This document shows positions 1 to 64,000 of a DNA stretch of 64,000 nucleotides, piece by piece (position 1 is the first letter of the stretch; the number at the start of each line of letters is the position of its first letter). The position numbers and the translations under genes were made by a program. This stretch comes from Atriophallophorus winterbourni. Taxonomy: Eukaryota; Platyhelminthes; Trematoda; Plagiorchiida; Microphallidae. The notes beneath the pieces were generated by a model, which saw only the letters and a program-made list of their open reading frames with translations, searched no databases and was not told where the DNA came from. Where the stretch lies: positions 59,656 to 123,655 of the forward strand of contig JACCGJ010000277.1 of the NCBI GenBank assembly GCA_013407085.1, written 5' to 3'.

Positions 1-890
1 GGTTATTCGGTCTGTAGTTAGCCGTATCAATGGTTTCACTGCCCTCATACATATGTTTGATGATAACTGCTTCCATTCATTTGGTAAACCGAAAAATTTA
101 AAGAACGATGACAGATAAATCCAGTGGTGTATGTATAGTTTTAGATTGCGCTGCTAAAATTGTTTTTAACTCTGTTAAAAGCTGATTAAAGAGTTTGAAA
201 TAAACGATATATATCCTGACGCGCTTCATGAGCGTTGATGGTTGTGATTTTCATAATACAGTTCAATCTAGTTTCGTTCTTGCGTGTTATTACTTACTTA
301 ACGACTAGGGGTTTGAGAATTACTGTTACAACTGAAAATTACACGTGAAAAAATGACGAAGAAAATAACAAATACAATTGTGTATTAAACCCTTATAGGC
401 GTAGTACTGCAGAAAACATTCGAGACAATCTTGGCTTCGTTGAAAAAACCTCGTTTAAACATCAATTTTGCTTATTCGCTGTGTTAAATTCATAAATCAC
501 TCTATCAGAATATCATTGGATTATGCTCTTTCGTCAAGCACATGGTGAGGAAGATTAAAGATAATTTGATTTGTTGAAGAAATAAAATATCTGTGATGCG
601 TAAATTTGCTTTGGATTCCCGCGGTGTATTCACCATAACACCTACTCGGGAGGTTATCACTTTTTTAATTTACAGCAGAATACAAAATATTTATTCTGCG
701 CATTCACAAAGCAACTTCTGAAAGTCGGTTTGATGAAATCAGCCACGAAAAGATTGAAAAGGTGATTCAGATTAAATTTCTCATCTTTGAGTGGTCAACG
801 ATCAAACACGAGAACAATGACTTGACAGGAACGAATCTGCGTTAACTTATGAAAGATCTCCTACCCATTTGTGCGGCAAAAGGAAAATCT
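1..890. other. no recognised feature
   Basis: AT-rich sequence. I see no open frame longer than about 60 codons with a recognisable motif, no RNA gene and no clear repeat. The sequence from about 840 on may be the upstream part of the gypsy-like remnant that follows. Confidence 0.5.
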
Positions 891-894
891 GAAG

Positions 895-2790
895 CAAAGA
901 GTTGGGTCGTTTACTTCTCAACAATGATGAACAAAATTCCACAAACGCACTACTGGTTTCCGTAGCGAAACGTAGAATTTGGACTAGAGAATTTCAATGC
1001 GATTATTGTGGTGGGAGACATGAACGTGCCAATGATTGTCACCACAAAATGACCACGTGCAATAACTGCAGTAAAAGTGGTCGTTTGGCGTGCATCTGTT
1101 GTTCACACACAATCCTACCTTCGTTTGATTCCGATTTCAGTGGAAAATATGAGTTTTCCTCGCAATTAAACTAAATCCTCTCCATTACTTTAGTGACAAT
1201 CTATGTAGCTCCATATATGACATCTTTCAAAATAACCGGTGTTCTGAATTTATTGAAGCTTGATATATGATCACCTGTAACCTTCGTAAAACGGAAGTTT
1301 ATGGGCTTGTTTTCATCTAGCATAAATGTATTCCAGATATACACATGATACAAATTGACCTTTGTGTGAACCATGTGACCGTTGAATGCGTTGGTAACAC
1401 ACGGATGTTACCGGTTTATGTTGTGCAAGCCGCCCCACTGAACCAACTCGGTGGTGTTTGGTTACAACATGTTATCGAGAATGTATTCAGTAGCCGATCG
1501 TTCAATTTTTTGACGCTTCAACGCTACAAGTACGTCCTTGATGATCACAAAATCGGAAAATTTTAAAATTTTGAAGATAAAATACCCCAAACGTCATACT
1601 TAACCGTACACTATAAAACATAAAGTGGGGGGTGAATTAAATATATTGCAGGAAACCGTACCACGTAACGGTCCAGCTTTCTGATTAAACAGCTCCTATT
1701 GTCCATTTGCTTAAATTTTAGGGAGGCGTACGAATTTGTGGTGAGTAAAATAACAATCACTTGCTCATCAATACCCAGTACCGAAAATTTATTGATTTGT
1801 AAGCAACCCTGGTCGGGGTTCAATACTTTAGGAAATTAAACTTCATTCCTGCTTACTCCCAAATGATATTGAATGAATATGTACAACCATTGCAACACAG
1901 ATGGGTTTGTTCAATTATACACGCTTGCCGTTTGGCACCAGCGCAGCCTTGGGTGTATTTGAACGCGTGGTCCATAACTCCGTTAGAGATAAAGCAAAAT
2001 CACGTTCTTACTAGTAGGTTCTTCTAATCACTAGACAGTCGTACAACAAATAATTGGAAGAGAGGGTTACGTTTGAAGAACGCTAAGTGTAAGTTCATGG
2101 TTGATTCTGTTGTGTACCTGGGTTTCCAACTAGGAAGGACCGGCATAAACCTACTACTAGACCAAATGAAGCCCATCCTAGAGTCTCGTGCACCACGAAA
2201 CAAAACAGTACTATTAACATTCATCGGCGTACTGTACTATTACCGACTATATTTGCTCAACCTATCTTCCATTCAATCTCTCTTAAATTGATCATAGAGA
2301 TTATCGTGAAAGCATTCGTCCAATTTCATTTGCATCACGCACATTGTATTCTTCATAGAAGAATTACATAAAATTGGATATGGGGACTCTTTACGTATTA
2401 ATAGGAGTAAAGCGTTTTCATCAGTTTTCATACCGAAATGTCTTTGGCACCTTGAATGATCATGGACCTTTTTGTCCTTAGTGGCAGAAAACATAGGAAT
2501 CGACCAGCTCATGTCACATCGTATGGTAGGCTGGAACGATTTGCATTCAACTTATAACTAGCAGGGTGGAACAATGTTGTCGCAGACTTTTGTAATGTAA
2601 TTCCTTCCAAACCAACCACCAATACAATGGACATACCTGCACAAATTGTGAATTTTCTACAAAGTCTTGAAAACTCACCCACTTTATGTAAATAAATGTG
2701 TCGAAACTGGAAGAGATGCGGTACCAAGCAAAGCATTTACGTTGCACGCGTGAACGAAAAATTGTCAAGGTGGATAGTTTTGCGTTCAGT
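895..2790 (+). mobile_element. Ty3/gypsy LTR retrotransposon remnant (gag zinc knuckles, protease, RT, RNase H)
   Basis: A broken pol-like region read in several plus-strand frames. At 990-1110 are two zinc-knuckle-like cysteine clusters (CDYCGGRH...DC and CNNCSKSGRLACIC), as at a gag/pol border. At 1400-1470 the frame reads LPVYVVQAAPLNQLGGVWL, the C-terminal end of a gypsy aspartic protease. At 1900-1970 NYTRLPFGTSAALGVFERV is RT motif B territory; 2080-2285 (KCKFM..VVYLGFQL..) is the RT thumb/connection. At 2317-2550 RPISFASRTL begins an RNase H region, degenerate to about 2790. Many stops and frameshifts separate the pieces, so it is dead. No LTRs were identified. Confidence 0.75.
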
Positions 2791-2804
2791 AAAACACAGC
2801 TGTT

Positions 2805-2870
2805 ACAAAATATTCATTTGCATGCTTTTCCGTCATTCACTGTTACAGTTTTACGGCTAACGGTAATGGA
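2805..2870 (-). repeat. tail remnant of the hairpin/hammerhead repeat family
   Basis: Read on the minus strand this segment contains the string gaatgacggaaaagcatgca followed by aatgaatattttg. The same string lies immediately 3' of the hammerhead at 5986-6027 (positions 6030-6065). The part matching the ribozyme is decayed beyond recognition here. Confidence 0.5.
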
Positions 2871-2912
2871 TGTTTAACAACATAATAATTTCCTCTTGGT
2901 CTCCTGACGATA

Positions 2913-3182
2913 TCATATTTTTTCTGAGTGACCCACTTTACTGCCCATACTTACATCTGCCGTTGAGCCTTGGTCGGGTAACACTTTATGTTCCTTTGCG
3001 CGATATAAAGGAGGAAATGATTTTAAAATGTTTGGTGATATGCCATCCCAAATTGTTTTAAAATGGACGCGTTCCACAGAATCGGCATGTCGCTCGGGTT
3101 GTCCATTGCATTGTGTGTAATATGCCGGAGCTAATATATGTTTGATATCATTAGCACGAAAAAATATTACAAAGAATATCAA
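2913..3182 (-). mobile_element. gypsy integrase fragment, inverted
   Basis: The minus frame of 89 codons contains FFRANDIKHILAPAYYTQ, then CNGQPERHADSVERVHFKT. This fits the core of a gypsy integrase (the HPQSNGQAER-type block around the catalytic Glu). It lies head-to-head with the plus-strand pol remnant that ends near 2790, so it is either a second insertion or a rearranged end of the same element. It is truncated at both sides. Confidence 0.65.
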
Positions 3183-3189
3183 AAAACTA

Positions 3190-5760
3190 CTGGTTCAAAA
3201 TTTCTAGAAATATCTGCATTTAAAATTCATATTGTTTAACAATTTCTCACACCTCGTTATTTGCTTTGCGGTTGTGACGCAGTCAGTTGTGTGCTTCAAG
3301 AACACTTTGAATGCTTATCAACAATATATCACACAATTAATTGGAACAGTGAAATCTGAGTTAACGTTTTCCTCGGGATTCATTGTTATTAGTGATAAAA
3401 CGGATATTTGATTTGGTCGAGACTCGGTCATTTTTGGCAAACAGAGCAGTTGCGAACTAATCGTTCGGCATCAGCATCAACGCTGGTGCCACAAACAAAA
3501 GAAATTTTGATATATTTTATTTGTTGTATTCTCTAATGCCAAGAGTGGAGTTATCTCATAACACGAGAACAAAAGAAAGAGGTTTATAACATGTTCGAGC
3601 ACACAGTACTGTCTGCGACAATGGAAATAAATTCAACGCGCATCGAGAGGGTCGGCATTGAACGCTCCGGGATTGCGTTGGGCCATCGACCCAGCGTGTA
3701 TTGTTCCATGGTAGTCCTGGAACAGGTTGTGTTTCTTCGTTTACCATACCGTTATTATCGACATGACCGTTGATAGCATCTGATTGTTGCAGGCTGTACC
3801 TAGTTCGGTAGAACTGGCGAACACATTAGCTTTCAACGTGACCTCATTCGTAGAGATTGACTGGATCTGTGAACCTGTTTGAATGGATGGCTATCGTCGG
3901 GCTTTTATGAGTGCAAAGTTTTATGCCAATTGGTAAACATAGTTTGTTTAACTATATCTGGTTGTTTTGTCAATCTACCGAGAAGTGTGTGCTTGCAGTT
4001 TCTTAATGTAACACCGAAAGTAGTCTTCCTCAAAAAATCATCTATGGGATGGAAGAGGATTGCTCTATAAGTATTTCGCATAACAATGCTATGCTCCTTA
4101 TTTCCGGCAACGTGAGGGAGACTCCGAATACGAAGAGGATTGGATGGACTCTGATGAATTTGGTCGTTAGGGCTAATTTTAAATTTGACAAGGATCGCGT
4201 AATGTACACCGTGAACGGAAGTTCATTCATGGTCATTCGATTTCAATATAAAAAATCTAAATTTATTAGACGTTGAAACTCGTATCGAATCATTTATCTC
4301 GTCTAAATTTGATTCAGATACAGACATTTAGCAATTTAGGGTGGACATCAGCGAAATGTGTTGATTTCAGACGAGAACCATTAATTGTTTATCTAGGAAA
4401 TAATGCATCTGCATTCTTGATTGATTATGCGGGGATGAGTCAATAAACATGATTCGTTCATTACCAATTTGACGCAACAATATCAAAATTTCCAAATCTG
4501 AGACTGATTATCGATTCATTATCGCAATGACTTTAGCGTCTTACAGTACGTATATCTACGTGTCTTAAATGAAGGAAACAAATTACATAATTGGTTAAAT
4601 TACTCTTCGACTACATTGTTGCTAGTACTCAGACTTAGACACTGTATGCCGAACTACCTAGGCATACACAGAATGACATCTCCTTTTCGAATATCACAGT
4701 GTTCTCGGAAAGCGAAAATCACTGATGGTTTTGGCGAGACCATCAGTCAAGAGCGCTTGGAAATTATTTGAAGAGACTTGTTGTAGCAAAGTTAATTCAC
4801 CTTCACTGGACTTTTTAACTATTTCATCGGTAAATAATTTTATGATCGTGTGTATCAGGAATGGTGTTGTTTTTCGATGAGTAGTTTAGTAAACAGATAT
4901 TTTTCGGAATGGCGCTTTTGGAAGGAAGCCATATTTCTAACGTTCAATTCGTTTATTGTGGCGAGCAAATTTTTATGCTGCATTCCAGATTACTCTCATG
5001 CCTAACGACATACATGAAGATATTGCTGGAAGTGGTGGAAGCACTTCTGTGGCCTACTACCGGAAGAAATCTCGACATTCAATTGGCGTCTTAGCCACAA
5101 TTCAACCTATGCAAACTGAACTGAACATGGCCTTTATTTCGTGATACGAGCACAAATTATCGTACAAAGAATAGAAAGTTAACCGGTTACAAGAATGCGT
5201 TAACATTTAAAGCAGGTCCGGAACGAGGATATGCAATATGATTTGTAACCCAGACAGTTAAAAGGAATGCGAACGGCCTAGTTGGAGTTCATTCATTGTA
5301 ACGAGACAAGAGTGATGTCATTGTATGCTAAGAGAAAATGTGATTTGATGGCATGTAACAAGACAAGTGAGAGGTTGTTGTCATGCGTAAAAGTGTCTAG
5401 GCTAATGCTTTTACATGGCCGTTTTAAGGAATACATGCCTCTAAACATGTCTTAGAGGTAACAGCCAACACTTTGTCTACCACTGGTGTGCTTGATGTAT
5501 TGTTATTACTTCTCAGTTAAGAATTAGAATCTCCTAATAATAAAAACATATTCATAGTATCTGGTCAAATATAAACTTCACAGATCTGCAGAAATCTATT
5601 TTTTTATATTTTGTCTGTACATGCAGGCTAGAAATCACATGCCAACGGCCTCATTGAAAAACGACAGGATAATACAGTACTAACGCACTCTAATTATCAC
5701 TAACGTGAATATTATAAGTAATCGTTCTGTGGTCGTGGTCCGTTTATCAATAATTGAGTA
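3190..5760. other. no recognised feature
   Basis: Only short open frames (60-75 codons) that overlap on opposite strands and show no family motif. No RNA gene or convincing repeat was seen. The slightly GC-richer stretch 3590-3780 could be an old element but matches nothing I know. Confidence 0.45.
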
Positions 5761-5765
5761 GATTA

Positions 5766-5940
5766 GTAAACAAGGAGCGCTTGTATGTCACTGGTGGATA
5801 AGGCTGGTACGACCAACCTGTTCAAAGCATGTGTCCAAACACATGTTAAATGGGGTTAAACATGAGTTTGAACACATGCTTTGAACAGGTTGGTCGTACC
5901 AGCCTCATCCAACAGTGGCATACAAGCGCTCCTTGTTTAC
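5766..5940. repeat. DNA foldback hairpin, 5' part of a ribozyme-bearing repeat
   Basis: Two arms of about 83 bp face each other across a loop of about 10 bp (aaatggggtt). The outer ends gtaaacaagg (5766) and ccttgtttac (5940) are exact complements, as are the inner blocks around ggctggtacgaccaacctg (5802) and its complement near 5883-5901. A few mismatches and one small indel separate the arms. A hammerhead starts 46 bp to the right. The same hairpin-then-hammerhead order is seen at 29465-29836 and, inverted, at 9510-9800. Confidence 0.85.
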
Positions 5941-5985
5941 CGTTCTTCCATTGTTTCAAGCGCATGCGCATCCTGATCTTACTGT

Positions 5986-6027
5986 CCCTACCTGATGAGT
6001 GCAAACAGCACGAAACCGGTCGTGGGG
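5986..6027 (+). ncRNA. type I hammerhead ribozyme, intact core (family A copy 1)
   Basis: All core elements are present in order. CTGATGA is at 5992-5998. Stem II is GTGC/GCAC (5999-6002 with 6008-6011) closed by AAACA. GAAA is at 6012-6015. Stem III is very short (AC/GT, 6015-6016 with 6019-6020, two-base loop CG). The cleavage base C is at 6021. Stem I pairs CCCTAC (5986-5991) with GTGGGG (6022-6027) with one G-U wobble. Such a minimal stem III is the form described for Penelope-like elements and retrozymes, where activity is thought to need a dimer through stem III. Self-cleavage is inferred, not shown. Confidence 0.85.
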
Positions 6028-6065
6028 TGTGAATGACGGAAAAGCATGCAAATGAATATTTTGTT

Positions 6066-9000
6066 TGAATAGATTAGTGTTCCGACTGATGGAAAACTGC
6101 TAAGTTCTAGTTCTCTCCATCAAGCTTAATGGAAATCAAAAAGGCTTGATATTGCCTCGTGTTAATATTTTTGGTTATTTGCTCTAACTTGCCACTCATT
6201 TTAATGGAATCGGAGTTGGAAATTCCGGTTTCTGTATTGACTGTGGTCTAAGGAGACATTACCAAGTTAGCTTTCCGGAGGATTTTTACAAAACATAGCA
6301 CGAGTTCAATCAACGATGAATCTATCCTCCCAGGCAATTCTTGTGGTGGGATGGAGGTTGTCGTTTCTGTAAATAGGATAAATTCTAGAGGTAGATTCGC
6401 TAATGTTACTACCATCCAGGTCTTTATCAAGTAACAGCAAAATTCTGCTATCTCAATGCTTATTTTGTTAAATTATTCTTCCGCTCTGTGACATGTGTAC
6501 ATCAGTTATTCAAGACTAAGATATTTTAACAGTTGCAGTCAAGAACAAATGTAATTATTCACTCGACTATAATTTCTACAATACCCGTCGGGAGGTGTAA
6601 CAATGATGACAGTCATTCTAGTATCAACAAACGAAATCTCGGACCAAATTACTATTTAATTTGGATAATTTGTGATTACCGAAGCCGTCCAGTTAAGTGA
6701 CCGTTGTCCATGACCGGAAATAATTCTTTCCAGTATAAAGAATGGAATGAAATCTTATGTTGAGTCTGCGAAAAATCAGCAAAATTATTTGTTGCTTGGT
6801 TATAATGCAGCTTCATTTGCGTAATGATGATGGCAATATCAATTTCGATGGTTAATCTAAATTGAATTTCAGAGTGCGCAAAGTGCCAGACTTACCCGTA
6901 CCAGCTGACAGAACCAATCTATCGTGTATTTATTATGATACAGGTTGTTTGCGAGTAACAATGGGATCGGGATGTTGAATGTTTTGTTAAAAGTTCAGTT
7001 CAAGTAACTGCTAGAATATACGCCCGAGTTTATGCAATCGAATAAGTCCATCGTAATACTGGCTCATTGGTATATCCGATACAAGAACATTGGCTTCTTG
7101 CTGCTTGACGAAACGAACGCATCAGTAAAACAAACCATGTTGCTAAACAAGCAGAAAGCACGAGTATGTTTGACCTAGGCAAGTCACAGTATTAAGGTTC
7201 TTAAAATTTTTTGCATTATTTTTAACAAATAATGACTTCAAACTTTTTTTAAATATTCGATTAGCATAGAAAATACAGCAGTGAAAATACTCGTGATAAT
7301 TCCAAATTACCTAAAACTTGTTTACATTTGATAACATTACTATAAACGAAAGATTATAGGTTAATTCAACCATTTAAAATCTATTCAGGCTCAACGATAA
7401 AAATTCTCTAAGAAAACCTGGTTTTGCGCAAAAGTTGATATTCTTGGCCCGAGAATATATGAAGTAACTTTTTTCTTCAGAGAAATTGAACGCTAATATA
7501 CTACTTTGAGTAGTTTAATTCGTAATCTTCTTTTCAATGAGCGTTGTTTCTAAACCCTTGAAGTTAAATATACTATATAAAGAATAACGTTTAAATTTCT
7601 TAACTCACTTGTTTCCAAATGATTACAGCTCTATTTAACCATATATACCTCTTCATTTTAATTCACTGTGTTGCTTATCCGAATATTTGCTTTCCATCAT
7701 TGTTCGTCATCGAATTTCGAAACCACAGATCGATGTAACTTCAGCCTCGAAATCATTAGCATATTTGAAAAACTTCACATATTTTAATATGCAATGTCTA
7801 GATACGTTCAGTTTGAGGTCACGTGATAAATTTGGAGACCTCATATAACAAGTTCAAACGGAACAAGTTAAGGCTGGTTTGTTTGATTTCGATTTGTAAT
7901 TTCGTTAAACGGCCTTAAAATTTAGCCGAATATTGTTGCAAAATTTTACAGTTGCACGTTTAAATGACTTTCTCCTAATCAAAGAAAATACTCATGTGGA
8001 AACTAGAATAGTAGCTATTCTCACACTACAAAACTATTTAAATAGTGACACTGTTTAACATATTAATCTAACTACTGACTTACCTTTAATATTAAACCGT
8101 GTATGTAAAATTCTTGAAGCGCTCCCTAAAGCAGAGGCGTCTTTTCGAGAAGGAAATATTAAAAGATTCAAGTTTTAATTCAACTATGAAATAAATTGAA
8201 TCTCAATCAAAATCAAAATGATTACTCCAGTTACCTTTCGCAAACGGATAATTTTTATATAAACAGATTTTAACTCATTAAGTGTTAACTCATATCGACC
8301 GTGAATTATATTTCAAACAACACACTTGATGTCACTACAATGCATCACTTTAATCAAATCAATATTTCAATACCGTTTAGCATGTAGCAGTTACGATACA
8401 ACTTGGCGTTGACCTTAGACATCGTACCAATTTCCAAGCGCATGTGGCCGAAAACCCGCGCTATCGTTGTTACGGAACACGACCTCGAATTTGTGAACAC
8501 AAAGTGAACAATTCCAGTTGGAGGTGTTCGCAAAACAACCGCTCACTAGAAACAACGAAAACATTCCATTCATTGTCTGACTCCATCCAGAACTCGTGAC
8601 TGCTTCTCGGTGGACGGAAATTACGCGTGCCATCGATTGAATTCTTAGGCGTTGCGAATCGATGCTGGGCGTTGCAGACAGTAGTACAGCCTTTGGTGTA
8701 TTGATTAGACGCGGCAAGTATCTTTCAGCAAAACATTGATTGCAAGCTAGCGAGTAAGGCGTTTGCTTTTCGTACGAAGATGTTTGGTGATACATTTGCT
8801 GAAGATTTTCGCGGAGAATTCGGTTGAAAGATGATTAAATGTGGAAATCGCTTTTTCGGAATGAGAATTGTTTCTTCGTTTGATTCATGTCGTGGGAAAT
8901 TCCATGAATCAATGAAGCATTGCCGTGTAAATAAAATTCGAACTCTATTGTTAAAAGCGATAGCAATGAAGTTAGAATAGTTTCACAAACTCATATTGGA

Positions 9001-9505
9001 TAATTTCGTTTATAATTATTTTCGAAATAAAGAATTGAGTGGATATAAGCAGCAAAAAACGATGCTCAGATAATATTTTAGGCATTTATCAAAGACGAAC
9101 TTAGCTTATCAACGAGATGTTAAGAGCTCGGCATAGCATTGCGTTCACTTGTGGAGATCAGTGATATCGCATTTATTGCTAACAAAAATCAAATCAGAAT
9201 TTTTCACTTATGATCCGGGATTACGCATAAAATCAAAGCCTCGACTTCCTTTTGCCAGTTGTCATATAAACATTCATAGAAGCAAAATAGTTCAATTATC
9301 GGATGAGTATGGGATATGATGTAACAAACGGAGACACTTAAATTTTGTCTGCTCTAGTAATGAAAATCTCATAATTCATCCGATGTATGATGAGTTAGAC
9401 ATACGAATAAATAAAGTTTGTACTTTAAAGCATTTCACGAAAAAATTGTTCAATCATACACATGGATCGGGTTAAATTGTCAGGCTTGAACGAAACGCCG
9501 TATTT
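6066..9505. other. no recognised feature
   Basis: Very AT-rich over 6.4-8.4 kb. The longest open frame is 126 codons on the minus strand at 8415-8795. It shows no motif I recognise, no signal peptide and no clear splice context, so I do not call it a gene. Nothing else of note is visible. Confidence 0.45.
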
Positions 9506-9509
9506 GCAC

Positions 9510-9556
9510 TACGGCCCACGACGAGTTTTGGACTGTTTGCACTCATCAGGTGCAGT
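9510..9556 (-). ncRNA. decayed hammerhead (family A copy 2)
   Basis: On the minus strand CTGATGA (9543-9549) is followed by stem II GTGC and loop AAACA as in copy 1. The second stem II strand is GTCC, and the GAAA box has become AAAA with a shifted context before CTCGTC GTGGG. The GTC cleavage triplet and part of stem I survive. The changed GAAA makes activity unlikely. Confidence 0.6.
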
Positions 9557-9800
9557 ACGATCTGGTTCCATGTGCATTAAAGCAGTGGAAACATAATGAT
9601 CAAATTTGAACTTTACTTTTGGATAAACCGGTAGAGCCAACCAGTTCAATCACATGTGGTCCCACACATGTGGATGGGGTATGTGATGGAAACTCATGCA
9701 CATGCAGATTTTTTAAGCTCATGTGTTCGACCCCAGCCACATTTGTGTCATCACATATAATTGAAGAATTTGCTCGTACTAGACTTATACAACACCGATT
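9557..9800 (-). repeat. hairpin half of the ribozyme-bearing repeat, inverted
   Basis: Reading the minus strand, this region resembles 5766-5985: blocks like gccaaccagttcaatcacatg and its imperfect inverted partner around catgtgttcgaccccagcc sit upstream of the decayed hammerhead at 9510-9556. The hairpin is imperfect and has diverged strongly from copy 1. Confidence 0.5.
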
Positions 9801-9956
9801 ATAAATTTCAAATCTTATTTACCATTTATTCACCCTTCGAAGCCCGTAAAAAGTCGTTAGGATATAAGATGGAAATGCATAAATAGTGATTTTTTTATTT
9901 CACCCATGAATTCAACTCATTCCTAAATTTACTTTACTTCTCAGCGGCTAGCTTCA

Positions 9957-10830
9957 CTAGTGGATCAGCCTGTTACAATGATGTCTCGAAGCACGCCAGC
10001 CCACGGGCATCCATCGGAAGCAAGATCGTTGCAAATCATAATGCAGTCGTGTTTCCACCTTCGAACGCCATAGACAGCACGCAATCCTAGGGCATCTACG
10101 CCCTCCTTCATAGTTGAGAGCCAGGTCTTCACTTGAACGCCTTGTCGCCGACGCAAAGTACAAGCGGGTTTAGGGTGGATGACGAGTTTGTTGAGCGCTG
10201 TGTCTGTCTTTCGTCGGAAGTGGACAAACCAGTGCAGTCTTCGTCAACTGAAAGCGGAGGTATTCCCTTGCACCGCGACCGAAAGTCAGCATTGGATACC
10301 CGGTCAGTATATTGGACACACAAGATTATCCCAAGGCACCAAAGGTCAAACACTTCTAAATTTCGTACATCCTGTGAACTCAGCTGCAATGTCTCACATA
10401 CATAAAGCAGTACATGCCGAATAGCTACTTGGTAAACATGTAGTTTAGTCCTGAGTTAGATCCCAGACTTGTCCCGGAGGGTGGCTTTCAGCTGCAAAAT
10501 CGAATTACGCGTACCACCAACCCTTAACTTCACTTTATATTCCCACTGGCCTTTGGGTAACATACTGGCCTCGAGCCCCTTTAGAGCTGTAAGAATACCC
10601 TTCTGCCGAACCAATGCAATTCTCCGGGAGACGTGCGTCATGACATTCGTGCTCACTCAGCATGATCACTGAGAGCTATCGCTACTCCGTGCTGGTCAGA
10701 TCCATCTTCATGCCCAAATTAGCGACTCCAGGGACCTTGATGGGTTTGATCTGTGCCCAGGAAAGTGCACCTCGGTGAAACAAGCAGGATCTTCCGCATG
10801 GTCTAGTAAAGAGCTCATCGTAATGGCTTA
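9957..10830 (-). mobile_element. RTE-type non-LTR retrotransposon remnant, C-terminal part
   Basis: The minus strand encodes, in shifting frames, the end of an RTE-type polyprotein. RQKGILTALKG lies near 10560-10600. LEVFDLWCLGIILCVQYTDR and VSNADFRSRCKGIPPLSVDE lie at 10220-10370. VKTWLSTMKEGVDALGLRAV then RRWKHD and a DLASDG..WAGVLRDII block follow at 9965-10130. The order matches the C-terminal domain of the intact RTE at 57834-61103, but from a different subfamily. Frameshifts and stops throughout make it a fossil. Confidence 0.75.
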
Positions 10831-11054
10831 ACTACCCACATCAACCAGGTTATTTACATTACAGTATCCCACAAATTATCCTTCTTATGTTTTTGGTCCC
10901 AGCTTTCTTACTTTCCACTCTAACCGCTGGGACAGCCATGGTCGTACCCCTTCTCGGGAACAACGTAGCAGAGAGCTTAGAGTTATTTTGAGACATGATC
11001 ATGAAGTTTCTTGTGGATGTTATACAAGTGATGTCCCAAGCAATATCACCTCAT

Positions 11055-11230
11055 TCACATGTTTGAAGTATTTTCTGGTGCCAGCCTCATCCAAAATTTT
11101 CATTACACGTTCAAACTTTCTTAGCCATTTCTCCACTAGTAACAGACATGCGGACCCTGACTGTACTGTTCCTGTCTAGTGAGTGCAAACAGCACGAAAT
11201 TGGTCATCGTGTATGTGCGTCTGATGAAAA
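11055..11230 (+). repeat. ribozyme-bearing repeat copy 3 with decayed hammerhead
   Basis: Blocks such as tggtgccagcctcatcc (near 11078-11094) match the right arm of the 5766-5940 hairpin. The hammerhead remnant follows at about 11171-11210: CTAGTGA (11176-11182) in place of CTGATGA, stem II GTGC-AAACA-GCAC intact, GAAA at 11196-11199, and GGTC before the cleavage position (11205). Two core bases differ from consensus (CTAGTGA), so it should not cleave. Confidence 0.65.
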
Positions 11231-12920
11231 TATGCAACTAATCTTTCGATTCGAGCCATGGTAATTGGTAGTGGCATCGTCATGATAAAACGCAGTTCTC
11301 ACAATTGACCATTCGATATGGTCTGCAATTTTTCTTGAAACTCGTTTCTCTCGAAGCGGTTAGATTTATAAAATATAGGCAATCCTAACTAGCAACCAAG
11401 TTTATTATAATGCATCCCGTTTCTTGCCATTGAAGGAAACCACATTCTGCTTTGCCCGAAATGCTGCCCAATTTGATTCTCATTGTTGAGACAGTTTGAA
11501 TAGCATGCTGTTCTTTCCATTGTTTTGTAGCTGTGTATTAGCTCAATTCTAACTTTAGGATTTGATATATCGTGTGAAGCAAAACATAGTTGTTTTGGTT
11601 ATCTTTTCGAGTGCTTGTTCTGTGTAACGTAAATCTCGACATCTTGGTGAGTTCACGTGTCTTGTGTTGATGGTAGATTGAGGATTGAAACTGACGGCGT
11701 GTTATTGTTTTTGTTGTCCGTGAACAGGGTTTAGTTTATTACAAACGAACACGATTTTGAACATCAATTTTACATATAGAAAACCACTTTTTAGTGCATA
11801 AATTGAAAAAGCGAAAGTCATGTTTGAAGATATTTGTCCACATTTTCGAGTAATATCTGGTTGATTTAAAAAATTTTCCAATATGAGAAAAATCAAATAA
11901 TCAAGTATGTTCAATTGCATTTTAACTAAATAAGTATGCGCGATAATGGTGAGAATAGAAATATGTTGCTATACGACATGATTGTTCTTCATTTAGTTCA
12001 AATAATTTTTTTAAGCTAGAGAATTTATAATGAAAAGCTTAAATTTAAATCAACGGTACCTAATTTCGAGAAACTTTTCATGTTGATTGACTTGTAGATT
12101 ATCAAGCTATTGAAATGTGCTTGATACGGATTAGAAACTCCTATTCGGAAATCGGTAAAATGGTTTATCACAACGTTCCGCTATGAACATCTAAGCTTTG
12201 ATCGTCAAACTTTGGTTCGGTCAGGCAAATGGAATTCGAACCTCATCGCGTTCGGACTGACAAATTTGATTTGAGGAACCTCTTGCGTCAAGAGCAAAAA
12301 TTACTCTACTAAATACACCACATCATTGTTGTGTGACTACAACTCATTTATCGTATTGCACACTCTCTTGTTGTTGATGGATAGTGAGTAACGGCATGCG
12401 TGACCTCAAAATTATCCTCAAACAATTAAACCGTGAGGGATATAATTAATATCTGATTCGGTGAGAAAATCTAATTATATGCCGAAGGGTTGTATCTTTT
12501 CCATATCTGAGCATAGTGTTAATTATCCTGCGTGCATACGGAAAAATTGCAAACCAGAGAAGCGAAACTCTTATTGATCTCTCAGGAACGAGTTGTATCA
12601 TTTTAGCCTAGAATTTTCATTTTCAGGGCAACACTGTGGGAAGTGATTTTGATACATTAAGTTGAACAACTTGTTTCAGTTGGCATTGAGTTAGTATACA
12701 CAGACCGTTTTTTTTCAGAAAAAAATCCTGTCACTGCTGCTTACACGATAGATTGTCAAATTGTTTGACTTCAATCTTAATTTGGGTCAAATGTGTAAGG
12801 AATTATCATGCGCTTTTTATGGTGATATTACCCATAATCTAAAGCATAGTTAAAATATCAGACACATGACCAATGACATAATTGACACATAATGAGCCCA
12901 GTCGCTTACTGTTTTGTCCC
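11231..12920. other. no recognised feature
   Basis: AT-rich sequence with only short frames on both strands. No motif, RNA gene or repeat was recognised. Confidence 0.45.
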
Positions 12921-12924
12921 TCAC

Positions 12925-13285
12925 TTGCGAATCAAATGTAGACGATATTTTTTGTCGTGCGAGTTGGTTTTATCTGGAACAATCTACCCGATTATGTTGT
13001 AAACTCACTAAATCAACAGATGTTCAAGAGAAGTCTTGATGCCTTTTTGACCCTTAACCAGTGTATCGAAAAAAAACTAAACATCTTGACCCCATAGATC
13101 TACGTGTGTTATCCCACCAATCGAAAACAATTTCTGCCCTTTGGATTTTTAACTGATTCATGACCTGCTCAATAGGCAAATAAATCCCATTTTGGATTGT
13201 TATATTATTCGTAGTTCCTATGTTATTCAGTTTTTTGTGAAGCTACATGCTTTTTAGACCACTAGAATTGAATTGAATTGAATTC
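12925..13285 (+). mobile_element. CR1-like element, 5'-truncated 3' end with ATTGA tail
   Basis: At 12940-13065 a plus frame reads TIFFVVRVGFIWNNLPDYVV, then NSLNQQMFKRSLDAFLTL. This is the extreme C-terminus typical of CR1/jockey-group RT ORFs in this window (compare 17930-18060 and 28620-28740). After about 200 bp of 3' UTR the copy ends in a short tandem tail, gaattgaattgaattgaatt, at 13264-13283. A 5' truncation with a short 3' tandem tail is the usual product of target-primed reverse transcription. Confidence 0.7.
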
Positions 13286-16035
13286 TGTCGTGCAAGACGT
13301 GAAGAGTAAAACCAGCATTGCGACAATTCTGATCGAGCATCAAATTGAGTAAATATAGCGATATTGAGTTTGCTAACCAAGAATCAAGAATCAAGAATCA
13401 AGATTATCTAAAGATTTCTTGCTAATATAAATTTATTCGGCTATAAACGGAGTTATCTTGAGACATAACGAGTGAAATGCCGCTAGAGGTGAACTGTTTT
13501 TAATTGACGTGACTATCACGCAATTACATTTGAAAATATTGCTGAAATGTCTGCGTCTAAATAAAAAACTATGCACTGTTTTAACAATATTGAATCATCA
13601 AGTTTTGAATTTTCTGGTGTCTCATAGAATAAATTTGTAAAAAATCTTATTTTAGGCATTGACGTTTCAGCGAACGAATTGATCTGTACTTTCAAATGGG
13701 ATTAAACGAACCATCAAACATTGTGTGATTCAATACGATGGACGAATATTCTGCAAGCAAAGCAATGACCTTGAAACGTTTAGATCATAATCACGGGTGA
13801 GGCCTCTAGTTATAATTCCATTTGCCTATAACTAATAGCTGATAGACCAAAGTTATTCAATTTATCTTAAATTTAAGCTGCAAAAAACGATTGAATCTGT
13901 GCACACTAGCAACTTTTCAACTAGTGACTGACTGGAAGCAACTCAAAGATTAGCACATTTCTAGATAAAATACTGCTTTGCACAACACTCAGTGTGTGCC
14001 AACCATTTTTGTTGAAAGCTTTGGCATTGATTCTGACTTTTGAATTATTCACAATTACAGACTACAAAGATTCGAATTCATAGTCTGGTGTTTTTCGTCG
14101 TCGGAATGTATACAGCATTATAAGATAGTAGTAAACATAAACAAGATTGGTAAAACAGGAAAACACAATGAGCTGTTACACTTGTTTTTTCCTACGTGAC
14201 CTGATTTCGCTCGGTTAGTCAACGAACCTTATGATTAAACATCTTAACAGTTCGTGGAATGTTTTGTAACGAAGTTAATATTCTTGCGAATTACCGTCAT
14301 CATCGATGGACACAGTCTGTTGTTTCCTTACATCAAGTGAACTGCTTCAGATAAATATAATTTATACAATCCCAATAATATATCGTTTTGAAAATCATGC
14401 TGTTAATTTTGAGTTGCTTGTTGACCTCTTTTTATGTGTAAACAAGTGATAAACAACCCAAGTGTTGACTAATTTCACGTCCATCACGCTTTAGCGGTGA
14501 AGTTCTGAGGAAATATGACTTCATTCGTTTTCACGATTTTTTAGCGAATAAGATATCATGAAAAAGATTAAAAATTATTTTTCGAAAGTGAAGGTTTCCA
14601 GTTGAGCGCTGCTTCAATCCTCTAGGGAAACTGAAATAAATAGGTCGTTGTGGTATGAGGAGAGGAATGTTCTATCTGCTGGATTTTTTAACTTATTGTT
14701 TCAGTGACAATTTGAAGTTATTTCAATTAACGCGTTCAAGATATAAAAAGAACAAGTTTGAAAATGCAATGCGTATTTTTTTCTTCATATGCAAACATGG
14801 TGAGAATTGGTTAAGACAATCGGATTCATTGATGAAAAAGGAAAGAAAAATCTTGAAAGATGAATAAATAACTACTCAGCACGGTTGATCCAAATACCGC
14901 GACGTTTTAACGTCGAATTAACGATTATTTTAGAAAATTAATAACCTAGATTATCTTAGATGCACATAATATGTTGTAGATAAGTTTTAGATCAAACTCG
15001 TAGATTTTTGGAAAACTTCTCTCTGCGAAAGCTATCTTCTACTGCCCATGTCTCGCATGGGTTAACAAAGTTCCATTAGTATACAATAAAATAAAGTATA
15101 TTGCTGACACACAAATTTTATCATCATTATTGTATTTTTCAAGGTTGCCCTATTTCCGAGTTTTAAAGATGGACGAAATAACAAGTGCTGTGTCAATCAA
15201 CGTTCAACGATGGTATCGAGCAAGTTGTTATCTGCGATGCGTATACCAAGATTGGTATAATGATAAACTGCTACAATGCTCAGCAATGTCAACCCAAAAA
15301 GTAGGAGCCATAAACATTCGCATGATGATAGTCAGACCAAATTCAATGAATTTACTATTGGAGACGATTGAATTTGTGGTTTAGCGTGATGACGTCTGCT
15401 CCAGCGGAAGTTCATTGGTTTGCACATCTCATGCAAGACTTCGTGCGCAGTTCTCAACTTGAACTGAATGAACACACACGGGTCCGATAATACCAGCAAC
15501 TTCCCTAAATACCTGTTACTGTAGATTTGTGAATAAAATGATTGACAGCCCTGGGAGCATACTTTTTATTGTAATAATTTTGAAAACTTCTCAAATGCGA
15601 TCGTAAGCCTTACTACGTTTTTATACCCGAGAAATATTATAATCCAATTTTTGTCAGTGAAATATTGGCAAACGTTTTCCCAAGCACACTTGAAGCATGA
15701 TTTTTCAGTAAATGTTAAATCTGATCTGGAACTCCATATTTTAAACTGCTCGATGAATTGGGTACTAGGTCACATCTATGGGATATGAAATTTCTGTGTA
15801 AAGAAAAATAATCAGGCGGCATTCATGATCTCCGATGTTGTTCAGTCATTGCCCGGGGCGTTCGTTTGTTTAAGAGTTGAAGTACTAACTAAGCTTATCA
15901 TGTAAATAAGCTGTGATAAGTTGAAAGTCATTGAAATCAAAATTAATCCAACGGCATGCGGTGTAACCAGTATATCCCCAATTAATTTAGACGAGCTAGC
16001 TTCGTAGTTACATTAATGCATTATATAAACAAATT
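13286..16035. other. no recognised feature apart from a short tandem repeat
   Basis: A (CAAGAAT)n-like repeat occupies 13378-13404; it resembles an inverted CR1-like tail, but no element body follows. Small open frames at 14655-14867 and 15130-15384 have no recognisable domain. The rest is AT-rich and featureless by eye. Confidence 0.45.
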
Positions 16036-16036
16036 G

Positions 16037-16430
16037 GTTTGTTGTTGTTGTTGATCTCCTTCGGTCCACGATTACCATTAATTTACATCACAATTACATG
16101 AAGTTTTCACGTTCCACAGCTTTTCAAATAACTGAACAGTACGATTCGGGAGGAACAGTCTCTCCCGCAGTGCACGCTGGGATATGCGGTACTCGCTCGA
16201 TCGGCGTCAGTTGAACGCAGGCGGTGTGATATGCGTTCTGCAGCCAAGAGCTCTATCTGCTACTCCCCAGCTTGCAGACGACGCTTTACACAATGCCTCC
16301 AATGTGAGAGCTCAAGAGCAATTTCTTCCCAACATGCGGGGTCAAAGCGAAGAGCTTTCAGATCTCTTTTGCAAACGTCAAAGCATCTTTGTTCGACACC
16401 AGCTAAAACTGCGTATGCTGATTAATAGAT
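16037..16430 (-). mobile_element. RTE-type 3' end with CAA tail
   Basis: Minus-strand homologue of the region 23340-23660: a Cys-rich C-terminal block (..CGRDC..) and the preceding SWEALALERSHWRHCVKRRLQ-like stretch are recognisable on the minus strand between 16200 and 16430. The element ends in (CAA)n, seen on the plus strand as (TTG)n at 16037-16052. It is a 5'-truncated, non-coding copy. Confidence 0.65.
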
Positions 16431-16499
16431 TGTAGATTATTTTCCATAGGTTTAGAGAAATGAACAGCATAGAAAGACATATTTTATTCTATTCCAAAT

Positions 16500-18202
16500 G
16501 TCATGGAAATCAAGTACCGATAATACATCGTGTCTTGACCAGTTAGATCTTGAAGTTGCTCGGGGTTATGAGCAACCTATAAAATGTTGCAAGTCATTTG
16601 CTGAAACTAAATGTAAGAAAATCCCCAGGAGCGGATGGCATTACACCGGATGTGCCCAGGTTCTGTCACCGTCAGCTTTGTGAACCACTCTCCAGCCTGT
16701 TTAACTTTTCGTTGCTTAAGGGAGTTGTACCGAAAGATTGGAAGTCCGGCGTGATAACACCTATCTACAAAGGCGGCTGCCGATCTGACGCTGCAAATTA
16801 TCGTCCCGTCACACTTTTACCTGTTATTGCTAAGCTCATGTAACGTATAGTCTCGGAAAGCAGGGTTGCACACTTTGAATCGCATAATTTGTGTTTGCCA
16901 GCGCAGCATGGATTTCGATCTCACCGATCTTGTCTCACAAATCTTCTCCTCGCGTTAGACGACTGGAGTTGGATAAAAGTTCTTGCCTCCACGTCTGTTA
17001 CCCAGACATTTCGAAAGCTTTTGACAGAGTCAATCATCATTTGCTTCTTAAAAAACGGATGCGTTTAGGAATATGTGACCCACTTCTTTCATGGTTGTGC
17101 GACTATCTGTCAGATCGCGAAGCCCAAGTTAAAGGTAACGGAGTGCTATCCCAAACGTTCAAAACCACCAGTGGGGTCCCACAAGGATCTGTGCTAGGCC
17201 CGGTCCTGTTTCCGTCATACATAAACGATTTACCCACCTCATATCTTCTAAAATGGTCCTGTTCGCAGATGATATGAAAATTTGGACGCTGATTAGTTCT
17301 GCAGAGGATTGTGAGAAATTTCAAATGCATTTGGACAGCGTGTCGAATTGGGCGGCCATGAACGACATGTAATTCAACATACAGAAATGTAAGATGCTCC
17401 ATCATGGCAAGAATGTTCTTTGGACATATCGATTGGGAACTGAAAACCTAGCATGGAGCTCGTTAGAAAAAGATCTTGGAGTGTGGATTAGCGGGAACCT
17501 GAAGAGCACAGCACACTGTCAGAACATATATCGACGGGCAAACAGATTGTTAGGCATCTTTCGAAGAATATTTGGAAGATTCTCTCTGGCAACGTTACCA
17601 ACGATAATGAATGTCTACCTTCGCCCAACGATGGAGTATGCGGTAGAGGTCTGGGCTCCTTGGCTGCGAAAAGACATTGCTCTTTTCGATGAAATCTATC
17701 ATAGAGCAACAAATTTAGTGATGGGTCTTCGCAATGTTCCGTACACCGAAAGATTGCGACATCTGGGTCTATGCGACTTTACCCAAAGGAGGATACGACA
17801 CGATATTATTTTGACTTATAGAATTATGTCTACCGAAGGACATCCACTAAAACACTTGCTCGATGTGTGTGATGGGAAAGTGACACGCGGACATACCTGA
17901 TCCCTTTACGTTCCAAGTTCACGTATTGATTGTCGGCGTCATTTTTTCGCCGTACGTGCTATATTTTTTTGGAATTCCCTACCCCAACATGTGGTGGACT
18001 CTCCTTGCCTGGCGGCGATTAAAGCGAAATTGGACTTACATATACACAAGAATAAAATTTGTGAGCCTTACATTTGATATTCTTTATTGCTTTTATGCTA
18101 TTGTATTTTTCATGTTTTTATTAATACCACAATCCTGTGGTGTTGTTAAGTATTAACTTTTTTTAACCATAAATCTTTGAATCCTTTGAATCCTTTGAAT
18201 CC
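16500..18202 (+). mobile_element. CR1-like (jockey group) RT element, broken
   Basis: RT motifs appear in order across frameshifts. SPGADGITPD near 16628 is followed by DWKSGVITPIYKGG..YRPVTLLPV at 16735-16830. ISKAFDRVNHHLL (motif A) is at 17007-17045, TSGVPQGSVLGPVLF (motif B) at 17165-17210, and FADDMKIW (motif C) at 17262-17286. The C-terminal domain (RRANRLLGIFRRIFGRF..; RHLGLCDFTQRRIRHDI..) runs 17394-17900 and the terminal block 17930-18060. The 3' end is a tandem tail of TTGAATCC units (18174-18202). There is an in-frame stop after YLSD..NDM, and frameshifts lie near 16840 and 17275, so the copy is dead. Confidence 0.85.
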
Positions 18203-18365
18203 GATAGCACAACGCAACGAACAGGAACGTAGTTAGATGGATTGAATACTCACTTGTGAATGGCCACCCACCAATACAACGTTTCACATAATGAAGCCTA
18301 ATCATTGTAACCTTTTGCCCTTTTAACCATTCCATGTTGTAGACCACTAATTACGGATCACATAT

Positions 18366-21300
18366 ATAGAAACAAAGATAACGTCAAACAAAAGCATATG
18401 TGTTGATTAAAAAATCACGTTTTCATTTAGAGGTGAAAAATTGACCACTTACGACACAAAGTTATTTTAAACACAGGAGGCAGGCAAGGATATTAGCGAC
18501 AGTTCTATTTAACGCTGTTTATAACTAGATCATGAAATCAAGCGCTAGATAACTAACAAGAGGTTCATGTTTCGACTGCATTTACCAACCAGCGAACATA
18601 CTCCAACTACTATTGATGAACTAATTAATGACAATAGAATCTTACATATCGGTTAGTTCCCGACAAATTTTTCCAAACGGAGTGCCTAATTAACTTTAAA
18701 ACATGCTTATTACGGATTATTCAAGCTCCATTTCTTCGAAGTTAGCTATTTAACAATCATTATCGAAGACGAACCGCGTTTTTTAAAACGAGGCTGGAAA
18801 ACTCTTTGTAAAGTGTACACGTATGTGTTCTCAGCCGACAGCGGATAGAGTTTACTCGAATTTGTAAGTTATTTCCAAAAAGCAAGTAAACTCAACACCT
18901 GACAACACTTATGCTTTAAAAAGCAACTTCAGTCTATTTCTATTCGAACAAACTTGTTTAGGGTGAACGCAAGAATATAAAATAGCTTACAATATGACAG
19001 TGTAAAAAAACCATCCAGATCGGATACAAACAAAATCTGATTGCTGTCCATGTACTGATCATCAGTCAAATTTTCAACATATATTTAAGAGAATGAACAA
19101 GAATTCACGTGCTATCTAAACATGGTCTACGCTACAGCGACAGCCTCGTGAAGGCTTTCTGGCTCGTGTCTATAGAAACGCCAGTCTTCTTTTTCCAAGC
19201 GATTTATTCTACGCGGACTTGAAGTTACGATTTGCAAATTCTAAAAGCAATTCTTCCGCTCTTACGACGTTGTTTATTGAGTAATGAATGTTAGGGATAT
19301 TGAACCTACCAGTTAGAAAGACTGACTCACTTCGGATACAAAGTGTATTGCGTTACATGTTAGCTGATAAAGCCAACACGGCCATCGAAGTTGGTCGGAT
19401 CTGTATCCGACTGTATAAATTGCCAGGGTGATTTTTACACTCAAGTCATACGAAAACGTTGTGATACATAAAACCATCAAACGATTTCGACGTACGTCGA
19501 CAAGCAACTGCGACCGTAATTACTGTGCTCTGAAAGCACATTAAACACATGTTGATTAAATCACTTTTTAAAACAAAACCGAGCAAAATATCTAGCTTTG
19601 AAAATCTATAATTTAGCTGATCAAGCCAATACAGCCATCGATGTTGAGCGAATCTTTATACGTCTATATAGAGTGCCATAAAATAAGATTAAAACCACTA
19701 GCGTAGTCCCTTAAGGATCCGTGATATATCCACTGATGTTACTCACATTATCCAAAATGGTTCTGTTCGCGGATGTTATGAAACGTTTTGACGCGAATCA
19801 GTTCTGCTGAAAACTGTAAGAAACTGCAAAGGGATTTAGAGTACGTGTCAGATTGAGTGGCTTTGAATGACATGACATTCAACGCACGGTAAAGCTGTGA
19901 TTAACAATGAGCTAAAAAGACTAAGTGTTCACGTGGCTGCCCTGCAAGAGACGCGATTATAGCACTCCATTTATTGTAATTCGTGCGTAGCAATCTGACA
20001 ATTAGTTGCAGAGCCATGAGAGTACATCAAACTTACTGAATGCCATCCATCACTACCGTTAGGCTGCGATCTAGCGGAATTCTACCGATATCGGTTCGCA
20101 ATGGAAGATAGAGGCCGTAATGTTTGGCCTAATTATTAGCAACAGCGTGAAGACCGTCAACTGAAGAGCTGGCATTCAACCAAGATTTAAGATACATGAG
20201 CCCCGGGACTGCGTACTGTTTACGTGGTTCTAAAGTAGAAACGCAACTGAACACCAATTCGCAACGATCTCGCAATGAACGACGCACATGGGCTGGCTGT
20301 TTTAAGACATTGACGAAGAAGGTGAATCCATTCGTGAAGTCAGCTACACAAAATTATAGATTTTCAAAGCTAGATATTTTGCTCGGTTTTGTTTTAAAAA
20401 GTGATTTAATCAACATGTGTTTAATGTGCTTTCAGAGCACAGTAATTACGGTCGCAGTTGCTTGTCGACGTACGTCGAAATCGTTTGATGGTTTTATGTA
20501 TCACAACGGTTTCGTATGACTTGAGTGTAAAAATCACCCTGGCAATTTATACAGTCGGATACAGATCCGACCAACTTCGATGGCCGTGTTGGCTTTATCA
20601 GCTAACATGTAACGCAATACACTTTGTATCCGAAGTGAGTCAGTCTTTCTAACTGGTAGGTTCAATATCCCTAACATTCATTACTCAATAAACAACGTCG
20701 TAAGAGCGGAAGAATTGCTTTTAGAATTTGCAAATCGTAACTTAAAGTCCGCGTAGAATAAATCGCTTGGAAAAAGAAGACTGGCGTTTCTATAGACACG
20801 AGCCAGAAAGCCTTCACGAGGCTGTCGCTGTAGCGTAGACCATGTTTAGATAGCACGTGAATTCTTGTTCATTCTCTTAAATATATGTTGAATATTTGAC
20901 TGATGATCAGTACATGGACAGCAATCAGATTTTGTTTGTATCCCATCTGGATGGTTTTTTTTACACTGTCATATTGTACGCTATTTTATATTCTTGCGTT
21001 CACCCTAAACAAGTATGTTCGAATAGAAATAGACTGAAGTTGCTTTTTTAAAGCATAAGTGTTATCAGGTGTTGAGTTTACTTGCTTTTTGGAAATAACT
21101 TAACGATACGAGTAAACTCTATCAGCTGTCGGCTGAGAACACGAACTTTACAAATTGTTTGCCAGCCTCATTTTACAAAACGTGGTTATTCAGTGGAAAT
21201 TGCACCCTCCTCTTCGATAGTTATTGCTAAATAGCTAACTTCGAAAAAATGACGCTCCAATAATCCGTAATAAGCATGTTTTAAATTTAATGAGTCTCTG

Positions 21301-21625
21301 CGTTTGGAAACATTTGTCGCGGCATGTCCGAAATGTAAGAATCAATTGTCATTAATTAGATCATCGACAGTAGTTGGAGTATCAAGATGTTTAGTGTTTG
21401 GTGAATACAGTCGAAACATGAACCCCATGAACCCCATAAACCTAGCGCTTGATTTTATTATCCAGTTATATACAGCGTTAAATATAACTGTCGCTAATAT
21501 CCTTGCCTGCCCACTGTGTTTCAAATAGCTTTGTACCGTATGCGGTCAATTTTTAACCTCTAAACAAAACGTGATTTTTTTATCAACACTTATGCTTTTG
21601 TTTGACGTTATCTCTGTTTCTGTTT
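18366..21625. repeat. large inverted repeat, arms about 1.25 kb, spacer about 0.73 kb
   Basis: The left arm 18366-19617 is the reverse complement of the right arm 20346-21625. Outer ends pair gataacgtcaaacaaaagca (18379) with tgcttttgtttgacgttatc (21593). By eye, 19080-19610 differs from its partner at only a few positions. 18800-19080 shows scattered differences, and the outer 18370-18780 is clearly more diverged, with small indels. Short frames found on the arms (for example 19313-19507 and 20458-20652) are the same sequence read twice and have no recognised domain. The arms could belong to a foldback-type element or a segmental inversion-duplication. Confidence 0.9.
19680..20345 (+). mobile_element. 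CR1-like and RTE fragments in the spacer of the inverted repeat
   Basis: At 19690-19880 the plus strand resembles the RT motif B to C stretch of the element at 17160-17380 (tagtcccttaaggatccgtg, then ttctgttcgcggatg), with many stops. At 20180-20330 a second fragment resembles the RTE C-terminal block of 9965-10130 (QLKSWHST.., then LAVLRH). A block similar to arm sequence 19361-19425 also recurs at 19617-19680. All are non-functional scraps. Confidence 0.5.
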
Positions 21626-21639
21626 TTTTCTGATATTAG

Positions 21640-23660
21640 CCTTAGTATCCAAAAAGCCGCGGATACTATAAAAATTTTCACGCTATGTATGTTGGGATCA
21701 AGAGAGCCATTGGTCCAAACAAAATTAAAACGGCTCCCATTAAGTCTGTATCTGGTGACCCTATTGTCGACAAAAATCAGCAGACGGAGAAATGGGTAGA
21801 TCACTTCTCCTCTCTCTACTCTAAGGACAGTTCGTTTTTACGCATGTTCTTGAAAATGTCGAGCGGTTGCCGACTATTGAATATCTAGATACTCCAACTC
21901 CTCTTGATGAGCTCAATAAGGCAATCGACCTCTTAGCGAATAACAAGGGCCCTGGTGACGACGGATTTCCACATGAGCTCATCAAATGCTGTAGAGCAGC
22001 ATCATTACAACCTTTTCATCATTTGTTTTTTAGTGCTGACATGAGGAGTGTGTCCTACAATAGATGCGAGACGCAAAGGTCATCACGCTATTTAAGAATA
22101 AGGGAGATAGCGACGACTGCAACAATTACAGAGGAAGGTCCCTTCTGAATGTTATAGGCAAATTGTTTGCTAAAGTTTTACAGATCCGTCTTCAAGTTTA
22201 GCTGATAGAATTTACTCCAAATCCCAATGTGGCGTCCGCAAGGAAAGATCAACAGCTGACATGATCTTCTCCCTGAGACAACTTCAAGAAAAGTGTCAGG
22301 AACAGCGCATGCCATTATACGCTGTTTTTATTGATTTAACGAAGGCATTCGACTACGTCAGCAGAGGAGGTCTCTTCAAAATGTTTAATTTGATAGGCTG
22401 CCCCGCAAGACTGCTCAAGCTCGTTATTTCGCTCCAATCAGGCATGAAGGGCTCAGTCCATGTTAACGGTTTCAGCCCAAAAGCCTTTGAAATTCACCGA
22501 GTCGTCAAACAACGGTGTGTTCTTGCTCCCACGCTGTTCGGTATTTTTCTTGCTTTGCATCTGAAGCACGCTTTTAGTAAGAGGACAGAAGGCATTTACC
22601 TACGCACGCAAAATGATGGCAATCTTTTCAACCTGAACCTGTTGAGAGCACAAACCAAGGCACGTACTGTGCTAATCCGTGTCCTGCTGTTTGCCGACGA
22701 TGCAGCCTTCATCGCTCACTCCCATGAGCACCTTCAGTCGCTAATAGACTGTTTTTCGTCGGCATGCAAAGACTGTGGGCTAACAATCAGCATGAGCAAG
22801 GCCAAAGTCCCACCATCACTGTTGAAAACTGTCAGCATGAATCAATACATCATTTTACATACCTTGGTTCAACCATTGCGGATAACCTCTCGTTAGACAC
22901 GGAGATTGATAAGCTGGTTGGAAGAGCAGCTGTCATTCTGCCCCGTTTGAACTCTCGTGTTTGGGGTAACGTAAGCTGACTGTAAAGACAAAGATGATGG
23001 TATACAGCGGGTGCGTACTAAATGCTTTACTGTATCGCAGTGAAACCTGGACCACCCACGCAAGACACGAACGCAAGCTGAATGCTTTCCATCTACGAAG
23101 CATCCGTCGTATCTTGAACATATCGTGGATGGACAAAGTGACTAATGCTGAATTGCTTTCAAAAGCTGGTCTACAGAGCATGTTAGACCTATTGCCACAG
23201 CGCCGCCTGCGCTGGCTTGGTCATGTCTACATAATGGAAAATGGTGGTATTCCGAAAGATCTACTTTATCGTGAGTTGCAATTAGGAAGTCGACCATTGG
23301 GCAGACTGCACTTGCGGTACAAATACGTTTGCAAAAAAGATATGAAAGCTCTTGGCATTTAGCCGGCGAGTTAAGAAGAACTTGCTCTTCACCGCTCACA
23401 TTGGATGCATTGTATAAAGCGTCGTCTGCAAGCTGGGGAGGAGCAAATACAGCTTTTGGCTGCTGAACGCAGATCATGCCGCCTGCGTGCAACTGATGCA
23501 ATACAACCAAGTTCTGACTATCGTTGCCAGCGCTGCGGGAGAGATTGTTTCCCTGAATCGAACGGTTTAGTCGTTCCAAAAGCTGCAAAACTTGAACATT
23601 CATGCGATTGTGTTGTACATCCATGGTCGACATCGACAGATTGAGGCCAACAACAATATC
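21640..23660 (+). mobile_element. RTE-type non-LTR element, near complete RT but frameshifted
   Basis: The body starts directly at the outer edge of the inverted-repeat right arm. Linker region (IKRAIGPNKIKTAPIKSVSG, 21694 on), then LANNKGPGDDGFPHELIKCC (21930-21990), a frameshifted NYRG..SLLNVIGKLFAKVLQ block (22110-22190), and FIDLTKAFDYVSRGGLFKM (motif A, 22327-22385). Motif B reads KQRCVLAPTLF (22507-22540), with Arg where Gly of QGC is normal. LLFADDAAFIAHS (motif C) is at 22686-22725. After another frameshift come ALLYRSETWTT (23025) and RRLRWLGHV (23203). The Cys-containing C-terminus CQRCGRDC is at 23530-23553, with a short CAA-rich tail near 23650. Dead copy. Confidence 0.85.
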
Positions 23661-23679
23661 TATATCGATAGATCGACGG

Positions 23680-24270
23680 ATAAATAGGCTTCTTCGGAAA
23701 AATATTTAGAAAGTTATCACTGGTAACATTACCAAGGATAATGAACTTCTATCTTTGCCCGACGGAGTATGCGGTATAGGTATGGGCATCTTGACAACAA
23801 AAAGATATTGTTCTCTTCGATGTTAGAGAGCAACGAAGTTAATGATGGGTCATCACAATGTTCCATGCACCAAAAGATTGCGACGTCTGGGTCTATGTGA
23901 TTTTATCCAAGGATTATACGAATCACTTTGAATGTTGTTTATTATCTTAAGAATTGTGTCTACTGTAGGACATCCACTAAGACACTTGTTTCTACAATGA
24001 GAAAGTGACTCGTGGACATGCCTTATCCATGTGCATCCCATGTTTACATAATGATTGTAGGCGATACTTTTCCTCGCCTTAACACATCGTGGACACTACT
24101 TGCCTGGCGATATCTAAAGCGATATTGAACTTATATATTCAGACGAACATCATTCGTGAGCCATAAATTTGATATACTTCACTCATTATAAACAATATTT
24201 TTCACTTTTTATTCATATTGTAATCCTGTGATGGTGTGAATTATTTTTTGAGAAGTAAATTTATCCTGTT
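23680..24270 (+). mobile_element. CR1-like 3' remnant
   Basis: Nucleotide-level similarity to 17540-18160 is visible throughout: gaaaaatatttagaaag..ttaccaaggataatgaa, then agattgcgacgtctgggtctatgtgat. The preserved fragments decode to the C-terminal RT-associated domain (LRRLGLCDF) but are interrupted by many stops. It follows the RTE copy directly. Confidence 0.65.
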
Positions 24271-26950
24271 TCTTAGGGCCAATTTCCAGACCGTTTGAAA
24301 TTCTATAAACATGAACTAGCTGACATGTGCGGCACTATCCCAGTAAACTGAACATACTTTTTTGACCATTTTTAGATAGTATTACTTTAGTCTTTACTCT
24401 GAATACTCACGATAGGTTTAGAATGAACCACATAGCGCTTTCGTTCAAGTCTCACATGGATAGCTAAGGTTTCGCTGTCCTAAAGTTAAATGTTTTGTAC
24501 GCACACGCTGTATACCATAATTGTTACCCTCCCGGTCAGTTTGAAGTTGTCCAAGAAACGAGTGTTCAAATGGGATATTTACCCAACCAATCTGCTCACG
24601 GTCTAACGTGCGGCAATAGTTCAACCGAGATTCACGAAACTGCGTACTCATCAATTTGTCAGTGTTCAACAACGATGATGGAAAGCGATACAATCTATTT
24701 GGCGAAAAGTTTATTTTTGCCTATGCTGCTTCTATACATTCGTGACTAAATGTGCTTGTGGGTGTGCGTAACGATGGCTTTATCGTCATCAACACATTAG
24801 CACATCCCGTATTTTGATGTATGCTCTTTGATGATTCAAATTATATAGCTTGCTACCACATCGCGTGCTTGGACATTTACTGATACAATCGTTCTAAGAG
24901 CAGGTTTCAGCTTCAGTACAAAGTATACGCGAAACATGTTGTGACACCTTACTCCTCCTTCCGTGAATTTCAGAAGCATCTGGAATTGAACTGTTAAGGT
25001 GAAGTAAACGTTCAATGTCCAACTTGGATGACAACAAACTTGAACTATTTTGATTGTCAGCGTATAGTTTTTAACATTTTAAAGCTGCGCCTTTCTGGTC
25101 AACTGATCTATAGACCTTGTAAAATAAATTAATTCAATTTACCATGGAATGCGTTCTTCGATTGTTTTCTTGAATTTGTCTTAGAGGAATTATTAGGTCT
25201 GAGGTTGATCTTCCTTTGCGAGGACAACACGTCGATTCTAAGTATCAACTCAATGCCTAAATTGCATTTATGATAATTTTGCAAATAATATGCCGTTGAT
25301 AAAAGCGATATTCTTTGGTACTTTTTTCAGTAGCCTCCATCACACAAATACTCAAATATCAAGATGAATTATCTTCTGTCTCATGCTTTCTGCAACAGCA
25401 ATCTGACATCAGCATTGAAGAAGTATTCCATAAAATGGTGATGGTAAAGCCGCCTTGAAATGTTTGATGAGATAAACCAAGGTTGCATCACGTTACGCCA
25501 GGAATACTCTTCTGTTTAAACAGTTGATATTTTGATAGAGCTGTATGGAGTTTATCAAGAGAATAAAGTATACTGAGATGTTCAATGATTGAGAATCCTT
25601 CTTATCTACAATTGATAGAGACCTAATTAAAAATATAATATTAATAGAAGCAATAGAAGCCATTACATATATCATTAAACATACCTGTGTACACATGTTT
25701 TGTAAATTTCAGCGTCGATTTAAATCCAATATTCATTTGCACATTGCCCAGGCGTCTTCTTCATAATATAGCAAGCTACTATGAAAAAATTTTGTATTGA
25801 TTTGCTAGTGGTTGTTTAAACTTTGGAAATGCTGACTGTTTTTTGTTCAGGACCATCATCATCACATAAGCTTTGGAATTGATACAAACGGTCTTACTTA
25901 GTTTGTTTGGAGGAGACGTGGAAAGGACTCCTCGGCATAAGCCATTTACTAGCAAATAATGTTTCCCCCCAGATCATCCACCCACTAAACATGATTTATT
26001 GTGCTCGGTTGTGATGACATTGTTCAAAATTCAAATCCAAATGAATTTTAAAAATACGAATAATATTTCATGATATGTAGAGATTGTTATAAATGAACAA
26101 GGCATCCAGTCTTTGTAGCAATTTACTTACTAATAGGAATTTTTTGTTCACTAGAATGTTATCAGTCAGATCTTATTTTGTTAAGGCGAGTAAAAATGAA
26201 GCGTGAATTATTTCACGGCGCCAAATTTCCCGGTAGGTTGAAGATTGTCATCAGTTTCATGTAAGTATGTATGCTCATGCATACATAGTTTTATCCAGAA
26301 TCACGTTCTGAATTACGGTGGCTCTAAATTCACCTAACATAACAACATAGATTTGCATTGAAAACCTTTAAAGAACCGTTTATAGACTATGATAATAAGC
26401 GTTTTTTACAAGATAGGTTGCAAAAGTAATCAATGTATAATCAATGACCAAAGTATTAGTACCGCTACTGAATTTAAGTGGTGAACTCAAAATCCCTTTT
26501 TCAAGCAAGATCTGTTGCAAGGCGATTATAAATGTATACAATCGAAAAGCATCAGAACCCTCTTTTCAGAACAATGTGAAGTCATTCATCCTTTTAGGAT
26601 GTCAGTTCATGGTGATCGCTTTTCCGTCTTTACAGCTAGGCAAAATTATAGCTTATTTAAGTGGTCTCTGATGCCATTCAACAGTTCAACGTACCTGCTG
26701 TTCAGGATATCATCAACAAATTCATCAATAAAAGTATTATTAAGACGATGCGCGTCTCCTGGTTTAGAACATGTCTCTGTCTATTAAAAACATATTGCTT
26801 TTGGTCAGTTCTCCCCGTCGGCGGCAGGAGGACTCGAAATAGATTGGATATTAATTAATTACACCTCGGAAGTTCATGAGGATTCCATGAATGATATAAT
26901 CACGAAACCTGGGGGGTTTGAAATTAGAGATTTCTTTTTCGAAGTGGAAT
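24271..26950. other. no recognised feature
   Basis: Short overlapping frames at 24445-24750, 25493-25696 and 26444-26858 have no confident family assignment. The stretch 26515-26790 has a faint resemblance to an LTR-element RT but I cannot support it. No RNA genes were seen. Confidence 0.4.
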
Positions 26951-26954
26951 GCTC

Positions 26955-27850
26955 ACTCAGCAGTTTGAGGTCGTACGGGAGTGACAAGGATGTATCCTCT
27001 CCGATACTCTTCTCTCTAACAATAGATGGATTATGAGACAGGTGACCGATGGCAGGGCAGCAGGTCCATGGACCCCAGGGGGAAGCTAGAGACCTGAACT
27101 ATGCGGCTGATGTTGCCCTTTGGCTGCGAGATCCGTGAATCCAGAGAAAGAGCGATCGACTATCGAAATTGGCAAGACGGTGGTTTAGCAATTAACGCTG
27201 GCAAATCGGAGGTAAGCGGACGAATGTTCCGGAGCCACCACCAGGTTCGTGCGGTCAACCGCTCATGAGGTACAGATACAGTCTACCTTGGGAGCAAACT
27301 GACTGAAAATGGTGACTGTGAAGATGAGGTCAGGAGAAGGATCGGGAAGGCGAACCAAGCATTCTGCATGCTGAAATCCATTTGGAAATCCTCCGCTCTC
27401 ACATTAACACGAAGATCAGACTCTTCAAGAGCAACGTTCTGAGTGTGTTGCTGTATGCATCGGAATGCTGGAAGACGACCGCTGCCATTGAGCGCAGAAT
27501 GAACGTGTTTCAATCTAAGTGCTTGAGAAGGATTCTTCGAATTTTTTGGCCACACGCCATTTCGAATGAAGAGCTCCTGAGAAAAACTGGTCTGGAGGTG
27601 GTATCTACCGTAGTCAAAAGACGACGGTGGAGATGGTTCGGGCATGTCTGCAGGATGGATCCCAGTTCGCATATAAGGTAGCCATTCATGGCGCCGCAAG
27701 GTAACGAAAGAGGACGGCCCAAGGAAACTTGGCGCAAACTTTGGAACGCGAACTACATGCACAAGGATTCACGGTGCAGTTTGCAACAGAAGCAGCGGCA
27801 GACCGGAAACACTGGCGTGAAGTTGTCTTGCCTTGTGCCCCCGCCGGAAA
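26955..27850 (+). mobile_element. second RTE-type subfamily, 5'-truncated and mutated
   Basis: Fragments in shifting frames decode as follows. A motif B remnant near 26990-27050 is followed by DLNYAADVAL at 27094-27123, where the catalytic YADD has become YAAD. Then YLGSKLTENGDCEDEVRRRI (27281-27340) and TKIRLFKSNVLSVLLYASEC (27410-27468) are seen. RRWRWFGHVCRMDP follows at 27624-27665, and KRGRPKETWRK with a terminal ADRKHWREVV-like block at 27700-27830. This matches the common animal RTE form whose C-terminus carries GRPK.TWRR. The YAAD change and stops show it is inactive. Confidence 0.8.
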
Positions 27851-28299
27851 GACTTGTGGTGAGTGCGTTTTTAGAAGTGGACCGAGTTCTTAGACGTGGT
27901 TGTCTAAAACACGCTCGTTTAAAGGAGCCACTCGCCCGCATTTTACAGATCTTACCGCGGAAAGAACGCTTCCACCGTTTCACATAGAACCAACGCGCTA
28001 GGCTATTAGTAGTACTTTACCGAAAACATCTGAGGCACGCGACGTTGACGTACTCTCGGAAGCCAGCGCTTATCCCCACAACCACTTCGGCTAAGACAAA
28101 ATTTGTGACTAATCAGCAACGAACCCAAAATGATAAGAGATATGTCCGGGAAAGCATGAGATCAGATCGTGGCAAGGTTGTCATCATTTTAATTGTTAAA
28201 CAAATCACGACAAATCAATGATTATCGGTCATATTAACGAATAAACTCGAACACAAGCACGCATGTTGATTAAAGCCACCACATTTTATCTATAAAGTT

Positions 28300-28920
28300 A
28301 AAAATGACCGATAATGATACAAAGCTTCGAACATGCATCACAAGCTTGGACTCCGTGGCTAAAAAGGATATAATATTGCTTGACAAATTATACCATCGCG
28401 CAACCAAACTCGTAAGAGGTTTCCGTAAACTAGCGTACGAGGAACGATTGAAAAAACTGAGGCTCCCCACTCCCCTCCAAAGAAGCCTTCGAAGCGATGT
28501 GATACTAACATATAAAATATTAAATACCCCACATCATCCCTTAAAACATTTATTCGAATACCGTGATTCACGTCATACACGCAGCCACTCAGCGACACTG
28601 CAAATTCCCCACTCCCGTATCAGCTGTCGCCGATATTTTTATTGTGTACGTGTCTGTTTCCTTTGGAATTCCCTCCCGAAACTCTTGTCATCTCTCCAGC
28701 ATCGGAACGTTTATTCGAAATTTGGATACTTATTTGTTGCATAACGATTTGACGACACCTGCGTATTGACTCATGGTAACTGTACAACTTGACTATACTT
28801 GACATTACATGTTTATTTTATACCTATTTCCTGAATGTATATTTACTATGATATGGTAATTGTGAAGCTATGTGCTTTTTGTGACCATAAATTCTTGAAT
28901 ATTGAATCTTGAAAGCTCGA
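28300..28920 (+). mobile_element. CR1-like 5'-truncated 3' end
   Basis: An open frame of 146 codons at 28304-28744 encodes only the C-terminal domain. It reads LDKLYHRATKLVRGFRKLAY (28378-28437), then RSLRSDVILTYKIL and SRISCRRYFYCVRVCFLWNSLP at the end. The 3' UTR runs to a tail of TTGAATNTTGAA units at 28893-28914. The preserved frame suggests a fairly young truncated copy. It makes no complete enzyme. Confidence 0.8.
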
Positions 28921-29460
28921 AAATGACCTCAGGACAAACAAAGATAGACTTCAACTTGATTTTGGTGTATTTTGTTAAACCTTCACGCTTTTCGTGATCA
29001 CTCCATTTATCCATTATTCTCTTTATTGAGTTTCTAAATGAATTACTGAAGAATGATGTTCGGATATTATTTAACCATTAGTTTGTATATGACACGAGCG
29101 TCGTGGGCACACCCATTACACTTCACTACATTCGATTTGTAGATCAATAGACGTTGAACATTCTTGGATGGGTGTTCTCCACGAAGTCCAGCTTCAACGT
29201 ATAAAACTAATTCCAGTTCATTACGACAAATACAAAATCGATGTATATAGGTGGAAACGTTTTTATTTTAATCTGCAACACAAGGTTGGAAGCGATTTCC
29301 ATCATAGATTTTCACCTCACAATGCATTAATAATTGATAACTGTTTATAATTCAAAGAATGCACTCCAACCTACCTTTCCGAGTATCTACATCTCATGTA
29401 CAGTCAGTTGTACCGTGATGCACATAATTGGTACACAAAATTTATACATGCATGACACTA
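28921..29460. other. no recognised feature
   Basis: AT-rich sequence; a 60-codon frame at 29168-29350 shows no motif. Confidence 0.4.
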
Positions 29461-29464
29461 TTGA

Positions 29465-29714
29465 ATAGGGTTCCTACAAAGAACCACAATGTTCAAATAC
29501 AGAATCACTCAGTGATTCCTAGTCAAGTTTACTAGGCGCTCAGGGATCATCAAAGTAGTGTGTTGCTCACATTCCCATCACCGGCTGTGTTATGTAAGTG
29601 AATGGGAGGTGAGCAGCACCTTACTTTGTTCCTCCATACGCGCCTAAAGTGCTTGATTAAGAATCACTGTGAGTTTCTGTATTTAAACATCGCGGTTCTT
29701 TTTACGAACCCTAT
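29465..29714. repeat. DNA foldback hairpin of the ribozyme-bearing repeat (copy 4)
   Basis: Imperfect inverted repeat: outer ends atagggttc (29465) and gaaccctat (29714) pair. Inside, ttcaaatacagaatcac pairs with its counterpart near 29664-29690, and gtgttgctcacattcccatcac with the region around 29598-29622. Half-copies occur at 38175-38290 and 39740-39800. A hammerhead relic follows to the right at 29795. Confidence 0.75.
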
Positions 29715-29794
29715 ACAACAGTTGCATACAAGTATAACCACTTGTTCACAAGTTTGCCACTGTTTCAAGGCTCACCGAACATGGTCTTACTTTC

Positions 29795-29836
29795 CACCGC
29801 CTAATTACGGCACACAGTCAGAAACCGGTTGTAGTG
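29795..29836 (+). ncRNA. hammerhead with two core substitutions (family A copy 4)
   Basis: CTAATTA (29801-29807) stands where CTGATGA is expected. Stem II is CGGC/GTCA with loop ACACA, GAAA is at 29821-29824, stem III is AC(CG)GT, the cleavage base is T at 29830 (allowed), and stem I is CACCGC with GTAGTG (one mismatch). The G-to-A and G-to-T changes in the core should abolish cleavage. Confidence 0.65.
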
Positions 29837-29842
29837 TGTAAA

Positions 29843-30260
29843 TGATAGTATACAATAAATTTTTGAATTTTTTACGCTTTTTTTCATAAGTGATAGTTAG
29901 GACATTTACGTTTAATGTCTTGAAAGCTACAATGAGCTTTAAAATTGAACGTACATTGTTCAGACGCCACTTATGTGCTGCCAAATTTCCTATATGAATA
30001 AAAGCATTTTCCTTGTTCAAGCCTTGCGAATGCTGGAATGATCATGACATGTACCCAGTTAAAAATTTCATAAGTAAATTCAATCCTAAACTTGTTTTCA
30101 GTTGGACGTAATCATGCAGATACATTAGATATAAGAACGTTTTACATGGAGTTGTTGGCGAAAAATTTTAAGAGGACGGCTCAACCTTACATTGTCAGAA
30201 AAAATAGTTTTTTTTAGCGATTGTGAACCTGTATGTATTCCATTTCACACAGAAGGTTTA
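29843..30260. other. no recognised feature
   Basis: AT-rich sequence without a motif. Confidence 0.4.
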
Positions 30261-30261
30261 C

Positions 30262-30665
30262 AGAACATGTTCACTTTACTTAGACAGCGTCGCATACGCT
30301 GGCTTAATCACAGGATCGAATGCAAAGCGATCTTCTTTATGGTGATTTGAAATCATAAAGACCACACTCAAGGTACAAAGACGTTTGCAAAAAAGATATG
30401 AAGGACCCCGTCGTTGACCCTACTATTTGAGAAAAACAGGCACATGACAGCTAATTTTAATGGCACTTTTGAACGCGAGCGCTGGAAGTGCAAATATTAT
30501 TCTCTGCCGCTGAACATAAATCACTCTAACAGCGTTCAAATGCCGCCGATCAACTAGTTGGTCCTGTGAGGGTCGCGGAGAAATATTTCGTCCCGAATCA
30601 TACTGTTCCGCCATTTCACACGCTCCTGCGTATGGAACCGTCAGACGCTTGTGATGTAAATCCTT
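30262..30665 (+). mobile_element. RTE-type 3' fragment
   Basis: Homologous at nucleotide level to 23180-23480. The words cagcgtcgcatacgctggct (30284-30303) and aaagacgtttgcaaaaaaga (30377-30396) correspond to the RRLRWL and KYVCKKDMK segments of that element. Many indels; no usable frame. Confidence 0.6.
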
Positions 30666-32745
30666 GATTGACATTGCTCGGTGGAGACCTACAAATCAGA
30701 TTTTGTTCGAATACATTTGCTTTAACCTAAACGTGAATTTTCTGAGCATAGAATGTAATGTTATACAAGAATGAGTAATCGAAAGTTGAGATGGTTTAAA
30801 GGATTGTGTGCAATAAGTTACACAGCTTATAACATTTAATTCACCTGGAAATCGATTTTTACAATAGCTCTAATAAAATTTATTTGTCAACATCGCCTCG
30901 TTAAAGAAACAAGCCTTTTGTTTTCTTCTGAAATCCACTGATCTGAAATTTACTACACAATTTGAGCTGACAATTAAGTGGTTACACGTCAATAAAATAA
31001 ACTGAAGGCCGTATGGACACGACAAACACGGGACTAACTGATTTCGAATATTTAATCAATACACAATGGCTCAAGACTAACAAAATTTAGGCTGTGAATG
31101 TCCACTGAATATTGGCCGGCAGTGAAGCATGCCCTTTTGTAATAGGTATGTTTTCTCTAATAATATTTTATTGCAATGACTATATATGCTTCAATATTTA
31201 TAGGATAAAATAGTGATATGTGAGAAAAAGATGGTTGGAGATTATCAATTTACTTGTGTGGTTTGTTTTATTTGATCACTCCTCATGGATTTGACAAATA
31301 TCTAATATCTAAACTCGAGTATAACGTTGTTGGTATTTTCACGTACGAAAGACCTTATAAAAAAGTGCGAGTGCTGACGAAAATGCAATTAGTTCCGGAT
31401 ACTTGAGAAAGGAGATAAACGCAATAATCTTTCTGAGCAGTCAAACATGTTAGCATTCAAAGAAAAATCCTGCTATCAACTTCAGTGAATCAGAGCTTCC
31501 TGGATTTGAACCATCTTTGGAGGTGGCTTCTTAGTTGTAAAAATGTATTGATGTTTCTCCTAAGCTTGATAACTTTTCTAACAGACGAGCGATCACTGAT
31601 TCCCTTACAGCCTTAGACTGTCCGTTCTTCTTATATTAAAACAAGTATGAAATCTTAGCATCTTGAATCCATAAACAGGTCTTCGAGCAGTACAAAGTGC
31701 CGTTCGAACATGCACTTGACAAATGTTTGCAGCTTGTTTTGGAAATGAAATCCACCGTTAAATGAACACCGTTCATCTGAATTTAGATCATTAGGTTTGC
31801 ACGGGGCGATCCTCTGCTGTCTAAACAGAAGACGAAAAGGCTGGATATTTTAATATTAATAAAATCGTCTCACTTATGCCTATACCAAAGCATAAACATT
31901 AATGGCACGTTAATTTGCTGAACATAAATAAAGAAGTGAATCGGTGGTGTTAAAAAATAGAATAGCTTACGGAAGGACGGTATTTTTAGGTGACGACCAG
32001 CTGACCAAATCGGAAAATGACCTATAAGAGAACAAATTTATACTTTGAAGTAACTGTAAGCTAGAGTTTTAACAATGAAGCAGGATGTTCAAATACATAG
32101 AGCGTGAATCTCGATTGAAACCTCTATAAATGACCCATATAACTTAACGTGTTTTGTATGGCACGTGAGTATAGTAGATGTTAGAAGCACAATGCGTTAA
32201 CCGGTGAGTGTATTTAGGTTTTAGAATTTCGCCTTTTGCAACGTCCAGCTTGATAAAATAGCTTCCATCCAATCAAAAGCATTAAGGAGAGGATTGTTGC
32301 AGGCAATGTAGATTACAAATCTCTCTTTTATTCATCATCGTTGCCGCTGTTTCTGCGGTTTTAGAAAACTAACATCAGCTATTTAGTTACTTATGAATAA
32401 GCATCAATAGGGCGATAGTTTTAAACAAAGAGCAGTTAACAATACCTAGAAATCCGGATGCATATAGCAAAGGATTATAATTAATTAAACCTATCAGATA
32501 AAAAAGAACCAGCAACTAATGACCAACACAAAAATTGATTGGGTGTTAAATTGGCCTATCAAGCTAAACCAAACCTGGATCGTCGTGCCACGGACCAATG
32601 GATCAGTTTGAAGGACCAGTAAATGAATACATTCTGTTTTGTGATTGGCAGCTCACAAGGTTAAAAATTCAGAAATACTATTGGACATCATTCAGTACTT
32701 AAATGACCGCACAGCGTCAATTGAACATAATTTATTCGTTACACT
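30666..32745. other. intergenic, no recognised feature
   Basis: AT-rich; this is the region upstream of the SLC6 gene, so it should contain its promoter or trans-splice acceptor. I cannot identify a TATA box, initiator or other element with any confidence. Confidence 0.4.
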
Positions 32746-32748
32746 GCG

Positions 32749-32859
32749 ATGCCCTTCAAAATTTTGGATAGAATACTGAGAAGAGGTTCCGTTAAATTGA
32801 AAAAACAGAACAGCGCAACCCTCGAAGACGGTCCATCACTGGATAGAGAAATAATGCCG
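32749..32859 (+). CDS. possible extra 5' coding exon of the SLC6 transporter
   Basis: An ATG at 32749 opens 37 codons (MPFKILDRIL..LDREIMP) that end exactly at a strong donor, CCG|GTGAGT, in phase 0. The frame of the first certain SLC6 exon stays open upstream of its ATG (33391) to about 33337. It offers phase-0 acceptors AG|GAA at 33352 and AG|TTG at 33358, although both lack a good polypyrimidine tract. Joined, the transporter would gain about 50 cytosolic N-terminal residues, a common length in this family. The peptide is basic and charged as expected for a cytosolic N-terminus. It could equally be a chance ORF with a chance donor. Confidence 0.35.
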
Positions 32860-33390
32860 GTGAGTCACTCATAATATTCCTGATTAATTTATTAACTAAT
32901 TATAATATGTTTCATCGGTACAAAAATTTTAAATGCAAATGTTAGAAATAAATTAAGGTAAAAATCAGGGCAGCTTATATATCAGTTTAGTCAGAAAATC
33001 TCGTAAATAAAGAGCACGGAATTATTTGACATCTTTAGGACCTTTTGCTTGTTTCATTTTTCTTGTGTGTTGTGATTACTGCACGGGATACTAGGCGTTA
33101 AATTTCGATTCAGTTTACGGAAAGCACCCAATTGATTTCCATCATTTCAAATTCACGTGGTAATCACCTGACCATAATATCGATGCGTATCTACTTCGCC
33201 GGTGGCTTCCCATAGGCTACCCATTCACAGCTGAGTGAACCAATCAAATAAACTTTATGAACAGCAGACTAGGTTTAAGCCTCGCTGATTGGTTTATCAT
33301 GTGACCTGACCAAATCATGTGGGAGTTAAGAATTGATCCAGCAAAACTAAGGAAAAGTTGTTAATCTCATTGGAAATATTTGAAGAGAAC

Positions 33391-36300
33391 ATGAATCATC
33401 CTGAATTGAAACCGAATACCTTGGAAAACTATTATGCAGATATGACACTGGGTGATTGCATTGAAGTACATGATCCTGTTGATAATGTAAGTATAAATTT
33501 GCTTTCTTCTCCATAAGTAAACAAGCACGCTAGAAGTCAGTAAAAATGCAAGAATGGATAAACACATAATCGTTTTAAGGTTACTTGATTTAATATGGTT
33601 TAGCTAACATAATTTTGCACCTCATATTGTATTCTAACAGCCTTCGAAAACCTTGTTTTTATTACAGGTTGGAGATCAACCAACTCCAGAGGTTAACGAA
33701 CGTGGAACGTGGGGTGGAAAGCTGGAATTCCTACTAGCATGTATTGGCTTTGCGGTTGGATTAGGGAACGTATGGCGGTTTCCGTATCTGTGCTACAAAA
33801 ATGGGGGAGGTGAGTAACAATATTTTTTATTCAACTCGTCTTCACATTCATAGTTCCATGTATTTTCTAAAAAAACGGCGTTCTCTGTTACGTTAACATA
33901 GAAAGGTTTTTAGAGTAAAACTGAAATTTTTCTGCGTGAAAATTCAGATTATTTAGTTCAAAATGGAATTTTTGTCTGAGATTCAAATGCGAAAGGGAGT
34001 ATTGCATATGATTCATATGCAATCTATTGGATATGAAGCTTTTCTGGCAAGTTTCGTTTACGGTCGCTGCGGAGAAAAATGAGTGTGTTTTAAATTTCAC
34101 ATTGATAACTCTTCGTTTTTACAAACACTATTAACCTCGGACCGCCACGGAGAAAAGTTTAGTTAATTAAGATGACTGATGTGCGGTTAGCGAAGCATAA
34201 AAAGGTGCAATATGTTTTTAGACATTTACTGTAAGCATATTCGATACCGCTCAGCTATGGAAGCGAACTGATTCTCGCGTATCTAATTCATACCGACTTA
34301 AGCTAAATACTGGGATATTTATTTTACAAATCGAAATGTTTACTAAATCTCACTGTTTAACGATCATATTTTCCTCTCAACTAGTCTTTACGGTACTGCA
34401 TGATTAATTCAAAAACCCACTTTGACCTCGTTTAGCGACATCAACTGGGGAGACAAAATTTTGATCGACAATACGTATCGATTGATTCGGTCGAATTGCG
34501 TACGATGACTCATCGTTCGATCCTGACCAAACCAATAAGCATTAACGTCGGCTGCAGGTATCGAACGAACATTTGTATGGTTTTGTGCTGCCAGCAAATT
34601 TCAAATAGCTTTGCTATTATTTGCGAAAACAAGTTAATTCTCATCGAATTTAATCTATTCCAAAAGATTTAACAAAAGGTGACCAAGTTTTTAATCAATA
34701 CATTAGGCGATCTCCTCCGTGAAGTGTGGCTGTCACAATCTGTACCTCAGAGTTGGGGAGTTAAGTGACGCTTCAGGATATGTCCGAAACTGTGTTCAAT
34801 GGCGGTCTTGCATTGAGCATTTTCTTGTTGTGTTTGCTTAACTTTGTGTGTTGTCAAATGGAGCGACGTAGAACGCTTTTTATGATGCATGCCAGTGAAA
34901 GCATTAAGGACGCCGTTATTTTGATGTCGCTCTACTCGTTTACGAAACTTGTTTGAATGCATGTCCTGTTCGAGGTGTAGGCACCTCATCCCAGTTTGTT
35001 TGTGCTTACTCTTCTATAGAATCCCACACTTCACCATCTTTTAGGATTTTACTTTTTCAAGAATGTGTGGCAGTTTGGCATTCGGTACATGTTACCAGTG
35101 TTTTGCTTTCTTTGATGATGATGATAATTTTATATTTTCCATATTCTCAATTTCAATGTCTTCAAACTCAACTTTTTCAGGAGCCTTTCTAATACCATAT
35201 CTTTTGATGTTATCGGTCCTTGGATTACCAATATTTTACATGGAATTTGCTCTTGGTCAATTCGCGAGCCTCGGTCCAATAGCGCTTTGGAACATCAGTC
35301 CACTGTTTAAAGGTAAATTATTTTATTAAAAAGGTGATTCATATTTTTGAACTGTATGTGCACAGGAAATAAATTCAAAATACAGAAAAAGATTATTGTC
35401 ATTTTCATGGACAGCATCACACTGGTAGCACGTACCAAGCGCTTGACTGCCGTACAACCACGATATGGTAAAAATTCTAAAGCGATGGTGAAGCTAATGA
35501 ACCTATAAAAAATAGGCACAGACACGCTGGGATGAGGTGCCTGCTCCTCGAATCGAACGCATTCAAGCAGGTGTTGTGAACGAGTGAAGCGAATTCAGCA
35601 GCCTGTTTGCGAATATCACCTGTCAGCATTCAAGATTATTCGAACAATCTAAGAAGATGTCTACAACAAGACCGCCACTGAACATTATTTTGTGCCATTG
35701 TGTCATTGCAATGCAATAAGCCACTGCGAATTCTGATCTATTGGACCTCAACATGGGAGACCCGTCGCACGAACTTCAGCTACTTTTACAGTCACAATGC
35801 AGACGAAAATAATTTTTAAATATATTTACATAATATATTTTGTTTAGGCGAAACATCATTTTAATAAGTTCGCGTAATTTTATGAAACAAGCGATTATTT
35901 TGGCGGTTCCACCAGCTTCAATTTTATATTCACCGTTTCAAACCCTTCTAACCACCTGTTTATTCCGAGTTCGTTAACCCAATAATTATCTGCGTTAAGT
36001 AACTTAAAAATGTATATTTCCCTCTTTCCTATCAGGTATCGGCCACGCGATGACGGCATCGTGCTTTATGCTTACTGTTTACTACCAAGTAATAATTTCG
36101 CACGCATTTTATTACTTGTTCGCAAGCTTCACAAGTACACTTCCTTGGACCTCTTGCAACAATAGTTGGAATACTATGTCGTGTCTAGAATTCACCAGTA
36201 AGTTTTACGAGCACTAATGGTCAACATTCCATAATGACAATTAATAAAACGTCGCACGTCACTCTTTCGATTTTTTAGTATCTTTCTTTTGTTTCTTACT

Positions 36301-39300
36301 TTCTCAACCACACAGGAATCATATTTTAACGCCATGATCTACCAAGTAAAAATTTGAATTCATTTGGTTTACTAGTACAATTTTTTTAATTAGGATTAGG
36401 AATGTACGTCCCAAGACATGATCAATAGCTTGTCTGCTTTATAAGTCTCCTTTACAAAGGAATATATATATATATATTCAGTGAACGTAGATAACTAATG
36501 GATAATTCGAATTTCTATGTGTAAATGTGAAATGAAACTTGTTGTACAATGACTAATAATTTATCAAATTATGAGAAGGAAATTCAACGACATGATTCAT
36601 ACAAGCGAACCCTGGACATACGTTTCTCCACAGTGGTTAATCAGTATAAAGCTTCGGCGAAACTCCATGCACTCATGTGTATAAGCTCGAAACATAACGA
36701 CAATTAGATTTAGGAAACGTATTAAGTTTGGTTTTTTATTTATGAGTACTTATTATACTCTAAATTGTGATGGTATTGATAAAAATATGTCTTATACAAT
36801 ATCACATATTCACAGTTAAAAATTTCATTATGCATAAATATAATGAATGAACTATTGCAAAATACCTAATTCAAGTTTTTATTCTAAACGAGCATGAATA
36901 CCGTTTTATCACAGGAAAATGTTGAAATTATCATTTGGAGGATAATTGGAAATTGTTTTCTTTGTAGGTGATTTGTTAAACGGCACAATTCCTGAAAACA
37001 CCGTATCACCACCCGAGGAGTATTACTAGTAAGTCTTTGTATTTGTTTATTGTTGGAAGCACCGTGTGTGAATCATAGTTGGATCAGATTCATCCAACAT
37101 GTTTCCTTCTCACCACAGCAAGCGCGTTTTGAAAATAAGCGGTGGAATCGACCAAATCGGCACACCATCTTGGGAATTGACCTTGTGCTTGCTAGCATGC
37201 TGGATCATCTGCGCTCTTGCCTTGAGCAAGGGTGTCAAATCGCTCGGTAAAGTAAGTTGTATGTGTTTGTTCTCATTGGCTACATTTGTTGAAAGCATAC
37301 ATGTTAACGAGTAAATTGAACAAAAATTTCCTATAATATGTTGACGTACAAAAAAATTATTAAGTAATTGAGAGTGAGTGATCAGTATATGAAATATAGC
37401 CTGTGATATTGATGGTGTAGCAATGGATCAAGTGTCAATTACTTTATTCTGTAGGTATCATATTTTACCGCAATATTCCCATACATCATGCTGACCGTTC
37501 TGCTAATCCGCGGTCTCACACTTCCTGGTGCTGTCGATGGGATCATTTTCTACCTCAATCCCGACTTCTCCCGACTACTTGATCCGCGCGTCTGGGTAGA
37601 GGCAGCAACACAAATATTTTTTTCCCTGAGCTGTTGCAACGGCGGTCTGATTGTCATGTCCAGCTTCAATAAGTTCAAAAACAATTGCTACAGGTGAGCG
37701 ATTTGGTTTAATCTAAGCCTAAATTCGCGCTGTGTTTCATCTTTTCGATGTCTTAATATCACCAGTATCACCGTAAATTTACATGGAATATTATCCTGTT
37801 ATTCGATCATTATATAATTAAATTTTTTCTGAACACAGAGACGCCGTTATTGTGGCCGTTATCAATTGTGCTACATCGATCTTTGCTGGATTTGTGATCT
37901 TTGCGAATTTGGGTTTCATGGCACACGAAAAACAAACAGATGTAGCATCTGTGGCACAGTCCGGTGAGTTATGAAAATCATTCACAAACATAGTTCTTAG
38001 TAATGTATTGTGGTGCTGACATCCCAATCCCTTACACACCACTACCGGTTTCTGACTGTTTGCCGTCATCAGGTGGAGAGAGTAAGAGCAGGTTTAGTGA
38101 GCCCTGAGTAATTAATTGTTCTGAAAGCACAATTTGAATTAATAAGCAACGTTTACTTGTATACCAGCGTGAAAACAGGGTTCTTACAAATAACCTCGAT
38201 GTTCAAATACAGCATCATAAAGTGATTGCAGGCCAAGCGCTCAAGGCGTTTTAAACGACCAACGTGTTACGGTGCTCTCAACCCTTGACTTACACACTAT
38301 TTGAATTAGTAAGATTTTGCGCTATATTTTCATTCGTATTCAAGTTAAAATGTAATGATTGCAAGAATATTTGTACTGATGAAGGCTGATTTGAACACTA
38401 TATTTAGAATGAATTCCCCACAAATGTTGAACGCCTAATTAACCAAGCACTTATGATTTTACATACTTTTATCATCCAGGACCCGGTTTGGCATTCGTTG
38501 TGTACCCAGAAGCGATGACTAAAATGCCGCTCCCTCCGCTTTGGTCCAGTCTTTTCTTCTTCATGATGTGCACACTTGGATTCGGCTCTCAATTTTCGTT
38601 GATGGAATCCGTTCTCTCAGCCTTTGAGGACGAAATAAAACGGTTCGGATATAAGTTGGTTGGGAAATACCAAATAGCTTTCCGGTGAGCTACTGCATTT
38701 GTGACTGAGTTCAATGGTTGAATATATTTGTGCGCCCAGTGTAATTGTTACCTTTTGTCACTGGCTAATTAAACTTCAAAAGGAGGCACTTAACCACATC
38801 TAAAAATCATTGTTACTCCCATCTGTGAAATGTGCCACATAAACTTTAATGAGTTGTGTATATCCGAGAGTATTGAAATTAAATATTTACATAAATAGCA
38901 CGAACTTCATTGATTGGGCGACAGATATTCAGAATAAGCCTACCAAGAGAAATGCCTATTGAACTGTCGACAAACCCAGTCTAACAAAATGATGCCCAGT
39001 AAATCGTTGGCAACCAAACATCGAGTATTCCGATTCTAATGTTGGATTGTGGTGCATTTAGTGCGGTTAACGTCTTTGATTCAAACAAACACAAGAAAGC
39101 TTTGACTACTTTATCATTCGATGTGTGGCACGTTTACGTTATATGCATTTGGTTTATTAAAATAAAAAAAATTAAACGCATATTATTATTTCCGGTTTTG
39201 GATTATGGAGGAAGGTCAGGTTCCTGTGACGAAAACACGGACAAATTAAGAACCACGAAAGATGATAAATCTCATTGTGTTCCGTCTTGTCCATATGGTA

Positions 39301-42300
39301 TAACATAACCTGATAATTGCATGGATGTGCTATATTACAGTATTCCTATGCTGTTTGGCTAACACCGTGCTAAATTGATTTATCGCCGGCAGTGGGCTGC
39401 ACGCTGGAGTCTCACTACCATTTCCATTCCCATTTCCTTTCTCATGACTGCTTAGGCCTGGGCAACCTGATTGTATCTTTGCCCACGTGCAGTATATGAT
39501 TGTACGGCACTTTGCTCCGGTCAGGCTTGCGCTTTCATACATACGTATATGATAATAGAGCACTATCAAGAAATATTCTAAACAAATATGTTTCATTTAG
39601 CATTTGAAGTTGATTGTGAATTCACTGAAATAGTTTATTGTTTAAACTCTTGAATAGTTCTTCGATCCATACAACTACTAATGGCTTTTGAAAACACTTC
39701 AGTTTTATAAACAAAGTTATACTTGAATGCCAACGTTACATAGGGTTCGCACAACGAACCACGTTAGTGATGTTTAAGTGCGGGAAATGTGAGCAACACA
39801 TTATTTCAGTATTATATTGTTTGCATTATTTATCCGATCGCATGCATCTCATGCGGGCTTCATTATTCCACCCTAATTCAATGTTTATACAATCGGTCAT
39901 TATTACAATTTATTCCGGGTGATATCATTTCTATTTAATCAACCTACAACATAAAGTTAACGTTACCTTGCAGCATTACCGTCTGCACTGTATGCTATTT
40001 ACTCGGAATTCCCATGGTTTGCAATGGCGGATATTACCTGCTTTATCTGGTTGATAACACTCTGTCTGGTTATCCGTTACTAATTATTGCTGTTGTGGAA
40101 ACGTTGGTAATTTCCTATGTCTATGGTGAGTGAATTGTGTATAGTGTCTATTCCGAAATTGATTGTAGCTCATATCATAGTTGAAAACACGAGATAGACT
40201 AAGCAGTGGCACGTTGATATACACTTTAGTAGAACTTATTCTGCCTTGGTGTCAGATTAGTATTCTTTTGTGAACTATGCTTCAATCAATTGATAATATT
40301 TTCATCTCAGAATGGTAGGATGCATGAAACTACATGGGCAGTTGCTTGACCAACTTATGGACTTATTTGCTCCATGGTGTTTTTTTAATCACGCTTTGAG
40401 ATCTCGTGAATGACATTCAATAATCTGCATTTACATGTATTTTCATCACACTCATCTCACGGTCGGTTTCGTGCTGATTGCCCTCATCAGGTTGTGACAG
40501 TACTCTCCGCATCCGCAAACATTGAAGTGGTGGAAGTCAAACTTGGTTTCAAACTATGTCGAATGTATATATAATTTTGAACATCGCGCGCAGGGGACTT
40601 TCATTCCACGTTTACGGAAAGCATGTCCTACAGTCCTAGGTGCATGCAGCATGGGTGTAGAATCCATCAAGCTTTAATGATATCGTCCTATCTGCGTTTC
40701 GTACGATGATCCTCGTGATGCTTCATTCATTATCTAAAATCTTTGAATGCGAATTCGTCTTGTGACTCATATTTAAGCCGTATTGCGAAGATTATTTACT
40801 TATTTGAAAGCAAGTCAGGATTCGATGGCGATTTTTCGAATTCAGCAGTTTCTTTAGTAACAGCGATTCCATCAGAGAAACGCTTATGTTTAAGGTGTGC
40901 GCACATAATTTTGTTTGTAAAAAAATATACCCTAATGTTCTGTTCTTTGAATATAATTAATTATTCAGAAAAATAATTTCTTTCTCAACAAATTTATCAT
41001 TAAAATGCAGAATCTTGTAAAATGGTATAGTGACAAATTTTCCATCGTAATGATAAATAGGGTTTAAGAGAAAAGAAAAATGGAGCCGGATATAGTTTTA
41101 AATATGAATTGCAAAATAATATGACGGTTTTAATTTTCCAATGTATTTTACATTTTCAATCACAGGAGTGAAAAACTTCTGCCGGGACATATACCTTATG
41201 ATACGGGCTACACCAAATTGGTTCTGGCGTATCTGCTGGATGTTTGTGACGCCAACTTTGAGTTGTGCGCTTGTACTTTTCCTCCTCATCGCTGGTGAGG
41301 AAATTACGTTGGAAAAGTACAGATATCCAGCATGGGCTGTCATCTTTGGCAACCTGATGGCAGTTTTCCCAATAAGCCTCATTCCGATTTGGTTTTTGTA
41401 CAAATACTGTCGTGAAGGAGGCTTCATTGTGAGTTTGTAACTAATAGAGAATTCTTCGTATTGTTATTATACTTGCTTCCGAAATGGATAACTTACCTAT
41501 TTTTTCATTAACCTTTTATAGCTCCTTCGCGAGCTGTTGAAGCCCGTTGTTGCCTGGGGCCCGCGTGATCACGAACACCGAGAAGAGTTCTTGATGGTCA
41601 TTCGGTCTGAGGAATCACTGAAGATGAGCAAACGGAACAATTCCAGTATGGGAACTCTATCCCATGCAATGCTCAATGGTGCTCAGACACAAATGACTCA
41701 TGGCCTGTGTGGGTCCGTCATAAGTGGTATTACTCTCCCGGAAGAACCTAAGTTCTTCCAGAGTAAACTAAGTGTGGCGGAGAAACTCACGCAGGTCCAC
41801 ACGAAGGAGGTTCTGAAACGGGCCGCCAGCAACAAGGACTTCGAATCGCTCGATGCCCTTGGAATTATAAGTGCCAGCCAGACGGTAAGCAAACAATGTT
41901 ATTGATTAGAATGGTTTTGCTCATTAGGAAAGCTTTTTTTCAAAACGAAATGTTACACTGCGTCTGGTATGCATTATCGTTATGCATTTTACTTTGTTCT
42001 ATCCATGTGAACCTGACAAGTCACTCTTTCTACCATTTCTACTCTTTAGTTTTCAGTCGCAAAATTTCACGTCATTCATTTTCCAAATATGTTACAACAA
42101 TTTAAATTTAAATAAAATTTTATGCACGTTAGGTGCATCGAATCTTTCCGCATGTTGATTGTATGACGTTAATGCAATTAACGCAATATGATAATATGAT
42201 TCAACGGGCTGTTCACTTAGTGATGACATTTGATGATATCATTGTGCAGATAATGAGCCTTGATTAGATTATTGTGCAGTTGGTATGAAATATGATGATG

Positions 42301-43581
42301 ATGATGATGTTGATGAGCGTAAAATCAGTGTGGAAGTGCGATGTGCATTAGCGATGAGTGTTAATCACAAGCTTTCGAATGATACGCAGAGCTCCACTCA
42401 CCGGCATAACACATGAGGAAGAAGCGCCGAATAGTTCGACAACGACAATTGAGAACAGGCAATATTTCGGGTTTCGGAAGTATTGCAGTTCGAGGGACAA
42501 CATCTTCGGACGATATGCAATTCATCAATGTCGATCAAACGTGCAGTACGTGGCGAGGGATTGCAATGTACCGGCTGGGAACATCTTCGGACGATATGCA
42601 ATTCATCAATGTCGATCAAACGTGCACTACGTGGCGAGGGATTGCAATGTACCGGCTGCAACGAATTCCACTGACAAATCAGATCCAAGTAACAACCGGG
42701 ACAGACACGTTTGAGGAACAGTGCTGTGATTGTTTGTTTTCCCTATATAATATAAGCGTGTTTTGTTATTTGTCTTGTGCCTAATAAAGACGTCTGGCCG
42801 ATCAGCTTCTCTTGTTTTGTGGGATTCGTGTGATGAGCAAAATTAGCATGGGACTGGTTAAACTCAGGGATGAATCGAGAGAGAATCGATTTAGGTGCGT
42901 GCAACGCGGGAGTTAACGTGGTTAATGGTTGATGGATAAAATGGAACTGTGATAATTTGCAACATGTTCGCCGCCTGACACTTGTTGACCTTAAATGACC
43001 TGACAGAATCATCGGCCACTCTCTACCTCACAAGCTACACCAATATTCAGGAGGGTTATATGAATACTCATATGAATAATAATGATAAAATGCGGAATAT
43101 CAGAAGAAAATCCTGCTGTCAAACGAGACTCGAAGGTTTTATCCACGCATATCGCAAAATTTGATGCATATATGATCCCGCGACGCCGCCTGACATTAAC
43201 AATATTTTTATCAGTTGTGTTAATGCCAGGACACAGAGTTTATTTCACCCATTCGTTATACGATATTACTGTGTATGTGCTAATGAATTTGACCGTATGC
43301 AAACAGTCGGATACAAATTATATTATCATTAGCAGATTTGTTCATAATTCAAAGAACATGTTACTCATGAGTAGTCAAAATGCAAACGGAATAATTTCGT
43401 TCAACAGCTAGTAGCATTTTCGCTGTAGCCTATCAGAATTCACGAAATCACCCGTGTTTAATAGATTTAAAATTCAAATAACATACATCTTTTTCTATAG
43501 GCACTTGCGAATGCTGCAGCAAGCTCCATCATGATGTATGCAATGAATCAAAGTAACCACCAAGCGAACAACCCGAAGTAA
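33391..43581 (+). CDS. SLC6 Na+/Cl- dependent amino-acid (glycine-like) transporter, 13 exons
   Basis: Plasma-membrane symporter moving an amino-acid-type substrate with Na+ and Cl-. Exons: 33391-33486, 33668-33809, 35181-35312, 36036-36197, 36968-37028, 37119-37251, 37455-37693, 37839-37963, 38480-38684, 39974-40125, 41166-41428, 41522-41884, 43501-43581. All introns are GT-AG and phases agree, giving 2154 bp and 717 residues. TM1 has [14 protein letters not shown] (residues 59-72). Gly63 sits where monoamine carriers have Asp, so an amino acid is the likely substrate. Extracellular loop 2 has the Cys164/Cys173 pair nine residues apart and sequons at Asn165 and Asn182. TM6 reads [10 protein letters not shown] (297-306), and [11 protein letters not shown] follows as in glycine transporters. 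TM7 has NCATS (331-335). Exons 12-13 form a long cytosolic tail of about 147 residues. Start is the first in-frame ATG; see 32749. Closest by eye to GlyT/proline carriers; substrate unproven. Confidence 0.93.
34694..35135 (+). mobile_element. internally deleted RTE copy in SLC6 intron 2
   Basis: At 34703-34758 the plus strand encodes [19 protein letters not shown], matching residues 604-622 of the intact RTE ORF at 57834-61103. At about 34760-34766 it jumps straight to the codons for VTLQDMS (residues 1065-1071), then continues through the RTE 3' UTR to a TGATGATGATGA tail at 35113-35124. So about 440 codons are missing between the two joined parts. The copy lies in sense with SLC6, within the 1.4-kb intron 2, and ends about 45 bp before exon 3. 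Confidence 0.8.
35390..35720 (-). mobile_element. RTE 3' UTR fragment in SLC6 intron 3
   Basis: Shares blocks with the 3' region of the intact RTE (for example ggtagcacgtaccaagcgctt at 35422 against ggtagcacgtaccgaatgctt at 57562, and the gggatgaggtgcct block at 35530). Orientation is minus, like the intact element. It is 5'-truncated and diverged. Confidence 0.65.
36460..36478. repeat. (TA)n microsatellite in SLC6 intron 4
   Basis: An AT dinucleotide run of about 16 bp (tatatatatatatatatt). Confidence 0.8.
38037..38080 (-). ncRNA. hammerhead ribozyme in SLC6 intron 8, core conserved (family A copy 5)
   Basis: On the minus strand CTGATGA is at 38066-38072, GAAA at 38049-38052, stem III AC(CG)GT at 38044-38049, and the cleavage base A at 38043 (GTA is an allowed triplet). 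Stem I pairs CCAC (38073-38076) with GTGG (38039-38042). Stem II (CGGC/GTCA, loop AAACA) has one A-C mismatch at its base, which may weaken it. All invariant core bases are present, so residual activity is possible. It is antisense to SLC6, so the SLC6 pre-mRNA itself would not fold this ribozyme. Confidence 0.7.
38100..38290 (-). repeat. hairpin half of ribozyme-bearing repeat copy 5
   Basis: Read on the minus strand this matches 29590-29760: agcaccgtaacac, then gctgtatttgaacatcgaggtt followed by a tacaag block. It lies upstream of the hammerhead at 38037-38080, giving the same order as copies 1 and 4. Only one arm of the hairpin is clearly kept. Confidence 0.6.
39738..39802 (+). repeat. fragment of the ribozyme-repeat hairpin
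   Basis: catagggttcgcacaacgaa and gatgtttaagtgcgggaaatgtgagcaac correspond to the outer part of the 29465-29714 hairpin. Located in SLC6 intron 9. Confidence 0.5.
40456..40500 (-). ncRNA. decayed hammerhead in SLC6 intron 10 (family A copy 6)
   Basis: Minus strand: CTGATGA at 40484-40490, stem II GGGC-AATCA-GCAC (one mismatch), GAAA at 40467-40470, then CCGACC in place of CCGGTC. Loss of the G-T before the cleavage base removes the A15.1-U16.1 pair, so this copy is probably dead. Confidence 0.6.
42111..42116 (+). terminator. candidate alternative poly(A) signal after SLC6 exon 12
   Basis: AATAAA 227 bp beyond the exon 12 donor. If exon 12 is not spliced, the frame reads VSKQCY and stops at 41905, giving a shorter alternative tail; this signal could then end the message. 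The same stop context and AATAAA are kept in the duplicated copy (53742-53747). Purely positional evidence. Confidence 0.3.
42290..42830 (+). repeat. microsatellite, 81-bp tandem duplication and LTR-like sequence in intron 12
   Basis: A (ATG)n run lies at 42294-42312. Two copies of an 81-bp unit beginning aacatcttcggacgatatgc occupy 42499-42660 with one base difference near cgtgcagtacg/cgtgcactacg. Downstream, cctatataatataagcg (42741) is followed by cctaataaag (42780), a TATA-box then poly(A)-signal order like that in LTRs. I could not find matching LTR ends, so the LTR reading is only a suggestion. Confidence 0.5.
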
Positions 43582-43592
43582 AATCACAGGAA

Positions 43593-44200
43593 ATATTCGA
43601 GACGCCAAGGTTTGCACTTGCGGGCAACGACGACACCGAATCCCAACTATCAGATTCCGATACAACTCGGAATATTTCCAAAATTTGACGTCTTCATCGA
43701 TTCGCACATGCTCAATTCACGCAATTTCGTTGCCTTTACATCCAACTGTTCTCATGATACCCGCCTCACACACGAAACCTTTTGTATTGGATTTTGGTTT
43801 TTATCGATTCGTCAGTTAGCTTGTGACGTTTTGTATCGTGTAGCCTCGAACACTTTGTATTTTGGTGTTGAACGTGTATCGTTAGATTCACCACACTATC
43901 ATTTTAGTGAATGTGCCCATATGCATTGTGTTTTCGCGTTTCCTGAGTAAATGATTTTGTTAAACGTATTTTCTTATCTTATTCGCTTATCTGCTTGCAC
44001 CAGTACAGAAAGTTATAATTAGCTTCAGTTATGGGAACAAAAAGCATGAAGTGAATACAGTATTTTTTAAATCTGCCGTTAGTAGTAGTATTGTGTCCGA
44101 TATGGCGATCGAAATGATCATTTCACTCATATGGAATTACATTGCGCCCAATCACGATTGTTAGACAAGCAAGACACATGATGCGGAAACGCATAAATCA
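43593..44200 (+). repeat. repeat shared with the 48-kb foldback, directly after the SLC6 stop
   Basis: Starts 12 bp after the SLC6 stop codon with caaggtttgcacttgcgggc and matches 48420-48990 in the same orientation, and 47430-47780 inverted. Shared blocks include attcaccacactatcatttt, gtgcccatatgcattgtgttttc, and ggcgatcgaaatgatc. The SLC6 3' UTR is therefore probably made largely of this element. Its minus strand has a coding-like stretch (see the finding on conserved peptide). Confidence 0.8.
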
Positions 44201-44626
44201 TTGATCTAACACCTATACTTTAAAGCGAACAACTATTTCAAAATGACGCCGCAACAATGAAACAAAAAGGTTGATCTACGGTACCATTTCGGACATGATT
44301 ATCATAAAATCAATCATTAGACATTGGAAGTGCAAATGTTAGCATTTATTGAGAGAAATTCCATCCCGCATATATTTACACGCATACTTGGTTCCACCTT
44401 CAGCGCTTCGTTGCACACAGAACTCCGACAAAATTTCTCCACCGAAGACTCACCGGTTACTCTGTTGGTGCCAACCTATGATTGCTTATTGGACACAATT
44501 ACGTGAAGTTATCTTTTCTTCCATTGTGTTTCACGTAATCTTGGTCTTGTTGATGGTTCTGGAACATTTTGGGTGGCATAGACATTCCAACGTTAGATTC
44601 GGCAAACTCGTCAGAGTTCCACAGCA

Positions 44627-45626
44627 NNNNNNNNNNNNNNNNNNNNNNNNNNNNNNNNNNNNNNNNNNNNNNNNNNNNNNNNNNNNNNNNNNNNNNNNNN
44701 NNNNNNNNNNNNNNNNNNNNNNNNNNNNNNNNNNNNNNNNNNNNNNNNNNNNNNNNNNNNNNNNNNNNNNNNNNNNNNNNNNNNNNNNNNNNNNNNNNNN
44801 NNNNNNNNNNNNNNNNNNNNNNNNNNNNNNNNNNNNNNNNNNNNNNNNNNNNNNNNNNNNNNNNNNNNNNNNNNNNNNNNNNNNNNNNNNNNNNNNNNNN
44901 NNNNNNNNNNNNNNNNNNNNNNNNNNNNNNNNNNNNNNNNNNNNNNNNNNNNNNNNNNNNNNNNNNNNNNNNNNNNNNNNNNNNNNNNNNNNNNNNNNNN
45001 NNNNNNNNNNNNNNNNNNNNNNNNNNNNNNNNNNNNNNNNNNNNNNNNNNNNNNNNNNNNNNNNNNNNNNNNNNNNNNNNNNNNNNNNNNNNNNNNNNNN
45101 NNNNNNNNNNNNNNNNNNNNNNNNNNNNNNNNNNNNNNNNNNNNNNNNNNNNNNNNNNNNNNNNNNNNNNNNNNNNNNNNNNNNNNNNNNNNNNNNNNNN
45201 NNNNNNNNNNNNNNNNNNNNNNNNNNNNNNNNNNNNNNNNNNNNNNNNNNNNNNNNNNNNNNNNNNNNNNNNNNNNNNNNNNNNNNNNNNNNNNNNNNNN
45301 NNNNNNNNNNNNNNNNNNNNNNNNNNNNNNNNNNNNNNNNNNNNNNNNNNNNNNNNNNNNNNNNNNNNNNNNNNNNNNNNNNNNNNNNNNNNNNNNNNNN
45401 NNNNNNNNNNNNNNNNNNNNNNNNNNNNNNNNNNNNNNNNNNNNNNNNNNNNNNNNNNNNNNNNNNNNNNNNNNNNNNNNNNNNNNNNNNNNNNNNNNNN
45501 NNNNNNNNNNNNNNNNNNNNNNNNNNNNNNNNNNNNNNNNNNNNNNNNNNNNNNNNNNNNNNNNNNNNNNNNNNNNNNNNNNNNNNNNNNNNNNNNNNNN
45601 NNNNNNNNNNNNNNNNNNNNNNNNNN
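44627..45626. other. assembly gap
   Basis: Exactly 1000 N; probably a scaffold gap of arbitrary size. Apparent long frames across it are artefacts. Confidence 0.99.
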
Positions 45627-46011
45627 TGAGAGACTACTCAGCCAATATGACCATTAAAATTCTTCATGCTGAGTGTGTTTTCCTGGGTCCGAAACTACCG
45701 CTGATTGAAATAGTTCATGAAAGTTAGTGGAGGATTAATGTCGTAAAACCTAATGTACAATTATTTTTATTATTGTTGCCGAAAGTTTACGCATGTTAAC
45801 CTTCAAAACTGGCGAATCAGCATACCCAAAATGACGAGCTTAGCCACGTTTCAATGGAAACGTATCACGGCACGCAAATGGCCATCTTGATGACTCACTT
45901 TTCTCGTTCACAGTTTCCGTATAGTATACGTTATGGACTGAAAGGTTGAAACATTCAGCTAAAACCATGAACATTTTTACATGTGTTATTATATCATTGT
46001 TCCGTCGTATG

Positions 46012-46375
46012 TCCTCTGTGAACTACTGAAGCGAGTTGTTGCATGCAGTTCACGAGAACACACTAATCATGAAGAATTTCTAATAGTCACCCGCGTCCAA
46101 TGGTCGCTTAAGTGGAGCAAACGCAAAACGTCCTGTGTGTGATCATCATCTAATTCCAAGTTCAACGGAATTCAGATCAAAATGACTTATGTCCTGTGTG
46201 GGTCTGTAATCAGTAGACCAAATCTGTCGAAAGAACCCACGTTTTTTTAGAGTGAAATGAGCGTGGCAGATAAACGTACACAGACACACACACTATAGAC
46301 GTTCTACAGCACGCTGCCAGAAACAATGTGTTCGAATCGCGGAATGCTCTCGGCACCATAAGTGTTGGCGAGCTT
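46012..46375 (+). pseudogene. degenerate copy of SLC6 exon 12
   Basis: About 364 bp aligning to exon 12 (41522-41884, 363 bp). The opening cctctgtgaactactgaagc matches ctccttcgcgagctgttgaag, the middle tatgtcctgtgtgggtctgt matches catggcctgtgtgggtccgt, and it ends in a donor-like GTAAGC (46376). Stops and frameshifts interrupt the frame in several places. A neighbouring exon 11 copy was not seen between the gap and this point. It is an old duplicate. Confidence 0.8.
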
Positions 46376-47429
46376 GTAAGCAAATATTCGCTTCAATGAA
46401 ATGCTTCTATATCCCAGTGAACCTATATTTCCAATGAAAGTTTGGTATTCGTGAGCCGTGCATCATTAGATTCGAATTTCTCGGCACTACCAACGTGTAC
46501 CCTCCACTGATTGGTTATGCTGCATCGTAGCCATACTAGTCTCACTCACAGTCTGAAGGTACGGCTATTCCTAATTTTCAAATACAATTGCTCAGCAAGC
46601 ATTGAAAATGAATTTCGCAAGAGAAGATGCAATAATCATCCAAGAAACACTTACTGCTCTTTTTCTGTATTATATGTCATCAGTCATACGTTTACGAATT
46701 AATCTTAATTGTCTTTACGATGAAAAATTCGATAATGCATCGAATTTCGGAATAACGTTGATCTGCATCAGGAAATCATCTTGGGGAAACCAGATTTCGC
46801 AATGCTTTGTTCGAAACTTTTATCCGTTTATTCAAAGATGATTTGTCGATAAAAAAGCGTCAAAACCCACAAAAATTACATTTGTTCGGAAGTTACAATT
46901 ATAAGAACTATTGTTACGGATTATTAACAAACACAAAGACATACTTGTTCGAGCGATTCTTCTAAAACATCGAGTGTAGCAGATAGTAAAACGTGGGTAG
47001 TTGAACTGTTCAACAACTGCACAAAGTGGACACTAAATGCAGAAGAAGTTCAAGCTGCAATGCTTTTGACAGATTTTTAATGTGTGGCCGGAAAGTTGTG
47101 TTATCACAGGAGATGAAACAAGTCTGCTAAGTTGGGATTTTTTATAAAATAAACTCCTAATGAAAATTAGTGATCTTCGTTCTTTTTGTTTTGGGCTTTG
47201 CACAGTTTCAGAATTCTGAAACGGATTTCATGTGGATGATTATAAAGTGCCAATGACGATGTCAGTTGCAATGCGTTGTGCGATTTCCATTAACTGAACA
47301 TGTTTTTTTCAACTACGGTATAGGGATTATGTTAAAATCAACATGCTGATTATTTCTATATTGCTCTTCAAAATATAATTTTCGTTCTCTACCGGTAACG
47401 GGTAAGCTAATGCGGATAGAGAATGAGTT

Positions 47430-48770
47430 TCAAATAATTGTTTAATCAGGAAATACAATGAACATGGGCACATTCGTTAGTATGGTGAAGCTAACGATAC
47501 ACGTCCAAAACCAAAATACAATGTATCCAAGGCTACACGATACAAAATGTCACAAGCTAACTGATGAATCGATAAAAACCAACATCCAATACAAGAGGTT
47601 ACTGTGAGTGAAGCGGGTATCATGAGAACAGTTGAACGTAGAGGCTACGAAATTGTGTGGATAGAGCGTGTGCGCTACGGTGAAGATTTCAAAGTTTGGA
47701 AATATTATGACTTGCCTAGAAATCTGACAGTTGAGATTAGCTGTCGTCGTTGCCCCCGAGTGCAAACCTTCGGCGTTTTGATTTTTTCGTGGGTATTGGA
47801 GAATTCGTTCGTCATTTTTTGACTACCTATCATAACCAAGTCCTTTGACATATTCACAAATTTGATCATGACGGTCCATAATGTAAGCACTGGACTCGAG
47901 TTTTGATCTTATTGGGGATCACTAGCAGTGCATATCCTCTGCTGTGGGTGGGAATTGAACCCCCTACCATCATTATCGTAGTCTCACGAATTACGAGCGG
48001 GTTTACACGTCCACCGTTTGACAGATCCAAATTAAGCGTTCATGAATCTTTATTGAGACTGGCGCATTTGAGTAGCTTTGTCTGCCAGATCAGTGGCGAG
48101 GGAGCTAGCAACATCTGCTATGGTCGCCAAACCGATCTGATCTCCACGCTTGATCGGTATCTGTCAAACCATGGACGTGTTGCCCTGTCCGTAAGGCGTG
48201 GAACTACCATGGTGATGTTCCGGTGTTCAACTCCCACCCGATGCAAAGGATATGCACTGCTGATGAGCTCCAATAAGAGCGTACTCGAGTCCAGTGCTTT
48301 TATTATGGACCGTCGTGATCACATTTGTGAATATTTCAAAGGACTTGGTACTGATGGGCAGTTACAAAAATGATGAACGAATTCTCCAACATACGCGAAG
48401 CCCACGAAAATTTCGATCTTCAAGGTTTGCACTTGCGGGCAACGACGACACCGAATACTAACTATCAGATTCCGATACAATTCGTAATATTTCTAAAATT
48501 TGAAATCCTCACCGAAGCACACACGCTCAATTCACGCAATTTCGTAGCCTTTACATAAAACTGCTCTAACGGAAACCTTTTTATTGGAAGTTGGTTTTTA
48601 TTGATTCGTCCGTTAGCTTGTAACGTTTTGTACCGTGTAGCCTCGAATACTTTGTATATTCGTTCTGGACGTGTATCGTTAGATTCACCACACTATCATT
48701 TTAGTGAATGTGCCCATATGCATTGTGTTTTCACGTTTCCTGACTAAAAGATTTTGTTAAACGTGTTTCC
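47430..48770. repeat. foldback element, arms about 640 bp, tRNA-like B box inside
   Basis: Left arm 47430-48070 is the imperfect reverse complement of 48100-48770 across a short centre. Examples: tgtatcgttagattcaccac (48673) pairs with the region at 47488-47508. gtccagtgcttttattatgg (48289) pairs with 47876-47896. ggatatgcactgct (48248) pairs with agcagtgcatatcc at 47925. On the left arm (minus strand) GGTTCAATTCC at 47951-47961 is a good polymerase III B box; the right arm has TGTTCAACTCC at 48224-48234. The right arm continues as the 608-bp repeat also found after SLC6. Confidence 0.85.
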
Positions 48771-48990
48771 ATATCTCATTCGCTTATCTGCTTGCACCAG
48801 TACAGGAAGTTATAATTAGATTCAATTATGGGGACAAAATGTATGAAGGGAATAGAGTAGTTTTTAAATCTGCAGTTAATAGTAGTATTGTGTTCGATAT
48901 GGCGATCGAAATGATCTCTTTACTCACACTGAATTACATTGCGTCCAATCACGATTGTTAGACAGGCAAGAAACTTCGTGCGGAAACGCA
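48771..48990 (+). repeat. distal part of the SLC6-downstream repeat (copy B)
   Basis: Continues the direct match to 43970-44190 beyond the foldback: cttgcaccagtacaggaagtt, then gatatggcgatcgaaatgatc, ending near ggcaagaaacttcgtgcgga. Not part of the inverted arm. Confidence 0.7.
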
Positions 48991-49104
48991 CAATTCATTG
49001 ACCGAAAACGGACACGGTCGTAAACCCAAATTTTAGTTACGGTCTCGTAATTTATCGCCTCCGTTAATATTATGTTGAAAAATTACAAATTATCAACATG
49101 GAAT

Positions 49105-49205
49105 CCATTTCGGCAACTGGTTTGCGCCATTCCCTGATTGGCCTGTAATATTTTTTATCATAAACTTTTCCATTTTATCAGGTTTCATAATGCAGTACTA
49201 TAACT
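49105..49205 (+). repeat. short repeat also present inverted at 62490-62580
   Basis: attttatcaggtttcataat with the following gcagtactataactgag is the near-exact complement of 62492-62530. ttggcctgtaatattttt (49139) corresponds to 62553-62570. Confidence 0.6.
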
Positions 49206-49545
49206 GAGCCCAAGCCAAAAGACTCCGCTGTGAACTATTGGAACTCTTGAACGCCAGAGCCCGGGAGGAATCTCTGTGTGTGTCATACGCTCTGGGAACT
49301 CGTGTTGGTTGAGCCAGCGCAATAATTCTAGCATAGGAACCTAATCGATTCTTTGCTTTATAGTAATCAATTTCAGATGAATCATGACCAGCGTGGCAGA
49401 GTTTTGGTATATATGTGGTCGATGATCGTACGCATTTCTCGAATAAATTAGACATTTTACCAAGGAGATACGAGTTTAAAAGCGCACTTGCAGCTATGAA
49501 CCGCATTTCCCAATTAGTTTTGATGTGTTTGCTCTCGTTGACTCA
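49206..49545 (-). mobile_element. inverted 5' segment of a CR1-like element
   Basis: A minus frame of 102 codons (49198-49506) has no known domain, but the segment 49330-49545 recurs in the same orientation at 55810-56018. There it lies just upstream of a minus-strand CR1-like ORF. Both copies end at the same boundary (ttgagtcaacgag on the minus strand). I therefore read it as the 5' end of that family. Here it abuts plus-strand RT sequence head-to-head. Confidence 0.55.
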
Positions 49546-50760
49546 ATGCCATGGCTCAAGTTTTTGAGCGAATAATAACCGCAGAAATCGTGCGACATCT
49601 GGAAACGAATCAACTTTCGTCAGTTGCCCAACAAGGAATTCGCAGAAATCGCTCTTGTCTAACAAATTTGCTGACAAGCTTGGACGATTGGACGAGAATT
49701 GCAGATGCGGGGGGCTGTATTCATGCATGCTACCTGGACATTTCTAAAGCGTTCGACAATTTACTCTTGAACAAGCTAAAGAAACACGGTGTTGTTGGAA
49801 GACTATACGAATTGCTAAGAGATTACCTCAACAACAGACACATCCGAGTTTGTGTGGACGGCCTATTATCGAAGAACATCGATGTCACTAGCGGAGTTCC
49901 ACAAGGCTCAGTGCTTGGACCAATACTGTTTCTAGTCTGTATGAACGATATACCACTACCAAATGATAGTGATGATGGTTTTGTTTGCTGACGATATAAA
50001 AGTATGGAGGCAAATCAGAAATGCCGACGATTGTATCTTGCTGCAAAACAATTTGAGTGCTTTGTTCAACTGGTCATCTGAAAATAAACTTTCATTGAAT
50101 ATGCAAAAGTCGAAGATGAATCAGATTGGTCGTGACCTTGGCTTTTCCTATCCATACAAGCTCGGCGACATTAACCTGGAGTACACCGAAAAAGAAAAGG
50201 ACCTCGGTGTCTGGATTTGCGGCAGTTTGAAAAATGGTCTACAATGCGAAACCGTTTTCAAAAGCGCGTCTCAGCTGCTCGGCATGCTACGGCGGATATT
50301 TGGACGATTTTCCCCGGGGTGTTTTCCTCTCATGATGAATACATATATACACCCGGTTCTAGATTATGCCGCACAAGCCTGGACACCATGGTTCCAAAAA
50401 GACCTCTTACTCCTGGATCGCATATACTGAAGAGCTTTTAAGCTTGTCATTGGTCTCGAAAATGTCATTCGCCAGGCGACTCAGTCAACTGCAAATGAGG
50501 ACACTTGCACAAAGGAGAATGCGAGGTGATCTCATCCTCGCATACAAAATACAACTACTGTTTCTTACCCCCTGGATATATTATTCCACCTTCGAACTTC
50601 CAGCAACAGCCGTGGCCATGGTTGCAAGTTGGAAATACCACATTCCAAACGGAACTGCCGCAGATATTTTTATCCGGTACGTGTGTGCTTTGCTTGGAAT
50701 TCCCTACCTTTCGATTTGGTAAGCTCAAACAGTTTATCTATATTCAAATCAAAACTTGAC
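49546..50760 (+). mobile_element. CR1-like RT, two frames plus 3' end
   Basis: Frame 1 (49551-49991) carries AQQGIRRNRSCLTNLL, CYLDISKAFDNLLLNKL (motif A), and TSGVPQGSVLGPILF (motif B). Frame 2 (49963-50430) carries VLFADDIKVW (motif C), KEKDLGVWICGSLK, LLGMLRRIFGRFSPG and AAQAWTPWFQKD. A third frame to about 50720 has the C-terminal LAYKI and an IFIRYVCALLGIPYLS-like block. Two frameshifts (near 49970 and 50430) break what would be one ORF. The endonuclease domain is missing. Confidence 0.85.
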
Positions 50761-50794
50761 ACTAATATGAGAGCTAATCCGAATTTTTAAGTAG

Positions 50795-50965
50795 CTGAAG
50801 GGACTAAACTTAGCCCCAACTGATCGAACGGCATATTGCCGCGAGGGTTATTAAAACCCCAGGATACTTCGAAGTAGAATACCATTTCGAAACGCTAAAA
50901 TCTCACCGGAAGCACAGGACCGGTTTCGAGGTTTTTGCCTCTCATCAGCTATGCGTATCCGCAGG
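50795..50965 (-). repeat. inverted monomer fragment of the 257-bp hammerhead repeat
   Basis: The minus strand matches the array at 51390-52062: gctgaagggactaaa (50798) is the complement of tttagtcccttcagc, and ttgccgcgagggttatt (50835) of aataaccctcgcggcaa. It contains a complete hammerhead (50912-50954). Confidence 0.85.
50912..50954 (-). ncRNA. type I hammerhead, intact (family B, inverted copy)
   Basis: Minus strand: stem I GCATAG (50949-50954) with CTGTGC (50912-50917), CTGATGA 50942-50948, stem II GAGG-CAAAAA-CCTC, GAAA, stem III AC(CG)GT, cleavage after the C opposite 50918. All core bases are present, and stem I is fully paired with one G-U. Confidence 0.85.
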
Positions 50966-51010
50966 ACTCTTCGCGGAGAGGAAAAAACCTCGAAACCGGT
51001 CCTGTGCATC
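50966..51010 (+). ncRNA. hammerhead 3' half lacking CTGATGA
   Basis: gagaggaaaaaacctcgaaa, then ccggtcctgtgcatc: stem II, GAAA, stem III and the 3' strand of stem I match family B, but the CTGATGA box is lost (cgcgg instead). It faces the inverted monomer, forming a small imperfect palindrome. Confidence 0.7.
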
Positions 51011-51365
51011 TGTTTGCTCAAAATTGATGTTTTCATGCATTTTTATTTTTTTCAGTCAACACGAAAGCTTTTGTTTTTCAAACGTTTTAACATGTTGTGA
51101 ACATGTAAACAAAGGACGTTTGATGCCCCGCACGCTTTAAACGCTGCGCAATATTTTTTTATTTCTTGAAGGATGGGGAATTTGCTGCGCCGGTCGGAAT
51201 AATGCGAAAGAAAACTCATACATGCCTGCAGACGGAACCGAAACTGTTTTGATTTTGAATGTGACTAGCAATCTCAAATTTTCCCATCAAATTTTGACGC
51301 CCCCCTTATTCGTGTTGAAATTCTGTGTTTTTTTGATTAACTGAAAATTCGTTTTAACGAATAAA

Positions 51366-51390
51366 GTTCTTTTCTTCTTCTTCTTCTTTT
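51366..51390 (+). repeat. (TTC)n microsatellite bordering the hammerhead array
   Basis: cttttcttcttcttcttctttttcttttc, preceded by AATAAA at 51360. The array starts directly after it. Confidence 0.8.
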
Positions 51391-51608
51391 TCTTTTCTGG
51401 TGAGATTTCAGCGTTTCGGAATGGTATTCTACGTCGAAATATCCTAAGGTTGTAATAACCCTCGCGGCAATACGCCGTTCGATCAGTTGGGGCGTAGTTT
51501 AGTCCCTTCAGCTACTTATAAAGTAGCGAGTAGACGAGAACTTCGGTTCGCATTGCGCCATCCGTCTACACAAATACTAGTTCGAAACGCGAAGAGTCCA
51601 GCGGATAC

Positions 51609-51651
51609 GCATAACTGATGAGAGGCAAAAACTTCGAAACCGGTCCTGTGC
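51609..51651 (+). ncRNA. type I hammerhead (family B, array unit 1)
   Basis: CTGATGA 51615-51621, stem II GAGG/CTTC with loop CAAAAA (one G-U), GAAA 51636-51639, stem III AC(CG)GT, cleavage after C51645. Stem I is GCATAA with CTGTGC; the pair next to the core is A-C, a mismatch absent from the other copies. Farther out CGG and CCG can pair past an internal loop, as needed for tertiary contacts in stem I. Confidence 0.85.
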
Positions 51652-51865
51652 TTCCGGTGAGATTTTAGCGTTTCGGGATGGCATTCTACTTGGAACTATC
51701 CTGGGGTTGTAATAACCATCGCGGCAATACGCCGTTCGATCAGTTGGGGCTTAGTTTAGTCCCTTCAGCTACTTATAAAGTAGCGAGTAGACGAGAACTT
51801 CGATTCGCATTGCGCCATTCGTCTACACAAATACTAGTTCGAAACGCGAAGAGTCCAGCGGATGC

Positions 51866-51908
51866 GTATAGCTGATGAGAGGCAAAAACCTCGAAACAGG
51901 TCCTGTGC
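51866..51908 (+). ncRNA. type I hammerhead (family B, array unit 2)
   Basis: CTGATGA 51872-51878, stem II GAGG/CCTC (perfect) with loop CAAAAA, GAAA 51893-51896, stem III AC(AG)GT, cleavage after C51902. Stem I is GTATAG with CTGTGC, six pairs with two G-U. All invariant positions are intact. Confidence 0.88.
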
Positions 51909-52158
51909 ATCCGGTGAGATTTTAGCGTTTCGGAATGGTATTCTACTTCGAACTATCCTTGGGTTGTTATAACCCTCGCGGCAATACGCCGTTCGATCAG
52001 TTGGGGCTTAGTTTAGTCCCTTCAGCTACTTATAAAGTAGCGAGTAGACGAGATCTTCGATTCGTAAAATCCATACCAGACAAAGTGGAATACTTCGTTT
52101 TCAAAAGAAGGCGTTCAGGGGATAAGAAACATTCTTCTCAAAAACAACGCTTGCTTAC

Positions 52159-52826
52159 CGTCTGGCTGGCACTTATAATTCCAAGGGCATCGAGCGATTC
52201 GAAGTCCTTGTTGCTGGCGGCCCGTTTCAAAACCTCCTTTGTGTGGACCTGCGTGAGTTTCTCCGCCACACTTAGTTTACTCTGTAAGAATTTAGGTTCT
52301 TCCGGGAGAGTAATACCACTTATGATGGACCCACACAGGTCGTGAGTAATTTGTGTCCGGGTACCGTTGAGCATAGCATGGGATAGAGTTCCCATACTGG
52401 AATTAGTTCGTTTGCTCAGCTTCAGTGATTCTTCAGACTGAATGATCATCAAAAACTCCTCACGGTATTTGTGATCACACGAGCTCAATGCAACAACAGG
52501 ATTCAACAGCTCACGAAGGAGCTATAATCGTTAATGAAGAAGTAGGTAAGATACCCATTTTGGAAGAAAATATAATAATACGAAGAATTTTCTATTAGTT
52601 AAAAACTCACAATGAAGCCTCTTTCACGACAGTATTTTTACAAAAACCAAATCGGAATCAGGCTTATTGGGAAAACTGCCATCACGTTGCCAAAGATGAC
52701 AGCCCATGCTGGATATCTGTACTTCCCCAACATAATTTCCTCGCCAGCGATGAGGAGGAAAATTACAAGTGCACAACTCAAAATCTGTGCATTGACCAAC
52801 CAGCATTTACGCCGAAACCAATTTGG
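52159..52826 (-). pseudogene. inverted partial duplicate of SLC6 exons 12 and 11
   Basis: On the minus strand, exon 11 sequence (52826-52611, 5'-truncated) ends at a kept donor ATT|GTGAG, then a short intron, then exon 12 (52521-52159), exactly 363 bp and open throughout, with acceptor ATAG and donor GTAAGC both kept. The exon 12 peptide differs from the parent at scattered residues (LSSCDHKYREEF for [12 protein letters not shown], for example). Without the first 10 exons it cannot encode a transporter. It forms the left arm of a palindrome centred near 52833. Confidence 0.85.
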
Positions 52827-52840
52827 CTCATAATAAAACC

Positions 52841-53785
52841 CACGCCAAATTGGTTCTGGCGTATCTGCTGGATGTTTGTGACGCCAACTTTGAGTTGTGC
52901 GCTTGTAATTTTCCTCCTCATCGCTGGCGAGGAAATTATGTTGGAAAAGTACAAATATCCAGCATGGGCTGTCATCTTTGGCAACGTGATGGCAGTTTTC
53001 CCAATAAGCCTTATCCCGATTTGGTTTCTCTACAAATACTGTCGTGAAGGAGGCTTCATTGTGAGTTTGTAACTAATATAGAATTCTTCGTATTGTTATT
53101 ATACTTGCTTCCGAAATGAATATCTTACCGACATTTTCATTAACCTTTTATAGCTCCTTCGCGAGCTGTTGAAGCCCGTTGTTGCCTGGGGCCCGCGAGA
53201 TCACGAACACCGTGAGGAATTTTTGATGGTCATTCGGTCTGAGGAATCACTTAAGATGAGCAAACGGAACAATTCCAGTATGGGAACTCTATCCCATGCT
53301 ATGCTCAATGGTACTCAGACACAAATGACTCATGGCCTGTGTGGGTCCGTCATAAGTGGCATTACTCTTCCGGAAGAACCTAAGTTCTTCCAGAGTAAAC
53401 TAAGTGTGGCGGAGAAACTCACGCAGGTCCACACGAAGGAGGTATTGAAACGGGCCGCCAGCAACAAGGACTTCGAATCGCTCGATGCCCTTGGAATTAT
53501 AAGCGCCAGCCAGACGGTAAGCAAACAATGTTAGTGATCAGAATGGTTTTGCTCATTAGGAAATCTTTTTTCAAAACGAAATGTTACACTGCGTCTGGTA
53601 TGCATTATCTTTATGCATTTTACTTCGCTCTATCCATGTGAACCTGACAAGTCACACCTTCTACCTTTTCTTCTCTTCAGTTTTCATTCGTAAAATGTTT
53701 CGTCATTTATTTTTCAAATATGTTACAACAAATTGAATTTAAATAAAATATTATACTCGTAAGGTCGATCGAATCTTTTCGCAGG
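52841..53785 (+). pseudogene. partial duplicate of SLC6 exons 11 and 12 plus flanking introns
   Basis: Near-identical to 41212-42150: exon 11 (from ccaaattggttctggcgtat to donor at 53060), intron, exon 12 (53154-53516, 363 bp, open) and about 270 bp of the next intron including AATAAA. The first 45 bp of exon 11 are missing and the copy stops where an RTE 3' fragment begins (53790). Only a handful of bases differ from the parent over exon 12, so it is younger than the inverted arm. It could be mis-taken for a gene in automated annotation. Confidence 0.9.
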
Positions 53786-53789
53786 TTTT

Positions 53790-54280
53790 GATGCTTCATC
53801 TTCAGCAGAGAATCTATAACACGTATAGATTGTACCGAATGCTTGACTGCCACACAACCATGAAAAAGTTCAATCCTAGAATATGTGGAAGAGTGGGACT
53901 CAAATAGCTACGGATTCTATAGAAGAGTAAGCACAAACAAACTGGGATGAGTTGCCTACATCTCGAATGGAACATGCACTCAATCAAGTTTTGTAAACGA
54001 GTAGAGCTACAATAGCACGACAGCTTTCTTGATGCCTTCACTGTTATGCATCATAACCAAATTTCCTTGTCAGTCTATTTGACAACATACGACGTTGAGC
54101 CAACACTTCAAGAACATGCTCAGTGTAAGACCACCATTAAACACGGTTTTGGGACATATCCTGAAGCGTACCTAACCATTGTAATATCTGATCGCGGGGA
54201 CCCCAACCCGGAAGATAAGTCTAATCACGCCGGACTTTCAATCTTTCGGTATCACTCCATGAACCATCGAATAGTTAAAC
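53790..54280 (-). mobile_element. RTE 3' end, truncated
   Basis: Collinear with 57550-57955: cttgactgccacacaaccatgaaaaa, then ctacggattctatagaagag and tgggacatatcctgaagcgt. Includes the last codons of the ORF (region 54140-54230) and the 3' UTR. Minus orientation, diverged. Confidence 0.8.
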
Positions 54281-54479
54281 AGGATGGAAAGCGGTTCACA
54301 TAGCTGACGATGTCCGAACCTGAGCACATCTGACGTGATGCCATCTTACATTTCTTACATTTAGTTTGAGAAATTAACTTGCGACAATCTCTGGATTTAT
54401 CAAAATTTCGCTCAATGCTTCGATTCCTGAGTCGACTGAATACTCACAACGTTCCACTAAAACCTTTGGCACAAATACT

Positions 54480-56018
54480 TTAGAGTAATAAATCGCGAGC
54501 ATTTGCGGTTTCGAACGTGGTCCCAGTGGGTTTTTCACCATTCTGGACGGTTGGACCTGGTTTGACTTTAGCTTTCGCGTTCATGATTGTGTATAGTAAA
54601 TCAGAGTTGCGTTCTAATTTTTGACAACAGCATCAATTGGTGCGCTTCCTTATCCTCTTGATGAAGTAAAGTCCCTTTGTTGCGTAGCATACGGAAATCT
54701 GGCCAAGAAGTAGAAGTATTGTTGGTTTTATTCTGCATCCACGCTGCTCGTTTCAGTTTTATCCGTTTTCGTTCTTCTGCGGACAACAAAACGAAGTTCA
54801 TGTTCTGATCTTTTAGGAACGATCTGCGAGTTCTCGTCTATCTTTAGTTTCAGAAAACCTATAAATCCGTTTCATTTGTATCATCGAGGGTGATTTATGT
54901 GTTGTCTTTTGACCGAAGTGGAGGCGATTATGATAATGAAGAGCAACACTGCCACCAAATTTCTATCGATCGTTCTTCATCAAATTCATCTTTGGAATGG
55001 ATATCTCCGTTTCAATCAATTGGGAAGAATACCGTTTCTGTAATGCCGATAATGTCAGGTGAGTAGTGCGAGCATATCTCAGTTAACTCCGCTAATTTTT
55101 TCGAAAGGCTTTGCGCATTTCCATATAAACACCTTATAAATTTTGTAGTGTTCAAATCATGAAAGGTTATCAATGGGCTTACTCGGTCGGAATAATCAAG
55201 TTTTTTGGAGCTATCGCATGATATTCAGTTTGAACCGTATCACTAGGCATTGATGGGTCGGTACTATCCGTTTGCTTGCTACCGGCAATTATCCTGGCCA
55301 AGCTCAACTTGACATTTCGGGGTAGGTATCTTCTATTAGCTTTCTATTCACGTTTGATACTATCGGTCATTTCGGTTGTGAAGAAGGTTAGCTTTAAAGG
55401 GCCAGAACCTTGCCTTTTATAGTTGGCAGGCCGCGGTATCCTAAAAGCATCCAAAATTATGGCTTTTTTAATACCGACTGTTTCGGCTAGTTATTTTCAC
55501 TGTTTGTGATCCTGCTCAGACATTACTTGAGAAGGTATGTCAGCAGTATCTTTCGGAACGCCTAGAAATACCATACTTCTTGGATTATTTTCTTCTCGAG
55601 ATTAATCCGACGACTTTCACTCCCACCATGGTAGATCTGCATGAATACGACATGTAGACTCTGGAACAGGTAAGCATTTAAGAGTACGTTTTCCAGGTCC
55701 TCCGCAGATTGCAGCGTAATTCGAAAAGGTGAGGATCATTATTGGGAGGAGAATTCCGGTGGCGGTTTAGCCGAACTATTAATGAGGGAGTAACAATAAT
55801 TTCAATACAGTAACCTAATCGATTCTTCGCTTGTAGTAATCAATATCAGATGAATCATGACCAGCTTGGCATAGTTTTGGAATAAATGTAGACGATGATC
55901 GTACGCATTTCTAGAATAAATCAAACGTGGCCAAGACATTCAGCCAAGGAAACGCACTTGCAGCAATGAACCGCATTTCCTAATTAGTTTTGATGTGCTT
56001 GCACTCGTTGACTCAAAT
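54480..56018 (-). mobile_element. CR1-like element, 5' region and ORF start, decayed
   Basis: Minus-strand translation across stops gives an ORF1-like block (NNPRSMVFLGVPKDTADIP, then FRIPRPANYKRQGSGPLKLTF, about 55350-55600). Next comes an endonuclease-like block (EISIPKMNLMKNDR..FGGSVALHYHNRL, 54930-55020), then a linker (KLKRAAWMQNK..RMLRNKGTLLHQED, 54640-54790, and AKVKPGPTVQNGEKPTG, 54520-54580). This order fits the 5' part of a CR1-group element. The 5' boundary at 56018 is shared with 49545. RT is absent on this side. Confidence 0.65.
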
Positions 56019-57145
56019 TTACTGGTGTAATGACAACTCAACGAAAATCGACGGAGCCACGAATATCATCGGTAATGTGAATGGGCAACTAGAAAATGCT
56101 AAAATATTTGGAAACTTATTATCAATTTTCACTGCTTGTGTATGGATCAAATCTTCATATAAAAATATAATTGGGTGAACCACCCGCAATAACAAAACAT
56201 TGAAACTCAAGTTACTAATTCATGATATTCCTTGTAATTTTCCCTGAGATCAATATAAGGAAAAATTACACGGGCAAAGATATTGATCAGTTAATAGACC
56301 AGAAGCTGTTTGAAGATGATAATGATATCATGAAGTATAATTACCGACAGAATTTATCAATCATGTACTCGAACATTTCAATAAGTTAAATAAAGTGCAC
56401 TTATATTAAAACGAACTTGTTGCAACATATTTGAAATCCGCTCACACTGTTCAGTTATCTTTGATTTGAACAATTTGGCGACTTGATAATACGTAATATT
56501 ACAACATTTCCGAAATAAGCTTTCAAACAAACATCGAGAAAGTAAAGTTGATTGTAACTTACCGGCTGCATTTAACGGCAGTGCGCTCGCACGGACGGCA
56601 ATTGAACTAGCATCTATTCGATAGTGCGAAATTGCAGTAAAAATCACTGCATATTGCTCGTCGCTCCGGTTTGAATGACTTGTCATCAATCGATATGTGA
56701 GCATTGTCTCATTTAGATATTGATTACGAATCAATCAATACTATATCTCGCTCTGGGTTTACACTGGCTTGCCGCTAACACTAATTAAGTTAAATCATAC
56801 GGTTTTGTCTTATTAATTATGATGGTCGCATGATTATTTGATTGAGAATGCCACGAATGAAAATTAGGACATGGGGTTAAAATGCCTACAATTCATAGCA
56901 GTACAGAATTCCCGTATGAATGTGAATATGCAAGAATAATAGTATATAACGAGTTGATATATATATGCACACGATTAATGTTCGTTCGCATATGTAAGTT
57001 AAATTCCGTTTTAAATATCTCCATGCAATGGAGAGTCCATCACATGTTGAGAAATTCCAGAAACTTTTATTACGCTCACGTTCAGATCGTGAACGTTAGA
57101 TCTTGATGAATAAGTTAGGTCTACTTACCACACATTAAAAACAAC
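56019..57145. other. no recognised feature
   Basis: Open frames of 60-118 codons (for example minus 56378-56734) show no motif. AT-rich. Confidence 0.4.
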
Positions 57146-57149
57146 TGTT

Positions 57150-57530
57150 TTAGTCGATGAGAATAGTATCATAATGTATTTTGATATGGGTAAAGTCACA
57201 TAAACCTAGACGGCGCAATTTTTCATTGTACGGAACCTTGCGATGGATCATCACTGACTTCGTCGCTGTGTGATAAATTTTATCGCAACTAAGGAGCATA
57301 GACATTAGACATATTCCATCGTTGGACGAGCCTAGACATGTGTGATTGATCGTAGCGATAATAGCAATAATCTTCAGAACATTCTTTGAAAGAAACCCAA
57401 CAATCTGCAGATATGTTGATTTACATTCGAGCAGTAAACTGTTTGCTTTTGATTTCCAGTATTCCGTACTCCATAGTTGGTTTCCGCATAGATCCATGCC
57501 AAGCTTTCAGTTCCCGATCGATATGATTCA
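57150..57530 (-). mobile_element. CR1-like C-terminal remnant
   Basis: Minus frames give YRSGTESLAW, then an ICRLLGFFQRMF block, YHTATKSVMIHRKVPYNEKL and RRLGLCDFTHIKIHYDTIL, equivalent to 17420-17830 of the CR1-like element but with an internal deletion and frameshift. Its upstream edge lies against the 3' tail of the RTE. Confidence 0.7.
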
Positions 57531-57534
57531 ATCA

Positions 57535-57833
57535 TCATCATATTCAAAGACAGCAATACACCGGTAGCACGTACCGAATGCTTAACTGCCATACAACCAT
57601 GAAAAAGTAAAATCATAAAAGATGGGGAAGGGTGGGACTTAAATTACTACGGCTTCTATAGAAGAGTAAGCACAAACATACTGGGAAGAGGTGCCTACAC
57701 CTCGAATGGAACATGCATTCAAACAAGTTTCGTGAACGAGTAGAGCAACATCAGCACGGCAGCTTCCTTGCGGCTTTCACTGTCATGCATCATAACAAGC
57801 TTTTCTCGTCACTCCGCTTGACAACATACAAGG
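57535..57833 (-). mobile_element. 3' UTR and tail of the intact RTE element
   Basis: About 300 bp between the stop codon and a TGATGATGA tail (57532-57541 as seen on the plus strand, tcatcatca). The same UTR is found in truncated copies at 34766-35135, 35390-35720 and 53790-54200, which fixes its extent. Confidence 0.75.
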
Positions 57834-60800
57834 TTATGCAAACACTCCAAGAAGATGCTTAGTGCAAGACCGCCATTGAACACGGTTTCGGGACATATCC
57901 TGAAGCGTAACTAACCATTGCGATATATGATCGCGGGGACACCAGCCTGGAAGACGCGCTGCGCCTACTTTGGAAAGGTTAATAGTAAGGGTTTTTAACT
58001 GCCTATGCCATGTGACGGTTTGGCCACCCCGAGATTTACGCCAATCAGGATGTGGCGTCGCAAAAAGAACCTGTTTCGGAAGTCGGTGGTCCGGCATCCG
58101 TAAAACGTGACCCAACCAGCGTAACCTATGCAGGTTGATCTGCTTCTCTATATCGACATTACTACCAAACAACTTATTTCGGAGAGCATCGGTGCGCATA
58201 CGATTGTAACAGCTAACTCCTAGAATGCTGCGGAGACACCGGTTGTCAAATACTTGGAGACGCTGAATGTGTTCTTTACGTAAGGTCCAGGTTTCGCACC
58301 CATACAGTAACACAGCCCGCACTGTCGCTTTATAGACTCTACCCTTGAGTAGCAGAGACAGTCCTTTCTGACGCCAGAGGTGACCTAGGTTGCGGAATGC
58401 TACGGTCGCTTTAGAAATGCGTGCCGAGACCTCGTTATCTAACGATGCAGAATTATTGATACAACTACCGAGATACGTAAAACGATCCACAATTTCAAGC
58501 GCCTGATTGTCAAGTAATAAAGCCTTGTTCGATAAGTCGATGTCCTGCAGAAGAACACTGCACTTAGAGGGCGCAAAACGCATTCCAAATGCGGGCACAA
58601 TACTAGATAGCTTGTTCAGTATCGCCTGTGCATCTGTGTATGAGTCGAAGAGCAGAACTATGTCATCAGCATAATCCAAGTCGAGAAGCTTGACGCCTGG
58701 CATTATGTGAACTCCGAAGGCTGGAGCACCGTCGCTGCATAATTCCATGATAGCATCAATTACGAAATTGAACAAAAACGGAGAAATCGGACATCCTTGT
58801 CGGACGCCACTTGTAGTGTTGAATTTGGGAGAAAGTTCGTTGTAAACCTTAACGCATCCGGATGTATGAGCATAAAGTGCGCGTAGTATGTTGACATACT
58901 TATGCGGAACGCCTTTGCACAGCAAGGTCTTAAACAGGACATTTCGATCGACTGAATCAAATGCTCCTTTGAAGTCTAAAAAGATGGCTATTGTCGGCTG
59001 TCGATAGGTGTGCCGCAGTTCTAATATCCGTCGAAGAGTAAAAATGTGGTCGACACAGCCTCTGCCAGGCCGGAAGCCAGCTTGCTGCTCACGGATCTGT
59101 GATTCCCTATGCGATGTTAATCTTCGAAGACATATGGACGCTAATAATCTCGTAATGATGGGAGTGAGACTTATCCCACGGTGATTAGAGCATGAGCTTC
59201 GCACACCTTTTTTAAATATAGGTATGATAACTGATTCGCCCCAACTCGGAGGGACGGATTCTGACATCCACACTTCACGGAGGAGATCTCCTAATGTGCT
59301 GATTAGGACTTGGCCACCTTCTTTGAACAAAACAGGCGGTATGTCATCGGGGCCAGCAGCTTTGAATCGTTTCATGGATTCGATACATGCTTTAATTTCT
59401 AAATCATTAGGGGGATCTACGCTAACAGGCCAAGGATCACACTGCCTCAAGTGAGGGAATGATTCTGTTGCAGGCGACCAGCTGAATTGTTCTTCAAAAT
59501 GTTCGGCCCAGCGTGACAGGCGGCGATTCTTATTAGTGATAAGAGTACCGTCTAATTCCGCTATAGTCTCACTCACTCCTTGTTTCGTAGGCCCAGTCGA
59601 TCGAATAAGTTGGAAGAGTTTTCGCACGTTACCCGCATTATTTGCTATTTCCATTTCTTCGACCTTATTTAGCCACCACCTTTCTCTGTCTAGTCTTAGG
59701 CTCCGTTTAAGTTCATTCCTCACGCGTCTACGCTCTGTGTTGTGTCCAGGACCATGAGGTATTTCGCGTCGCTGGTGAAGAATTTCTATAGAGCGCTGTG
59801 AAATCCAGTGGGACTTTTGGGTTGGTTGTGCAGTCTCACAGGCTGTTATTGCGGCGGCTCGCATAATCCCTGCTATTTTGTTCCACCTTTCATCGGTAGT
59901 TGCATACTGGGCAACTGGGAGTGAGTTACTCAAGGTGGTCCTATAAATGTCTTGAACTGCAGGCTGAAAGAATTTTTCGACAGCAATGCGTTTCCCATTC
60001 GAGGGCTTCGTACCGGAGAACTTTAACGAGAACCTACATCGCACAAGAGCATGATCTGAATCTACGCAGGTATTCCAAAAAGAGCGGCAGTCCTCAATGC
60101 AACCTCTCCAGCGAGCACTTATGGCGATATGGTCGATTTGGGCCGAAGGTTGGCTTCCATCCGGCGAGCGCCATGTGGCACATTGACATCTTTTATGGCG
60201 AAAGGAGGTGCTGCTAATGAATAATCGAGATTGTGCACAGAATTGCATAAACCGTTCACCATTATCTGTGCGTTGGCTTTCAAGACCAAACATGCCACCT
60301 AATTGTGATTCAGATGTATCTAAGCGACCTAGTCTGGCATTCATATCTCCTGCTAAGACAACAATATCGGAGCTTTTTGCACGTCGCAAAAGAGCATAAA
60401 GATCGTCGTAGAAGGCGTTCTTCTCGTCGTCGGAATTGGTGTTAGTTGGAGCGTAAGTTGCTACAATAAACAAGCATCTCTGATTAGAAGATTTTGAGTT
60501 TGGTCTAATATTAGTGGCTAGTCTAACTGCGCACATCCTGCTATTACAAGGAATCCAATCGATTAGACAGGATTCGGCACGCGAATTCAGCACTATACCA
60601 ACACCCGCCTGTCCTGAAAGGGCAGCTACAGAATCACCAGAGCAGCGCAAAAAGTAACGAGTTGAAAGGTTTGGGGCAGTAAGTTCGGTAATTATAGACG
60701 GATCATATAAGCGCGTTTCCGATAAACAGCAAACATCAATAGATAGACTATCTAAGGTAAGAGCCAGTGCAGCTTGCTGGCCTATTTGTCTCAGAGTCCT

Positions 60801-61103
60801 GACATTCATGGCTCCGATGTGAGCAGAGGTCCGTGGTTTAAGAAAGTGATCTGTAGATTCGCGAACAGAAAATGTTCCAACATGTTCAGCGCGGTCTTTT
60901 CTAAAGCTGGGATTGACAGACGGAGAGTTGTTAAGAGTGGATGGGGGAGGGGAAGGGTCGGAAACAGTTTGAAGAGTAGGGCCAGCAGTAGCTTGTTTTC
61001 GCTTACCCGCCCTGCTGTATGCAGCAGGTAAGGCGACCCTGTTTATCGTGCGCGACGGCCGATGCACTATGGAGTTGGGTTTCGTAGTAATAGTCATGGT
61101 CAT
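57834..61103 (-). CDS. RTE-type endonuclease/reverse transcriptase, intact ORF
   Basis: One uninterrupted 1089-residue ORF. Residues 96-352 form an apurinic-type endonuclease: Asn100 in GAMNVRTL, Glu129 in LSETRL, GDMNA at 252-256, and Ser-Asp-His at 349-351. The RT follows: SMKRFKAAGPDDIPP (576-590), LDFKGAFDSVD (709-719, motif A), SGVRQGCPISPFLFN (765-779, motif B) and YADDIVLL (811-818, motif C with both Asp). The C-terminal domain has YLGSCI (877), LLYGCETW (932) and RLRWLGHVLRMP (993-1004). All catalytic residues expected of the family are present. The protein nicks target DNA and copies its own mRNA there. The first 90 residues are Ser/Pro-rich and basic, with no domain seen. It may still be active or have died only recently. 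Confidence 0.92.
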   Translation of the reverse strand: MTMTITTKPNSIVHRPSRTINRVALPAAYSRAGKRKQATAGPTLQTVSDPSPPPSTLNNSPSVNPSFRKDRAEHVGTFSVRESTDHFLKPRTSAHIGAMNVRTLRQIGQQAALALTLDSLSIDVCCLSETRLYDPSIITELTAPNLSTRYFLRCSGDSVAALSGQAGVGIVLNSRAESCLIDWIPCNSRMCAVRLATNIRPNSKSSNQRCLFIVATYAPTNTNSDDEKNAFYDDLYALLRRAKSSDIVVLAGDMNARLGRLDTSESQLGGMFGLESQRTDNGERFMQFCAQSRLFISSTSFRHKRCQCATWRSPDGSQPSAQIDHIAISARWRGCIEDCRSFWNTCVDSDHALVRCRFSLKFSGTKPSNGKRIAVEKFFQPAVQDIYRTTLSNSLPVAQYATTDERWNKIAGIMRAAAITACETAQPTQKSHWISQRSIEILHQRREIPHGPGHNTERRRVRNELKRSLRLDRERWWLNKVEEMEIANNAGNVRKLFQLIRSTGPTKQGVSETIAELDGTLITNKNRRLSRWAEHFEEQFSWSPATESFPHLRQCDPWPVSVDPPNDLEIKACIESMKRFKAAGPDDIPPVLFKEGGQVLISTLGDLLREVWMSESVPPSWGESVIIPIFKKGVRSSCSNHRGISLTPIITRLLASICLRRLTSHRESQIREQQAGFRPGRGCVDHIFTLRRILELRHTYRQPTIAIFLDFKGAFDSVDRNVLFKTLLCKGVPHKYVNILRALYAHTSGCVKVYNELSPKFNTTSGVRQGCPISPFLFNFVIDAIMELCSDGAPAFGVHIMPGVKLLDLDYADDIVLLFDSYTDAQAILNKLSSIVPAFGMRFAPSKCSVLLQDIDLSNKALLLDNQALEIVDRFTYLGSCINNSASLDNEVSARISKATVAFRNLGHLWRQKGLSLLLKGRVYKATVRAVLLYGCETWTLRKEHIQRLQVFDNRCLRSILGVSCYNRMRTDALRNKLFGSNVDIEKQINLHRLRWLGHVLRMPDHRLPKQVLFATPHPDWRKSRGGQTVTWHRQLKTLTINLSKVGAARLPGWCPRDHISQWLVTLQDMSRNRVQWRSCTKHLLGVFA

Positions 61104-61545
61104 GGTTGTATGCGGGCTGGGATACTGCCAGGTCGCCCATGCCTAGACAGGAGAACAATTAGGGTTCTCGACCAAAGCCTTTGGCTAAAAAGCCTGACCC
61201 ACAAGGCAGCGGGTTAGGTTGAGACCGTGTTCGTCTGACCTCTATCCATTGACCTTCCTGGTATGAGTGACTCTGAAGGTGCTTGGATAGCACCACCCAG
61301 CATAGCTCAATGGGTCACAGAGGTACACAAACCATCGCACAACGTTAAGGTCCAGTCTCAGCGCGATGGATCCAGTCTCAGCGCGATGGGGTCCAGTCTC
61401 AGCGCGATGGAGGTCCAGTCTCAGCACGATGGCCCGTTGTATCGCTCACCGAAGTGAGCTCGAGGCTAGCCAAACAATGACCGACTGACAGGTTGTTGGT
61501 CGGATTCGATTCTTACCATGCACTGATACACGGCAGAGAACCGTA
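61104..61545 (-). mobile_element. 5' UTR of the RTE element with tandem repeats
   Basis: Sequence upstream of the RTE ATG, without a frame of its own. At 61349-61432 it has four tandem copies of about 20 bp (core gtccagtctcagcgcgatgg on the plus strand, spacing 20-22, one base change in the last). Tandem repeats upstream of an ORF in a non-LTR element could hold promoter elements. The exact 5' end is not known; about 61500-61545 is the edge beyond which CR1-like tail sequence starts. Confidence 0.6.
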
Positions 61546-61547
61546 TA

Positions 61548-62265
61548 GATTCAACAATATTCAACAATATATGTCATATTCATATATGTCAATATTCAAC
61601 AATATATGTCATACAATTCTTATGGCTGTATAAAGCGTATGACATGCGTATAAGAACAAAAAACGAGTCGTTGGGAAGATCGACATGTTTTGTATTTATA
61701 AAAAATGTCATGTATTGTCTCAGTATGATGCAAAATTATTAGGTAGGATATGTATCGTGTTACCATGCGTAATTAATTTATAAAAACGGATTGTATGATG
61801 AAATTACCAAGCCAAGCTTTTTCGAAAATCCTTTCACTAGATGTTTGTACACTGTCTGTCGCAAAAGGAGATTCTTAAGAAACTAACGCGCACCGAAAAG
61901 CAGAACCGACAGCAGTTTCGTTGAGAATGTGATTTATTCAATTCCAATGTGTGATTGCATGTGGTATGTCTTGACCGGCCGCGGTAAGCAGGCCTCAGAG
62001 GATGTATCTTCGATTTCAGTATTTTATAAGTGAGTATGAAATCCAATCGAACACGTTTGTAGGCCGTAGTATCCTAATTAAGACGCAACAGTTGAACCCA
62101 CAAGGGAGACCGCAAATACAGCTCACCATTTTAGTTGCTCTGCGATAAATCCTCTCAAAAGCTCGGTGTATTTTGTAGCCATGGAGGTTAATATACGTAT
62201 TCAGGAGCAGTGAGAATGTTTTAAATGAAAAACGTCCAAATATGCGCCGAAGCATACCTAGCGGG
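61548..62265 (-). mobile_element. CR1-like 3' end with TTGAATATTG tail
   Basis: Minus frames: MLRRIFGRFSFKTFSLLLNT (62190-62255), ERIYRRATKMV (62130-62160), FILTYKILKSKIHPLRP (61990-62043) and RNCCRFCFSVRVSF (61875-61915). The element ends in a tandem tail visible on the plus strand as attcaacaatattcaacaat (61549-61572). 5'-truncated and frameshifted. Confidence 0.75.
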
Positions 62266-62690
62266 TGGCTAGCTCAGTTTTACATGGCCTCGCATTGCAT
62301 GTTGTTCTTCAGACTTCAACTTAACCAAACGCTCGGGTACTTTTCTTCTGTTGTCCTTTCCAGTTTTTGTGATCGAAGCTTGTATGAGAATGGGATGTTT
62401 TCCTAATATGCAACATTTTGCACATTCTGAAATTGAATGGAAGCTTGTTCATGAGTTCCAATGGTTGACAGCTGAGTCTTTTAGCATGTATTCAGTTATA
62501 ATACTGAGTTATGAAACCTGATAAAATGGAACAGTCTATGATAAGTTAAAATATTACAGGCCAGCTAGACATTTGGCTTATTTGTTGAAACCTTTAGTCG
62601 GCAATACAGCCTAGTTCATCAATAACCCATATGACTTTGTTGCACGCTTATAGTCGGTAACAATTGATGACGATGAAATAATAGTTAGCT
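62266..62690. repeat. no gene; contains inverted copy of the 49.1-kb repeat
   Basis: 62490-62580 is the reverse complement of 49105-49205 (gttatgaaacctgataaaat). The rest is featureless; it may be upstream sequence of the Penelope-like fragment that follows. Confidence 0.5.
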
Positions 62691-62699
62691 TAACAATTG

Positions 62700-63434
62700 G
62701 TGACAGGCCTTGGAACGTGATGCCAGTTTGTCAGACCGCACAAAGTTGAGAGTCCAGCAGATTATCAACGGTGTATCGATCTGCTTAAGCATGAACCACT
62801 TCGTTTTTAATGAGCAATCATATAGACAAAAAGAAGGGTTGGCAATTGGTTCACCGATATCTCCAGTACTTGCCAACATGTGTAAGGACCATTTTCGAGA
62901 ACAAAGCACTTAAAAATGAAGGGCTTAATCCAAAAATATGGTGACGTTGATGACATTTTTATCATAAAGCGAGATCAGTTAGAGGCCATCTTTAACTACT
63001 TAAATGAAATAAACCCACGTATTACGATCATGAAGGAAGTTGAATCTTGCGCAGGCACTCTTCCATTTTTGAACTGTTTAGCACAAAATGTGAATAAAAA
63101 AATAAAAATTTATGTTAATCGGAAACTTATCGATACAGATGCTGTACTACGATACACTTCCGCTCATCCAAGACAGGTCTTCAGGTCCATAGCATGTTCC
63201 ATTTTCCATAAGATATTACACCTGTGCAGCGACGAAAGAGAACGAAAACTGGCGCACCGTGAAGCGAGCCAAAGGCTCAGAGACCACAGCTATCCAAATT
63301 ATTTTGTAAAACGCCAATTGATGAAGGTAAAATACCCATCCGAAAAATCGGAGAAAAATGGGCGAGATACAGTTTGTATACCGTATGTGTGCACATCTGA
63401 GGCGATACGTAGAAGCTTGAACCAGACGGGCTGA
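62700..63434 (+). mobile_element. Penelope-like element RT fragment
   Basis: Frame 1 (to 62910) has YRQKEGLAIGSPISPVLANM, the motif B of Penelope-type RTs. After a frameshift, frame 2 (62916-63434) has YGDVDDIFII (motif C), SCAGTLPFLNCLAQ, IDTDAVLRYTSAHPRQV, and LRDHSYPNYFVKRQL. These are in the order seen in Penelope-like elements, which use a telomerase-like RT. The upstream RT part and the GIY-YIG endonuclease, which normally follows, are not convincingly present. The copy is dead. Hammerhead motifs are known near Penelope-like element ends, but none lies next to this fragment. Confidence 0.85.
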
Positions 63435-63835
63435 ATCGTTAACGATAAGTGTGGATTAATCATAAATGAAGCACCGAAAATGTCGCAAATGAGAATTCAT
63501 AGTAAGCTGACCATTGTTCCAAACTTCGTCCAACACGTGAAGTTTCCCATTAGCTTGCGGGAATCGCAAAGGATGTGCAAGCGAAACAGATATATTTTGA
63601 AAGGGTTCACCCGCTCCATTATCAACGGTCATCATTTGAAAATCTCCCTCAGCATTTGTGCATCTATCATGAGTGCAATCAAAGAATATTCAGAGCAAAC
63701 GCAAGACAGAGAAAAGGAAGCCACTTGTCGCTGGTGAATTTGAATCAAATGAGGCATGGCGAGAAAATCTAAAACATTATTTAACATATATGTTCATGGG
63801 AAATTAAGCCACTCTACTGAAACGAATGTTTGCCC
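63435..63835. other. no confident feature
   Basis: Could be decayed 3' part of the Penelope-like element; two overlapping frames (63480-63737, 63575-63772) have no clear GIY-YIG motif. Confidence 0.35.
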
Positions 63836-63839
63836 GCAG

Positions 63840-64000
63840 AATGGTTGTCACTTTTGATACCCGGCGCATCAGGATATTCGATCTCGTTGTTGCTCGCCGC
63901 TCGCTACACAAATTCTTTTATGTGCGCGCGTGTGAATTTTCCCACTTTCAGTAAATTAGGTTCTTCCAACAGAGTAATACCGCTGATGACAGACCCACAT
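63840..64000 (-). pseudogene. decayed SLC6 exon 12 copy, cut by window end
   Basis: Minus-strand reading [20 protein letters not shown], then KFTRAHIKEFV-stop-RAASNNE aligns with exon 12 residues [20 protein letters not shown] and [21 protein letters not shown]. One in-frame stop and many changes show it is old. Whether it belongs to a further paralogue beyond the window cannot be seen. Confidence 0.75.

Follow-up and report, generated by a model that had tools for sequence, protein, structure and literature searches.

A 257-bp tandem repeat with type I hammerhead motifs in the fluke Atriophallophorus winterbourni, a probable decayed retrozyme-like element

What kind of element gave rise to a short tandem array of hammerhead motifs in the genome of the fluke Atriophallophorus winterbourni, and which enzyme would have copied it? 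The array lies within a window of 64,000 nucleotides (contig JACCGJ010000277.1), which is the whole stretch of DNA that was analysed and to which all positions refer. Metazoan non-LTR retrozymes are described as tandem units of 150-450 bp with one type I hammerhead each and as documented in animals, including platyhelminths (PMC7229834). Accounts of schistosome repeats document the same kind (PMC8490949, PMC4918200, PMC2770079). The original prediction, made from the letters of the sequence, had called the locus retrozyme-like and had linked it to Penelope-type ribozymes.

The array runs head to tail from 51395 to 52064, with a period of 257 bp, 2.6 copies, 93% matches and 0% indels as determined by Tandem Repeats Finder. 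The predicted 257-nt unit with two head-to-tail hammerheads, placed at 51391-52062, was therefore right within a few bases. Unit 1 (51395..51645, plus strand, as are the other two units) has 251 of the 257 nt: the 6 nt that follow a cleavage site at the start of a unit are missing, and its end coincides with the first predicted cleavage site. Unit 2 (51646..51902) is a complete 257-nt monomer between both predicted cleavage sites, and unit 3 (51903..52064) comprises the first 162 nt only, stopping before its hammerhead. Plus-strand cleavage is predicted after C51645 and C51902, in agreement with the sites first proposed and 257 nt, exactly one unit, apart. Nucleotide comparison indicates that the unit sequence is confined to the array locus within the 64-kb window. 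The open-frame list contains no frame of 140 codons in the array, and GC content is 47.2% for the array and 47.9% for the unit. No tRNA was found by ARAGORN in the whole window or by a permissive Rfam search of 1501 bases. Candidate pol III boxes in the unit are unconvincing (best B box with 3 mismatches, A box with 1-2 mismatches at several places). The literature on hammerheads, retrozymes, trematodes and Penelope elements, in which sequences and supplements are not searchable, yielded no published name for the 257-bp unit. The pattern CTGATGAGNNNCAAAAANNNCGAAACNNGTC has 0 matches in viral and prokaryotic contig collections, which says nothing about flukes; in the viral collection, the looser pattern CTGATGAGN{4,20}CGAAACCGGTC occurs in 2 stretches and a unit-specific 19-mer has 0 matches.

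Three hammerhead motifs, here termed family 1, are associated with the unit: hammerhead 1 (51602..51656, plus strand), hammerhead 2 (51859..51913, plus strand) and hammerhead 3 (50907..50961, minus strand), the last within an antisense copy upstream of the array. Their cores, CTGATGAGAGGCAAAAAC(C/T)TCGAAAC, are located at 51615-51640, 51872-51897 and, on the minus strand, 50923-50948, and the core of hammerhead 3 is identical to that of hammerhead 2. With up to 3 mismatches allowed, the core pattern has 3 matches in the window versus none in 100 shuffles. CUGANGA ... GAAA ... UH is invariant in all three copies, and the three helices, open at helix I, define the motifs as type I. The covariance-model check named in the original prediction gave 0 Rfam matches in the window at gathering scores, which taken literally speaks against a hammerhead; however, the sub-threshold matches to Hammerhead_HH9 (RF02275) are significant. 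They score 44.0, 34.1 and 31.1 bits (gathering score 52), the highest score belonging to hammerhead 3, with E-values of 1.3e-9, 2e-6 and 1.8e-5 for the 1501 bases searched and of 5.6e-8, 8.4e-5 and 7.9e-4 when the whole window is searched. HH9, an amniote intron motif, is the best-scoring Rfam family for all three and has the same core, the same arrangement of helix I and the same CAAAAA loop 2; the family-1 motifs stay below its gathering score (44 versus 52) and their stem III is five nucleotides shorter. A hammerhead descriptor that required the core, GAAA, a stem II of 3-6 pairs without mismatch, a short stem III and at least 5 of 6 stem I pairs found four sites in the window, the three family-1 motifs and 5992-6021, whereas 300 dinucleotide shuffles contained a mean of 0.007 sites and a maximum of 1.

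In the predicted helix I, a small internal loop separates six inner pairs from four outer ones; helix II has four pairs and the CAAAAA loop, and helix III consists of one A-U pair that closes CCGG (in copy 2, CAGG). In the three copies taken together, 44 of 45 hammerhead pair cells are standard. The exception is in hammerhead 1, where A for G beside the core gives an A-C mismatch with the first nucleotide after the cleavage site, leaving one of the three copies unpaired there; stem II of this hammerhead also includes one G-U pair. All 15 counted pairs are standard in hammerhead 2, and the description "apparently intact" suits this copy better than hammerhead 1. The two-pair stem III originally proposed would require a 2-nt loop; sterically, only the A-U pair with a CCGG or CAGG tetraloop is possible in a monomer, which can thus form one pair only. 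In all three copies, the monomer hammerhead fold is predicted to be less stable by 9-13 kcal/mol than the minimum-energy fold of the 59-nt segment.

A short stem III may be better suited to action as a dimer. The ACCGGU of hammerhead 3 is self-complementary, and the predicted energy of the ACCGGU/ACCGGU duplex is -8.3 kcal/mol, versus -2.3 kcal/mol for ACCGGU/ACAGGU and 0.0 kcal/mol for ACAGGU/ACAGGU. Given this self-pairing, the family-1 stem III can be likened to an axolotl motif, described as having a single-pair helix III with a palindromic tetraloop and as cutting far better as a dimer (PMC7229834). Since hammerhead 2 has the non-palindromic ACAGGU, neighbours in the array would pair poorly now. 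Folded as a circle, the plus strand of unit 2 has a predicted energy of -85.6 kcal/mol versus -65.3 (sd 5.0) in 200 shuffles (z -4.1, 0/200 as low). The minus strand of unit 2 has a z of -2.0 with 8/200 shuffles as low, and the circle of unit 1 (251 nt) a z of -2.7 with 2/200. The plus-strand fold, better than that of shuffles, supports a structured RNA of plus polarity. In the predicted unit circle 65% of nucleotides are paired, compared with an average of 61.5% in shuffles and with the "above 70%" given in the literature (PMC4918200).

The differences between copies bear on both the history of the array and any selection on its RNA. Distances to the majority sequence are 10/251 for unit 1, 8/257 for unit 2, 4/162 for unit 3 and 7/192 for the antisense copy (2.5-4.0%). 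Each change occurs in just one of these four copies, with one site a two-copy tie; a 35-nt direct piece beside the antisense copy has one change in common with unit 3. This near-star divergence, with like distances and private changes, suggests that the array and the antisense copy go back to one source, from which they were copied at roughly the same time. The original prediction read RNA-level selection from changes that nearly all keep pairing. There are 29 changes at 27 sites, 22 of them within predicted pairs of the majority fold, and 12 break a pair, compared with 13.0 expected when the same changes are placed at random. Per copy, the probability of as few breaks or fewer is 0.54, 1.0, 0.16 and 0.41. 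Two hammerhead pairs vary, each on one side only, and 0 of the 15 change on both sides. Pair breaking is as frequent as under random placement, and RNA-level selection as read from the copies is rejected.

These results are also relevant to the notion of an ordinary satellite, in which an old hammerhead SINE copy was amplified in place by unequal crossing-over with the ribozyme as a passenger. The small number of units (2.6) and the missing pair conservation would fit such an origin, as would the target sites: approximately 30 nt of flank per side contain no common word of at least 5 nt, either around the array or around the antisense block, and the outermost flanks of the two together have in common only the 5-nt AATCC. 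In retrozymes, the target-site duplication is described as longer than 4 bp when present and is not required by definition. Local crossing-over does not, however, explain an antisense copy as close to the majority (7/192) as the tandem units, making an ordinary satellite quite improbable.

The antisense copy (50784..50975, minus strand) extends from 58 nt before the cleavage site to 134 nt beyond it, with 93% identity over 192 nt. It is directly followed by the 35-nt direct piece (50976..51010, plus strand), which is the 3' half of a hammerhead and is complementary to 50909-50943 (94%), the turn being 32 nt of the antisense copy. The antisense copy with the best-scoring hammerhead and the direct piece were absent from the original prediction. 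A 384-nt spacer (51011..51394, plus strand), ending in AATAAAG and a (TTC)n tract, separates this fold-back from the array; it is either the 3' end of an upstream LINE or a captured spacer. The LINE is represented by decayed RVT_1 frame pieces at 49542..50790 (plus strand), the last of which stops at a TAA (50788-50790) that lies at the start of the antisense copy.

On its other side the array is abutted by the left arm of an SLC6-like (PF00209) palindrome (52068..53606), the arms of which are 86% alike with 16 nt between them. A frame that crosses the palindrome centre has a match to the SLC6 transporter family (PF00209, E 9e-12), and the opposite strand reads nearly alike there. A further SLC6-like copy (94%) is located at 41210-42156, and, judging by the reading frames, an intron may be retained between two exons there. 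Nucleotide comparison also detected weaker relatives of these fragments at 46012-46384 and 63842-63999 (65-68% identity).

The position of the array raises the possibility that the helper was a LINE. The array starts directly after the AATAAAG-(TTC)n, some 600 nt downstream of the stop codon of the LINE, as if a retrozyme mobilised by a LINE, not by a Penelope-like element, had been copied in at or with the adjoining LINE tail. This possibility is a sub-question of the retrozyme reading. However, other LINE copies in the window, where the 3' side was inspected and recognisable, terminate not in TTC but in repeats such as TTTGAATCC, and comparison of 51011-51395 with the rest of the window gave nothing better than E 0.025. 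Moreover, 5' inversion by a LINE is not known to give an inverted duplication of one stretch, and the position beside the LINE tail may be chance. A LINE helper therefore appears unlikely.

The window also contains an open LINE frame of 1102 codons (57837-61142, minus strand) with endonuclease and reverse transcriptase. It has 63 homologues among 7991 candidates scored, the best with up to 66% identity. Of those that name an organism, 17 of 21 are from flukes (Dicrocoelium, Schistosoma, Opisthorchis, Fasciola, Paragonimus and Clonorchis), which is consistent with a trematode host; the remaining four are from a bacterial metagenome bin, a bat and two plants. Long fluke relatives have about 50% identity, including five Dicrocoelium rows at 49-53%. 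An open frame of 182 codons (62886-63434, plus strand) is a candidate reverse transcriptase that, by its motifs, may be Penelope-like. It has no Pfam family and no protein homologues among 28 candidates, the length limits of which exclude full-length relatives. Three PDB sequences matched at E 0.27-0.58, none related by name, and the structure model (mean pLDDT 36.5) is without value. A six-frame word scan of the window, a weak test, gave no GIY-YIG word. Two short tandem repeats were also recorded in the window, an 81-bp duplication at 42499-42658 (98% alike) and four copies of 20-22 bp at 61348-61432.

Additional hammerhead regions were detected with a covariance model built from the three near-identical family-1 motifs and searched without filters, the E-values of which are rough. 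On the plus strand it matched 5976-6044 (34.3 bits, E 6.5e-7), 48244-48308 (30.3 bits, E 7.6e-6), 50951-51016, which is the family-1 fold-back, and 23476-23550 (14.3 bits, E 0.14); on the minus strand it matched 38024-38088 (19.0 bits, E 0.008) and 47876-47941 (16.7 bits, E 0.03). Further matches were weaker. The match at 5976-6044 also scores 32.9 bits to Rfam Hammerhead_1 (gathering score 34). The window thus appears to contain two further hammerhead families, new here. Family 2 comprises six dispersed copies with a hammerhead region in the 64 kb, with 68-81% identity: 5900-6120 (plus strand), 11082-11251 and 29713-29845, and, on the minus strand, 38034-38092, 40422-40536 and 9515-9590. The part of 5900-6120 after the hammerhead has a relative at 2776-2840. 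The copy at 5992-6021, the sole family-2 copy that passes the descriptor, keeps the whole core and a stem III of ACCGGT, and the copy at 38 kb has an 83-codon frame from an ATG inside the hammerhead. Family 3 is a head-to-head pair (47742-48035, minus strand, and 48150-48450, plus strand) that is 77% alike; 48242-48314 scores 31.8 bits to HH9. One of the two family-3 copies contains the exact B-box word GGTTCAATTCC, of which an estimated 0.2 are expected in the window, and no claim is made from it.

Head-to-head inverted copies occur at four hammerhead places, which are those of family 1, two family-2 copies and the family-3 pair. In family 2 the fold-backs are 5766-5850/5856-5940 (93%, 5 nt between) and 29442-29581/29598-29737 (76%, 16 nt between), and in family 3 the fold-back is 47907-48039/48146-48278 (76%, 106 nt between). 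Only two of the six family-2 copies have one, the other four showing none or a 20-nt A+T-rich one. The inverted repeat at 5766-5940, with 85-nt arms, lies about 40 nt before its hammerhead, and Rfam miRNA-like hairpins there are far below threshold. Positions 1-44600 and 45627-64000, the sequence between them being mostly N, were scanned for inverted repeats of at least 28 nt within 400 nt. The scan found 8 pairs, of which 5 are at the four hammerhead places, 1 is the SLC6 palindrome and 2 are weak (70 and 72%). A second scan used 1.5-kb tiles and 11 hammerhead sites set by hand, which include decayed family-2 remnants but not 23476-23550. It gave 11 palindromic loci, 5 of them no farther than 100 nt from a hammerhead site (P 0.003). 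One of the five is hammerhead 2's own hairpin, and without it the count is 4/10 (P 0.014); at 70% identity or more it is 4/6 (P 0.0016). Without the 100-nt margin the corresponding counts are 3/11 (P 0.037), 2/10 (P 0.18) and 2/6 (P 0.085). These P values are only a guide, the margin and the identity cut having been chosen post hoc and hammerhead pieces partly making up the fold-backs. The enrichment of fold-backs at hammerheads is suggestive; it depends on the cut-offs and clearly exceeds chance only with the 100-nt margin.

Fold-backs of this type are described for rotifer Penelope elements, with head-to-head inverted repeats and palindromes at the junction explained by self-priming (PMC3846280). 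It is thus necessary to consider whether the unit is debris of a Penelope-like terminal repeat, that is, a pseudo-LTR with a small hammerhead, the coding part of which is absent. The inverted copy with a short junction is as in Penelope inserts (PMC3846280), and the core holds an ATG where stem II starts. The cut lies 28 nt from the A of this ATG, nearly the distance described for Penelope-like elements with hammerheads (PMC11167929, PMC3846280). The ACCGGT stem III also occurs in family 2 of this window. However, the frame from the core ATG closes after 16 codons in 3/3 copies, helix I is extended with an internal loop, and no Penelope coding sequence, reverse transcriptase or GIY-YIG, was found beside the array. 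The monomers are also in tandem, not repeats around a body; compared with the direct and inverted terminal repeats described for Penelope, the order here is an inverted copy (50784-50975), a 35-nt direct piece and the 384-nt spacer before the array. We regard debris of this kind as a doubtful source. It overlaps with the retrozyme reading if retrozymes derive from such repeats, and the probabilities given to the two do not sum to one.

Taken together, it is likely that the array is a genomic copy, now decayed, of a mobile element that is non-autonomous and belongs to the metazoan non-LTR retrozymes. This reading is favoured by the exact 257-nt period with a hammerhead in each complete unit, hammerhead matches well beyond chance expectation, the plus-strand circular fold (z -4.1 versus -2.0), the near-star copies and the self-pairing ACCGGU. 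In the description of Cervera and de la Pena 2020 (PMC7229834), metazoan non-LTR retrozymes likewise have one type I hammerhead per unit, a length range that includes 257 bp and no coding capacity, and some have a weak helix III suited to dimers; in GC and in the stable predicted circular fold the likeness is partial. The array differs from them by its adjoining antisense fold-back copy, the likeness being one of description and not of unit sequence. Its GC of 47-48% is below the 50% of the text yet above the 45% of Figure 1C (PMC7229834), and the circular fold of its unit pairs 65%, not over 70%, of the nucleotides. The SMalpha/Sjalpha and W-elements of Schistosoma (PMC8490949, PMC2770079) are also described as trematode repeats a few hundred bp long, dispersed or in short tandem arrays, with a type I hammerhead. 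However, the SMalpha family, also likened by description and not letter by letter, is 335 bp long, and the SMalpha-type SINE has a tRNA-derived part, whereas the 257-bp unit has no tRNA by ARAGORN or Rfam. Counted against the retrozyme reading are the missing target-site duplication, the missing pair-preserving signal, the 65% pairing, the GC and the broken palindrome, as well as a clear fold-back excess only with the 100-nt margin and four of six family-2 copies without a fold-back of note. The term retrozyme-like therefore remains the best reading, based on the 257-bp length, one hammerhead per complete unit, no long frame and the plus-strand circular fold, although not every argument first offered for it held.

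From this anatomy we infer how a retrozyme-like array would work. Read-through transcription would give an oligomer, in which neighbouring hammerheads, with a stem III too short alone, would pair via the palindrome ACCGGU and cut as dimers. Dimer cutting would release 257-nt monomers, which a host ligase could close to circles. The reverse transcriptase of an autonomous element may then go round the circle more than once, giving a cDNA that would be inserted as a short tandem array. Both LINEs and Penelope-like elements have been named as the helper, the latter as a strong candidate (PMC7229834), and the repeats are described as having no motif that would show the helper (PMC7761336). Given the head-to-head inverted copies at four hammerhead places, a Penelope-like helper is somewhat more likely here than a LINE. 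The proposed link to Penelope-type ribozymes thus gains some support from the fold-backs and from the ACCGGT stem III of family 2. In an Anolis Penelope-like element, reverse transcription is described as starting inside the RNA and the frame as beginning at hammerhead stem II, but hammerhead mutants did not affect insertion in vitro (PMC11167929), which is a point against the ribozyme being needed for Penelope machinery.

The array on its own is one more member of an already known kind. Tandem repeats that carry hammerheads provide a way for circular RNAs to arise naturally in animals. With its three hammerhead families and the fold-backs beside some of them, the 64-kb window makes the helper question testable by genome-wide junction counts. 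Based on the fold-backs in families 1, 2 and 3 and the ACCGGT stem III common to families 1 and 2, Penelope-like machinery might move the tandem retrozymes of flukes. Rotifer Penelope elements are described as copying host genes that contain introns (PMC3846280), and the array touching the SLC6 palindrome may trace such host-gene copying. We advance this proposal tentatively and consider it rather unlikely as it stands; if true, it would name the helper left open in the literature.
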